A DNA stretch of 46,873 bases from Elusimicrobia bacterium RIFOXYD2_FULL_34_15 (lineage in GTDB: Bacteria > Elusimicrobiota > UBA8919). Below are positions 1 through 46,873 of the stretch, one piece after another. The position numbers were made by a program, and so were the translations under genes. The notes under the pieces are model-generated. The model was given only the letters and a program-made list of their open reading frames with translations. It made no database searches and had not been told where the DNA came from. Position 1 is the stretch's first letter. Each line of letters starts with the position of its first letter. The stretch spans positions 1-46,873 of the forward strand of contig MGVS01000044.1 of NCBI GenBank assembly GCA_001800605.1. The letters run 5' to 3'.

Positions 1-1589
1 GACCATTCTTTATTAAGTGTCATACCTTCCTTTTTATCAGTAATTTGCCAGCCGGGAAAGTAATTTATATTTATCGGTATTTCTATAGATTCCTTTTCCG
101 TTTTTATAACTTCTATATTTATTTTGGAAGGTGAAATCCAATTTACTTTTGTATTTGGGCCTCTAACAAATAATCCAAGATCCCCGCTTCTGACAGAAGA
201 CCGGCGTAAAAAACCAAAAGCATCATATCCGAATAAAGATTCAAAAAATTGTAATACACCTTCATTTTTTTGCAGATAAGTAGACATAAAATCACACTCA
301 AAACGGGTGTTGTCAGTAAAACTCCAATCCGGGCCTTTAACATATATAAAACTGTTTTTCTTTTTAAAATATGAATTGTTTTTTATTGTGCATGAATTCT
401 GCACATAATCGCAGAATGGTTTGTTAACTTTAATATAATGCCAGAAAATAAATATGCAAATTCCAATTAATATTATATTTGCATATTTTTTAATCATTTT
501 AATAGAAAGAAACAATCCAAACGAAGAAAGACAAGCTAGCGGTAATGCCAATAAACCTATAAATCTTGTAGGTATATGCAGAAAGCTTAATATAAGATCT
601 TTTGATAAAAATCTACATATCGGATTTAAATCTCCCGGATAAAAAAATAATGAAATTCCAATAATTATAAACATCGATGTAATATATTTTCGTTGTTTAA
701 TAAAACTTTTATATTTAAAAACACAAACTAATGATAATATTAACACTAATATACCGACATAACCGTTATTTTCCCAACTTTGTTGATTAGTCCATATAAG
801 AGCTTTTAATAATATTTTAAGTGTTTCTTGCCAGGAAGATGCAGCATACCCCATACCAAAATTTTTAGGAAACCAGGAAAGTAGTTCATATGAACTTACT
901 ATTTTTGGCAAGGACAATAGACCTCCTAAAAACAAATAAAGAGCAAATCTTTTTAATTTTGTAAACATTATAAATGAAAGTAAAATGAACAATATGAATA
1001 TCGATGTTATGTTCTGTCCTGCATATACCATTACAGCAAGCCAAATTGGTATTATAAATGAAAACTTATCGTTCTTATCTGACCAAACAAAAGCAGCTGC
1101 AAGCCATGGTATATATATAATACTGTGAAATGCAATATGCCCAATCGTTAAATGCGAAGCCATAAAACCTGAAAAAGTATATACTATCGCTCCGAATAAC
1201 CTGCACCAGAAATTTTCTATTTCAAGTTGTTTTAAAAGTTTAAACATTCCGAGCATGCTAATACTGCTTAAAACACAAACTGAAATACGTATTGCCAACC
1301 ACTGATTATTAAAAAATAAAGAAATTAATTGAGGTACACTAAAAAACATTGTCTGCGGATTAGGCCATAAAAAGAATCCGCCTCCTATATATGAACTAAA
1401 ATACGGAAACTCGTGATAATATAAAAATGATATTTTATTTGCAAAAAGGTAGGTTATAGCTAAATCGTAATCGCCTTGCAAGTATCTGAATGGATATTTG
1501 AGAAAAGAACCCCAAAACAAAATCGGTAAGATTGCACTTAATAATATTTCGTAACCATGCTTATTTAAAAAAAATTTAAATTTACTCAT
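1..1589 (-). CDS. YfhO-like multi-pass membrane protein, 3' end outside the window
   Basis: The frame from ATG at 1589 stays open for 529 codons to the left edge, so the C-terminus is missing. The product is a polytopic membrane protein with many hydrophobic segments. An early soluble stretch contains QGDYDLAITYLFANK, a mid-protein motif reads PKIVSSYELLSW, and a later one reads PTRFIGLLALPLA. The last ~120 residues are a soluble beta-rich part with YFPGWQI. This order (membrane bundle, then a short extracytoplasmic domain with a Y-x-PGW motif) fits the YfhO / GT-C-like membrane protein family, which is linked to lipid-dependent glycosylation of cell-envelope polymers. The glycosyl role is family knowledge; no catalytic residue can be fixed here. 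No clear ribosome-binding site precedes the ATG. Small ORFs in other frames (143-343, 454-642) are shadows. Confidence 0.72.
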   Translation of the reverse strand, partial: MSKFKFFLNKHGYEILLSAILPILFWGSFLKYPFRYLQGDYDLAITYLFANKISFLYYHEFPYFSSYIGGGFFLWPNPQTMFFSVPQLISLFFNNQWLAIRISVCVLSSISMLGMFKLLKQLEIENFWCRLFGAIVYTFSGFMASHLTIGHIAFHSIIYIPWLAAAFVWSDKNDKFSFIIPIWLAVMVYAGQNITSIFILFILLSFIMFTKLKRFALYLFLGGLLSLPKIVSSYELLSWFPKNFGMGYAASSWQETLKILLKALIWTNQQSWENNGYVGILVLILSLVCVFKYKSFIKQRKYITSMFIIIGISLFFYPGDLNPICRFLSKDLILSFLHIPTRFIGLLALPLACLSSFGLFLSIKMIKKYANIILIGICIFIFWHYIKVNKPFCDYVQNSCTIKNNSYFKKKNSFIYVKGPDWSFTDNTRFECDFMSTYLQKNEGVLQFFESLFGYDAFGFLRRSSVRSGDLGLFVRGPNTKVNWISPSKINIEVIKTEKESIEIPININYFPGWQITDKKEGMTLNKEW

Positions 1590-1654
1590 TATTTCGAATA
1601 GGCATAAAAATAATTTATCGCGTAATTAGGGTCTGCTGAAAAACTCAGCATCCC

Positions 1655-1741
1655 CTGATTTCACAGATTGAAAAGCAGATTACACAGATTAAGTCCAAAC
1701 GGTAATATCAGTGTAATCTTTCAAAAATCTGTGTAATCAAG
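1655..1741. repeat. ATTACACAGATT inverted-repeat element
   Basis: A left arm (1655-1690) with two units of the form GATTwCACAGATT faces a right arm (1709-1741) with the reverse complement (AATCTGTGTAATC). About 18 nt separate them. The same unit recurs at 21973, 25818, 28569 and 29889. The right arm overlaps the end of the D-Ala-D-Ala-ligase-like gene and supplies its last codons and stop. Confidence 0.85.
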
Positions 1742-2734
1742 GCCATATCGTTTTATTGCAGAATTTAAAATTTTGCAGATTACTTCTTCGTAGGTAATAC
1801 CAATAGCTTTCGAAACAAGCGGGAAAACATCAATCAGGCCTAAATTTGGCAGCGGATTGCACTCTAAAAAATAAGGGTTGTTGTCTTTATCAACGCGGAA
1901 ATCAAATCTTCCTAAATCCCTGATGCCAAGCGCTTTATAAGAATTATATGATGTTTCTCTTAGTTTTTTATCAAGCGATTTCGGAATTTCGGCAGGACAA
2001 ATATATTTTATACTGTCATCAAAAACACAGCTATGTTTATAAAAATTTTCTCCTAAAAATGTTTTATTATTTATTGCAATCTGTACAGGAGGTAAAACCA
2101 ATGGCGGGTCATTTTCGATAACAGCTACGGTGAACTCTGAGCCTATAATAAACTCTTCAATCAGTGCGGGTTGTTTGTATTTTTCAATCAGCCATTTTGT
2201 TCTTTTTCTTACATGTTCAAAATCATGGGCTATTGATTCCTGGGCGATACCTTTAGATGTGCCTTCTTCCGAAGGTTTCACAATTACAGGATATTTTAAA
2301 TGAAATTTTTTCTTGTTAAGCTGTGATAAATCTTCTATTTCCAAAAACTTAGGTGTCAAAATTCCGGAATTTGAAACAATTATCTTAGCAACCGCTTTAT
2401 CAAGTGTCGCACCCATTGTAAGAGCATCGCTTCCGGAATAAGGAATATCGAAAAGCTCCAGAATTGCAGGCACCTGCGATTCGCGGTTTCTGCCTTTGAT
2501 GCCTTCTGCAATATTAAAAACCAGATCCCATCTTTTGCCTTGTGCTACCTTCTTAAGCAATGAATGAACGTTACCGATTCTTTCGATTATATGTCCGCTG
2601 GTTTTCAACGAATATTCTATTTCTGACAGTGTTTCTTCGGAATCAAACTCCGCTATTTTATCCGGAGATTCGCCCGGTTTAAGCTTATAATCCGCTTTTG
2701 CATCGTAAGTAAACCCAATTTTTAGTTTTTTCAT
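1721..2734 (-). CDS. D-alanine-D-alanine ligase-like ATP-grasp protein
   Basis: 337 aa with the ATP-grasp ligase architecture: an N-terminal Rossmann-like part, an ATP-binding part with YPVIVKPSEEGTSKGI, then LIEEFIIGSEFTVAVIE, and a C-terminal metal-binding stretch with FDFRVDKDNNPYFLECNPLP. This is the Ddl-type fold, which joins two D-amino acids for peptidoglycan. The N-terminal region lacks the classical Ddl GG-S-E-H-x-V-S signature, and no mur genes are nearby, so the substrate could differ. An upstream in-frame start (2812) would overlap the protease gene; the Met at 2734 (MKKLKIGFTYD) fits the family better. The last residues, LDYTDF-stop, are read from the ATTACACAGATT repeat, so the true C-terminus was probably altered by that element. 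Confidence 0.8.
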   Translation of the reverse strand: MKKLKIGFTYDAKADYKLKPGESPDKIAEFDSEETLSEIEYSLKTSGHIIERIGNVHSLLKKVAQGKRWDLVFNIAEGIKGRNRESQVPAILELFDIPYSGSDALTMGATLDKAVAKIIVSNSGILTPKFLEIEDLSQLNKKKFHLKYPVIVKPSEEGTSKGIAQESIAHDFEHVRKRTKWLIEKYKQPALIEEFIIGSEFTVAVIENDPPLVLPPVQIAINNKTFLGENFYKHSCVFDDSIKYICPAEIPKSLDKKLRETSYNSYKALGIRDLGRFDFRVDKDNNPYFLECNPLPNLGLIDVFPLVSKAIGITYEEVICKILNSAIKRYGLDYTDF

Positions 2735-2786
2735 ACAATATGAATATATTAACAAATATACAATAAAAAATCTTACTCTTTTACCA

Positions 2787-3695
2787 TTATCTTTTTTTTT
2801 CAAAATGCTCAATACATTCTCTTATTAATTGAGAATTAAATACAATTCCTAATGCAATTTCATCTTTTGTAAATCTTTCTATATTATATTTGATTGTTTC
2901 TTCCACTGTTACTTTATCAATAGGTTTCTCATATAACCATACTTGACTTACTATACCTAATACATAATTTCCTACCATTCCATTTTTTATATCTATAGTT
3001 TTATTTTTTCCAATACAAAATCTTGGCTTGAGAATTACTGGACTTCCACTCATACCAGGAAAAATATTCGCATCTATTATAAAAGCATTTAAGTTATTCA
3101 TTTCTCTGCCAAATTCATCCTTTATTTCAAGTGAAAGCAATTCTTCAATGTTAGTTGCTATTATACCTTGCCTAACAAACGGTGTTTGAGAATATATATT
3201 TCTATATCCCCTTGGATATCCTACTATAAAAATATCATCACCAACACTAATATTTTCATTTTTAATTACATCAGATGTTGCAAGTAAGTTATAATTGAAC
3301 CAAAGCATTTGAAGATTTTCCTTAAAATATTTATTTAAAACATCCGATATGTTAAAAACAATAACATCAACCATATCATTTGGATGCGGATATGCAGCGG
3401 GTAAAATAGTCCCCGAAGAATTACAAATTGTAACAGGAATATTCAGCCATTTTCTTTGTTGTGTCTTAAAACCCAAAAAAAATTTCTCTCTATATTTATA
3501 ACAAGTATTTTTATATGATACAACATGTTTATTCGTAACCAAATATACTCGTGTACCTAAATCATTATCACTTTTAACGAGAAAACCAGTTCCTTTTAAA
3601 CTACCACTCTCATCAGAAATTAATACTGTTGAATCTATCACAGGTTTATCTATCGGCACAGAATAACAATTATTACATAAAAAAATAATTATCAA
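2787..3695 (-). CDS. Secreted trypsin-like serine protease
   Basis: About 302 aa with a chymotrypsin-fold triad: His57 in LVTNKHVV, a likely Asp110 in DMVDVIVFN, and Ser216 in FPGMSGSPV. A GxGFLV strand precedes the His, as in HtrA/V8-like peptidases. There is no PDZ domain. The 3695 start is a TTG, but the frame is open further upstream and reads a positively charged then strongly hydrophobic segment (KNRLVILILYLIIIFLC), which is a good signal peptide. A GAGGGG ribosome-binding site at 3740-3745 points to initiation near an ATT codon at 3728. A TATAAT-like hexamer lies at 3770-3775 with no good -35. Likely exported or periplasmic; its substrate is unknown. It lies 52 nt upstream of the ligase-like gene. 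Confidence 0.8.
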   Translation of the reverse strand: MIIIFLCNNCYSVPIDKPVIDSTVLISDESGSLKGTGFLVKSDNDLGTRVYLVTNKHVVSYKNTCYKYREKFFLGFKTQQRKWLNIPVTICNSSGTILPAAYPHPNDMVDVIVFNISDVLNKYFKENLQMLWFNYNLLATSDVIKNENISVGDDIFIVGYPRGYRNIYSQTPFVRQGIIATNIEELLSLEIKDEFGREMNNLNAFIIDANIFPGMSGSPVILKPRFCIGKNKTIDIKNGMVGNYVLGIVSQVWLYEKPIDKVTVEETIKYNIERFTKDEIALGIVFNSQLIRECIEHFEKKR

Positions 3696-3868
3696 ATACA
3701 GAATTAAAATGACTAATCTATTTTTAATATTTTATTTTTCCCCTCGCTGTTTTTTATCTTGTAATGTTAATTATAATTATTGTAAACTTCTGTTGAAATA
3801 TGGAGTAATCAAGCAAATCAATTCTCCTAAGTTATATTAACGGTATTATGAAAATATTTCTTTTTATT

Positions 3869-4555
3869 TTAAGCCTTGTTTTGTAAATATTCATATAATA
3901 TTTTGGAATTTTTATCTAAAATATTGATAATTTTTTTCTTCCACTTATCAGGTAAAGAACTAAAAATATCTTTTAATCTAACTCTATGTTTATTATTGGT
4001 CATTAAGTATTCTCCGATTTCCACTGCGGATGCTAAATCTTTTTCTTTCTTTTCAACTTTAGTGCGTCTTTGACAAATTATAAATTTGTGTAACACATAT
4101 GCTGAAGGTTCCGGCACATTTACGGTTAGGTTATTTGCAGTTATTTTCATTACATAATCTTGTAAAATATTGAGAAACCTTAATTGTTATGCTGTTACAT
4201 GCAAATTTTTAACTAAATAAGGTTTATCGCTGCCCTTACCAAGTTCCGGCGTTAAAAATTCTATTTCCAGTTCGGGATTTACAAATTTATTATAACCCGA
4301 TATATAATTTGTTTCTGAGACAAACTTGTAAGCATTTAGAATATCTGGAACATTAATATCCTTTTTAGAATTATGCGGGCGAGGAATAAGAAAATCTATA
4401 TCAACAGTTCTTATAGCTGATATTTCCGGAGTATTATTAAAATATATTCTGTAAAAGTATTGGCACCAGCTCCCGATAAGAATAATTTCAGCTAATGCCC
4501 CTTCTTTCTGAAGAGAAGTCATAATAGATAAAAATATATTTTCTTTAGTTTTCAT
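3869..4555 (-). pseudogene. GSU2403-type nucleotidyltransferase (NTP_transf_8), split by one in-frame stop
   Basis: Two collinear reading frames, 4187-4555 (122 aa) and 3869-4150 (93 aa), lie in the same phase. They are separated only by TAA at 4187-4189, and the frame between is open (QLRFLNILQDYV, then the second ATG). The N-terminal piece has the nucleotidyltransferase motif LIGSWCQYF followed by TVDIDFLIP (G-S ... D-x-D). The second piece has VPEPSAYVLHKFIICQRR and EKDL, the conserved tail of this family. The stop falls where family members read T-A-Q-x-L-R-F, so a single CAA-to-TAA change explains it. ATG at 4555 overlaps the TAA of the upstream gene (TAATG), so the two are translationally coupled. 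Either a recent pseudogene, or the halves still work as two chains. Confidence 0.78.
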
Positions 4556-4854
4556 TACAGAGTTTTACTGACTTCTTTCAAATTATTCTTAGCTTTTATT
4601 AAAAGATTTCTATATTTATTGCGTTGTTCTATTTGTTTTTTAATATTTTTTACTTTTTTTGTTGAATCCTTGCCTACATATATAAAATGTACTTTTTTGT
4701 TTTTTCGATAAGCCAAATAAGTATATAAGTTTTTACCTCTTTTTTTTAAAGATATTGCGCCTTTAGGATATTTCTGTATCCTATTTCTATATAAATTGAT
4801 TAATTTGTTTAAGCGTTCTCGCTCTTCTTTCAGTATACTGTTAATTACACTCAT
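4555..4854 (-). CDS. Small basic protein paired with the nucleotidyltransferase
   Basis: 99 aa and very Lys/Arg-rich. The N-terminus is a predicted helix (ILKEERERLNKLINLYRNRI). A short beta-like core follows with G-A-I-S-L-K-K-R-G-K-N-L-Y-T-Y-L-A-Y-R and KVHFIYVGK, then a coiled C-terminal helix. I know this pattern from small proteins encoded just upstream of nucleotidyltransferase genes but cannot give it a function. Position (first gene, one-base overlap with the next), size and charge suggest the antitoxin or nucleic-acid-binding partner of a toxin-antitoxin-like module. A promoter with palindromic sites lies directly upstream, consistent with autoregulation. This is inference. Confidence 0.65.
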   Translation of the reverse strand: MSVINSILKEERERLNKLINLYRNRIQKYPKGAISLKKRGKNLYTYLAYRKNKKVHFIYVGKDSTKKVKNIKKQIEQRNKYRNLLIKAKNNLKEVSKTL

Positions 4855-4868
4855 ATTAATTATATCCG

Positions 4869-4965
4869 TTGCCTAACATTTAGACATATATTGTATATTG
4901 TTAGGCAATTAAAGTCAATTAAAAAATGCCTAACTAAACCATTATTTTCTTTGTTTGTTAGGCAA
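4869..4965. promoter_or_regulatory. Four TTGCCTAAC/GTTAGGCAA operator-like half-sites
   Basis: The nonamer TTGCCTAAC occurs at 4869-4877 and, with one mismatch, at 4926-4934. Its reverse complement GTTAGGCAA occurs at 4900-4908 and 4957-4965. The four form two inverted pairs with centre-to-centre spacing of about 27-31 bp. One half-site lies between the -35 and -10 of the promoter of the small basic gene and another just downstream of its -10. This is the arrangement of an autorepressor operator. A fifth, weaker match (ATTAGGCAA) is at 5137-5145. Confidence 0.7.
4890..4918 (-). promoter_or_regulatory. Sigma70-type promoter of the toxin-antitoxin-like operon
   Basis: On the minus strand, TTGACT (4913-4918) and TACAAT (4890-4895) are separated by exactly 17 bp. 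Each hexamer matches the consensus at five of six positions. The predicted transcript starts near 4883, about 30 nt upstream of the ATG at 4854. Confidence 0.65.
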
Positions 4966-5152
4966 AGTATGCATATTTAAACAGAGATAAAACTTGTTTC
5001 TCAATATTTTATACTACAATACTTCTATTTCTTAGCATTTTGTAGTGTAAATACATTTAATTAAATTTTTTATAATATCAACATATTACAATTTTTTTAA
5101 ATGATTTTCAACAAATATTCGTTCAAAACCGTCGCAATTAGGCAAATATAAA

Positions 5153-5177
5153 TAAAAAAACCGACTTTTGTTGTCGG
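5153..5177 (-). terminator. Rho-independent terminator after the PDO-like gene
   Basis: On the minus strand, CCGAC (from 5177) pairs with GTCGG across a 7-nt loop and is followed by a run of seven T. It lies 25 nt past the stop codon of the PDO-like gene. Confidence 0.75.
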
Positions 5178-5201
5178 TATTTTGTATGTATTTACCACTA
5201 T

Positions 5202-5861
5202 TTATGCACTTAGTATTTTTGCAAGGAACAAATCTTCGGGCAGGGCTCCTTCAAACTGAATATTTTCATTTATTACTATTTTTGGAACTCCATAAACATT
5301 ATATTTTTTTGCTAAATCAGTAAATTCTGCCGACTCAATCATTTCGGCTGAAATTAAATCATTTTCAAATGCGAAACGGTTAGCCAACATAACCGCTGTC
5401 GGACAATAAGGACAAGTAAGTGTAACAAATATCTTTATGTTTATTGGTTTATTTATTGTTTTTAATGCGTCTTTTGTTTTTTGCGAAAGCTCTGAATTAC
5501 CTAATGAAACCATCTTTATTGCGTTAAGAAAAGATGTGAACTCATAACCCGCAGGAATCCCGGAGAATTTTATTCCATAATCTTTCCATTGGCTCGAAGA
5601 AGAGTCTGTGGCACCAATTATTGCAAATGACGGTACTTTATCAATTTTAAATTGGTCTGTTTTATTTTTATCAATTCCAAAATCATATTTTTCTATTGAT
5701 ATTTTTCCGGAAAGCGCTGCCATTTCTTCAGCAAGCACAATAGCATCCATGCAAGTAGAACATTCTTTTTCCTGGGTAAAAACAATGAGTTTCACATTTC
5801 TGGTAAGTACCGAAAGAAGGGTTTTTACTGATTCTTTTACTTTATCATCTAACAAAGGCAT
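5202..5861 (-). CDS. Protein disulfide oxidoreductase-like tandem thioredoxin-fold protein
   Basis: 219 aa made of two thioredoxin folds, each with a CxxC active site: Cys34/Cys37 (CSTC) and Cys150/Cys153 (CPYC), with cis-Pro motifs KVPSF and GVPKI. This matches the archaeal/thermophile PDO family (glutaredoxin-like, about 220-230 aa). It is also the layout of the N-terminal domain of AhpF. It should pass electrons from the reductase encoded two genes upstream to disulfides or peroxiredoxins. A good AAGGAG site sits before the ATG. Last gene of a three-gene operon ending in a terminator. Confidence 0.88.
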   Translation of the reverse strand: MPLLDDKVKESVKTLLSVLTRNVKLIVFTQEKECSTCMDAIVLAEEMAALSGKISIEKYDFGIDKNKTDQFKIDKVPSFAIIGATDSSSSQWKDYGIKFSGIPAGYEFTSFLNAIKMVSLGNSELSQKTKDALKTINKPINIKIFVTLTCPYCPTAVMLANRFAFENDLISAEMIESAEFTDLAKKYNVYGVPKIVINENIQFEGALPEDLFLAKILSA

Positions 5862-5881
5862 TTTTATTCTCCTTTTGAAAA

Positions 5882-6046
5882 TTACTTATGTATTCCTGAC
5901 CCTATCATTACACCAAAAAATATGCCGACTATTGTTGATATGTAGTAATTACTTGTTAATGGACACATTCCGCTTTTACAACCAACAAACTTTCCGTATA
6001 GAAAGCCCAAAACTCCGCCAATTAATCCGCCAATAACTATATTCAT
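5882..6046 (-). CDS. DUF6132-type small membrane protein
   Basis: A 54-aa ORF: MNIVIGGLIGGVLGFLYGKF, then VGCKSGMCPLTSN, a second hydrophobic helix with GIFFGVMIG, and the end. Two Gly-rich transmembrane helices flank a loop with a C-x4-C pair. I recognise the DUF6132 pattern (glycine-zipper helix, GC-x-sGxCpltsnp). Its ATG (6044-6046) overlaps the TGA of the upstream reductase gene (ATGA), and its stop is 20 nt before the PDO-like gene. It is therefore co-translated inside a thiol-redox operon. The cysteine pair could be a redox partner in the membrane; that role is inference. Confidence 0.75.
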   Translation of the reverse strand: MNIVIGGLIGGVLGFLYGKFVGCKSGMCPLTSNYYISTIVGIFFGVMIGSGIHK

Positions 6047-7014
6047 TTTATACCTAATAGATATCTATATGCAGAAAGTGCTGCCTTTGCACCTTCACCG
6101 CAAGCAATTATAATTTGTTTATCCAATACCGCAGTAACATCACCGCAGGCAAAAATTCCATCAATCGATGTTTTGCAGTTGCAATCAACAACTATTTCTT
6201 TCTGATCATTCATATTCAATAGATTATTTGCAAACTCGGAATTAGGCATTAGTCCAACTTCAATAAAAACACCGTCAAGTTCTATTTCTCTAATTTGAGA
6301 TGTTTTTCTATTTTTTACTGTTATTCCTTCAACTTTTTCAGTACCTTTTATTTTTGATACTTCACTTGATAAAATAATTTCTGCTTTGTTAGAATTTTTT
6401 ATTTTGTCCAAAAAAACTTCGTCACCCTGTAAGTTATCCAGAATATTTATTATAAATATTTTTGACGCATATGAAATCAAATCTATCGCTGCTGTAAGGG
6501 CAGAATTGCCCCCGCCTATTATAGCTACAATCTTATCTTTAAATAGGGGCGCATCGCAAACTGAACAATATGTAACACCTCTGCCTAAAAGTTCCTTTTC
6601 ACCATTAACACCAAGCTCTCTGTTTCTTTTACCGGTGGCAACTATAACCGATTTTGAATAATATTTTTTTTCACCACAATTTACTGCAAATTTATTTTCT
6701 AATTTTTCCAGATGACAAGGCCCAACGTCCTTAAGCAAACTTATCGGAAATTGTTCTATTTGCTGATAAAACTTTTCAGAAAGGTCTCTGCCGGTAATGT
6801 ATTGATAACCCATGTAGTTTTCGATGCCGCTTGTCCAAACTACCTGCCCGCCCACGTCTTTTGTTATAAGAAGCGTATCCAATTTTTTACGTGAACAATA
6901 AACCGAGGCAGTCATACCGGCTGGACCCGACCCGGCAATTATAACATCGTACAATTTATCGGTAGATGGTGAGGTAATTTTAACATCTTTTGGAACTTCA
7001 AAAAAAATATCCAT
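6043..7014 (-). CDS. Thioredoxin reductase-like (AhpF-C-type) flavoprotein
   Basis: 323 aa. FAD-binding GSGPAGMTA near residue 28, redox-active CSVC at Cys150/Cys153, a second dinucleotide-binding GGGNSALTAA near 167-176, and FAD-binding GIFACGDVT near the C-terminus: the complete TrxB fold. After the second Rossmann glycines it lacks the HRRxxxR motif that binds the 2'-phosphate of NADPH. Instead it reads INILDNLQGDE and later IELDGVFIEVGLMPNSEF, which resembles the NADH-dependent C-terminal half of AhpF. With the PDO-like protein it looks like a split AhpF. It probably reduces the PDO-like partner using NADH or another donor. Confidence 0.88.
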   Translation of the reverse strand: MDIFFEVPKDVKITSPSTDKLYDVIIAGSGPAGMTASVYCSRKKLDTLLITKDVGGQVVWTSGIENYMGYQYITGRDLSEKFYQQIEQFPISLLKDVGPCHLEKLENKFAVNCGEKKYYSKSVIVATGKRNRELGVNGEKELLGRGVTYCSVCDAPLFKDKIVAIIGGGNSALTAAIDLISYASKIFIINILDNLQGDEVFLDKIKNSNKAEIILSSEVSKIKGTEKVEGITVKNRKTSQIREIELDGVFIEVGLMPNSEFANNLLNMNDQKEIVVDCNCKTSIDGIFACGDVTAVLDKQIIIACGEGAKAALSAYRYLLGIK

Positions 7015-7053
7015 AAAGTTTTTAGATCAAAGATTGGAATTCATTTTTTCTTT

Positions 7054-7085
7054 TACCTATTACCCATTACTCGTTACCCGTTACC
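7054..7085. repeat. TACCCAT-type heptad array
   Basis: Four full 7-nt units plus a partial fifth: TACCTAT, TACCCAT, TACTCGT, TACCCGT, TACC. The array ends 5 nt from the TAA stop of the flavodiiron gene, which itself lies in a GGGTAA-like context. The same family occurs at 15891-15925. Confidence 0.85.
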
Positions 7086-7089
7086 TTTT

Positions 7090-8283
7090 TTACCCTTTTA
7101 ATTTTTCTGCAAACTGTTTGCCAAATTCAAAACAATTTTTTAAATCATCTTCCGAAGGCGTGTATTTAGCTGAAATGGGAGGTAAAACAACTTCTATCCC
7201 GCTTTCTTTTAAAGTATTTTCAATAATTTTCACAGATTCACCGCTCCAACCGAAAGAACCAAAGGATGTTCCGATTCTATTTTTTATTCTTAGACCTTTT
7301 ATAAAATCAAGAAAACCTGCAATATTGGGAAGTATATTATTATCATGAGTTGAAGAACCCATAATTAATCCTTTGGAGTTTAAAACATCTTTAATAATTT
7401 CAGTTCTGTCGGTTACACTTATGTTATATAATTTTCCTTCTATACCTGATGCTTTTACTCCTTCCAATATCATAGTTGCCATTTTTTCCGTGGCACCCCA
7501 CATGGTTTCATAAATTACTATAACGTCTTTCTTTAGCGGCAGTCCTTTTGCCCATTGAATATACGAATTGACTATTTTCATCGGATCTTTCCGCCAGATA
7601 ATTCCATGAGAAGGTGCTATTATCTTTATATCTATACCGCTTTTTACAATCTCATCGATTTTTTTTAAAATTACCTGACTGTATGGAATTAAAATATTTG
7701 CATAATATTTTGCAGCTTCTTCCATAAGTAAACAGTTGTCAATCTCGTCATCAAATTTTTCGGTTGAAGCAATATGCTGGCCGAATGCATCATTTGGAAG
7801 TAGCAATTTATCTTCAGGAATATAAGTAAACATGCTATCCGGCCAGTGAATCATAGGAGCTTCTATAAATTTTAATGTTTTTTCACCAAGTGAAATTTCA
7901 TCTCCGGTTTTAACAGTTTGAAAATCCCAATTTGTATAATAATGTCTAAAAAGTCCTTCTTTACATTTTGCGGTACCTACTAATTTTGCATTATTAGCGA
8001 GTTTCATTATCTCTGGAAGCGCACCCGAATGATCCGTCTCAACATGATTGGCTATAATATAGTCAATTTTTGAAGGATCGATAATTTCTTTTATTCTTTC
8101 TATTAATTCATTGGAAAAACTGCCAAGTACCGTATCAATAAGTGCAATTTTTTTATCTATGATAAGATATGCATTATAGGACGAACCGCGATTGGTTGTA
8201 TAAGTATAACCATGAAAATTACGGATATTCCAATCAACAACCCCAACCGAATACACATTTTTTACAACTTCAATTTTATTCAT
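7090..8283 (-). CDS. FprA-type flavodiiron protein (O2/NO reductase)
   Basis: 397 aa. The N-terminal metallo-beta-lactamase-like domain has the diiron ligands in NHVETDHSGALPE (H-x-E-x-D-H) and further His ligands in MIHWPDSMFTY and APSHGIIWR. The C-terminal flavodoxin domain (from about residue 255) begins VIVIYETMWGATEKMA and has GSSTHDNNILPNIAGF. There is no rubredoxin extension. Such enzymes reduce O2 to water or NO to N2O in the cytoplasm of anaerobes. GGGAG precedes the ATG. It lies upstream of the reductase/PDO operon, so this block appears devoted to oxidative protection. Confidence 0.93.
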   Translation of the reverse strand: MNKIEVVKNVYSVGVVDWNIRNFHGYTYTTNRGSSYNAYLIIDKKIALIDTVLGSFSNELIERIKEIIDPSKIDYIIANHVETDHSGALPEIMKLANNAKLVGTAKCKEGLFRHYYTNWDFQTVKTGDEISLGEKTLKFIEAPMIHWPDSMFTYIPEDKLLLPNDAFGQHIASTEKFDDEIDNCLLMEEAAKYYANILIPYSQVILKKIDEIVKSGIDIKIIAPSHGIIWRKDPMKIVNSYIQWAKGLPLKKDVIVIYETMWGATEKMATMILEGVKASGIEGKLYNISVTDRTEIIKDVLNSKGLIMGSSTHDNNILPNIAGFLDFIKGLRIKNRIGTSFGSFGWSGESVKIIENTLKESGIEVVLPPISAKYTPSEDDLKNCFEFGKQFAEKLKG

Positions 8284-8303
8284 GAAATACTCCCAAAAGA
8301 AAC

Positions 8304-8382
8304 TGTTTTAGTGTTATAGTGTCTTAGAGTCATAGGGTTCTAATGCTGAAACTCTTTAAACTCTACGAACCTATAAACTCAT
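8304..8382. repeat. TAG-phased octad inverted-repeat element
   Basis: In 8306-8337, TAG recurs exactly every 8 nt (units such as TTATAGTG and TCTTAGAG). After a short spacer a looser opposing arm contains several ACTC units (AAACTC). This resembles the 7-nt-unit elements elsewhere but with period 8. Confidence 0.55.
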
Positions 8383-8440
8383 ATAATATTTGATTCTTTT
8401 ACTGTGATAAGGATTCAAAAAAGGCAGGATAAACAAAATA

Positions 8441-8510
8441 AGCTAAAAGTTATAATTTAAATTAAGTCTTTCTGATTTTATTTTAACTTTTAATTTTAAC
8501 CTTTAACTTG
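8441..8510. repeat. TTTTAAC-type heptad inverted-repeat element
   Basis: The right part reads TTTTAAC, TTTTAAT, TTTTAAC, CTTTAAC in 7-nt register. The left part (AAAAGTTATAATTTAAATT) is roughly its reverse complement. It ends 5 nt before the infB stop codon. A relative sits at 12045-12125, between nusA and rimP. Confidence 0.7.
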
Positions 8511-8514
8511 TCTT

Positions 8515-10752
8515 TTATAGTTTTCTTTTTACGAGTTCTATTGCAAATGATTCTATAACATCACCAATCTTTACATCAGAAAAACCTTCCAGCATTAGAC
8601 CGCATTCAAAACCTTTCTCTACTTCTTTTGCATCATCTTTAAATCTTTTTAGAGATCCTAATTTACCTTCAAATACAATTGTATTGTCTCTCAATAATCT
8701 TGCTCCGCCGGTTCTTGTAATTTTACCGTCAATTACCGTACAACCTGCTATGGTTCCTAGCTTAGCCACTTTGAAAATTTTTAATACACGGGCGCGTCCT
8801 AAATAAACTTCTTTTTTGTCCGGTTCTAAAAGTCCTTCCATTGCAGCTTTGACATCATTAATAACCTCATAAATGATTCTATATGTTTTTATTTCTATTT
8901 CTTCTTTTTGAGCAAGTATCATTGCCGAAGTTTCACTTCTTACATTGAAACCTATTATTACGGCATCAGAAGCAGCCGCAAGAATGACATCAGAATCGTT
9001 TACGCCGCCAATTCCAAAATGTATTATTTTTACAGCAACATCTTTTGTTGCTAACTTTTCCAAAGAATCTCTTAATACCTCGACAGAACCTCTGACATCA
9101 GCTTTAATAATAAGATTCAGTTGTTTTGCCTTTCCCTCAATCATATTTTTATGGAAATCTTCCAGTGTTAAATGGCGACTTTTTGTTAATCGCTCATCTC
9201 TTCGTAATTGCTGTCTCATTTCACTTATACTTCTTGCTTCCTTTTCATCAGAAACAGTGAAAAACTTATCACCTGATTGCGGAGCCCACTGAAAACCCAT
9301 CATCTCTACCGGTGTTGATGGCCCTGCTTCTAAAAGCCGTTTCCCTTTATCGTTGTGCATTGCACGTACTTTTGCGTAAGAAGTACCGGCAATAATAAAA
9401 TCACCAACTTTCAGAGTTCCATTTTTTACTAAAACCGTTGCCACAGGCCCAACTTTTGGAGAAACCTTTGCTTCAACAATAACACCCGTTGCTTTTTTAT
9501 CAGGATTCGCTTTCAATTCCATTATCTCAGACTGAAGTAAAATTAACTCCAAAAGTTTATCTATTCCGGTATTTTTCCTTGCAGATACTTCAACGGTTAT
9601 AATTTTACCGCCCCAATCTTCGGAAAGCAGGTTATGCCCGGAGAGTTCCTGTTTAACTTTTTGCACATTAGCAGTTGGTAAATCAACTTTATTTATTGCA
9701 ACTATTATAGGAACGTTTGCAGCCCGGGCATGATCGATCGCTTCAACAGTCTGAGGCATAACACCATCGTCCGCAGCTACAACCAAAATAACTATGTCTG
9801 TTGCCTGTGCTCCGCGAGCCCGCATTGCTGTAAATGCTTCATGACCCGGAGTGTCTAAAAATACTATTTCACCATTTTGAGTCTTGACCTTGTAGGCACC
9901 TATGTGTTGTGTGATTCCACCCGCTTCCTTTTCTGCAACATTTGATTCTCTTATCGCATCCATTAAAGATGTTTTCCCGTGATCAACATGTCCCATAATA
10001 GTTACTATAGGCGCTCTGGGCTTCAATTTTGCAACATCTTCTTTTTCCTCAACTTCCCTTTCACCAAACAACGGAACTATTTCTACATCGTAACCAAATT
10101 CTGAAGCAATAAGCGATACAACATCCCTACCTATTCTCTGATTTATTGTTGCAAGTACACCCAATGACATAAGTTTCTTTATCAATTCAACGGTTTTGAC
10201 ATTCATTTTTGTTGCAAGTTCCGACACTGTAATAGTTTCATCTATTTTTATTTTTGGGCGGGTAACCGCTGATTTTTCAACAGGGACTGATACTGTTTCT
10301 GCAGGAACTATTTCCGGTTTTTTAGGATGTTCTATATGTCTTGTAACCGGAGCTTTAACATTCTCCGGAAAATATGTTATTGTTTTTTTGCCTGTCGCTG
10401 GTTTTTTTACTTCCGTTTCTTTTTGTATTTCCTGTATTTTTTCCGGAACTTTTTTTTCTTCTGTCTTTTTTGGTTTTTCAACTATAGTTGTCTTTTTCAA
10501 TTTTGTTTCTTCAATACTTTTTTCCTTAGTTTTTTTTGCTATAATTTTCGGTTTTTTCTCTTCCTTAGAAGCAACTGTTTCCAAAGCAGGTTTTTCTACT
10601 TGCTCGGGAACAGGGATTGATTTCACTTTTTTAGCTTTCGGAGTACTTGCTTTTTTTACCTCAAGTGCTTCATCCGGTTTTGTTTTTTTAGCTTTTTTTG
10701 TTTTAGGAGAATCTTTTAATTTTTCTTCACTCTTTTGCTTTTTCGGGGACAT
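8515..10752 (-). CDS. infB: Translation initiation factor IF-2
   Basis: 745 aa. The first ~150 residues are a Lys/Glu/Pro/Ala-rich low-complexity region typical of IF-2 N-termini. The IF2_N module follows (VSELATKMNVKTVELIKKLM), then the GTPase domain with G1 GHVDHGKTSLMDAI, G3 DTPGH, G4 NKVD, and the domain II-IV parts ending in FAIELVKRKL. It brings fMet-tRNA to the 30S subunit. Its ATG lies 26 nt inside the end of nusA, preceded by a strong GGAGGT site at the right distance, which fixes this start. Part of the classic rimP-nusA-infB operon; rbfA and truB do not follow here. Confidence 0.98.
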   Translation of the reverse strand: MSPKKQKSEEKLKDSPKTKKAKKTKPDEALEVKKASTPKAKKVKSIPVPEQVEKPALETVASKEEKKPKIIAKKTKEKSIEETKLKKTTIVEKPKKTEEKKVPEKIQEIQKETEVKKPATGKKTITYFPENVKAPVTRHIEHPKKPEIVPAETVSVPVEKSAVTRPKIKIDETITVSELATKMNVKTVELIKKLMSLGVLATINQRIGRDVVSLIASEFGYDVEIVPLFGEREVEEKEDVAKLKPRAPIVTIMGHVDHGKTSLMDAIRESNVAEKEAGGITQHIGAYKVKTQNGEIVFLDTPGHEAFTAMRARGAQATDIVILVVAADDGVMPQTVEAIDHARAANVPIIVAINKVDLPTANVQKVKQELSGHNLLSEDWGGKIITVEVSARKNTGIDKLLELILLQSEIMELKANPDKKATGVIVEAKVSPKVGPVATVLVKNGTLKVGDFIIAGTSYAKVRAMHNDKGKRLLEAGPSTPVEMMGFQWAPQSGDKFFTVSDEKEARSISEMRQQLRRDERLTKSRHLTLEDFHKNMIEGKAKQLNLIIKADVRGSVEVLRDSLEKLATKDVAVKIIHFGIGGVNDSDVILAAASDAVIIGFNVRSETSAMILAQKEEIEIKTYRIIYEVINDVKAAMEGLLEPDKKEVYLGRARVLKIFKVAKLGTIAGCTVIDGKITRTGGARLLRDNTIVFEGKLGSLKRFKDDAKEVEKGFECGLMLEGFSDVKIGDVIESFAIELVKRKL

Positions 10753-12028
10753 CCTCTACCTCCGTCGCTTTTTTTTCTAACGCTTTCTTAGCAGAATCTA
10801 ATATTTTTTGTGCTGTTTTTTCTCCGATACCCTGCAGTGCTGTTAAAGCTTCTATAGACGCATTTGTTAGTGATTCGATTGTATTATACCCTGATTTTAT
10901 TAATATCTGAGCCGTTTTTTCTCCTACACCTTCCAATCCGGTAAAATCATCCATTTTTTGTTCAATCTTTGCTGTATCTGATGATTTTTTCTCAGATTCG
11001 GATCTTATATCTATATGCCAACCGGTTAGTTTTGCTGCAAGCCGAACATTCTGTCCGTCTTTACCTATTGCCAGCGAAAGCTGGTCATCTGCAACTAAAA
11101 CATTTGCAGTTTTTTTATCTTCGTCTATTTCAATTTGAAGAACTTTTGCAGGACTTAATGCGCTTGCTATATATTGAGCGGAATCTTTTGAATAATGAAC
11201 CATGTCTATCCTTGCACCCATAAGCTCCTGAATGATAGACTTTATTCTGACTCCCTTTACTCCTACACATGAACCAATCGCATCTACTTTCGGGTTATGC
11301 GATAAAACAGCAACTTTTATCCGAGAACCAGGCTCTCTTACAATATCTTTTATCTCAACAGTGCTGTCGTAAACTTCAGGAACTTCCAGACGAAAAAGAT
11401 GTTTTATTAGTTCCGGATGCATACGGGATACTATCATCTGGGGTCCCTTGGATGTTTTCTCAACTTTCATAACATAAACTTTTATTCTATCGCCAATATT
11501 AAATTTCTCTCTTTGGCACTGTTCTCTTATCGGAAGGATTGCTTCACCGCGGCCGATATCAATAATAATATTTTTCCCAACAAATTTATAGACCATGCCA
11601 TTTATCACATCGCCAACCTTAGAATTAAATTCGTTAAAAAGATTTTCTTTTTCTACTTCCCTGATCTTTTGGATTATTACCTGTTTTGCCGTCTGAGCTG
11701 CTATTCTGCCAAATTCATCAATCGATACTTCAAATTTTAATTCCATATCTACTTTAATTTTTGGTTTAAGTTTTATTGCTTCTTCTAACGATATTTCCAT
11801 ATCAGGATCTACGACTTTCTCAACAACCTTCTTGATCCGGTATGCTTTTATTTTTCCAGTATTTTCATCTAAATGAACTTCTAAATTCAAATTTTTGTTT
11901 CCGGCATGTTTCCTGAATGCTGATACTAACGCGGTTTCCACTGTTCTTAATAGATCACTTTTTTTTATACCTTTTTCACGCTCGATTTGTTCGATTACCG
12001 GTAAAAGTTCAATCATTTGCTCTGCCAT
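10727..12028 (-). CDS. nusA: Transcription termination/antitermination factor NusA
   Basis: 433 aa. The N-terminal RNA-polymerase-binding domain is followed by an S1 domain ([20 protein letters not shown]), two KH domains with [15 protein letters not shown] and [18 protein letters not shown], and two helix-hairpin-helix repeats ([30 protein letters not shown]) near the C-terminus. It binds nascent RNA and RNA polymerase to control pausing and termination. It sits between rimP and infB, and its end overlaps the infB start by 26 nt. A GGGGG element precedes the ATG. Confidence 0.98.
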
Positions 12029-12044
12029 ATGACCCCCAAAAACG

Positions 12045-12125
12045 GCAAGTATAAATAAAAAGTTAAAATTTAAATTAAGTCTTTTTTTGTTTCTTATTTT
12101 TATTTATACTTTTTATTTTAACTTG
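12045..12125. repeat. AT-rich inverted-repeat element between nusA and rimP
   Basis: AAGTATAAATAAAAAGTTAA on the left is mirrored by TTATACTTTTTATTTTAACT on the right. The centre shares AATTTAAATTAAGTCTTT with the 8441-8510 copy. The right end lies within 7 nt of the rimP stop codon. Confidence 0.7.
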
Positions 12126-12131
12126 CTTTTA

Positions 12132-12581
12132 TTATATTTCTATTCTTAATTTTGCTTTGTGTATTTTTGAAATCGGAATTTTTATATTTTTATCTTTAAC
12201 AGACACTTCTACAATATCATTTCCGGTGCTTATGATTTTACCTTCGTAAAATATTTTGCCTTCAACTGTTTCCTTAAGATTTATTACTGCTACCATGCCT
12301 ATATTTTTCTTAAAATCTTTTTCTGATGCTAAAGGCCTATCTAGCCCCGGCGATGAAACCTCTAAATCATATCTTGCAATATTTAAATCGCTATTATCCA
12401 AAAGAAATCCTGCAATGTCGCTCACTTTGCCGCAATCATCAGTTGTCACTCCGCCCGGTTTATCAATAAATATGCGAATTATCGTTCTTCCTTTGAATTG
12501 CGAGCTTTTTATTTCGAATATTTCAAACCCCTCTTTTTCTATATCTTCACTTATAATTTCTTTTATTCTATCATCCAGCAT
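12132..12581 (-). CDS. rimP: Ribosome maturation factor RimP
   Basis: 149 aa with the RimP N-terminal domain, including IRIFIDKPGGVTTDDCGKVS and YDLEVSSPGLDRPL, and a C-terminal SH3-like part. RimP assists 30S subunit assembly. It is the first gene of the rimP-nusA-infB operon. An AGAGG element lies just before the ATG, and a terminator (12606-12632) separates it from proS upstream. The strong SSPG-DRPL signature and the position make the call safe. Confidence 0.96.
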   Translation of the reverse strand: MLDDRIKEIISEDIEKEGFEIFEIKSSQFKGRTIIRIFIDKPGGVTTDDCGKVSDIAGFLLDNSDLNIARYDLEVSSPGLDRPLASEKDFKKNIGMVAVINLKETVEGKIFYEGKIISTGNDIVEVSVKDKNIKIPISKIHKAKLRIEI

Positions 12582-12605
12582 AAAATGCCTCTGAAAAATT
12601 CTGAA

Positions 12606-12632
12606 AAATAAAGAGTGGTTATAGCCACTCTT
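12606..12632 (-). terminator. Rho-independent terminator after proS
   Basis: AAGAGTGG (12611-12618) pairs perfectly with CCACTCTT (12625-12632) around a 6-nt loop. Read on the minus strand, the stem is followed by TTTATTTTT. It separates proS from rimP. Confidence 0.85.
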
Positions 12633-12658
12633 AGATTACTGCGATTATTATATTAAAT

Positions 12659-14350
12659 CTACTTGATAATGTCAAGCAAATTCCCGATATCAACCAGCTT
12701 TGGTGTTTTCTCGGTTCTGTACTTAATTTCAATTTTATTTTCTGCTATTGTCTTATCAGAAATTGTTATTCTTATTGGAATTCCAAGTAAATCCGCATCT
12801 TTAAATTTAACACCGGCACGTTCGTTTCTATCATCTAAAAGAACATCAGTTTTTTCGGATAGTTGCTTATATATATCGTCGCTTACTTCTTTAATTTTAC
12901 CGTCATATGATATCGGTATTATTACAACTTTATAGGGTGCAAGTGACTCATTCCAGATTATACCATTTTCATCATGTGATTGCTCAATAGCCGCAGCAAC
13001 AATTCTTGATACACCTATTCCATAGCAACCCATTATAAAGTGATTTTTAATGCCTTTTTCATCTAAAAATGTCGCATTCATAGATTTTGAATATTTTGTC
13101 CCTAATTTAAAAGTGTGCCCCACCTCTATGCCTCTTGAAAATTTTAAATGGCTTTCCTCACATTTTGGACACATATCTCCGCTTTTAATATTTCTTAAAT
13201 CGAGAATTTCCGAAGGCTTATAATCCCTGCCAATATTTATATTTTTTAAATGATAATCTTTTTTATTAGCACCGGAAATACCGTTCACAATATTTTCAAC
13301 AGAAAAATCCGCATAAATTTCAATATTATTGTCATTTAATTTTACAGGACCCGCAAAACCTACCGGTGCACCCGTTAATTTTTCAACGGTTATTGCATTT
13401 GCAAGTGTTAATTGATTACACTTAAGAAATCCTTTTAGTTTTTCTTCATTTATTTCAGAATCTCCCCTGACAAGAACCATAACGGGTTTTTCATCTGCAA
13501 GATAAATAAGCGTCTTAATAAATTTTTCCGGTTTTTCATTAAGAAATTTGCTGACTTCTTCCACTGTTTTTAAATTTGGGGTATTAACTTCTTCTATAGT
13601 TTTAGTTTCACCTATTGTTCTTCGCCCTTCGGTTCTTAAACATTCTGCTTTTTCAACATTTGCACCGTAACCGCAATCACATGAAACAATTTCCTCTTCA
13701 CCGGTATCCGCTATAACCATAAACTCGTGCGAAAATGTGCCTCCTATGGTTCCGGTTGTTGCTTCAACAGGACAAAATTTAAAACCGCATCTTACACAAA
13801 TATTGGAATAAGCATCAAAAACTTTCTTATAATAATCGCCGGCGTCTTCTTCTGTTGCATGAAAAGAATATGCGTCTTTCATATAAAATTCTTTAGCGCG
13901 CATCACGCCAAAACGCGGCCTGATTTCATCCCGGAATTTTGTCTGGAACTGATAAAGCATCAATGGGAGCTGTTTATACGAACGTACTTCTTTACGTGCT
14001 ATATCAGTAATTACTTCTTCATGGGTTGGCCCTAAACAAAATTCCCGTTCGGAACGGTCTTTAATACGATAAAGCTCTTCACCGTAAAGTTCCCATCTGC
14101 CGGTTTCTTCCCATAATTCTTTCGGTATTATAGCCGGCATGAGCAGTTCCTGACCGCCAATCCTGTTCATTTCTTCACGTATTATCTGTTCAACTTTTTT
14201 TAAAATTCGCAATCCCAATGGTAACCATACGTAAACACCCGAAGAAAGTTTTCTTATAAACCCGGCACGCAGCATCAGTTTTTGCGAAATAGTATCCGCA
14301 TCAGATGGCGTTTCTTTGACTGTTGGTATAAATGCCTGCGTGTATTTCAT
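12659..14350 (-). CDS. proS: Prolyl-tRNA synthetase, bacterial type with INS domain
   Basis: 563 aa. Class II motifs are present: motif 1 around GVYVWLPLGLRILKKVEQI, motif 2 with FQTKFRDEIRPRFGVMRAKEF, motif 3 with GCYGIGVSRIVAAAIEQ. The editing (INS) domain lies between motifs 2 and 3 (residues ~230-390), and the anticodon-binding domain is C-terminal. It charges tRNA-Pro. The ATG at 14350 (MKYTQAFIPT) is preferred; the longer GTG start at 14362 would read codons from the adjacent CAGTACA-type repeat. No ribosome-binding site is visible because the repeat ends directly before the start. Confidence 0.97.
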   Translation of the reverse strand: MKYTQAFIPTVKETPSDADTISQKLMLRAGFIRKLSSGVYVWLPLGLRILKKVEQIIREEMNRIGGQELLMPAIIPKELWEETGRWELYGEELYRIKDRSEREFCLGPTHEEVITDIARKEVRSYKQLPLMLYQFQTKFRDEIRPRFGVMRAKEFYMKDAYSFHATEEDAGDYYKKVFDAYSNICVRCGFKFCPVEATTGTIGGTFSHEFMVIADTGEEEIVSCDCGYGANVEKAECLRTEGRRTIGETKTIEEVNTPNLKTVEEVSKFLNEKPEKFIKTLIYLADEKPVMVLVRGDSEINEEKLKGFLKCNQLTLANAITVEKLTGAPVGFAGPVKLNDNNIEIYADFSVENIVNGISGANKKDYHLKNINIGRDYKPSEILDLRNIKSGDMCPKCEESHLKFSRGIEVGHTFKLGTKYSKSMNATFLDEKGIKNHFIMGCYGIGVSRIVAAAIEQSHDENGIIWNESLAPYKVVIIPISYDGKIKEVSDDIYKQLSEKTDVLLDDRNERAGVKFKDADLLGIPIRITISDKTIAENKIEIKYRTEKTPKLVDIGNLLDIIK

Positions 14351-14352
14351 AT

Positions 14353-14446
14353 TACAGCTCACAGAATACAGTACACAGGATACAGATTTAAAGGAATTAT
14401 TGATTTAATCTTTTAGCTGTGTACTGTTTACTGTATACTGGGTACT
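14353..14446. repeat. CAGTACA heptad inverted-repeat element (copy 1)
   Basis: The left arm (14354-14385) has 7-nt units such as CAGAATA, CAGTACA, CAGGATA. The right arm (14414-14446) is the reverse complement type (CTGTGTACTGTTTACTGT). About 28 nt of AT-rich spacer lies between. It fills the whole gap between the proS start and the stop of the (Re)-citrate-synthase-like gene, whose TAG (14445-14447) overlaps its end. Confidence 0.9.
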
Positions 14447-15806
14447 ATCCTTTAATGATTTCCGGCATGAACTTTTTTACAAGGTCGTGCATCTCTTCAT
14501 CGGAAATTCCTATTGTTCTTTCCGCTTCGTATTGTGTGTCAATCCATTCTTTTATCTTTATTACTCCCGGATTATCTTTATCAACCCTAACTTTAATGTG
14601 ATGATTTATCCAGTAAATAATACCGGCAACCCCGGATTTATCTGTTATACCGACTGAAACAGGCCTTTTTAAAATTTTGTTTGTGTCAAATATATTGTAG
14701 ATTTCCTCATCTTTTAGAAGACCATCAGCATGGATTCCTGCACGTGTAACATTAAAATTTTTTCCGACATACGGCTGAATCGGAGGAACCTGATATTTAA
14801 TTTCTTTTTCAAAATATTCGGCAATTTCGGTTATTACAGTTGTATCCATTCCATTGGCATCTCCGCGAAAAGCTATGTATTCCACAACTAATGCTTCCGT
14901 AGGAGTGTTTCCGGTTCTTTCCCCTATACCTAAAAGTGAACCATTAGCAGAAGAACAACCGTATAACCAAGAACCTATTGCATTAGTCAATGCACGATAA
15001 AAATCGTTATGCCCGTGCCATTCAAGCCATTCTGACGGTACTCCGGCAAATTTTGTAAGCCCGTACATTATTCCGTTAACTGAACGGGGCAATGAAACTC
15101 CCGGATATGTAACACCATAACCCAGCGTATCGCAAGCACGAATTTTTACAGGCATTTTTGCTTCTTTTGATAACTTCATTAGCTCCTGTGCAAAAGGGAT
15201 AACAAATCCATAAAAATCGGCACGAGTAATATCTTCAAAATGGCAGCGTGGAATTATTTTTTCTTCCAGTGCTTTTTTTACAATATCAAGATACATATCT
15301 ATTGCTTGTTTTCTTGTCTTCTTAAGTTTAAGGAAAATATGATAATCAGAAACCGATGTCAGAATTCCTGTTTCTTTTAGTCCTAGATTTTTTACCAGCT
15401 TAAAATCTTCCTTGTGTGCTCTTATCCAGCCGGTAATTTCAGGATATCTATATCCCAACTCCTGACATTTTGTAACAGCTTCTTTATCTTTGTCAGAATA
15501 TAAAAAGAATTCCGACTGCCTTATAATTCCGTTTGGTCCTGATAAACGGTGAAGCATCTTATATAAATCAATAATTTGTTTTACTGTATAAGGCGGTCTT
15601 GACTGCTGACCGTCACGAAATGTTGTATCCGTAATCCAAATTTCATCAGCAAGATTCATAGGTACTACGCGCCAGTTAAAAGAAACTTTTGGAACCTCGC
15701 CGTACGGAAAAATATCTCTGAAAAGATTTGCTTCTTTTACATCCTGAAGTTCATACTTGTACTCATCCTGCTCTAAAGTTTTAGTTTTTTTATTGAATCT
15801 CAGCAT
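14445..15806 (-). CDS. (Re)-citrate synthase-like HMGL/DRE-TIM enzyme
   Basis: 453 aa, a DRE-TIM metallolyase (2-isopropylmalate/homocitrate synthase superfamily). The metal and catalytic site is DTTFRDGQQSR near residue 60, with EWHGHND near 263 and GERTGNTP near 294. The long conserved N-terminal lead (YGEVPKVSFNWRVVPMN) and the length near 450 fit the (Re)-citrate synthase subgroup of clostridia and other anaerobes better than LeuA, which carries a regulatory domain absent here. It would condense acetyl-CoA with oxaloacetate. No leu genes are nearby. GAGGAG precedes the ATG. A homocitrate synthase role cannot be excluded. Confidence 0.82.
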   Translation of the reverse strand: MLRFNKKTKTLEQDEYKYELQDVKEANLFRDIFPYGEVPKVSFNWRVVPMNLADEIWITDTTFRDGQQSRPPYTVKQIIDLYKMLHRLSGPNGIIRQSEFFLYSDKDKEAVTKCQELGYRYPEITGWIRAHKEDFKLVKNLGLKETGILTSVSDYHIFLKLKKTRKQAIDMYLDIVKKALEEKIIPRCHFEDITRADFYGFVIPFAQELMKLSKEAKMPVKIRACDTLGYGVTYPGVSLPRSVNGIMYGLTKFAGVPSEWLEWHGHNDFYRALTNAIGSWLYGCSSANGSLLGIGERTGNTPTEALVVEYIAFRGDANGMDTTVITEIAEYFEKEIKYQVPPIQPYVGKNFNVTRAGIHADGLLKDEEIYNIFDTNKILKRPVSVGITDKSGVAGIIYWINHHIKVRVDKDNPGVIKIKEWIDTQYEAERTIGISDEEMHDLVKKFMPEIIKG

Positions 15807-15890
15807 AAAATACTCCTCACGAATTTCAGTTAATTATACAAATTTCTTAAATTATTTCAATTATACGCCCAAAATGACAAGATGCCTCTC

Positions 15891-15925
15891 TACCTTTTAC
15901 TCATTACCCATTACTCGTTACTATT
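15891..15925. repeat. TACCCAT-type heptad array (second copy)
   Basis: Five consecutive 7-nt units: TACCTTT, TACTCAT, TACCCAT, TACTCGT, TACTATT. They end 4 nt from the proB stop codon. Same family as 7054-7085. Confidence 0.85.
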
Positions 15926-15929
15926 TAAT

Positions 15930-17012
15930 TCATTCCATTATAACCAAATTATCCTTATGAATAACTTCATCATAATCTTTCCGGCAAAGAATTCTTTCTA
16001 TTTCAGATGTTTTACAGCCTTTTATTTTTTTAATATCATCAGCTGAATAGGATGTGATGCCTCTTGCGATTACTTTATTTTTATTCACAATACTCACAAC
16101 ATCACCTTTCTCAAAACTTCCTTCTACAGCCGTTATCCCTGTTGGCAATAAACTTTTTGCCGAGTTTTTTATTGCATTTGCCGCACCGTCATCAATAACA
16201 ATCTTGCCTGATACCTTTGCACCGAATGCAATCCATTTTTTTCTGCTGTCAATCTTTATATTGCTTAAGAATTTTGTGCATTTTACCCTTCCTGAAACAA
16301 TATCGGTAATACAAACGTTCTTTCTGCCGTTTGTTATAAACACTTCCACGCCCGAAGCGGTTGCGATTTTTGCTGCTTCTATTTTCGATTCCATTCCGCC
16401 AACTGAAAAGCTACAGCCGCCCTCTTTAGATGCATAACTTTCTATATCACCGGATATTTTTTTAACTTCCAAAATTAACTCTGCATTTTTGTCTTTTTTG
16501 GGGTCACCCTTATAAAGTCCGTCTACATCGGTAAAAATAATTAAATAATTTGCATCGGCTTTTGAAGCAACAACCGCAGAAAGGGTGTCATTATCGCCGA
16601 AATTTATTTCTTCTGTTGCGACAGTATCGTTCTCGTTTATTACGGGGACAATACCCCATGACAATAATTTCAAAATAGTATTACGGGTATTAAGATACCT
16701 GTTTCTATTCTCAAAATCATTTTTTGTAAGTAATACCTGTGCAACAGAAATATCATACTTTGAAAAAATTTCCGTCCATTTATTCATTAAACCGACTTGT
16801 CCTATGGAGGCAGCCGCCTGTTTTGAAGGCAAGTCTGTCGGTCTCTTTTTCAAACCTAATTTTACAATTCCCGTTGCAATAGCCCCGGACGAGACTATAA
16901 TAACCTCATTTCCAATATTATGAAATGAAGCAATTTCTTCTGTAATTTTCTGCAGATTTTCCTGAGATGTAACTAATCCGCTTCCTATTTTTATAACAAT
17001 TCTATTCTTCAT
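15930..17012 (-). CDS. proB: Glutamate 5-kinase with PUA domain
   Basis: 360 aa. The amino-acid-kinase domain starts RIVIKIGSGLVTSQEN and contains EVIIVSSGAIATG, PVINENDTVATEEINFGDND and TDVDGLYKGDPK. A C-terminal PUA domain covers roughly residues 270-350 (GKIVIDDGAANAI, VVSIVNKNKVIARGITSYS). It phosphorylates glutamate in the first step of proline synthesis. The ATG at 17012 lies 11 nt inside the obgE end, so the pair is coupled; the longer TTG start is less likely. No proA is present in the window. Confidence 0.96.
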   Translation of the reverse strand: MKNRIVIKIGSGLVTSQENLQKITEEIASFHNIGNEVIIVSSGAIATGIVKLGLKKRPTDLPSKQAAASIGQVGLMNKWTEIFSKYDISVAQVLLTKNDFENRNRYLNTRNTILKLLSWGIVPVINENDTVATEEINFGDNDTLSAVVASKADANYLIIFTDVDGLYKGDPKKDKNAELILEVKKISGDIESYASKEGGCSFSVGGMESKIEAAKIATASGVEVFITNGRKNVCITDIVSGRVKCTKFLSNIKIDSRKKWIAFGAKVSGKIVIDDGAANAIKNSAKSLLPTGITAVEGSFEKGDVVSIVNKNKVIARGITSYSADDIKKIKGCKTSEIERILCRKDYDEVIHKDNLVIME

Positions 17013-18246
17013 AATCGAACTCAAAATCGCCTATTTTTACCGTATCGCCGGGTTTAATACCTTCTTCTTTTAATTTCTGGTCAACACCGATTTTTTTTAA
17101 AATGTTTTGAAATCTTCGTGCCGATTCTTCCTCGCCGAAATTTGTCATCGCTACCAGATCCAGCAGTTTTTTTCCGGTAACCTCAAAAGTGTTATTTATT
17201 CTATTAATATAAAATTCCGGCACATATTTATAATATACATTCTTTACCTGTATTGCTTCTTCTTTAACGTCAACAGTTTCTATTTTTTTAATAATTTCCG
17301 TAAGTAGCGGTTTCAGTCCTTCTCCTTTTAATGCCGATATTAGAAACACTTTCTTTTTATTTTTTTTGAAAAGTTTTAGCGCTTTCTCAGAATCCGGCAT
17401 ATCCATTTTATTTATCGCAATAATCTGTAATTTTTTTGCTAATTTAGGAGAATAACTTTTCAATTCTTTATTTATCGCAACATATGTAGAATAAGCATTT
17501 TTTTTGTCATAGCCAAAAGCATCTACGATGTGAAGAAGAATTTTAGTTCTTTCAATATGCCTTAAAAAATCATGGCCCAGTCCCTTGCCGTCCGAAGCAC
17601 CATCAATCAATCCAGGGATGTCAGCGAAAACAAAAGATTTATCATAAAAACTAACCACACCAAGATTAGGAGCAAGTGTTGTAAACGGATAGTCTGCGAT
17701 TTTTGGTCTTGCTGAAGAAATTTTTGATAAAAATGTCGATTTACCGGCATTAGGATATCCTATAATTCCGACATCCGCTATCATTTTTAATTCTAATTCA
17801 ATTGTGCACTCTTCGCCAGGCTGGCCTTTTTCAACCACACGCGGAGCGGTGTTTCTCGATGTCTTGAAAGCGGCATTTCCTCTGCCACCACGGCCGCCTG
17901 CAGCAATTACCACTTCCTGATTGTTTTTTGTAATATCAGCTACTATCTCGTCATTTTTCTTAACGACTGTTCCAAGCGGGACCTTTATTATAAGATTTTC
18001 TGCCGACCTGCCATAGCAGTTATCACCCCAGCCATGATCACCTTCTTTTGCCTTGTAATGCGGGTGTCTTTGTAAATCGAGAAGTGTTTTAAAATTTTCA
18101 TCTCCCTTAATAATTACATCACCGCCATTACCGCCATTACCGCCGTTAGGGCCGCCAAAAGGCTTATATTTCTCTCTATGAAAGGCAAGACAACCATCGC
18201 CGCCTTTGCCTGCTTTAACAAAAAGTTTCGCTTTATCTATAAACAT
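17002..18246 (-). CDS. obgE: Obg/CgtA GTPase
   Basis: 414 aa. A Gly-rich Obg domain (GGNGGNGGDVIIKGD), then the G domain with GYPNAGKSTFLSKIS, DIPGLIDGASDGKGLG and NKMD, and a C-terminal OCT domain ending near GDFEFDYEE. This essential GTPase acts in late 50S subunit assembly and stress response. Its start abuts the element carrying the four-helix-bundle gene, and the sequence before the ATG lacks a recognisable ribosome-binding site. It overlaps proB downstream; rplU/rpmA, its common partners, are absent. Confidence 0.97.
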   Translation of the reverse strand: MFIDKAKLFVKAGKGGDGCLAFHREKYKPFGGPNGGNGGNGGDVIIKGDENFKTLLDLQRHPHYKAKEGDHGWGDNCYGRSAENLIIKVPLGTVVKKNDEIVADITKNNQEVVIAAGGRGGRGNAAFKTSRNTAPRVVEKGQPGEECTIELELKMIADVGIIGYPNAGKSTFLSKISSARPKIADYPFTTLAPNLGVVSFYDKSFVFADIPGLIDGASDGKGLGHDFLRHIERTKILLHIVDAFGYDKKNAYSTYVAINKELKSYSPKLAKKLQIIAINKMDMPDSEKALKLFKKNKKKVFLISALKGEGLKPLLTEIIKKIETVDVKEEAIQVKNVYYKYVPEFYINRINNTFEVTGKKLLDLVAMTNFGEEESARRFQNILKKIGVDQKLKEEGIKPGDTVKIGDFEFDYEE

Positions 18247-18260
18247 AATAAGTCAGTACT

Positions 18261-18368
18261 CAGGATACAGAATACAGTACACAGTAAATCAAAACCTAAA
18301 AACAAATCTCAGGATACAGAATACAGTACACAGTAAATCAAAACCTAAAAACAAATCTCAGGATACAG
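18261..18368. repeat. 49-bp direct repeats, two full copies plus a partial third
   Basis: CAGGATACAGAATACAG starts at 18261 and 18310, and a partial copy (CAGGATACAGAATT) starts at 18359. Each full copy holds heptads plus the spacer AAATCAAAACCTAAAAACAA. The third copy runs into the four-helix-bundle coding end. The period is 7 x 7 nt. Confidence 0.9.
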
Positions 18369-18717
18369 AATTAAGCTTTTTATGTAAACTAAAAAGCATC
18401 TTTCCCACATCATCTGATAAATTAAATAAACTTTGATATTCTGTTTTATCTATATATTTTAAATCTGACGATAATAGAAAATAATATCTTAATTCTTCTA
18501 AAGAACCGGATGCTATATTTATAAATTGCTTGAATTCTTTATTATTTCTGCGTTTAAAACCCTCTACAATATTAGCAGGTACAGAAAAAGATGCTCGTCT
18601 CATTTGGGAAAGCAATCCAAATTTTTCGCTATCCGGAAACTTTCCAGTAACTTTATAAACTTGCAATACTAATTCGTGTGCTTTTTGCCAAACTATCAAA
18701 TCTCTAAATGTATTCAT
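18358..18717 (-). CDS. Four-helix-bundle protein, 23S rRNA intervening-sequence (S23) family
   Basis: 119 aa. The typical pattern is present: an opening FRDLIVWQKAHELVLQVYK, then FGLLSQMRRASFSVPANIVEG, NKEFKQFINIASGSLEELRYY and a last amphipathic helix. This is the S23/IVP family (TIGR02436-like), homologous to Avd of diversity-generating retroelements. Members are encoded in intervening sequences of 23S rRNA and elsewhere; they are basic, oligomeric and probably bind nucleic acid. The last codons (NSVS-stop) are part of the CAGTACA-type repeat, and heptads also precede the ATG, so the gene belongs to the element. No rRNA is nearby and no reverse transcriptase is seen. Confidence 0.9.
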   Translation of the reverse strand: MNTFRDLIVWQKAHELVLQVYKVTGKFPDSEKFGLLSQMRRASFSVPANIVEGFKRRNNKEFKQFINIASGSLEELRYYFLLSSDLKYIDKTEYQSLFNLSDDVGKMLFSLHKKLNSVS

Positions 18718-18792
18718 ATTTTCATCTGTATATTATATTCTGCTTACTGTCTTTCTCGCTGTATCCTGTATACTGTATTCTGTGTACTGCCT

Positions 18793-19365
18793 TTAAATTA
18801 TCGTCATCACCAATCCGGATATTATCGGTATAAGTAAATTATCTTTTATAGGTAAAATCTCTATAATCGTTGCCGAAGCTGACCCTAATATTATCTGTGA
18901 ATTTTTTATCGTAAAAAATTTGGAAAACAAAAAACCGGCAATCAAACAAACTACTAAATTTGTAATTGTTCCTTCCCAGCTCTTCTTTCGGAAAATCTTA
19001 TGATTTCCGTATCTCTCGCCTACAAGAGCCGCTAACCCGTCTCCAAAAGTAAGAAACAAAATAGCAAGGATTGCAATTTCTTTACTGAAAAAAAATATAG
19101 TAAGAAAAATACCTGAAAGCGAATAAATTAACGTTGAAGTGTTTTTCACTTCATTTTCCCTGTGAATACCGCCAAACATTTTCAGTAACGCACTATTTAA
19201 CTTTTCGTTATTTTGCCTAAGCAGTTCAAAAATAACCACAATAAAAATTAATATTCCTAAAACTAAAAGTATTAAATTCTTTCTTTCAGGAAAAACATAA
19301 ATATAACTTATTGGCACAAGCAGTATAAACCAGTGAGATATTTTTCTTTTTGCTTCAGGCGTCAT
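18793..19365 (-). CDS. Phosphatidate cytidylyltransferase/dolichol-kinase-like membrane protein
   Basis: 190 aa, about six transmembrane segments. The C-terminal half has the family signature FGDGLAALVGERYGNHKI followed by KKSWEGTI. This is the CTP-dependent kinase group (SEC59, DGK1, VTE5) related to CdsA. The probable reaction is CTP-dependent phosphorylation of a lipid alcohol such as a polyprenol or diacylglycerol in the inner membrane; the substrate cannot be told from sequence. It ends exactly at the right border of the four-helix-bundle element. Confidence 0.75.
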   Translation of the reverse strand: MTPEAKRKISHWFILLVPISYIYVFPERKNLILLVLGILIFIVVIFELLRQNNEKLNSALLKMFGGIHRENEVKNTSTLIYSLSGIFLTIFFFSKEIAILAILFLTFGDGLAALVGERYGNHKIFRKKSWEGTITNLVVCLIAGFLFSKFFTIKNSQIILGSASATIIEILPIKDNLLIPIISGLVMTII

Positions 19366-19440
19366 AAATTTTTTTTAAACTCTATCTTGAACTCTTGTGA
19401 GAACGTTGTGAAAATATTTTAATTTTTATTGATACGCGTA

Positions 19441-20850
19441 TCAGTTGCTTAAAATAATTCTGTAATCTTCCCGATGAATTTGAAAATTACTTTCAACTGT
19501 TATTTTTCTATGTATTCTTTCCTCAATTCCCTTTAAAAAATCCTCATCAAATTCTTCGGCAATATCCGGATGAATTATCAAACGTACCGGCTGTTCGCCG
19601 CCGCGAGTAACAAGCTTTATCAACTCTTTTTTAATTTTTATTGCCATAGTCTCTCTGGATAAAACATTGCCGCTTCCTTCACAATAAGGACAGGTTTCTG
19701 AAAGAAAATTTACCATACTCTCACTTTTTCTCTGTCTGGTCATCTCAATTAAACCAAGTTTTGTAACTGGCAATATTTCCGTCTTTGCCTTATCCTTTTT
19801 CACTAAATCCACCAGCAATTTATATACCTTTTTTCTGTCCTGTGAACGTCTCATATCAATCAAATCAATAACTATTATTCCGCCGATATTTCTTAAACGA
19901 AGCTGTGCTGCTATCTCGTGTAACGCCTCTGTATTTGTTTTTAAAATAATATCATCAAGTCCGCAGCCTTTTGTGAATTTACCACTATTTACATCAATAG
20001 CACAAAGTGTTTCCGCCTCCTGAATTATAATATATCCGCCCGAAGCAAGCTTTATCTTCTGATTTTTAATATTTGTAATCTGCTGCTCAATATTATTTAT
20101 GTCAAAAATAGGTGTTTTACCTTTATAAAGATGAATCTTATCTTTATACTTAGGCGAAATCATCTCAACAAAATAAAGAGTATCCTCAAACTCATCTTTT
20201 GAATCAATATAAAATGCGCTGACCTCTTCATTTAAATAATCTCTTACTGTCTTAAAAACAAGCCGTAAATCCCGGTGAACCAATGCGACCCCTTGCGTTG
20301 ATTCGAATTTTTTATTTATCGTATCCCACAATCTTGTTAAATATTTTATCTCCTGCTTAAAAACATTTTTTTCCTTGCCTACTCCTTCACTTCTCACTAT
20401 TATTCCGCCGATTTGAGGCCTAATTTCCTCTATAATTGACTTTAATCTGAAACGTTCTTTTTCATCGCTGATATTTTTGGAAATTCCTATATTTAAACTG
20501 CTTGGCATATAAACAAGATAATGGCCTGGCAAAGAAATCTGCTGGGTTAGCTTAGAACCTTTTGTACCTAAAGGACCTTTTGTAACCTGAACCAATAAAT
20601 GTTTTGTTTTTGATAGTTCGGCTCTGTTAACTGTTAACTCTGAAAATGGAAGATACCCATTTTTTTTCACACCGATATTAACAAAAGCCGCCTGAATACC
20701 GTCTAAAACTGAAACGACTTTACTCTTATAAATATTGTTTACTATATTTTCTTCGTTTTGACGTTCAATAAAAAAATCAGTAAGACGCCCGTCTTCTACA
20801 ATAGCTACCCTTATCTCATCTTCTGTACAATTTGCTAGTATTTCTTTCAT
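19441..20850 (-). CDS. rng: Ribonuclease G/E family endoribonuclease
   Basis: 469 aa. An S1 domain is near the N-terminus (VNNIYKSKVVSVLDGIQAAFVNIG, NGYLPFSEL). The RNase E/G catalytic core follows, with ETLCAIDVNSGKFTKG and IIVIDLIDM carrying the Mg-binding Asp residues. The Zn-link motif CPYCEGSG is near residue 390. The length equals RNase G; there is no RNase E scaffold tail. It cuts AU-rich single-stranded RNA (rRNA and mRNA processing). AGGA lies before the ATG. It lies downstream of the DUF2344 gene, an association I know from other genomes. Confidence 0.95.
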   Translation of the reverse strand: MKEILANCTEDEIRVAIVEDGRLTDFFIERQNEENIVNNIYKSKVVSVLDGIQAAFVNIGVKKNGYLPFSELTVNRAELSKTKHLLVQVTKGPLGTKGSKLTQQISLPGHYLVYMPSSLNIGISKNISDEKERFRLKSIIEEIRPQIGGIIVRSEGVGKEKNVFKQEIKYLTRLWDTINKKFESTQGVALVHRDLRLVFKTVRDYLNEEVSAFYIDSKDEFEDTLYFVEMISPKYKDKIHLYKGKTPIFDINNIEQQITNIKNQKIKLASGGYIIIQEAETLCAIDVNSGKFTKGCGLDDIILKTNTEALHEIAAQLRLRNIGGIIVIDLIDMRRSQDRKKVYKLLVDLVKKDKAKTEILPVTKLGLIEMTRQRKSESMVNFLSETCPYCEGSGNVLSRETMAIKIKKELIKLVTRGGEQPVRLIIHPDIAEEFDEDFLKGIEERIHRKITVESNFQIHREDYRIILSN

Positions 20851-20899
20851 AAATTTTTCCTTTTTTTGCTATTATTTATTTAATAACTATTAAATTTTA

Positions 20900-21157
20900 G
20901 ATAATATACACCGCGAGCCTGCCCGCCGTGGCGGGGCTTTCGCGCCCCTGCACCCCCGCTAACTTTTCTTTACTTGCCTAAAGCAAAGTTAGCAAAAGAA
21001 ATGCACCCCGTTGGCTATTTCAATCATAATTTTTCGGCGTCTGTCCGCCTACGTTAAAAACTACGGCGGATAAACTCCACTTGCCAGAATCCTTCGTAGC
21101 TTTAGCGAAGAAGGACTCGTTCATGGACAGCCAAAAGGGGATTCTCACAAACGACTT
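20900..21157. repeat. GC-rich palindromic intergenic element
   Basis: This gap of about 300 bp between RNase G and DUF2344 is much richer in G+C than its surroundings. It holds CCGCCGTGGCGG, the inverted pair GCTAACTTT (20958-20966)/AAAGTTAGC (20985-20993), CCGCCTACGTT followed by AACTACGGCGG, and CCTTCG...CGAAGAAGG. Several stop codons interrupt all frames, so I see no gene. A CGTAGGCGGGC fragment of similar type lies near 46411-46421. Confidence 0.65.
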
Positions 21158-21934
21158 TTATTGCAATACAATTCCACCCATTTCATTTTCGTGATAAATT
21201 TCATCTCTATTTATTTTTAATGACAACCTTTCTTCATTACTTAAATTAAATAATTTCTGAACTATTACATCCGGTTTGGCGGTTTTACCCGGTCCAAACC
21301 TTAACAACATCTCAATTTTACTTTCAACAAGCCCCGTTAGAGAACTTCGTGCTGCATCGATATTATATGGTTGCGACTTTAAATCATTGTTTATTTCACT
21401 ACTGACTCTGTCAGTAGAATTCTCTAACGGGGCAAGCTTCATAGTAATAACGAGCGGCCTTACGTCAATTTCCCTCTTGCTTTTATCCGTTAATCGTTCA
21501 ATAATAAACTCTTTTGAATCAAAAAATTCTTTTATTTTATCTGCAATAATTTCTTTATCAATATTTGGCAATTTAATAGAATATTTTGATACATTTATAA
21601 ATAACTCAATTGCCTTTACATCCAAAGGAACAACAGAAACTGACAAAACATTAAGATCTTCAGGTGTATTTTCAACAAGCCGTTTCTTAACCAATTCTGC
21701 ATCAATCCTATTTTCCATCTCCATATCGAAAATTTCACAATCGGAAGTATATCCCACAGCAAGCGGCGGTCCGAATGAAATTTTTAATTGCGGACTAAAT
21801 CCCTCAGAGAAGCAGACTGGCAAATCGGCACGCCTAACACTCTGTCTTATAGCAGAAACAACCTCAAGATGTGAAAGAAATTTTAGAGGTTCTTTTTTTG
21901 AATATTTTACCCTTAATTTGCCAATAGTTCTCAT
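21158..21934 (-). CDS. DUF2344 / TIGR03936 family protein with an in-frame repeat insertion
   Basis: 258 aa. The N-terminus has the family pattern KYSKKEPLKFLSHLEV, RRADLPVCFSEGFSPQLKIS and GPPLAVGYTS. Family members occur with a radical SAM protein and RNase G, and are suspected to act in RNA modification; the function is unproven. Here RNase G is adjacent but no radical SAM partner precedes it. Codons for roughly residues 168-202 come from a 103-bp inverted-repeat element (21331-21433) that keeps the frame. The protein may thus carry a ~35-residue insert in its C-terminal half, before EMLLRFGPGKTAKPD. Confidence 0.85.
   Translation of the reverse strand: MRTIGKLRVKYSKKEPLKFLSHLEVVSAIRQSVRRADLPVCFSEGFSPQLKISFGPPLAVGYTSDCEIFDMEMENRIDAELVKKRLVENTPEDLNVLSVSVVPLDVKAIELFINVSKYSIKLPNIDKEIIADKIKEFFDSKEFIIERLTDKSKREIDVRPLVITMKLAPLENSTDRVSSEINNDLKSQPYNIDAARSSLTGLVESKIEMLLRFGPGKTAKPDVIVQKLFNLSNEERLSLKINRDEIYHENEMGGIVLQ
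21331..21433. repeat. GCCCCGTTAGAGAA inverted-repeat element inside the DUF2344 gene
   Basis: GCCCCGTTAGAGAA (21331-21344) and its exact reverse complement (21420-21433) bound a 103-bp segment. It contains an internal perfect hairpin: CTACTGAC (21399-21406) and GTCAGTAG (21410-21417) around a 3-nt loop. A possible 2-bp AA target duplication flanks it. Together 105 bp = 35 codons, so the frame survives. Related termini occur at 34998-35102 and 44798-44967. Confidence 0.8.
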
Positions 21935-21972
21935 CGTAGCACCAATTAAATATTTTCACATTAACATTTCTT

Positions 21973-22010
21973 TAAATCTGTGTAATCGGTGTTAAATATC
22001 TGTGTAATCT
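21973..22010. repeat. ATTACACAGATT-family element, partial
   Basis: Two units of AATCTGTGTAATC type in tandem (21974-21987 and 21998-22009), with a degenerate third near 22072. Only one orientation is seen, so this copy may be decayed. It lies between the start of DUF2344 and the end of the phosphorylase gene. Confidence 0.7.
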
Positions 22011-22102
22011 CTTTTACATTATACTATAATTTTAGTTAAATTAAAAGCAGATGTTTAAGACTTAATATTTATATCTGTAATCGGAAAATTAAAATCAAAA
22101 AC

Positions 22103-23431
22103 CTAATATATTTCTACTTTATTTTTGGTTATTTTTGCAAAGAGGAGTTTTGACGGGGTTACTTTTTTATTGCTTATTTTATAGGCATTTAAAAATCTAT
22201 CTTTTGCTTCATTTGTTTTATTTTTATTGCCATCAGTGTGAAATATGGCTAATGTTTCACCTTTTTTAATTTTGTCGGATATTTTCTTTTTAAGATAAAT
22301 TCCGACAGATAAATCAATTGTATCATTTTTAGTTTTTCTGCCGGCACCTAATATTTGAGAAACAATACCTACTTCGCACGAATTTATTTTTTCTATGTAA
22401 CCTGATTTCTCCGATTTTATCTCAATTATTTTTTTACATTGTGGTAATAGCGACGGATTTTGAACCACCGCAGGGTTACCGTCTTGTATTTTCACTAATT
22501 CTTTAAACTTTTCCAGGCCACTTTTATTGTAAATCGCTTTTTTGATTTTTCCTTTACCTTCTTTGATATTTTTGACAAGACCGGAAATTAAAAGCATGTT
22601 GCCGCCAAGTTCAATACATAAATTAGTTAAATCTTTTGGACCCGTACCGTTCAATGTATCAATAGCTTCTTTTACTTCTATTGAATTACCGATTGCATAT
22701 CCTAATGGCTCATCCATATTAGTTATTAATGCAACTGTTTTTTGATCTGCATTTTCACCTATATTCACCATTAATTTTGCAAGTTCCAACGCGTCTTCAT
22801 ATTTTTGCATAAATGCACCACTGCCGGTTTTTACGTCTAAGACAATACCGTTACTTCCTGATGCAAGTTTTTTTGACATTATGCTTGCGGCAATCAGTGG
22901 AATTGAATCAACGGTCGCGGTTACATCCCTGAGTGCATATATTAATTTATCTGCGGGAACAATTTGTGCTGTTTGTCCCATTATAGCAAGACCGATTTTA
23001 TTTACATTTTTTATAAATTTTTCTTTCGTTAACGAAGTTTTAAATCCGGGTATGGATTCCAGTTTATCTATAGTACCACCTGTATGTCCAAGTCCGCAAC
23101 CCGACATTTTTGCAATTTTCCCACCGCAGGCAGCTACAAGCGGTGCAAGGACTAGTGTCGTTTTATCTCCGACACCTCCGGTTGAATGCTTATCAACTTT
23201 GAAACCGGAAATCGATGATAAATCAATTTTTTCTCCGGAATCAGCCATTGCAATTGTGAAATTAACCGATTCCCGGGATGTCATTCCCCTAAAATAAACA
23301 GCCATTAAAAAAGCCGACATCTGATAGTCGGCAATTCCACCTTTGACAAATCCGTTTATTATAAAAGAAATTTCAGCTTTTGAAAGTTCTTCGCCGTCTC
23401 TTTTTTTTAGTATCAAGTCGTATATTCTCAT
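22103..23431 (-). CDS. deoA: Pyrimidine-nucleoside/thymidine phosphorylase
   Basis: 442 aa, nucleoside phosphorylase family 3: an opening MRIYDLILKKRDGEELS, phosphate-binding DKHSTGGVGDKTTL (family signature), SGCGLGHTGGTIDKLESIPG, and substrate-site ALRDVTATVDSIPLIAASIMSKK. It splits thymidine, deoxyuridine or uridine to a base plus (deoxy)ribose-1-phosphate. It might equally be called pdp; specificity cannot be read with confidence. Translation from further upstream would add ten residues read from the CAGTACA-type repeat, so ATG 23431 is preferred. It works with PunA, DeoB and DeoC in this window. Confidence 0.93.
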   Translation of the reverse strand: MRIYDLILKKRDGEELSKAEISFIINGFVKGGIADYQMSAFLMAVYFRGMTSRESVNFTIAMADSGEKIDLSSISGFKVDKHSTGGVGDKTTLVLAPLVAACGGKIAKMSGCGLGHTGGTIDKLESIPGFKTSLTKEKFIKNVNKIGLAIMGQTAQIVPADKLIYALRDVTATVDSIPLIAASIMSKKLASGSNGIVLDVKTGSGAFMQKYEDALELAKLMVNIGENADQKTVALITNMDEPLGYAIGNSIEVKEAIDTLNGTGPKDLTNLCIELGGNMLLISGLVKNIKEGKGKIKKAIYNKSGLEKFKELVKIQDGNPAVVQNPSLLPQCKKIIEIKSEKSGYIEKINSCEVGIVSQILGAGRKTKNDTIDLSVGIYLKKKISDKIKKGETLAIFHTDGNKNKTNEAKDRFLNAYKISNKKVTPSKLLFAKITKNKVEIY

Positions 23432-23439
23432 ATTAAAAT

Positions 23440-23519
23440 CAGTACTCAGTATACTGTACACAGTATACAGTTTAAAGAAATCATTGCCATTAACTGTATT
23501 CTGTATCCTGTGTACTGCC
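23440..23519. repeat. CAGTACA heptad inverted-repeat element (copy 3)
   Basis: Left arm 23440-23470 (units CAGTATA, CAGTATA and variants), right arm 23492-23517 (CTGTATTCTGTATCCTG, TGTACTG), about 20 nt of spacer starting TTTAAAG. It fills the gap between the phosphorylase start and the recJ stop (23520-23522). Confidence 0.9.
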
Positions 23520-25733
23520 CTAAAAGAGGCTATCCGTAGCTTTTATGTCTAAAATACTTAATTGTATTGACTCTTTTGATTGCCAGGTATTTATTTCAAT
23601 TTTACAAGCAACATCAACTTTCTGATTTCTTTTCAAATCAACTATCCGCCGGCCTAATTGCCAACCGATGCCATCTAAAGTAGTTTTGCCATTTTTCAGA
23701 CGCACACGTAAATGTGAACCATCTATTCCAAAATTTGAAATATCGGTTAGTAAAACATCGTGTAAAATAAATATCGGATGTTCGTTTCCGGAACCACAGG
23801 GTTCTAAAAGTTCCATTTCCTTTATAAATTCAAAAGAAATATCAGAAATCGAAACCGGAATATCTATAGAAAGATGCGGTATAAGCATTTCATCTGTTAT
23901 CAATTCGCTTGCAATGAATTTTATCCGCTTAATAAATTCACTTAGCTTGCTTTTTGAAACGCTTAAACCGGCAGCAGCTTTATGCCCGCCGTATTTTATT
24001 ACTATATCCTTACATTTTTCTATAACTGAAATAATATCAATTCCTTCAATGCTTCTCGAAGAACCCATCGCTATATCCCCATCGAGTATTAGAAGAAATA
24101 TCGGACGGCCAAATTCCCTGACCATTTGATTTGCTATTATTCCGGTTACCCCATGCTTTAATCCCTCAACAACGGTTACAAATATTTTATCATTTTCAAT
24201 ATCGTTTTGCTGAATAGTTGCGTCGATAAAACTTTTAATATTTATTTTTTGCAAATCTTTTCTGTCGTCGTTAATTGACATAATTTCGTCCATCAACAAT
24301 TGTGCTTTTTCGTTACTCTCAGTCATTAACAAATCTACCGATAAATTAACTTTTCCGCAACGGCCGGCAGCGTTAAGCACAGGTACTATTGACCAGGATA
24401 CTTTTTTTGCTGTGAAAGATTTTTTGTCAATTTGGAAAGTATCAAGAATAGTTCTGATACCGGGTTTTTGAGAATTATAGAACAACCTAAGCCCGTATTT
24501 TACAAAAATCCTGTTTTCGGAAACAAGCGGTACGATATCGGCCACTGTACCAAGCGCAACAAGATACAAATAATTTTCAATAAAGTCTCTCTGCTTTTTT
24601 TCTTGGACCAGGACAAGCCGTTCAAAAATCTTCACAGTTGCTTCGGCATCACTAACCGCCCTGTGATGCTTTCCCATTTCAATATCGAACTCTTTAGTTA
24701 AAGCATTCAAAGCGTGTGAGCCGAATTTGAAAAGTGAACGCGACATGCCAAGCGTATCTATAACTTCGTTTGGAATTTGTTTTTTCGCTTTATTTGCATA
24801 ACAACTCAAAAAACCCATATCGAAATCTGAATTATGCGCAACAAGAATTGCGTCCCCGATAAAATCTAAAAATCTAACGATAACTTCCGAAATATCCGGC
24901 GCATTTTCACAATCCTCATTTGTTATGCCGTGAATGGCAGTGACACTCTCCGGAATCGGAAATTTCGGTTTGACAAGTGTCGAAAACCTGTCTATTTCTA
25001 TAAAATTTTGTATTTTTATTGCACCAATTTCAACAATTTCGTCTGTGGTAGGCGACAGCCCGGTTGTTTCAATATCTAAAATTACTATTTTTTTGTTGTA
25101 ATATTTCGAGTAAGAAAATGCAAGTGCCTGAAAAAGTTTAAATGCAACACCGCAACCGGCAAGTTCCTTGAACGGATATCTTTTATTTGAACGTTTCGGA
25201 TCAAGTATCGCAATAGCTTCCGGAAGCTCTCCAGGTGGTTCGTGATGGTCGGAAATTATCATGTCTATTCCAAGCGATTTTGCATACTTAACTTCTTCCT
25301 TACCGCTTATTCCACAATCGACGGTTATAATAAGTTTTACTCCTTTTTCATGATAAAGTTTTATAAATTCGTTGTGAAGGCCATAACCTTCTTCGGCCGG
25401 TATATACCATAATACATCAGCATTCAGCTCTTTAAGATATGAAAAAGCAATGTTGGTTGAAGTGATACCGTCAACATCCCTGTCGCCATAAATAAGTATT
25501 TTTTCGTTCTTATCAATCGCCGTTCTGATTCTGTCTACTGCTTTTTCCATATCATTAAATAAAAATGGATTGAATAAATCTGAAATTTTAGGAGATATAA
25601 ATCTCTTTATTTCACGTAATGTTTTAAATCCTCTCTGGACAAGTATAGAAGTAAATATTTTTGAATAACCGGTCTGAGCAGAAAGTTCGTCTATAATTGA
25701 TTCATCTGATGGTTTAATATTCCACTGTTTCAT
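23520..25733 (-). CDS. recJ: RecJ single-strand exonuclease with an inserted DnaQ-like 3'-5' exonuclease domain
   Basis: 737 aa. RecJ DHH motifs: DRDVDG (84-89), DCG (139-141), DHHE (162-165), then TVADIVPL (396-403), followed by DHHA1 (KYGGHKAAAGLSV) and a C-terminal OB-like part. Between residues ~214 and 378 lies a complete DEDDh exonuclease: ILDIETTG (D220, E222), HNSDFDMGFL (D305) and HHRAVSDAEAT (H357, D362). Without this insert the length is about 570, the normal RecJ size. The enzyme may thus degrade ssDNA 5'-3' by RecJ and 3'-5' by the insert. All catalytic residues of both domains are present and no frame break is seen, so this is a true domain-in-domain fusion. Confidence 0.95.
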   Translation of the reverse strand: MKQWNIKPSDESIIDELSAQTGYSKIFTSILVQRGFKTLREIKRFISPKISDLFNPFLFNDMEKAVDRIRTAIDKNEKILIYGDRDVDGITSTNIAFSYLKELNADVLWYIPAEEGYGLHNEFIKLYHEKGVKLIITVDCGISGKEEVKYAKSLGIDMIISDHHEPPGELPEAIAILDPKRSNKRYPFKELAGCGVAFKLFQALAFSYSKYYNKKIVILDIETTGLSPTTDEIVEIGAIKIQNFIEIDRFSTLVKPKFPIPESVTAIHGITNEDCENAPDISEVIVRFLDFIGDAILVAHNSDFDMGFLSCYANKAKKQIPNEVIDTLGMSRSLFKFGSHALNALTKEFDIEMGKHHRAVSDAEATVKIFERLVLVQEKKQRDFIENYLYLVALGTVADIVPLVSENRIFVKYGLRLFYNSQKPGIRTILDTFQIDKKSFTAKKVSWSIVPVLNAAGRCGKVNLSVDLLMTESNEKAQLLMDEIMSINDDRKDLQKINIKSFIDATIQQNDIENDKIFVTVVEGLKHGVTGIIANQMVREFGRPIFLLILDGDIAMGSSRSIEGIDIISVIEKCKDIVIKYGGHKAAAGLSVSKSKLSEFIKRIKFIASELITDEMLIPHLSIDIPVSISDISFEFIKEMELLEPCGSGNEHPIFILHDVLLTDISNFGIDGSHLRVRLKNGKTTLDGIGWQLGRRIVDLKRNQKVDVACKIEINTWQSKESIQLSILDIKATDSLF

Positions 25734-25767
25734 ATTATTTTAAAGCTCCGCTATGATTACATCCATC

Positions 25768-25803
25768 CTCCGTAGCAGTAGTCTGCTACTGCTGAGGACG
25801 GGT
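25768..25803. repeat. GC-richer intergenic hairpin
   Basis: AGCAGTAG (25774-25781) pairs with CTACTGCT (25786-25793) over a 4-nt loop, with outer CCTC/GAGG pairing partly extending the stem. It lies between the recJ start and an ATTACACAGATT-family element. No T-run follows on the minus strand, so it is not a typical terminator. Confidence 0.6.
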
Positions 25804-25817
25804 AGATTTTTAAAGAC

Positions 25818-25884
25818 GATTACACAGATACTACAATCGTGCCTTAATCTGTGTAATCTGCCGTTTAATCGGTGTAATCAGAGA
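25818..25884. repeat. ATTACACAGATT-family inverted-repeat element
   Basis: The left arm GATTACACAGATACTACAAT and a right arm of two units (AATCTGTGTAATC, AATCGGTGTAATC) face each other. It is nearly identical over more than 60 nt to 28592-28658. It ends about 15 nt before the punA stop. Confidence 0.88.
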
Positions 25885-25898
25885 TTGTTTCATAACAA

Positions 25899-26717
25899 TC
25901 ACATTATTTTAACAATTTCTTTTATATAATTGGTCAGTTTACTCTCTACTTTTTTACCTATTTCTAAAACTTCTTTATGGCTTAATGGCTGCTTTAATAT
26001 ACCCGCCGCCATATTAGATATATATGAAATCCCAATAACTTTTATTCCGCAATGATTTGCTGTAATTGCCTCCGGTACTGTTGACATACCTACAACATCC
26101 GCACCTAAAGCTCTTGCCATTTTTATTTCAGCGGGAGTTTCATATGATGGCCCGCTAAAAGCAAGATAAACGCCTTTTTGTATTTTAATTTTTAATTTTT
26201 TTGCAGTAAGCTCTGCCTTTTTAATCAATTCGTATTTATAAATATCTGTCATATCAGGAAAACGAAGACCCTGCAATATTCCTTCAGAACCCACAAGCGG
26301 ATTACAACCCATAAGATTTATATGATCTGTGATAAGCATAATATCGCCTGGCTTGAATTTTTTATTCACTGCTCCGACTGCTGATGTTAAAATAAGTTGC
26401 TCCGCTCCCATGCATTTCATTAATTGAATCGGGTATATTACATCTTGAATATTATGCCCTTCGTAAAAATGCAAACGCCCTGCCATTACAAAAACAGTTT
26501 TACCGGAAAGTCTGCCTATAACAATTTCTCCCCAATGCCCTTCGACATTACATTTTGCAAAATACGGTATTTCGGAAAATGGAATTTTTATTTTTTCTGA
26601 GATGCTGTCAGTTATAGACGATAATCCTGAGCCCAATATCATGCCGATTTTCGGTATTAAATCAGTTTTGCTTTCTATAAATTTCTTCGATTCGTTTAAT
26701 TTTTCAAGTAAATCCAT
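25899..26717 (-). CDS. punA: Purine-nucleoside phosphorylase
   Basis: 272 aa, trimeric PNP family: GMILGSGLSS (phosphate loop), VEGHWGEIVIG, GRLHFYEGH, the signature LTSAVGAVNKKFKPGDIMLI, GPSYETPAEI (purine-site Glu) and VVGMSTVPEAI. It cleaves inosine, guanosine and their deoxy forms with phosphate, giving ribose-1-phosphate for DeoB. It sits between two repeat elements; the ATG at 26717 has no clear ribosome-binding site because the CAGTACA-type repeat begins 2 nt upstream. Its final Ile-Met codons and stop share a 14-nt context (AACAATCACATTAT) with the end of deoB. Confidence 0.94.
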   Translation of the reverse strand: MDLLEKLNESKKFIESKTDLIPKIGMILGSGLSSITDSISEKIKIPFSEIPYFAKCNVEGHWGEIVIGRLSGKTVFVMAGRLHFYEGHNIQDVIYPIQLMKCMGAEQLILTSAVGAVNKKFKPGDIMLITDHINLMGCNPLVGSEGILQGLRFPDMTDIYKYELIKKAELTAKKLKIKIQKGVYLAFSGPSYETPAEIKMARALGADVVGMSTVPEAITANHCGIKVIGISYISNMAAGILKQPLSHKEVLEIGKKVESKLTNYIKEIVKIM

Positions 26718-26719
26718 AC

Positions 26720-26820
26720 TAGATTCAGGATACAGGATACAGGATACAGTACACAGTTATAAGTCAAAAAACAATAATTTGTTTTAAGCTGTATCCTGTG
26801 AGCTGTATTCTGTGTACTGC
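26720..26820. repeat. CAGTACA heptad inverted-repeat element (copy 4)
   Basis: Left arm with CAGGATA repeated three times then CAGTACA (26725-26757). Right arm CTGTATCCTGTGAGCTGTAT... to 26820. The spacer contains CAATAATTTGTTT, the reverse complement of the spacer in the 27441 copy. It fills the gap between the punA start and the DUF47 stop. Confidence 0.9.
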
Positions 26821-26823
26821 ATT

Positions 26824-27426
26824 TTAAGTATTTTTAACCAATATATCCCCGATAATATCCGCAGATTCTACAACTCTATCCGCAGCATTGGATAGATGCC
26901 TGTATATCTCTCTCATTTTAAGAATTTTTATTACATCATTTGTTTTAAAAAGTTCAACCAATCCTTCGCGATAACGGTGTTCTACAAAATTTTCCGCTTT
27001 TTTAGCACGGACAAGATGTTCCGCACATACACCCGGATGTTCCTGCAGATTTTTTATGGCAGAAGAAATGTCTTTTGAAGCATTATAAAGTGCATCAACC
27101 ATTCTTTTAATATAATTGTCGGGTTTCATTTCAAAAAGCGTCATTTCTTCAACCGTTGATTTTGCATAGTCCATGACATCGTCAATTGCTCTTGATAATG
27201 CAAATATATCTTCTCTGTCAATCGGCGTTATAAATGTGCGATTAAGTTCATCAATAAGAATTCTTCTTAATTCATCCGCTTCTTCTTCAAAGCTATTTAC
27301 TCTTTTTGCATTTTCGTCCGTCGGATTATCAATAAATTCAACCAATGAAGCTAATCCTTCTTCAACCTTTGTCACTTGACTATAAAGCATTTTTAGAAAA
27401 TCTCTTCTTTTTGGAAATGGCCACAT
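26824..27426 (-). CDS. DUF47 PhoU-like phosphate transport accessory protein
   Basis: 200 aa, all-helical, PhoU-like (TIGR00153/DUF47): WPFPKRRDFLKMLYSQ, NSFEEEADELRRILIDELNRTFITPIDREDI, AIDDVMDYAKSTVEEM and IYRHLSNAADRVVESADIIGDIL, with conserved Glu/Asp residues for metal or phosphate clusters. It is encoded directly upstream of the Pit transporter gene and most likely regulates it. A good AAGGAG lies before the ATG despite the neighbouring repeat. Confidence 0.92.
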   Translation of the reverse strand: MWPFPKRRDFLKMLYSQVTKVEEGLASLVEFIDNPTDENAKRVNSFEEEADELRRILIDELNRTFITPIDREDIFALSRAIDDVMDYAKSTVEEMTLFEMKPDNYIKRMVDALYNASKDISSAIKNLQEHPGVCAEHLVRAKKAENFVEHRYREGLVELFKTNDVIKILKMREIYRHLSNAADRVVESADIIGDILVKNT

Positions 27427-27440
27427 AGTTACTCCTTTTT

Positions 27441-27535
27441 AGTACACAGTATACAGTACACAGGATTCAGTTTGAAACAAATTATTGCTTTTAACTTTTA
27501 GCTGTATTCTGTATTCTGTATCCTGAGTACTGCCC
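27441..27535. repeat. CAGTACA heptad inverted-repeat element (copy 5)
   Basis: Left arm units AGTACAC, AGTATAC, AGTACAC, AGGATTC (27441-27468). Right arm CTGTATTCTGTATTCTGTAT, CCTGAGTACTG (27502-27531). Spacer TTTGAAACAAATTATTGCTT. It separates DUF47 from pit; the pit stop (27536-27538) lies at its edge. Confidence 0.92.
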
Positions 27536-28558
27536 TTAGAATATTTTATGTAATATGAAATAACTGATTCCGGCTATTATTCCGCTCGCGGGTATGGTAA
27601 CCAGCCACGCAACCGCCATATCCTGCGCTACATTCCAACGTACCATTTTTGGACGAAATGCCGCACCCGCGCCCATAACTGATGACGAAATAACCTGAGT
27701 AGTTGAAACCGGATAACCGAATAATGCCGTTATATAAATAATTAAAGTAGATGCTGTTTGAGAAGCAAAACCATGAATCGGTTTTATTTTATAAAGTTTA
27801 CACCCTAGCGTTTTAATAATTTTCCAGCCGCCTATACCCATACCGATAGAAATAGTTAAGGCACAAGAAATAACTACCCAATGCGGTATTAATATCGACT
27901 GATTTTCCGGCACTTTGTATAATCCTAAAATTATAAGTGAAAAAACAATTACACCCATTGTTTTTTGAGCATCGTTTGTTCCGTGCGCTAATGCTTGTGT
28001 GATTGAGGATAATATTTCCAATTTCAAAAAATATTTATTTGCTTTTGGCGACGCCCACTGAGAAAAAATTAAAGTGAGTCGTGTAAAAATATATGTTACA
28101 AAAAGACCTATGAACGGAGATATAATCATTATTAAGATTATTTCCATTACTTTATACCAATTGATAGGTCCAATACCCCATCCGAAGAAAAATGCACCGA
28201 TGAGTCCTCCGATTAAAGCATGGGAAGATGAGGATGGCATACCAAATTTCCACGTGATAATATTCCAGGAAATTGCACCTATTAAAGCAGCGATGATAAC
28301 TTGTGCACCCGATATTCCGGTCTGTAAAAGCCGCGGGTCTACTATACCTTTACCTATTGTTTCCGCTACGGCAGTTCCTAAATAATATGCCCCGATAAAT
28401 TCCGCTACAGCAGCCAATATCAATGCTGTTTCCGGAGTAAGCGCCCGTGAAGCGATGGAAGTAGCTACAATATTTGCCGAATCATGAAAACCATTAGTAA
28501 AATCAAAAAATAAAGCTAAAAACACTATAATTCCTGCAATTAATATTGTCGTATCCAT
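27536..28558 (-). CDS. pit: Inorganic phosphate transporter, PiT family
   Basis: 340 aa with about ten transmembrane helices. The PHO4 signatures occur in both halves: DFTNGFHDSANIVATSIASR near the N-terminus and the second-half copy AHGTNDAQKTMGVI. GMPSSSSHALIGGLIGA and GYPVSTTQVISSSVMGAG complete the inverted repeat of the family. It carries phosphate with a cation across the inner membrane. The DUF47 gene just downstream on the same strand is its usual partner. It supplies phosphate for the nucleoside phosphorylases nearby only in a general sense. Confidence 0.95.
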   Translation of the reverse strand: MDTTILIAGIIVFLALFFDFTNGFHDSANIVATSIASRALTPETALILAAVAEFIGAYYLGTAVAETIGKGIVDPRLLQTGISGAQVIIAALIGAISWNIITWKFGMPSSSSHALIGGLIGAFFFGWGIGPINWYKVMEIILIMIISPFIGLFVTYIFTRLTLIFSQWASPKANKYFLKLEILSSITQALAHGTNDAQKTMGVIVFSLIILGLYKVPENQSILIPHWVVISCALTISIGMGIGGWKIIKTLGCKLYKIKPIHGFASQTASTLIIYITALFGYPVSTTQVISSSVMGAGAAFRPKMVRWNVAQDMAVAWLVTIPASGIIAGISYFILHKIF

Positions 28559-28568
28559 AAAATTACCG

Positions 28569-28660
28569 ATTACACAGATTTTTAAAAACGATTACACAGA
28601 TACTACAATAGTGCCTTAATCTGTGTAATCTGCCGTTTAATCGGTGTAATCAGTGATTGT
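28569..28660. repeat. ATTACACAGATT-family inverted-repeat element
   Basis: Two left units (GATTACACAGATTTTTAAAA, GATTACACAGATACTACAAT) and two right units (AATCTGTGTAATC, AATCGGTGTAATC). The part from 28592 matches 25818-25884 with only a few changes. It fills the gap between the pit start and the deoB stop. Confidence 0.9.
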
Positions 28661-28675
28661 TTGATTTTAAAACAA

Positions 28676-29857
28676 TCACATTATGATATTTTTAAAACTT
28701 TCCCCTGCATTTAGTTTTTCTATTTCGAATATATCCGCAATTGTCTGGCCTAAATCAGCAAAAGTTTTTCTTATTCCAACATCAATATTATTTTTTATTT
28801 TTTTGCAATAAATAAAGACCGGAACATATTCGCGTGTATGATCTGTGTGTTTTAAATATGTCGGGTCACAACCGTGATCGGCAGTAATAAATAAGTAATC
28901 ATCGCAGGCCATTTTATTATAAATTTCAGGTAAAACATTATCAAATTCTTTAAGCCCGTTATAATACGATTGTGTATCCCGGCGGTGTCCCCAAAGCATG
29001 TCAAAATCTACAAGATTGATAAATATAAATTGAGATTTTTTAGAATCTTTACCGGTAATTGTTTCCAATATTTTTTCCATTCCTTCTTTGTTGTTGTTTG
29101 TATGTATAGACTTGCTTATGCCTTTCCCGTTAAATATATCATGTATTTTCCCTATTCCGATAACTTCTATGCCGGAATTTTCCAATTTATCTAAAAGTGT
29201 TTCTTCAGGCGGATTTAGAGAATAATCTTTTCTGTTAGATGTTCTTTTAAAATTTCCCGGAAAACCCACAAATGGTCTTGCAATTACCCTACCGACGTTG
29301 TGCGGAGCAACAAGCATTTTTCTTGCAATTTCACAGACTTTGTAAAGCCGTTTCAAACCGAATATTTTTTCGTCTTCGTGCGATGCAATCTGAAAAACAC
29401 TGTCAGCTGAAGTATAGATTATCGGATATCCGGTTTTGCAGTGTTCCTCGCCTAATTTTTTTATTATTTCTGTGCCGGAAGCGGTACAATTACCCAATAT
29501 CTTTGTACCTATTAAATTTTCGTATTTCTCTATTAGTTCTTTCGGAAAACCGTTCGGATAAGTCGGAAGAGGTCTTTCAGTAATTATGCCCATAATCTCC
29601 CAATGTCCAATTGTGGTATCTTTTCCGGCTGACTTTTCAGCCATTTTACCGAAAGAACCAATTAAATTATTTTTGGGATTAGAATTGGGAATTGAAATTA
29701 AATTGTAAAGTCCCAATTTTGATAAATTAGGCAGGTTAAAATTTTTAACTGATTTGGCAATATTACTTAATGTATTGGATCCTTCATCATTATATTTTTT
29801 GGCGTCGGGAAGCGCACCAACACCGGCAGAATCCAAAACAATTAGAAATACCCTCAT
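28676..29857 (-). CDS. deoB: Phosphopentomutase
   Basis: 393 aa, alkaline-phosphatase superfamily. The N-terminal metal site is FLIVLDSAGVGALPDA, followed by GKDTTIGHWEIMG (catalytic Thr) and YTSADSVFQIASHE. The C-terminal metal ligands are in DFDMLWGHRRD and FITADHGCDPTY with KHTDHTREYVPV. It interconverts (deoxy)ribose-1-phosphate and -5-phosphate, linking the phosphorylases to DeoC, transketolase and RpiB. The ATG is preceded by a short AT-rich leader; the downstream end shares the AACAATCACATTAT context with punA. Confidence 0.96.
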   Translation of the reverse strand: MRVFLIVLDSAGVGALPDAKKYNDEGSNTLSNIAKSVKNFNLPNLSKLGLYNLISIPNSNPKNNLIGSFGKMAEKSAGKDTTIGHWEIMGIITERPLPTYPNGFPKELIEKYENLIGTKILGNCTASGTEIIKKLGEEHCKTGYPIIYTSADSVFQIASHEDEKIFGLKRLYKVCEIARKMLVAPHNVGRVIARPFVGFPGNFKRTSNRKDYSLNPPEETLLDKLENSGIEVIGIGKIHDIFNGKGISKSIHTNNNKEGMEKILETITGKDSKKSQFIFINLVDFDMLWGHRRDTQSYYNGLKEFDNVLPEIYNKMACDDYLFITADHGCDPTYLKHTDHTREYVPVFIYCKKIKNNIDVGIRKTFADLGQTIADIFEIEKLNAGESFKNIIM

Positions 29858-29888
29858 TATATGTAATTGTTGAAAAATCTAACAATTT

Positions 29889-29935
29889 CTGATTACACAG
29901 ATTTTGAAAGACGATTACACAGATATTATATAATC
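29889..29935. repeat. ATTACACAGATT-family element, two direct units
   Basis: GATTACACAGATTTTGAAAG at 29891 and GATTACACAGATATTATATA at 29913 give a period of 22 nt. Only a short AATC half of a right arm is visible. It lies between the deoB start and the end of the transketolase C-terminal subunit gene. Confidence 0.8.
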
Positions 29936-29991
29936 AAGAATTTGGTTATTTTCTTTGTTCTCGCTAAATATAATACTTGTGCCAGCTATTT

Positions 29992-30930
29992 TCACTTAAT
30001 TTTATAGACTGCTCTTACCGCTTTAAAAATATCACTCGACATACAGCAGAATTCTTTCATCAGTTCCACCGGAGTTCCGGATTCGCCGAATCTGTCCGCT
30101 ACCCCGACTCTTTTTATCGGAACAGGATGATTTTCAGCAAGGACTTCAGCAACCGCGCCGCCAAGACCACCCGCAATCTGATGCTCTTCTGCAGTAACAA
30201 CCCTGCCTGTTTTTTTAGCAGATTGTATTATAGTTTCCGCATCAATAGGTTTCACTGTATGAAGATTTATTATTTCTGCGGAAATGTTTTCTTTTGCAAG
30301 CTCATCAGCAGCAACCATTGACTCATAAACCATTGAACCGCATGCAATGATAGTAACATCTTTTCCTTTTCTTACCACATTTGCTTTACCGAAAACAAAA
30401 GGTGTTTTTTCATCCGTAATTACCGGGACAGCTTCCCTACCAAAGCGGATATATACGGGACCGTTGATATCTGCGGATGCTAAAGTGGCCTTTCTTGTTT
30501 CATTGTAATCGCAGGGAACAACCACTTTCATTTCCGGAATTACCCTCATAATAGAAATTTCTTCTAATGCCTGATGTGTTGCACCATCGGCACCGACTGA
30601 AATCCCCCCATGTCCTCCGCCTATCTTTACGTTGCAATTATTATAACAAACCGTTGTTCTTATCTGATCCCAGCATCTGCCTGATGCAAAAACTCCGTAA
30701 GTGCAAACAAACGGAATTTTTCCGACAAGAGAAAGACCCGCTGCAACACCCATCCCGTTTTGTTCAGCTATACCCATTGAAAAAAATCTGTTGGGAAATT
30801 TTTCTTTGAACATATTTGCAGTAGTTGAAGACGTAATATCTAAACCGATTACAACTACATTAGGATTTTTTTCACCTAAAATTACAAGAGCTTCTCCATA
30901 ACCATATCTCGTCGCTTTCATGTCAACCAT
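29992..30930 (-). CDS. Transketolase C-terminal subunit
   Basis: 312 aa, equivalent to the Pyr (middle) and C-terminal domains of transketolase: ATRYGYGEALVILGEKNPN, VVIGLDITSSTTA, FFSMGIAEQNGMGVAAGLSL (catalytic Glu near 76), HGGISVGADGATHQALEEI, and a C-terminal domain with EEHQIAGGLGGAVAEVLAEN. It pairs with the N-terminal subunit encoded 29 nt upstream; split transketolases are common in anaerobes and archaea. AAGGAG precedes the ATG. A 1-deoxyxylulose-phosphate synthase role is unlikely given the two-gene layout. Confidence 0.94.
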   Translation of the reverse strand: MVDMKATRYGYGEALVILGEKNPNVVVIGLDITSSTTANMFKEKFPNRFFSMGIAEQNGMGVAAGLSLVGKIPFVCTYGVFASGRCWDQIRTTVCYNNCNVKIGGGHGGISVGADGATHQALEEISIMRVIPEMKVVVPCDYNETRKATLASADINGPVYIRFGREAVPVITDEKTPFVFGKANVVRKGKDVTIIACGSMVYESMVAADELAKENISAEIINLHTVKPIDAETIIQSAKKTGRVVTAEEHQIAGGLGGAVAEVLAENHPVPIKRVGVADRFGESGTPVELMKEFCCMSSDIFKAVRAVYKIK

Positions 30931-30959
30931 AAAAAATATCTCCTTGTTAAATTATATTG

Positions 30960-31772
30960 TTAGCACAATTCCTTTAAAGCTGCGTCGTATTGTTCTTTAT
31001 CAGGTGTTTTACCATGCCAGCCGGCCTGATTTTCCATAAATGAAATACCTTTGCCTTTTACTGTATGTGCTATTATTACCGATGGTTTGTCTTTTGTCGA
31101 GGATGCTTTATCATAAGCAGATAAAATATCACCCATTTTATGGCCGTCAATCTCAATAACATTCCAACCAAATGATTTCCATTTATCTGTAAGAGGTTCA
31201 ATACCCATAACATCTTTAACATTCCCATCTATTTGAAGTTTATTGAAATCAACTATACCGCATATATTATCCAGTTTATAATGAGCGGCTGACATCGCGG
31301 CTTCCCAGATAGAACCTTCCTGCTGTTCTCCGTCACCCATTAAAACATAAACGCGGTTGCTTTTTTTGTCGAGTTTAAAACCAAGCGCCATTCCTACCCC
31401 TGCTGAAAGTCCCTGCCCTAAAGAACCGCTGGATATTTCAACACCCGGAAGCCCTGCATTTTTTGCAGGATGGCCCTGAAGACGCGATCCGAATTTTCTT
31501 AATGTCATAAGTTCATCTACGGCATAATAACCTGCTTCTGCTAAACATGCATACAGCAGCGGACACACATGCCCTTTTGAAAATACTACTCTGTCGCGTC
31601 CTTCCCAGATTGGATCTTTTGGATTGTGTTTTAGTTTTTCAAAATATAATCCTACCATTAAGTCAGTTGCTGAAAGTGAGCCGCCAGGATGCCCGCTTTT
31701 TGCTTCGGTAAGCATTTTAATTAAGTCTACTCTTATAACTTTTGCCTTTTTCTCAAGTTCCTGAACCGTCAT
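30960..31772 (-). CDS. Transketolase N-terminal (TPP-binding) subunit
   Basis: 270 aa. ThDP-binding module: KSGHPGGSLSATDLMVGLYF, RVVFSKGHVCPLLYA, EISSGSLGQGLSAGVGMA, GDGEQQEGSIWEAAMSA ending in DFNKLQIDG (the GDG...N diphosphate/Mg motif) and AHTVKGKGISFMEN. It transfers two-carbon units in the non-oxidative pentose phosphate pathway together with the next gene. GGGAGGA lies before the ATG. The pair sits between the nucleoside genes and the signalling genes. Confidence 0.95.
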   Translation of the reverse strand: MTVQELEKKAKVIRVDLIKMLTEAKSGHPGGSLSATDLMVGLYFEKLKHNPKDPIWEGRDRVVFSKGHVCPLLYACLAEAGYYAVDELMTLRKFGSRLQGHPAKNAGLPGVEISSGSLGQGLSAGVGMALGFKLDKKSNRVYVLMGDGEQQEGSIWEAAMSAAHYKLDNICGIVDFNKLQIDGNVKDVMGIEPLTDKWKSFGWNVIEIDGHKMGDILSAYDKASSTKDKPSVIIAHTVKGKGISFMENQAGWHGKTPDKEQYDAALKELC

Positions 31773-31834
31773 AAAACTTCCTCCCTTTTTGCGTTTATTG
31801 CGTTATAGTGTTACTATTTACAAAGATTAATTAG

Positions 31835-31943
31835 CATCGTGCGATAGCGGGGTAGTTAGATAGTGCGATTGTGCATTGTGAACTATTATTAAATAATTCT
31901 ATCTATCCATCCACCGCACTATCCCACAATCATACAGTCCCCG
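31835..31943. repeat. GATAGTG-type heptad inverted-repeat element
   Basis: The left half has units around GTGCGATAGCGGGG and GATAGTGCGATTGTG, the right half CCGCACTATCCCACAATCAT, its reverse-complement type. A spacer of about 25 nt (TATTATTAAATAATT) lies between. It occupies most of the gap between the response regulator end and the transketolase start. Same plan as the CAGTACA family but a different unit sequence. Confidence 0.65.
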
Positions 31944-31963
31944 TTTAACTCTATAACTGATTT

Positions 31964-32344
31964 TTATTTACTATCTTTTTTCCTTTCTATTAACTTTGCT
32001 ATTTGATTTAATAAATCATCCGGTTCAAAAGGTTTTACAATATAACCGTCAGAACCAGCCATAAGTCCGCGCATCACTTCGACATCCTGTCCTAGCGCTG
32101 ATAAAAATAAAATCGGAATATTTATTGTTTCCGGCAAAGACCTTAATTTTTTACATACATCTATTCCATCCATCTCAGGCATCATAACATCAAGTATAAT
32201 AACCTCTGGCTTTATTTGTTGAGCTTTCTTTACTCCTTCCTGCCCATTATTACATGTTGTTATTTCATATCCGTGTTTTGTCAATAAAAACTCTAAAAGT
32301 CCTAACGTAGTAGTGTCGTCATCAACCGCCAATATTTTGTACAC
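31964..32344 (-). CDS. CheY-like single-domain response regulator
   Basis: 126 aa, one receiver domain: acidic pocket AVDDD, phospho-acceptor Asp in VIILDVMMPEMDG (near residue 52), Thr/Ser position in LFLSA and Lys in YIVKPFEPDDL. No output domain. The GTG start (32344) overlaps the kinase gene by 23 nt and has GAGGAGGG just upstream. It is almost certainly the cognate partner of the kinase. It could act by protein contact or pass phosphate onward. Confidence 0.94.
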   Translation of the reverse strand: MYKILAVDDDTTTLGLLEFLLTKHGYEITTCNNGQEGVKKAQQIKPEVIILDVMMPEMDGIDVCKKLRSLPETINIPILFLSALGQDVEVMRGLMAGSDGYIVKPFEPDDLLNQIAKLIERKKDSK

Positions 32345-34928
32345 TCTTTTCCCTCCTCGCTGATTTTCTTATTTTAGGAAGTAAAAATGAGAAATTCGAT
32401 CCTTGTCCCACCGCAGATTCGAGCCAAATATTGCCGCCATGTAATTCAACAATTGTCTTTGAAATAAATAGACCCAAACCGGTGCCTGTTGCTGAACGCG
32501 TGTATGAAGAATCTACCTGATAAAATTTTTCGAATATTCTGTTGTATTCATTATTAGGAATACCTATCCCTGTATCAGAAACAGAAGAAACAATATAATC
32601 TCCCTTGTCCTTTACTGTAATAGTTATTATACCTTCTTTAGCAGTAAACTTTATTGCATTAGAAATGAGATTGTTAAAAACCTGTAATATTCTGGAATTA
32701 TCAATTTCTATATCGGCAATATCATCATCAATGTCAACCTTTAATTCAATTTCCTTTTCTTTTATCTGATTGATATTTGACATAATAGATTTTTTTACAA
32801 TGTCTGAAATATTTCCTTTCTCCAATTTAAGTGCAATAAGGCCTCTTTCAATTTTGGATAAATCAAGAAAATCTGAGATCAGCATATTGAGATGATTTAT
32901 TGACTGTTTTACTATGCCTAAAAACTTTTTTTGATTATCATTTAATTTACCTGCATCTTCATTTAATACAACATGAACAAATCCCTTAATCGCTGTTAAG
33001 GGTGTTCTCATTTCGTGAGAAACCATTGATACAAAATCATTTTTAATTTTGTTTAACTTTTCAAGTTCCAGGTTTATTTCTTTAAGTTGATTATGTATTC
33101 TTGCGTTTTCAACGATTACAGCAACCTGCCCTGCAACGGATTCTGCAAGCCGTATTATTTCTTCACTAAAAACATTTTGCCGCCTTGAACAAAAGCAAAA
33201 AACTCCAATTTTTTTACCTTCAACCTGTAACGGAACAATTAAATTTGATTTTATTTCGTATTTGTCATGTATATTATCTAATGCATCTTTAAATTCAATA
33301 TTTGTTAAAGATTTTATCTTGCCTTCGAGGAATATCTTTACAATCGAAGAATCTGATTTAACATCTAATTCCATTGATTCTTTATTAACATATTCCGGAG
33401 GGAATTTTGGGATAAGCTTTTCACCGGTTTTGTTTAAAAGCCAGCAAACAGCGTAATCCGACTCTAAGGATCTTATCGTTTTTTCGGATATTACTTCAAG
33501 AATTTCTCCTAATTCCGGTTCGGTTTTTATTGTATTTGATATATCTCTTAGCACTAATAAATCGTTTATACGGTGATTCAATTGCTCATAAAGTTTAACC
33601 CGAGTGATCAGTTCGGAAATTTGCGATGCGACTACGGATAAGAATCGTAAATCTTCCTGTGAAAATTTGCCGATAACTTTGTTGCATACAATAAATAAAC
33701 CGACTGACTTTTTCTCTACTATAGGCAAAACAGCCAAGGATGTAATTCTGCGGTTATTATACAGATCCTGCAAATCAGAGTAAGATTCCATGAAAAGTTC
33801 GTTAGAGATAAAAGAAGTAATATTTTTAAACGATTTGATTAAAATACTGTTTTCGTTTCCAGATAAATTCAGCTTGAATCCTTTTAAATCTCCATAACCG
33901 TTAAGGGAATCCGAGTGTTCGCTATATATCATAAAGCCGGCAATAGATACATTGGTAATAATTTTTATTTTTTCTATTATTGCAGAAAACATATCATCCA
34001 TCTCAACCTTACTTGAAGCGGAAAATATTATGTCATTTAAAGCCTTCATTTCCTTAACTTTTGCAATTAAACGTAGATTTGTATTGGTCAGTTCTTCTGT
34101 TGTGGATTCAACTTCCAATTCCAGTCGCTTGTTAAATTCCTGCATGTCTTGATACATTCTGTGATTTTCCATAGCAATTGCAAGGTAATCTGCAAGTGTA
34201 GCTATCGTTTTGACAACATTGGTGTCAAAAAAACCTTTTATTCTGGAATTAGCATTAAAAGTTCCGATAACTTTATCATTAACTATAATTGGAACCTGAA
34301 CAAACGATACTATTCCTTCCTGTTTAAATATTTCTTCGGAACTAGATAGTTTTTCTTTTGCTGAATTATTTATTATAACTATTTCTTTAGTTAAAAGACT
34401 TCTGCTATAAAAATTTTCATCTTCATTAAAATGAAAATTTCTTATAAATTCGTCAGATAATCCCCGCGATACTTTAATTTTTATAATTCCGTCGCTGTCC
34501 TGCAACGTTATAAATGCTGAAGGCAATAACATTTTATCATACACTAAATCCAACAACATATTCATTATATCAACTATTTCTATATGTGAGGTAATTACTC
34601 TAGAGGCTACGGAAAGTATACTCAACGATTCCCGGGAAATCATTAAATGGCTAAGAAGTGAATTTATACTATCGCCTGTCTCACCAAAACTTCTGAGTTT
34701 TTTTATCTGAGAATAATCTCCATCTAATGCAGACTCCAGTATCTTTTCTGTTGAAAAAAGAGGCTTGAAAACAAAAAAATAACCTAAAACGATTACGGCC
34801 GCGGGATACAAAACTGTAAACAATATGCCTCTAAAATCTTTGATTAATATATAACCTGAAATAACCGCTAAAATGAATAGCAATATCCGTAAACTGAGTT
34901 TTATTCCAAAAATATTTTTTATTTTCAT
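32322..34928 (-). CDS. Membrane-anchored GAF-domain sensor histidine kinase
   Basis: 868 aa. Two N-terminal transmembrane helices (about residues 12-52), then three GAF-like domains (about 95-270, 300-460, 470-620) separated by coiled-coil helices. The HisKA domain has FVSMVSHEMRTPL (His638). The HATPase_c domain has N box QVFNNLISNAIKF, G1 DTGIGIP and G2 GTGLGL. The absence of an extracytoplasmic domain and the presence of three GAF modules point to sensing of a cytoplasmic small molecule or redox state. Co-translated with the receiver protein. Neighbouring pilT and GGDEF genes hint at surface behaviour, but the target is unknown. Confidence 0.93.
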   Translation of the reverse strand: MKIKNIFGIKLSLRILLFILAVISGYILIKDFRGILFTVLYPAAVIVLGYFFVFKPLFSTEKILESALDGDYSQIKKLRSFGETGDSINSLLSHLMISRESLSILSVASRVITSHIEIVDIMNMLLDLVYDKMLLPSAFITLQDSDGIIKIKVSRGLSDEFIRNFHFNEDENFYSRSLLTKEIVIINNSAKEKLSSSEEIFKQEGIVSFVQVPIIVNDKVIGTFNANSRIKGFFDTNVVKTIATLADYLAIAMENHRMYQDMQEFNKRLELEVESTTEELTNTNLRLIAKVKEMKALNDIIFSASSKVEMDDMFSAIIEKIKIITNVSIAGFMIYSEHSDSLNGYGDLKGFKLNLSGNENSILIKSFKNITSFISNELFMESYSDLQDLYNNRRITSLAVLPIVEKKSVGLFIVCNKVIGKFSQEDLRFLSVVASQISELITRVKLYEQLNHRINDLLVLRDISNTIKTEPELGEILEVISEKTIRSLESDYAVCWLLNKTGEKLIPKFPPEYVNKESMELDVKSDSSIVKIFLEGKIKSLTNIEFKDALDNIHDKYEIKSNLIVPLQVEGKKIGVFCFCSRRQNVFSEEIIRLAESVAGQVAVIVENARIHNQLKEINLELEKLNKIKNDFVSMVSHEMRTPLTAIKGFVHVVLNEDAGKLNDNQKKFLGIVKQSINHLNMLISDFLDLSKIERGLIALKLEKGNISDIVKKSIMSNINQIKEKEIELKVDIDDDIADIEIDNSRILQVFNNLISNAIKFTAKEGIITITVKDKGDYIVSSVSDTGIGIPNNEYNRIFEKFYQVDSSYTRSATGTGLGLFISKTIVELHGGNIWLESAVGQGSNFSFLLPKIRKSARREKSVQNIGG

Positions 34929-34997
34929 TATTTTTTCCCCGTGCGAAAATGTAGATACATAATACTAAAATATATTATTAACATTGCTAAAATCTAT

Positions 34998-35102
34998 TTA
35001 CCCCGTAAAGTAATGTTGTTAATAATATTTTCCAACGAACTAAATTTTATAACCAATATATTCTACATTACTAACGGGGCTTACAACATTTTCTAACGGG
35101 GT
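34998..35102. repeat. CCCCGT-ended inverted-repeat element
   Basis: CCCCGTAAAGTAATGT (35001-35016) faces ACATTACTAACGGGGC (35065-35080), and a second TTTTCTAACGGGG follows at 35089-35101. The last one supplies the final Pro-Arg codons and TAG stop of the DnaA-like gene. Its ends match the elements at 21331 and 44798. Confidence 0.75.
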
Positions 35103-37099
35103 TTCCCTAAATCCTTATGTAATAAGGTGATATCAAGTGCTATGTTCAAATATTTATATTGTTTTGTCAAATCGGAATAAGGAATTATCTCCGGCGTAAT
35201 ATTATTTGCTTCGCAAACGGTTGTCAGCATATTTGTAAAATCATCTTCAGAAAGAGTTGGTACCGGTGGCGGACCTAATAATACCGCTATTGCTAAATTG
35301 TTGGTCTTGCATAGCTGAGCAAAAAGTGAATAATTTATTTTTTTATCTAGAGAATAACTTTTTTCAAAAACACTAAAAAGTCTGAATTTCAATTTATGTT
35401 TTTTTACTACCTCTTTAAATAACTCCTTCATCTTTTCAAAATCTTTCTCGTATCCTTCTGGATAAAATAAACCCACCTCTACGGGACTTAGCGAATCATA
35501 TTCATCTTTAGGAGCAGTGCCGGTAGGAGCAGAAGCTACTACTGGTTTTGAAGGTACAGGCGGTGTTACAGGAACATGAACGGGAACAGGTACAACAGAC
35601 GGCGGTTCAACTTGCGGTTGAGGTTTTTCTATATGAATTTCCGGCTGAGGTTGTATCGCTTGGGATGCCGACTGAACCGGAACTGAAACTTCAGCAGGTT
35701 TTTGAACCGACGGTATTGTCTCTTGAAGTATCGGCTGAGGAATAGATTGAACTTGCGGTTGTGGTTGTGAAATTTCTTCTTGAACCGGTTCCTGAACTAT
35801 TTTTTGTTCCGGAATTATCTTGGGTTCGTGAATCGTAATTGCCGGAGGAGTAACTTCAGGTACATCAACAATTTTTACCACTACAGTATCTTTCTTTTCC
35901 TCAAGTGCAACTTCCGGTAAAAGTTCGCCTATTAACTCTTTAACTAATTCAAAGTCAACAGGCATTTTCGTCATAGTTGCATATGCCTTAAGTCTTTTTA
36001 AAAATCCTTCCAGTTCCCTTATATTTGATTTTAATTTGCTTGCAACATAAATAAGTATTTTTTCATCTAGTTCTATTCCTTCATGTTTTTCTTTCTTTTT
36101 AAGTATAGCAACTCTTGTTTCTAAATCCGGCGGTTTTATGTCGGCAATCAGCCCCCATTCAAAACGGGATTGTAATCTGTCTTCTATTCCTGATAATTTT
36201 TTTGGAGGCCTATCAGAAGTAAGAACTATCTGTTTTTGATTTTCGTGTAAAATATTAAACGTATGGAAGAATTCTTCCTGCGTAGATTCGGCTTCCGAAA
36301 GAAATTGAATATCATCCACAAGTAACAAATCAAGTTTTCTGTAGTGCTCGCGTAATTCTGTCAGTTTCCCGGTTTTTATCGCCTCGATAACTTCTGATGT
36401 AAACTTTTCAGTTGTAATATATAGTACCTGAGCATCCGGATTTTTGTCTTTAATCGTATTTCCTATCGCCTGCATAATGTGCGTTTTTCCCAAACCCACT
36501 CCACCGTAAATAAAAAGCGGATTATAAGTTTTACCGGGATTTTGGGAAACCGCCCACGCCGCGGCGTGAACAAAACGGCTGTTTGAACCAACAACAAACT
36601 CGTCAAATACATATCTTAAATTTAATTTGGGTTTCGGAGCTTCGGATTCCTTCTTCGGAGTAATAATCTGGGGTTTTTCTTCTTGCTTTACTTCCTGTTT
36701 TTTCTCTTCCCTTAGTGGTTGTACCGGTATTTCCTGATGTTTTTCTTCGAGCGGCTGATATTTTTCTTCTTGGGATGGATTTATTAATTTATCGCCAAAT
36801 TGTGCAACCTTTTCTAAAATTTCTTCTAAATCCTTGCCCTTTGATGATTCTTCAACTTTTCCTTTTTGGCATTTACTCTTTAGAAATTTTTCAGCTGCAG
36901 CTTTTTTTTCCGGAGTTAGATTATAAATATAAATCGCATAGTTGAATTCCTGCGAAAGAGGAGTAAACGGTTTTCCCGCATCCTGATTAAAAAATTTTAT
37001 AATTTCTGACAAATCCCCACTTACGGAGGAAAGCAGTAATTTATGTCTGCTTTTGTCCCGGTCACAAGGCGATGGCATTAAATCCCATTTAGTAATCAT
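35093..37099 (-). CDS. DnaA-type AAA+ ATPase lacking the DNA-binding domain, with novel N- and C-terminal domains
   Basis: 668 aa. Residues 1-75: small alpha/beta domain. 80-155: Lys/Glu-rich linker. 155-395: AAA+ core closely like DnaA domain III, with Walker A GGVGLGKT (199-206), Walker B LLLVDDIQFL, sensor 1 LTSD, SRFEWGLIADIKPPDLETR and sensor 2 SNIRELEG. DnaA domain IV (helix-turn-helix with a DHTTV-type signature) is absent. Instead, 395-530 is a Pro/Gln/Val/Glu-rich linker and 538-668 a predicted alpha/beta domain. Both end domains resemble those of the protein encoded just upstream. So it is a DnaA paralogue, not the replication initiator. The last codons come from a repeat. The true C-terminus may therefore have been slightly different. 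Confidence 0.85.
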   Translation of the reverse strand: MITKWDLMPSPCDRDKSRHKLLLSSVSGDLSEIIKFFNQDAGKPFTPLSQEFNYAIYIYNLTPEKKAAAEKFLKSKCQKGKVEESSKGKDLEEILEKVAQFGDKLINPSQEEKYQPLEEKHQEIPVQPLREEKKQEVKQEEKPQIITPKKESEAPKPKLNLRYVFDEFVVGSNSRFVHAAAWAVSQNPGKTYNPLFIYGGVGLGKTHIMQAIGNTIKDKNPDAQVLYITTEKFTSEVIEAIKTGKLTELREHYRKLDLLLVDDIQFLSEAESTQEEFFHTFNILHENQKQIVLTSDRPPKKLSGIEDRLQSRFEWGLIADIKPPDLETRVAILKKKEKHEGIELDEKILIYVASKLKSNIRELEGFLKRLKAYATMTKMPVDFELVKELIGELLPEVALEEKKDTVVVKIVDVPEVTPPAITIHEPKIIPEQKIVQEPVQEEISQPQPQVQSIPQPILQETIPSVQKPAEVSVPVQSASQAIQPQPEIHIEKPQPQVEPPSVVPVPVHVPVTPPVPSKPVVASAPTGTAPKDEYDSLSPVEVGLFYPEGYEKDFEKMKELFKEVVKKHKLKFRLFSVFEKSYSLDKKINYSLFAQLCKTNNLAIAVLLGPPPVPTLSEDDFTNMLTTVCEANNITPEIIPYSDLTKQYKYLNIALDITLLHKDLGKPR

Positions 37100-37107
37100 A
37101 ATAATTT

Positions 37108-37203
37108 CAGTACACAGGATACAGTACTCAGGATACAGTTTTAAAAGGATAATTATTTTTGGTTTTACTGTTTACTGTATTCTGTGTACTGTGTACTGCC
37201 TTT
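37108..37203. repeat. CAGTACA heptad inverted-repeat element (copy 6)
   Basis: Left arm CAGTACA, CAGGATA, CAGTACT, CAGGATA, CAG (37109-37139). Right arm ACTGTTTACTGTATTCTGTG, TACTG to 37200. The spacer TTTTAAAAGGATAATTATTT is similar to those of other copies. It fills the gap between the DnaA-like gene and its paralogue. Confidence 0.92.
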
Positions 37204-37205
37204 AA

Positions 37206-38612
37206 TCACATTCTTAATTTTTTCTTAATAAGTAAAAGTTCAATTGCTATATCAACATATAAAAACTTTTTATCAAGCTGATCCTGGGCTGCAAATAAAC
37301 TTAACATACTATATGCCATACATTCTTTATTTATAAAAAATCTTATATCATTTAGCCCATCCGGCACAATAGCTATCATCAATTCGACGCCCTGAGAACT
37401 AGCATTCTTGATAATTGCATTGAAGTCATTGGTTGAAGTAACGCTATATTCGACTGTCGATAATTTTTCAATATAAATTGGTTCTTTCATTGATTTTTCT
37501 ATGATGGCCGTTAATTTACTAACAAAATTTTCTAACAAAGCATTTTCACCTGAAGGGTATAGATACAAAACTTTTAACGGACCGGATCTTGATGAGATAT
37601 CAATTATTGTTGGTCCCTCGTTCGGCTTAGAAATTTGCGGAATTGATGTTGTCGGTTCACCGAAACGTTCAATTTCTATTTTGAATACCGGTTCCTCTTC
37701 TTGTATTCTTTCTTCTTTCACTTCTGCTTCAGGAACAGGCTGTTGCGGTTGTTCCGGCACGACTTCTTTCTCTTCAGTAATTTCAGCATAACTTTCAACA
37801 GCAGGTTCTGCAGGAACTTCAGCAGGAATTTCTTCTTTTACTTCTGCAGATTTTTCTGAACTTACTTCTGTAGGTGTCTCAACCGTTATTTCTGGGACTG
37901 GCTCTGCTTCTAAGTTCTCTTCTTTAATTGCTTCAGATTGCTTTTCAGGTTCAGGTTCAACCGGTATGTTTTCAGCTTCTATGGATTTATGAATATATAT
38001 TTCATCGGATTCTTCCTTAGATTCTTCTGATTCTTCAATATGTGCATCTTTAGCTATTTGATTAGGCAGCTTTGCTATAGATTCTTCAATCTTTTCTGTT
38101 ACCGGTTCTTCTGTTTTTTCTGATATTTCCGGCTGTATTTTTTCTTCTGCGTGTATTTCTTCTACAAAATCCTTTTGCTGCTCAGGTGAGGTTTCAGGTA
38201 ACTCCTGTTCATTTTTTTCATCTACATAGTGTTCTTCTGTAAATTTTTCTAAAGCATCAATTCTTTCGGGTATCTCTTGCTTAAGATGTCTTTGCTCTTC
38301 TGCGGTCAAAGTTGAAAAAAGAGTATTTAGTTCGGAAATAACACCTTGAATTTCATCTTCCTTCTTTAATTCGTTATCAACATCTTGAGTACCCATGAAA
38401 TATTTATAAATACTTTTTCTTTCCTCTCTTGTTGAATTATTGAGATATATTCCCCATTTGTATTTTACATCAAGAATTCTAAACGGTTCAGAACAAATAT
38501 TCGGATATTTTTTGATTAAATTATCCGCATCTTCTCTTGCTGAGACCATAACTATATATCTATTCTGATGTTTTTTGTCAGTTTCCGGCAATATAACCCA
38601 ATTATTAGCCAT
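37206..38612 (-). CDS. ATPase-less paralogue of the DnaA-like protein
   Basis: 468 aa. N-terminal domain (1-75) aligns with that of the DnaA-like protein: a W near residue 5, L-x-P, a central strand, then WGIYLNNSTREERKSIYKYF against YAIYIYNLTPEKKAAAEKFL. Residues ~80-340 are a very acidic Glu/Pro-rich disordered linker. The C-terminal ~124 residues (KVLYLYPSGEN, ELMIAIVPDG, YVDIAIELLL) align with the C-terminus of the DnaA-like protein (EVGLFYPEGYE, LAIAVLLGPP, YLNIALDITLL). It lacks any ATPase motif. ATG 38612 (MANNW) is preferred over an upstream TTG. It lies between pilT and the ATPase gene, so the pair probably works together. I cannot name a family. Confidence 0.8.
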   Translation of the reverse strand: MANNWVILPETDKKHQNRYIVMVSAREDADNLIKKYPNICSEPFRILDVKYKWGIYLNNSTREERKSIYKYFMGTQDVDNELKKEDEIQGVISELNTLFSTLTAEEQRHLKQEIPERIDALEKFTEEHYVDEKNEQELPETSPEQQKDFVEEIHAEEKIQPEISEKTEEPVTEKIEESIAKLPNQIAKDAHIEESEESKEESDEIYIHKSIEAENIPVEPEPEKQSEAIKEENLEAEPVPEITVETPTEVSSEKSAEVKEEIPAEVPAEPAVESYAEITEEKEVVPEQPQQPVPEAEVKEERIQEEEPVFKIEIERFGEPTTSIPQISKPNEGPTIIDISSRSGPLKVLYLYPSGENALLENFVSKLTAIIEKSMKEPIYIEKLSTVEYSVTSTNDFNAIIKNASSQGVELMIAIVPDGLNDIRFFINKECMAYSMLSLFAAQDQLDKKFLYVDIAIELLLIKKKLRM

Positions 38613-38677
38613 ATAATGGTTTTCCGCCAACTTAAGCTGGCAGCTCCTATTTTACCTTTTTCCTCGACAGGTAATAA

Positions 38678-39754
38678 TTATTGTTCCTCTCTATCTATAC
38701 CTTTTACTTTTAGCATCAAATCATCAGGATTTGTTGCATTTTCCAGAGCATCTTCGAGTGTTATAATCTTTTCTTTATAAAGACGAATTAAATCCTGATC
38801 GAAAGTTCTCATCCCGTAATATTCACCCTGCTCCATCAACTTATATATTTCAATTGACCTATTTTCCGCAATATTTTTTCTGATTAATGCAGTACCCACT
38901 AAAATTTCAAGCGCAGGCATGCGCATATCACTGTTGATACTGGGTATTAAACGCTGAGCGATTATACCTCTTATCACGTTTGAAAGTGAAATTCTTACCT
39001 GATGTTGTTGATGCGGAGGATATGCATCGACAATCCTGTCTATTGTCTGAACCGCATTCATAGTATGTATAGTTGATAATACAAGATGCCCGGTTTCAGC
39101 AGACGAGATACCTGCAGAGATAGCTTCGTAATCGCGCATTTCTCCTATACTTACTACATCAGGATCCTGCCTTAATACATATTTCAAACCCTTGGCAAAT
39201 GATTTTGTATCCGCTCCGATTTCCCTCTGGCTGATAAAAGATTTTTCATCTTTATGAAAATACTCAATTGGATCTTCTATCGTTACAATTTTATAAGCAT
39301 AAGTTTTATTTATATAATCAATCAGTGAATTCATCGTTGTGGTTTTGCCGGCACCTGTTATCCCGGCGAACAGAATCAATCCCCGCGGTTCTTCTGCCAT
39401 TTTTTTAAATATTGTTTGCGGCAGATTAAGTTCTTCAAATGCCTTTATTTTAAAAGGAACTACTCTCAGTGTAAGCGCGATTGTCCCCCTTTGTTTATAA
39501 ACATTTACCCTGAATCTTGATACACCTTCTAATCCGTAAGAAAAATCTATTTCACTCTCTTCTTCAAATATTTTTCTCTGTTCTTCATTTAACAATCCAT
39601 AAGCGATCTCCTGAATATGTTTAGGAGAAAAATTTTCAAATCCGGTTGAAATCAGCTGTCCATTAATTCTTATTACAGGAGGTGTACCTGCCTTGAAGTG
39701 AATGTCCGAAATCCCTTTTTTCAAAATTGCTTGCAAAAGTTCAGCAGTATTCAT
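38678..39754 (-). CDS. pilT: PilT/PilU-type pilus retraction ATPase
   Basis: 358 aa. The N-terminal PAS-like domain has SDIHFKAGTPPVIRINGQL. Walker A is GITGAGKTTTMNSL, the Asp box VTIEDPIEYFHKDE, Walker B VVSIGEMRDYEAI and the His box GHLVLSTIHTMNA. Near the C-terminus ALIRKNIAENRS replaces the AIRNLIRE motif of PilT. It powers retraction of type IV pili at the inner-membrane base. GGAGAGG precedes the ATG. No pilin or PilC/PilB gene is in the window, so it is a satellite of the main pilus locus. Confidence 0.92.
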   Translation of the reverse strand: MNTAELLQAILKKGISDIHFKAGTPPVIRINGQLISTGFENFSPKHIQEIAYGLLNEEQRKIFEEESEIDFSYGLEGVSRFRVNVYKQRGTIALTLRVVPFKIKAFEELNLPQTIFKKMAEEPRGLILFAGITGAGKTTTMNSLIDYINKTYAYKIVTIEDPIEYFHKDEKSFISQREIGADTKSFAKGLKYVLRQDPDVVSIGEMRDYEAISAGISSAETGHLVLSTIHTMNAVQTIDRIVDAYPPHQQHQVRISLSNVIRGIIAQRLIPSINSDMRMPALEILVGTALIRKNIAENRSIEIYKLMEQGEYYGMRTFDQDLIRLYKEKIITLEDALENATNPDDLMLKVKGIDREEQ

Positions 39755-39765
39755 GTTTACCTCTC

Positions 39766-40425
39766 CTATTTATTTAAAATTATATTAACGGAAGCCGACG
39801 TTCCTATCCTGTTTGCTCCTGCGTTTATCATTTTTACGGCATCGCCGAATGTCTTTATTCCGCCGGATGCTTTAACACCAATCTTATCTCCCACAATTTT
39901 ACGCATCAATCTTACATCTTCGACTGTAGCACCATGTGGTCCGAATCCTGTTGATGTTTTTACAAAATCAACATGCGCTTCTTTGGATAATAGGCACGCT
40001 TTTACTTTTTCTTCGTTTGTAAGACATACCGTTTCCAAAATCACTTTTAAAATTTTTTTACCTGCCGCTTTGCGGACTAATTTTATATCATTTATAAAAA
40101 CTTTAAATTTTTTGTCTTTCAAGGCGCCTATATTCATAACCATGTCTATCTCATCGGCACCGTTTTTAATTGCTTCTTTTGCCTCGAACGCTTTTACTTC
40201 AGAACAAGTTGCCCCAAGTGGAAAACCTATTACCGTACAAACTTTTACATTTGAACCCTTAAGATTCTTCTTTGCAAATGAAACGTAAAACGGATTCACA
40301 CAAACAGATGCAAACTTATATTTTTTTGCTTCCAAACAAAGCCTTACAATATCTTTTTCAGTTGCATCAGCTTTTAAAAGAGTATGATCTATCAAAGAAG
40401 CAACATTAAATTCTTTATTACTCAT
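39766..40425 (-). CDS. deoC: Deoxyribose-phosphate aldolase
   Basis: 219 aa, class I TIM-barrel aldolase: [46 protein letters not shown] (Asp), Schiff-base Lys in [10 protein letters not shown], and [10 protein letters not shown] (second Lys). It splits deoxyribose-5-phosphate into glyceraldehyde-3-phosphate and acetaldehyde. ATG 40425 ([11 protein letters not shown]) is preferred; an upstream start would overlap the DUF4139 gene. It completes nucleoside breakdown started by the phosphorylases; TpiA and PduL further up can use its product streams. Confidence 0.96.
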
Positions 40426-40439
40426 AAAACTCAGAATTC

Positions 40440-41861
40440 TTAATCCCACCAATAATGAATGGTATAATTTAATGTATTTTCCGAATTTTTCGGGATTTTT
40501 AATTTATATTCTATTGTTCTTGAATCCTTCTTTTCATAATCCTGAGATTTTTGTGTAATTTTCCAGTTAGACCACCTGTTAAGTTTTTCAACAACCGTAA
40601 TTTCAATATTCTCTTCTTTATGATTCCTTAAATTAATTTTAAATGATTCGTCACACCATCCGTCTCCGTTCTTAAAATCCGCTTGAACTCTTTCGCCCAC
40701 AATGTCAAAAGCATCACCCAGATAAATTCTTATATTTTCGTCTTTTGGCGTGTGTTCTATCGAATCTTCTCCGATAAACTCCAAAGATTTGTCCGTGTCT
40801 TCTTTATAAACCCGAATTTTCCCTTTGGGTAACGGAATTCCAAGATTGTTCTCTTTTGAATTTTTAAAATCTAACATAACATAAACTTTTTTATTTGACT
40901 GGATACCATAATTTCTATCTGTACGTGACCATTGCTGATAACCGTAAAACTGCTGTAAAGATCCGTTGTAAATATAAAGCTTCTTAACCGGGATGCCTGT
41001 AGCGGAAGCAAATTCTATCTGTTTTGTTTCATTATCCTTCACAGTCGTTTTTCTTTGTAAGGTATACATGTGATATTCGAAAAAGGATTTTTCTTGAAAT
41101 TGCGGCGCGGCTGTTGCCCGCATAGCTTTTGCTTCATACATAACATCATTTTCTGCTAATGCATCAGGTGCAATACGATGAATATCGCCTGCTATTAATT
41201 TTAATTTTGCTTCTTTATAAGTTGCGCCGGATTTATTATCTATGGTTACCCATCCGTTCAAATCTATATTTTTATCGTCTTTATCCGAAACGACAACATA
41301 ATCTGCATCCCAGTTTATCCCGTTTGTCAAATAATCAACTTCTATTTTGTTTTCCCCTGAAACATCATTTTGCAAAAGCCATGAAAGCGTGGGTTTTAAA
41401 ATTAAACCTTCGGGAATTTTAGAAAGTGAAACATCACCTGACGGATTAACTAAAATTTTATCATCAGATTTTATAGTAAGCCCACCAGCTGTTGAAAGAA
41501 GCGTACCCTTTATAATTTCTTTTTTATCCCCGTCTTTTCCTATTCTTTTTTCAAGTTCTATTTCCTTGCCGATATATTTTTGCAAAAGCTTATCCCTGGA
41601 AATTAAATCATACTCGAAATTCTGCTCTAAAACCGAACATTTCTCCGGATTTGTTAATGACTTAAAATGTACGCTTGTCGGATCAATTTTTGCAGCAACA
41701 TCAGTAAATTCAATTTTTTGAACGCCTTTATCAATTTTTAACGTTCTTCTGTCTTTTACTAAACCAAGGTTCTGATTATATATAGTCAAATCTATTTCCT
41801 GCGAAAATACAAGATGAACACAGATAATAAACAAGATTAAGACAGATATTATTTTTTTCAT
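40440..41861 (-). CDS. DUF4139 secreted protein
   Basis: 473 aa with a clean signal peptide ([20 protein letters not shown]). The mature part starts [19 protein letters not shown], the typical opening of DUF4139 proteins, and contains [18 protein letters not shown], a beta-rich middle ([34 protein letters not shown]) and a C-terminal beta-sandwich. Known relatives are periplasmic or cell-surface proteins of unknown function. Its ATG overlaps the TGA of the HEAT/coiled-coil gene (ATGA), making it the last gene of a coupled envelope cassette. Confidence 0.85.
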
Positions 41862-43147
41862 CTCAATTCGTCTGTTCGTTTATATAAATCTCTTGAGTCC
41901 TGCACCTTGCCTGTCATTGCCAACTTTGCAGATTTAGAAAAACCTTTTTTCTTTTCATATGCTAAATCTAAACCGAATTTTTTTATATCAGTATTAAAAA
42001 ATGCATCGTGACATTTCATAAAGAGATCTATATTTCTGTTATTAGCGGTAATGACTTCAACCCCAAGTTTATTCATTTCATCTTCCATATCTTTCATCTC
42101 TTGATATTTGGCCACGTCCTGTTTAGCCTGTTGTTCTTCAGTAACTTGTAAACGCATTTTTTCTTCAAGATCGTTTACTTTTTGGGAATATTCCTTTACT
42201 TTTACATCAGATTTTTTTGCCATCTTAAGCAGGAATATCCCTCCGACAACTATTTCTGCTATAAGAATTGTCATTCCAATAGTATATAAAGTTTTTACTT
42301 CTTTATATTTTTCAGCTTTGCCTTTCTCAAGTGCAGCAACTTTTTTGGTTAGTTTTGAAATATTGCTTTCTTTTTCTTTAAGTATACCTTCAATTTCACC
42401 ATCAATTGTGTCCAACTGTTTCTCCAGCGCCTTTTTGTCACGGTAAATATGATCGCGGTCGGAAACAACATTATCATAATGACCTATTATTTCCAACTCC
42501 TTTAATTCTTTTTTTATAACATTCTTCAAAAAAGGAACCGTAGTATCGCTATCTCTAATCAAAATTAAAATTTCACCGAGATCCTCAACAATTTTCTGAT
42601 TATTATGATGTAATACTATGTTGACCAACGTCTTTATTGCTTCAGCCCTAACCTCTGAATCCTTATCATTTTTTAGAACTTCTATCAATTCACTCAATAC
42701 CTCAGGGCTGCAAATCCTGTCTATAGCATGGATAGATTCTATGCGCACTTTTCTTTCTTTGTCTTTAAGAGTCTTGCTTAAATACTGAAGAAATGATTTA
42801 TCGCCGATCATTCCGAGCGCGCCTACTACGGCGGCGCGTATCACAGCAGATTCTTTAAGCTTTTCTATAAAATGCGCTACGACTGTGTTGTCTCCGATAT
42901 TACCAAGTGACCTTATTATTACAGCTATGACCTCTTCATTTTTTTCTTCGTCCAACGCCTCTATAAGAACCGTGGTTGCCTTCTTTCCGAATTCTCCAAG
43001 TTGGCTGGCTGCCTGGGAACGTTCCGAAATTTCAGAACTACTTTTTAAAATATCTTTTAGTTCCTTTATTCGAACATTTTCATCTAAAATATTATCAAGA
43101 GTAAAATAGGACTCTTTTTGCTGCTTTTCTGTTTCTTTATCAAGCAT
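41858..43147 (-). CDS. HEAT-repeat membrane protein with coiled coils
   Basis: 429 aa. Residues ~35-200 are about five HEAT/PBS-like repeats (for example VIAVIIRSLGNIGDNTVV and VIRAAVVGALGMIGDKSF). A coiled coil covers ~230-285, a single transmembrane helix (TIGMTILIAEIVVGGIFLL) lies near residue 300, and a second coiled coil covers ~320-365. No enzyme motif is present. No signal peptide: the HEAT part is probably cytoplasmic and the C-terminal coiled coil outside, or the reverse. The start lies one base after the stop of the lipoprotein gene. A scaffold between cytoplasm and envelope is my inference. Confidence 0.8.
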   Translation of the reverse strand: MLDKETEKQQKESYFTLDNILDENVRIKELKDILKSSSEISERSQAASQLGEFGKKATTVLIEALDEEKNEEVIAVIIRSLGNIGDNTVVAHFIEKLKESAVIRAAVVGALGMIGDKSFLQYLSKTLKDKERKVRIESIHAIDRICSPEVLSELIEVLKNDKDSEVRAEAIKTLVNIVLHHNNQKIVEDLGEILILIRDSDTTVPFLKNVIKKELKELEIIGHYDNVVSDRDHIYRDKKALEKQLDTIDGEIEGILKEKESNISKLTKKVAALEKGKAEKYKEVKTLYTIGMTILIAEIVVGGIFLLKMAKKSDVKVKEYSQKVNDLEEKMRLQVTEEQQAKQDVAKYQEMKDMEDEMNKLGVEVITANNRNIDLFMKCHDAFFNTDIKKFGLDLAYEKKKGFSKSAKLAMTGKVQDSRDLYKRTDELR

Positions 43148-43148
43148 A

Positions 43149-43883
43149 TTATTTTAAATCTTTCCAATCTTGTTTTAACGCCTTTTTAAAAGAATATACT
43201 ATTTGCCCAATCGCAGTGGTAAGATCCAATGCTTCATATGACTTTGTATCGCTCCACACAACTTCGACTGTTGAAACATCGATAATCTTTGCAAAAACAG
43301 AAACTGATGATGAAACGCTGAAAATGTTTGCATCATTAGTGCCCAACACAGTCCCATCCTGAACAACTGTGGTCCCGCCAATAGGATAAACCCTATCTGA
43401 AATTATAACGTTGTTCTTATCCTTAAATACCAATAATTTACTTGATGGATTATATTCTATAACGTTGCCTGAAATAACCGCATCTACTCCGGACAACTTA
43501 ATATCAGTTATATTCTCTATATCTGTTCTATCAACAACATTTATTCCTGATGCTAAGAGCTGAGATATAAATTCATTGCTTATATTTACGCCGCCTGTAC
43601 CAGTAAACTTTAACACAGCAACTTTTTTTATGTTTGAAAAATTATAACCGCTTTTAACTACCGGTTTTGTAGAAGCACAACCGGAAATAAACCAATTAGA
43701 AATTAAAAATACAAAATTAAAAATGAAGATAAGAATTAATCCTAAATTTTTAATCCCCAAAAGACGGGGACAGGTCCCTCGATATCCTTCGACAGGCTCA
43801 GGACAAGTAACTCGGGACAAGCTTTTTAATCCCGCTTTTGCAGGACAAGTTTTTAAATTTTTCATCGCCTCTACAATCTTCAT
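43149..43883 (-). CDS. CsgG/LpoB-like outer-membrane lipoprotein with a repeat inserted in its signal region
   Basis: 244 aa. The mature domain reads NIKKVAVLKFTGTGGVNISN, LLASGINVVDRTDIENI, GVDAVISGNVIEYN, SVSVFAKIIDVSTVEVVWS: the CsgG/LpoB/DUF799-type nucleotide-like fold found in curli export and penicillin-binding-protein activators. A lipobox WFISGC follows a hydrophobic stretch. The ATG at 43883 overlaps the TPR gene stop (ATGA) and has AAGGA upstream. Codons for about residues 11-47 come from a repeat insertion (43743-43862), which puts CPEPVEG-type sequence between MKIVEAMKNL and the hydrophobic core. Export may be weakened or unaffected. Confidence 0.8.
   Translation of the reverse strand: MKIVEAMKNLKTCPAKAGLKSLSRVTCPEPVEGYRGTCPRLLGIKNLGLILIFIFNFVFLISNWFISGCASTKPVVKSGYNFSNIKKVAVLKFTGTGGVNISNEFISQLLASGINVVDRTDIENITDIKLSGVDAVISGNVIEYNPSSKLLVFKDKNNVIISDRVYPIGGTTVVQDGTVLGTNDANIFSVSSSVSVFAKIIDVSTVEVVWSDTKSYEALDLTTAIGQIVYSFKKALKQDWKDLK
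43743..43862. repeat. CCTTCGACAGGCTCAGGACA-type extragenic repeat inserted in a coding region
   Basis: The direct repeats TAAATTTTT at 43743-43751 and 43854-43862 are 111 bp apart and enclose a GC-richer segment with CCTTCGACAGGCTCAGGACA (43788-43807) and several GGGACA/TGTCC-type pairs. This resembles a widely dispersed extragenic repeat. 111 bp is 37 codons, so the lipoprotein frame is preserved. Removing one copy plus the insert restores MKIVEAMKNLGLILIF. Confidence 0.8.
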
Positions 43884-44347
43884 TTTCCTTCTTCCAAATA
43901 TTGAATATGTTTTTTTGCTGTATTTTTAAAATTAGAATTTTTCAATAGCTTATTCCAATATTCAATTGAATTTGTTCTATCCCCTTTTTTTTCGTAAAGA
44001 AGTGCAAGTGTATATCTAACCGCATCCAAATCCGGATTCTTTAATTCCGCCGATTTGAGATATTTTTCCGCTTCTATCAAATCATCTTTTATTAAAAACA
44101 GCATTCCCAGCGAAATATCCGGTAACGGAGATTTATCATCTAAATTTTTTGCCTCCGTTAAAACTTTTAAAGCTTCATCATATTTTTTTTCTTTTATTAG
44201 TTTATTTCCTTCAGATATCTGTTTAGAAATATCTTGAGAATAAATAAAATGCGGAAATTGACAAAAACAGAGAATAGAAAAGAAAATTAAATAAATGTTT
44301 CTCCTTATTTTATTTTCTAGTTTAAATCGGAAGGTTGAATTTCTCAT
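43880..44347 (-). CDS. Secreted TPR protein
   Basis: 155 aa. A signal peptide (hydrophobic IYLIFFSILCFCQF, ending near FIYSQ) is followed by about three tetratricopeptide repeats: GNKLIKEKKYDEALKVLTEA, SLGMLFLIKDDLIEAEKYLK, YTLALLYEKKGDRTNSIEYW. ATG 44347 is chosen because GAGGAAG lies 7 nt upstream and the longer start would overlap rpiB. It is the first gene of the envelope cassette and overlaps the lipoprotein start by ATGA. Probably a periplasmic adaptor for the lipoprotein. Confidence 0.82.
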   Translation of the reverse strand: MRNSTFRFKLENKIRRNIYLIFFSILCFCQFPHFIYSQDISKQISEGNKLIKEKKYDEALKVLTEAKNLDDKSPLPDISLGMLFLIKDDLIEAEKYLKSAELKNPDLDAVRYTLALLYEKKGDRTNSIEYWNKLLKNSNFKNTAKKHIQYLEEGK

Positions 44348-44348
44348 T

Positions 44349-44786
44349 TTAATCTTCCTCCTCAATTTCTTTCATTTTTTCTACTCTTCTTAAATGCCTT
44401 CCGCCTTCAAATACGACTGATAAGAATTTTTTTACAGCTTTTTTTACATCTGTTAACGGAAAGTCCTCGGAAAAACAGATTATATTTGCATCGTTATGCC
44501 TGACCGAAAATTCCGCTGCTTTTGCTGAATACCCGATGGCAGCTCTTATTCCATTCACCTTATTTGCAGCCATACAAATGCCATTCCCGGAACCACAAAT
44601 TAAGATTCCTCTTTTAAATTTTCGGGATGCTACCGCTTTGGCAACTTTAAACGCAAAATCCGGATAATCGCATGATTCTTCTGAAAAAGTACCAAAATCT
44701 TTGATTGTATGATTTTTTGAAAGATATTTTATTAACTTGGATTTATAATTAAATCCGCGATGGTCACTTCCGATTGCTATTTTCAT
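44349..44786 (-). CDS. rpiB: Ribose-5-phosphate isomerase B
   Basis: 145 aa. RpiB/LacAB fold: IAIGSDHRGFNYK, DYPDFAFKVAKAVASR, the active-site Cys loop GILICGSGNGICMAANK, and the conserved RAAIGYSAKAAEFSVRHNDANI. It converts ribulose-5-phosphate and ribose-5-phosphate (or allose-6-phosphate in some members). ATG 44786 (MKIAIGSDHRG) is chosen; a longer frame would read 16 codons from the CCCCGT-ended repeat. It joins pentoses from nucleosides to the transketolase pathway. It ends 1 nt before the TPR start. Confidence 0.96.
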   Translation of the reverse strand: MKIAIGSDHRGFNYKSKLIKYLSKNHTIKDFGTFSEESCDYPDFAFKVAKAVASRKFKRGILICGSGNGICMAANKVNGIRAAIGYSAKAAEFSVRHNDANIICFSEDFPLTDVKKAVKKFLSVVFEGGRHLRRVEKMKEIEEED

Positions 44787-44797
44787 AATTTTCCACT

Positions 44798-44967
44798 GCC
44801 CCGTAAGAGACAAATAAAACAATTTAAAATGCAAAACGATATTTATGTCATGCTGAGCCTACTGCGAAGCATCTCGTCGTTAAAATCGAGATCCTTCACT
44901 TCGTTCAGGATGACACCTTGTGTCATTTTTAATTGACCCTCTTATCCCCACATTCTCGTACGGGGTC
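44798..44967. repeat. CCCCGT-ended element enclosing a large palindrome
   Basis: GCCCCGTAAGAGA (44798-44810) and TTCTCGTACGGGGTC (44953-44967) form terminal inverted repeats like those at 21331. Inside, 44846-44914 is a palindrome running from TGTCATGCTGAG to CAGGATGACA, with ATCTCG/CGAGAT near its centre (a known extragenic repeat type). The outer end touches the pduL stop (TGA at 44966-44968). Confidence 0.75.
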
Positions 44968-45562
44968 ATAAAATCGTTACTTTATCACCGTTTTTTATTC
45001 CAGATGCATTTGCTTCATCGGTATCAACATGATACTCCAATGCCATATCTTCCCGGACACGCACAATAACATTATCAAATATAAGTCCTCTTTCTCCCTC
45101 AACTTTTACTTTTAAAACATCACCGTGCTTAACTTGAAAATGCTCTGCATCCTTTGGTGTCATATGAACATGTCTCTTTGCAATAATGCATCCTGCTTTC
45201 AATTCTATGGTTCCCTTGGGGCCAAATATCGTTATCGGTGCTGAGCCTGCCAAATCTCCTGATAATTTAACCGGTGCATTAACTCCCAGTATGTAAGTAT
45301 CTGTTTTTGATATCTCAACCTGTGTCGCTTTTCTTAAAGGACCTAACACTCTGACATTTTTTATTTCACCCTTGGACCCTTTTATTGTAACAGTATCTTT
45401 AGACGCAAATTCTCCTGGTTGCATTAACCCTTTAATTTTTATTAATTGATAATCTTTCCCGAAAAGTTTTTCAAAATCTTCTTTAAGAAGATGCAAATGC
45501 CTATTAGACACATTTACAATAACAGGATTCTGTGCTCTTTTTTCACTTAAAATATCACCCAT
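44966..45562 (-). CDS. pduL: PduL-type phosphate propanoyl/acetyltransferase
   Basis: 198 aa, two beta-barrel domains with zinc ligands in VNVSNRHLHLLKEDF, IIAKRHVHMTPKDAEHF and EYHVDTDEANASG, and the conserved GPLRKATQVEIS. It interconverts acetyl-CoA (or propanoyl-CoA) and the acyl phosphate; with an acetate kinase elsewhere it would give ATP. There is no microcompartment targeting extension of note and no shell genes nearby, so a cytosolic Pta substitute is most likely. It follows tpiA at a distance of 58 nt. Confidence 0.94.
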   Translation of the reverse strand: MGDILSEKRAQNPVIVNVSNRHLHLLKEDFEKLFGKDYQLIKIKGLMQPGEFASKDTVTIKGSKGEIKNVRVLGPLRKATQVEISKTDTYILGVNAPVKLSGDLAGSAPITIFGPKGTIELKAGCIIAKRHVHMTPKDAEHFQVKHGDVLKVKVEGERGLIFDNVIVRVREDMALEYHVDTDEANASGIKNGDKVTIL

Positions 45563-45620
45563 GATTTAATCCTTCCGCATCAAATTTAATTGATTTATCC
45601 CGATTTTTTGGAATAGCACT

Positions 45621-46376
45621 TCAATAACTGACAAGTTTTATAAAATCGTCCGCTTTTAATGCCGCGCCGCCTATAAGCCCGCCGTCAATATTAGGCTGCT
45701 TCATTATTTCTGAAATGTTATCAGGTTTTACCGAACCGCCGTAAAGAATCCTGATCGCTTCCGAAGAATCCTTACCGTACATTTCAAAATAAAGTTTTCT
45801 TATAAAAGCATGAATTTCTTCTGCCTGCTGCGGAGATGCGGTTTTGCCGGTACCTATTGCCCAGACAGGCTCATATGCAATAACTACTTTTGTTATCTGA
45901 TCACCGCTTAGACCTGCAACACCAATTTTAATCTGTTTTTCAATCACCGAAAATGCTTCATTTTTTTCACGCTGTTGAAGTGTTTCGCCGACGCAAACAA
46001 TCGGTGTAATCCCGTTTTCAAATGCAACTTTCATTTTCTTGTTAACGCTATCATCGGTCTCTCCGAAATATTGCCTTCTTTCAGAATGTCCGATTATAAC
46101 ATAATCACAACCGATATCTTTAAGCATCAGCGGAGAAATCTCTCCGGTAAACGCACCGGATTTTTCAAAATACATATTTTGTGCACCGACTTTAATATTC
46201 GAATTTTTTAAATTTTCTTTTACAGCATAAAGTGAAGTATACGGAGGGCAAACCAGTATTTCACGTTCTTTAACATCGGATAATTTTTGTTTAAGAGCTA
46301 AAACCAACTCCACGGACTCTTTAACCGTTTTATTCATCTTCCAATTGCCAGCGATAAGCGGTACTCTTTTTGCCAT
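45621..46376 (-). CDS. tpiA: Triosephosphate isomerase
   Basis: 251 aa: RVPLIAGNWKMNKTV (Asn/Lys), IIGHSERRQYFGETDD (catalytic His), AYEPVWAIGTGKTASP (catalytic Glu and loop 6), ILYGGSVKPDN and IDGGLIGGAALK. It interconverts dihydroxyacetone phosphate and glyceraldehyde-3-phosphate. ATG 46376 is chosen because AAGGAG sits 6 nt upstream; a further start at 46397 would bypass this site. It heads the operon from the 46497-46525 promoter with a leader of about 110 nt. Confidence 0.97.
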   Translation of the reverse strand: MAKRVPLIAGNWKMNKTVKESVELVLALKQKLSDVKEREILVCPPYTSLYAVKENLKNSNIKVGAQNMYFEKSGAFTGEISPLMLKDIGCDYVIIGHSERRQYFGETDDSVNKKMKVAFENGITPIVCVGETLQQREKNEAFSVIEKQIKIGVAGLSGDQITKVVIAYEPVWAIGTGKTASPQQAEEIHAFIRKLYFEMYGKDSSEAIRILYGGSVKPDNISEIMKQPNIDGGLIGGAALKADDFIKLVSY

Positions 46377-46442
46377 TTTTTCTCCTTGTCTCGCCATAGT
46401 CCTTTGGAACGTAGGCGGGCTTTTTTCTACCTATAATTAACC

Positions 46443-46477
46443 CGAAATTATCATTAATAATAAGAATCGATAATTCG
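46443..46477. promoter_or_regulatory. Inverted repeat in the tpiA leader
   Basis: CGAAATTATC (46443-46452) and GATAATTCG (46469-46477) form an imperfect palindrome just downstream of the predicted start of transcription. It could be an operator or an RNA hairpin. No binding protein can be named. Confidence 0.4.
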
Positions 46478-46496
46478 AGTATTTTCTTAACTATGT

Positions 46497-46525
46497 ATTT
46501 TATCAGAATAATTAAAATTTTTCAA
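46497..46525 (-). promoter_or_regulatory. Sigma70-type promoter of tpiA
   Basis: On the minus strand TTGAAA (46520-46525), a 17-bp spacer, then TAAAAT (46497-46502) preceded by TGA, giving an extended -10 (TGnTAAAAT). Each hexamer matches the consensus at five of six positions. It lies in the gap after the GGDEF gene, where a promoter is needed. Confidence 0.65.
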
Positions 46526-46602
46526 GTAAAAAATAGTAGTTTTCTCTTAAGAAGATAATAAATTCTATAGTTTATGAAGTTTATATGCCAAACCCTGTTC
46601 TT

Positions 46603-46627
46603 CCCTCTTCCCTCTTCCCTCTCCCTA
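46603..46627. repeat. TTCCCTC heptad array
   Basis: TTCCCTC repeated three times followed by TCCCTAAG, ending 5 nt from the GGDEF stop codon (46632-46634). Another 7-nt-unit array at a gene end; no opposing arm is seen. Confidence 0.8.
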
Positions 46628-46631
46628 AGTC

Positions 46632-46873
46632 TTATGGTACATTTATTGGGAAAATTTCTTCCCACACGCGTACAAGATTTCTACCATCTCTTTTAGCTTT
46701 ATAAAGTGCATCATCGGCCATTTTTATTAATTTATCCTTATCTATCCTTTTTTCTCCATGCCAGGATGCAACCCCTATACTAACGGTTATTTTCAGCTTT
46801 TTACCTTTAATGTCAATAGGATTATCCTCTACGTTCTTCCTGAAACGTTCTGCGATGCTTTTTACTAATTCCG
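46632..46873 (-). CDS. Diguanylate cyclase (GGDEF) C-terminal end, partial
   Basis: 80 codons run from the right edge to TAA at 46632. The fragment contains the second half of a GGDEF domain: ITVSIGVASWHGEKR and LIKMADDALYKAKRDGRN. The GG[DE]EF site itself and any sensor domain lie outside the window. It would make cyclic di-GMP, which fits with the pilus ATPase and sensor kinase in the region, but no direct link is shown. Confidence 0.88.
   Translation of the reverse strand, partial: ELVKSIAERFRKNVEDNPIDIKGKKLKITVSIGVASWHGEKRIDKDKLIKMADDALYKAKRDGRNLVRVWEEIFPINVP

What the first reader, a model, noticed from the sequence alone, without database searches (positions are those of the whole stretch)
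35093..38612. DnaA-like ATPase and ATPase-less paralogue sharing both end domains
The adjacent proteins align over ~75 N-terminal residues and ~125 C-terminal residues, but one holds a DnaA-domain-III AAA+ core between disordered linkers and the other a Glu/Pro-rich linker only. DnaA domain IV is gone. Inference: the AAA+ protein may form a helical or ring assembly capped by these new domains, with the paralogue as an adaptor; its place beside pilT suggests a surface, polarity or DNA-related process not described for DnaA relatives.
Basis: partly seen in the sequence, partly recalled or inferred. Interest (0 to 1): 0.85.

Follow-up and report, generated by a model that had tools for sequence, protein, structure and literature searches.

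The report
DnaA-derived ATPase with Argonaute MID-like domain
Almost a whole bacterial phylum (Elusimicrobiota) carries a second, repurposed copy of the replication-starter ATPase DnaA, its DNA-binding end replaced by a domain folded like the guide-holding MID domain of Argonaute, next to its own version of a pilus-retraction motor; it probably handles DNA brought in by pili, but nobody has tested it.

Summary
The 668-aa protein (35093-37099, -) is a DnaA domain III AAA+ core (residues 159-395) between low-complexity linkers; the 468-aa neighbour (37206-38612, -) has only a Glu-rich linker. Their N-terminal (~72 aa) and C-terminal (~122 aa) domains are homologous (profile-profile E 6e-12 and 1e-13). 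DnaA domain IV is absent; the genome has a separate full-length DnaA. The protein is not genome-specific: 205 of 295 Elusimicrobiota genomes have the C-terminal domain, and the AAA+ core forms one clade (100/99) apart from every DnaA. New here: the C-terminal domain (AF2 pLDDT 94) matches Argonaute MID domains in the PDB (top 17 hits, best E 6.7e-6), but its guide-phosphate residues are not kept. The N-terminal domain matches nothing. The adjacent pilT is a dedicated second PilT paralogue that travels with this gene (tree 100/100); a histidine kinase usually follows, and ComM/DprA or RecJ lie nearby. The window's type keeps all AAA+ motifs and most ssDNA-capture residues of DnaA; a divergent type, including the probable Elusimicrobium minutum gene, has lost most of them. 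Best reading: an ATP-driven ssDNA-binding assembly working with a second retraction motor in DNA uptake (confidence 0.4). Main rival: a pilus or signalling scaffold.

The parts
35093..37099 (-). DnaA-derived AAA+ protein, 668 aa
36881..37099 (-). N-terminal domain (residues 1-73), predicted small alpha/beta (b-b-a-b-a), no known fold match
   Evidence: AF2 pLDDT 89.7, pTM 0.77; Foldseek best E 0.12; no Pfam family
35915..36625 (-). DnaA domain III AAA+ core (residues 159-395): Walker A/B, sensor 1, Arg finger, box VII, sensor 2, ISM kept
   Evidence: PF00308 235 bits over residues 159-319; motif tables
35495..35902 (-). Pro/Gln/Val-rich linker (residues 400-535)
   Evidence: composition
35096..35494 (-). 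C-terminal Argonaute-MID-like domain (residues 536-668)
   Evidence: AF2 pLDDT 93.8, pTM 0.87; Foldseek top 17 hits all Argonaute/Piwi MID
37206..38612 (-). ATPase-less paralogue, 468 aa, sharing both end domains
38382..38612 (-). N-terminal domain of the paralogue
37212..37586 (-). C-terminal (MID-like family) domain of the paralogue
38678..39754 (-). PilT family ATPase, a second PilT paralogue specific to this locus
   Evidence: TIGR01420 456 bits; tree of linked versus unlinked pilT, 100/100
32322..34928 (-). GAF-domain sensor histidine kinase, conserved next gene downstream
31964..32344 (-). response regulator after the kinase (seen in family f1 and in L005)
39766..40452 (-). deoC-like gene (deoxyribose-phosphate aldolase; named from its sequence, not scanned against a library), conserved upstream gene
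23520..25733 (-). RecJ ssDNA exonuclease fused to a DEDDh exonuclease; in other families RecJ lies within 1-8 genes of the AAA+ gene

Best explanation
The AAA+ protein arose once from a DnaA-type core, in or before the ancestor of most Elusimicrobiota: DnaA's other domains were replaced by a small new N-terminal domain and a C-terminal domain with the Argonaute MID fold (shown: anatomy, single clade, phylum-wide spread; fold by prediction). In the window's lineage it most likely still binds ATP and polymerises on single-stranded DNA through the retained Arg finger and nucleobase-capture residues, with the tethered end domains projecting from the assembly (inferred from residues). Lacking domain IV, it is not targeted to DnaA boxes (inferred). 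It works with a dedicated PilT paralogue and a GAF histidine kinase (shown: conserved gene order and a PilT clade of its own), most likely receiving, protecting or feeding forward single-stranded DNA brought in by type IV pilus retraction and ComEC, for recombination (ComM/DprA next door in sister lineages) or breakdown (RecJ and the deoxynucleoside-catabolism genes in the window) (inferred). The ATPase-less paralogue would join through the shared end domains and limit or bridge the assembly (speculative).
For: One clade of canonical AAA+ cores apart from all DnaA, 100/99. All 32 canonical members keep Walker A/B, sensor 1 Asp, box VII Arg and sensor 2 Arg; Arg finger 30/32. ssDNA-capture positions of B. 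subtilis DnaA (PMC10721633) are largely kept: R202 32/32, E228 32/32, I190 31/32, I193 aliphatic 32/32; the E. coli R245 position (ssDNA contact, PMC5835720) is Arg in 25/32; N187 is mostly replaced. MID fold. Order deoC-pilT-(ATPase-less)-AAA+-kinase across families: kinase in 17, pilT in 12, partner in 12, deoC in 14 of 24 families. Dedicated PilT. ComM in 7 and DprA in 3 families, close downstream in Elusimicrobium-type genomes; RecJ in 7 families. ComEC in the same genome. Published: competence genes are usually conserved in the phylum (PMC8809381).
Against: The divergent members (25 of 57), which include those beside ComM/DprA, have mostly lost the Arg finger, sensors and ssDNA residues (R202 to Glu/Asp), so ssDNA polymerisation cannot be the family-wide function. 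A histidine kinase neighbour fits signalling. deoC and RecJ could be unrelated neighbours. MID 5'-phosphate residues are not kept, so the C-domain need not bind nucleic acid. No biochemical or genetic data.
Confidence: 0.4

Rival explanations
1. A type IV pilus or polarity scaffold: the AAA+ protein is an ATP-switched assembly platform that positions or gates the second PilT motor, under control of the neighbouring histidine kinase; DNA binding is a leftover of its DnaA ancestry.
For: The most regular neighbours are a histidine kinase (17 families) and a dedicated PilT paralogue (12 families); divergent members keep the P-loop and usually both end domains but lose ssDNA residues.
Against: In Elusimicrobium-type genomes the gene sits with deoC, ComM and DprA, without pilT or kinase adjacent. 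Canonical members keep base-contact residues that a pure scaffold would not need.
Confidence: 0.33
2. A regulator of replication: a DnaA paralogue that controls true DnaA, as Hda does, by forming mixed AAA+ complexes or competing for ssDNA at oriC.
For: Core is DnaA domain III and Hda models match too, below cut-off; Arg finger kept in canonical members.
Against: No replication initiation genes were seen at the locus and the true dnaA is on another contig; divergent members lack the Arg finger needed for Hda-like action. A clamp-binding motif was not sought.
Confidence: 0.12
3. A defence or guide-dependent system: the MID-like domain binds guide or foreign nucleic acid ends and the AAA+ core amplifies, as in short Argonaute systems.
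For: MID fold; weak sequence similarity to short pAgo MID.
Against: Vertically inherited, syntenic, phylum-wide rather than patchy; guide-phosphate residues not kept; no convincing PADLOC match; no PIWI, no recognisable effector; none in plasmids or viral contigs with the queries used.
Confidence: 0.05

Closest known systems
DnaA domain III (AAA+), e.g. DnaA structures 8btg, 8bv3, 2z4r, 1l8q
   Same: Core, motifs, initiator-specific motif and most ssDNA-contact residues
   Different: No domain IV, no recognisable domain I; separate clade; new end domains
Hda (DnaA-related regulator, 5x06)
   Same: DnaA-like AAA+ without domain IV
   Different: Scores far below the Hda cut-off (115.6 vs 194.8); much larger, with two extra domains and a different gene context
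Argonaute/Piwi MID domain (hAGO2 3lud, MIWI 4p1z)
   Same: Predicted fold and topology, TM about 0.6-0.68 for the best hits
   Different: No PIWI; 5'-phosphate pocket residues not kept; 10-15% identity; homology not proven
PilT/PilU pairs
   Same: A second PilT-family ATPase besides the canonical PilT
   Different: Encoded with a DnaA-like ATPase and a kinase; relation to PilU not tested

Membership tests
DnaA | AAA+ domain III with Walker A/B, sensor 1, Arg finger, box VII, sensor 2, ISM | tested here: met
   Window protein and canonical members; not met in divergent members
DnaA | C-terminal domain IV helix-turn-helix (DHTT signature) binding DnaA boxes | tested here: not met
   Absent from every protein with the end domains; model positions 347-437 unmatched
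DnaA | Groups with DnaA in a phylogeny | tested here: not met
   Separate clade, 100/99
Hda | Score over the curated TIGR03420 cut-off | tested here: not met
   115.6 against 194.8
Hda | Clamp-binding N-terminal peptide | not tested
   -
Argonaute MID domain | MID Rossmann-like fold | tested here: met
   Predicted model only; Foldseek top 17 hits
Argonaute MID domain | Sequence-profile homology | tested here: inconclusive
   hhalign prob 16.9, P 0.0015 over 107 columns; reversed control 0.3; unrelated families at most 1.4
Argonaute MID domain | Guide 5'-phosphate pocket (Y/H/R-K-Q-K) | tested here: not met
   Equivalent positions in 18 AAA+ proteins: variable; Thr/Ala and others; Glu 11, Gln 6, Leu 1; Thr/Ala. 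Mapping by alignment, not by coordinates
Argonaute | PIWI domain | tested here: not met
   No Pfam PIWI match in the window proteins; PF02171 matches 3 of 295 genomes, not the window's
PilT family | TIGR01420 over cut-off | tested here: met
   455.9 against 319.1 for the adjacent gene

The most novel reading that the evidence does not exclude
A DnaA core was recruited out of replication into a phylum-specific DNA-import machine: it polymerises on ssDNA entering behind a dedicated pilus retraction motor, and MID-like domains on it and on an ATPase-less partner read or hold DNA ends, delivering the strand to recombination or to nucleotide salvage.
Probability: 0.25. Interest if true: 0.9.

Novelty: new variant of a known kind. 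Interest (0 to 1): 0.72.

Why it matters
DnaA is known as the replication initiator and a transcription factor; here a DnaA-type AAA+ core has been inherited through most of a phylum outside that role and joined to an Argonaute-MID-like domain without PIWI, a combination for which no described case turned up in the papers searched. It would give a testable link between pilus retraction and handling of DNA in the cytoplasm, and it warns that NCBIfam's DnaA model calls such proteins DnaA (369.8 bits against a cut-off of 343.9).

Tried and rejected
Chance similarity of the ends: rejected. Frame error, pseudogene or genome-specific oddity: rejected (open frames in 24 families). Local duplication of the genome's own dnaA: rejected by the tree. 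Explained by pilT or ComEC presence: neither discriminates, since f3 genomes have ComEC and some have PilT but mostly lack the C-domain. N-domain identification: no hit by sequence or fold. C-domain of the ATPase-less type alone against pAgo MID: no better than the reversed control, so its MID-likeness rests on homology to the AAA+ type's domain. Viral contigs and plasmids: nothing. Defence-system match: only weak P-loop similarity. A first pilT tree contained two wrong reading frames and was redone. An initial K243 mapping in the ISM was unsure and is not used. Search outside Elusimicrobiota was limited: one pattern scan of genome contigs, whose 80 kept loci showed the end domains only in an Elusimicrobiota record.

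Full report
Observation. Pfam finds Bac_DnaA (235 bits, residues 159-319) and a weak Hda lid in the first and nothing over cut-off in the second. The end domains align far above shuffled sequences (z 12.2 and 7.0), and profiles built from each type separately match over 72 columns (E 5.7e-12) and 122 columns (E 1.3e-13). The linkers are Pro/Gln/Val-rich and Glu/Pro-rich. DnaA domain IV is missing: the DnaA model stops at position 346 of 437, and no protein carrying the end domains has the DHTT-type signature. The genome has a separate full-length DnaA.

Conservation. The phylum is Elusimicrobiota, judged from a record with a full-length match (L005) and the genome search. A profile of the C-terminal domain matches 205 of 295 genomes (147 of 190 good ones, 69 of 90 genera). 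The AAA+ cores of the window's type form one clade, 100/99, apart from DnaA of the same phylum and of others.

Two kinds of core. Of 57 AAA+ proteins examined, 32 are canonical and keep the full set of AAA+ motifs (Arg finger 30/32) and most residues that in B. subtilis DnaA capture bases (PMC10721633): R202 and E228 in 32/32, I190 in 31/32, I193 aliphatic in all, while N187 is mostly replaced. The numbering was mapped by counting from the Walker A lysine in a Bacillus DnaA sequence. The other 25 are divergent: Walker A and B are kept but sensor 1, Arg finger, box VII, sensor 2 and the ssDNA residues are largely gone, with R202 mostly Glu or Asp. Some of these have linkers that bring the protein to 900-1600 aa. 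They include G033, a single contig of 1,643,562 bases that I take from memory to be Elusimicrobium minutum.

End domains. From sequence alone I guessed an Argonaute MID domain (note). A weak profile search of PDB sequences gave a Piwi-domain protein (E 0.019) and an AGO1 chain (E 0.35) among its hits. AlphaFold2 gave a confident b-a-b-a-b-a-b-a fold (pLDDT 93.8, pTM 0.87), and Foldseek against the PDB returned Argonaute or Piwi structures as its first 17 hits, best E 6.7e-6, TM up to 0.65-0.68, ahead of lumazine synthase at 3.5e-4. Direct profile comparison with 16 short-pAgo MID domains gave probability 16.9 (P 0.0015) over 107 columns in order; the reversed profile gave 0.3 and 16 unrelated neighbour families at most 1.4. 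So the fold is well supported, homology is likely but not proven. Positions equivalent to the guide-phosphate pocket are not kept, as far as alignment can place them. The N-terminal domain is predicted with pLDDT 89.7 and has no significant structural or sequence match.

Context. In 53 loci from 24 families, a histidine kinase lies near the gene (almost always the next one) in 17 families, pilT in 12, the ATPase-less partner in 12, deoC in 14. The linked pilT is a paralogue of its own: 27 linked and 18 unlinked pilT genes separate completely, 100/100, although the tree program warns of long branches meeting. In Elusimicrobium-type genomes the order is deoC, AAA+, one or two putative lipoproteins, ComM, DprA; ComM is near in 7 families and RecJ in 7 others. 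In the window the cluster also holds RecJ, two nucleoside phosphorylases, phosphopentomutase, a phosphate transporter and transketolase. ComEC is present in nearly all good genomes, including those without the AAA+ protein, and competence genes have been reported as usually conserved in the phylum (PMC8809381).

Mechanism. Shown: the anatomy, the ancient single origin of the canonical type, the residue sets, and the stable linkage with a second PilT and a kinase. Inferred: the canonical protein still assembles on ssDNA with ATP; without domain IV it is not placed at oriC; with a dedicated retraction motor and DNA-processing neighbours it acts on imported DNA. The strongest argument against is that the divergent members lost the ssDNA and Arg-finger residues while keeping their ends and, in several families, DNA-uptake neighbours. 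Either those members work through partners or the common function is scaffolding through the end domains, which is the main rival.

Verdict. A real, undescribed (as far as searched) phylum-wide DnaA-derived protein with a new architecture. It works like a DnaA-type AAA+ ATPase in residues, but it is not a DnaA and not an Argonaute.

Noticed in passing
window 23520-25733: RecJ with a DEDDh (DnaQ-like) 3'-5' exonuclease domain inserted at residues 217-370, so one protein may hold both exonuclease polarities.
   Followed up: partly
window 22103-31772 and 39766-46397: Deoxynucleoside catabolism cluster: pyrimidine nucleoside phosphorylase, purine phosphorylase, phosphopentomutase, transketolase, deoC, RpiB, PTAC, TIM and a phosphate transporter, suggesting use of nucleosides or DNA as food.
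   Followed up: partly
L116, L117, L118: Three paralogues in a row: two different ATPase-less proteins and the AAA+ one, all with both end domains.
   Followed up: partly
L170:8471-11239: AAA+ member of 922 aa with two N-terminal domains in tandem.
   Followed up: no
L183:1033-3415, L184: Short pAgo with an upstream 341-aa partner gene (possibly APAZ-like) in two Elusimicrobium-type genomes; Argonautes are otherwise almost absent from the phylum.
   Followed up: no
window 43149-43883: Lipoprotein-like ORF whose N-terminus contains CPEPVEG, which looks like the translation of a REP-type palindromic repeat (from memory).
   Followed up: no
window 35093-37099: NCBIfam TIGR00362 calls this protein DnaA above its curated cut-off, so genomes of this phylum may be annotated with two DnaA proteins.
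   Followed up: yes
window 18358-18717: 23S rRNA intervening sequence protein family ORF lying in the window.
   Followed up: no
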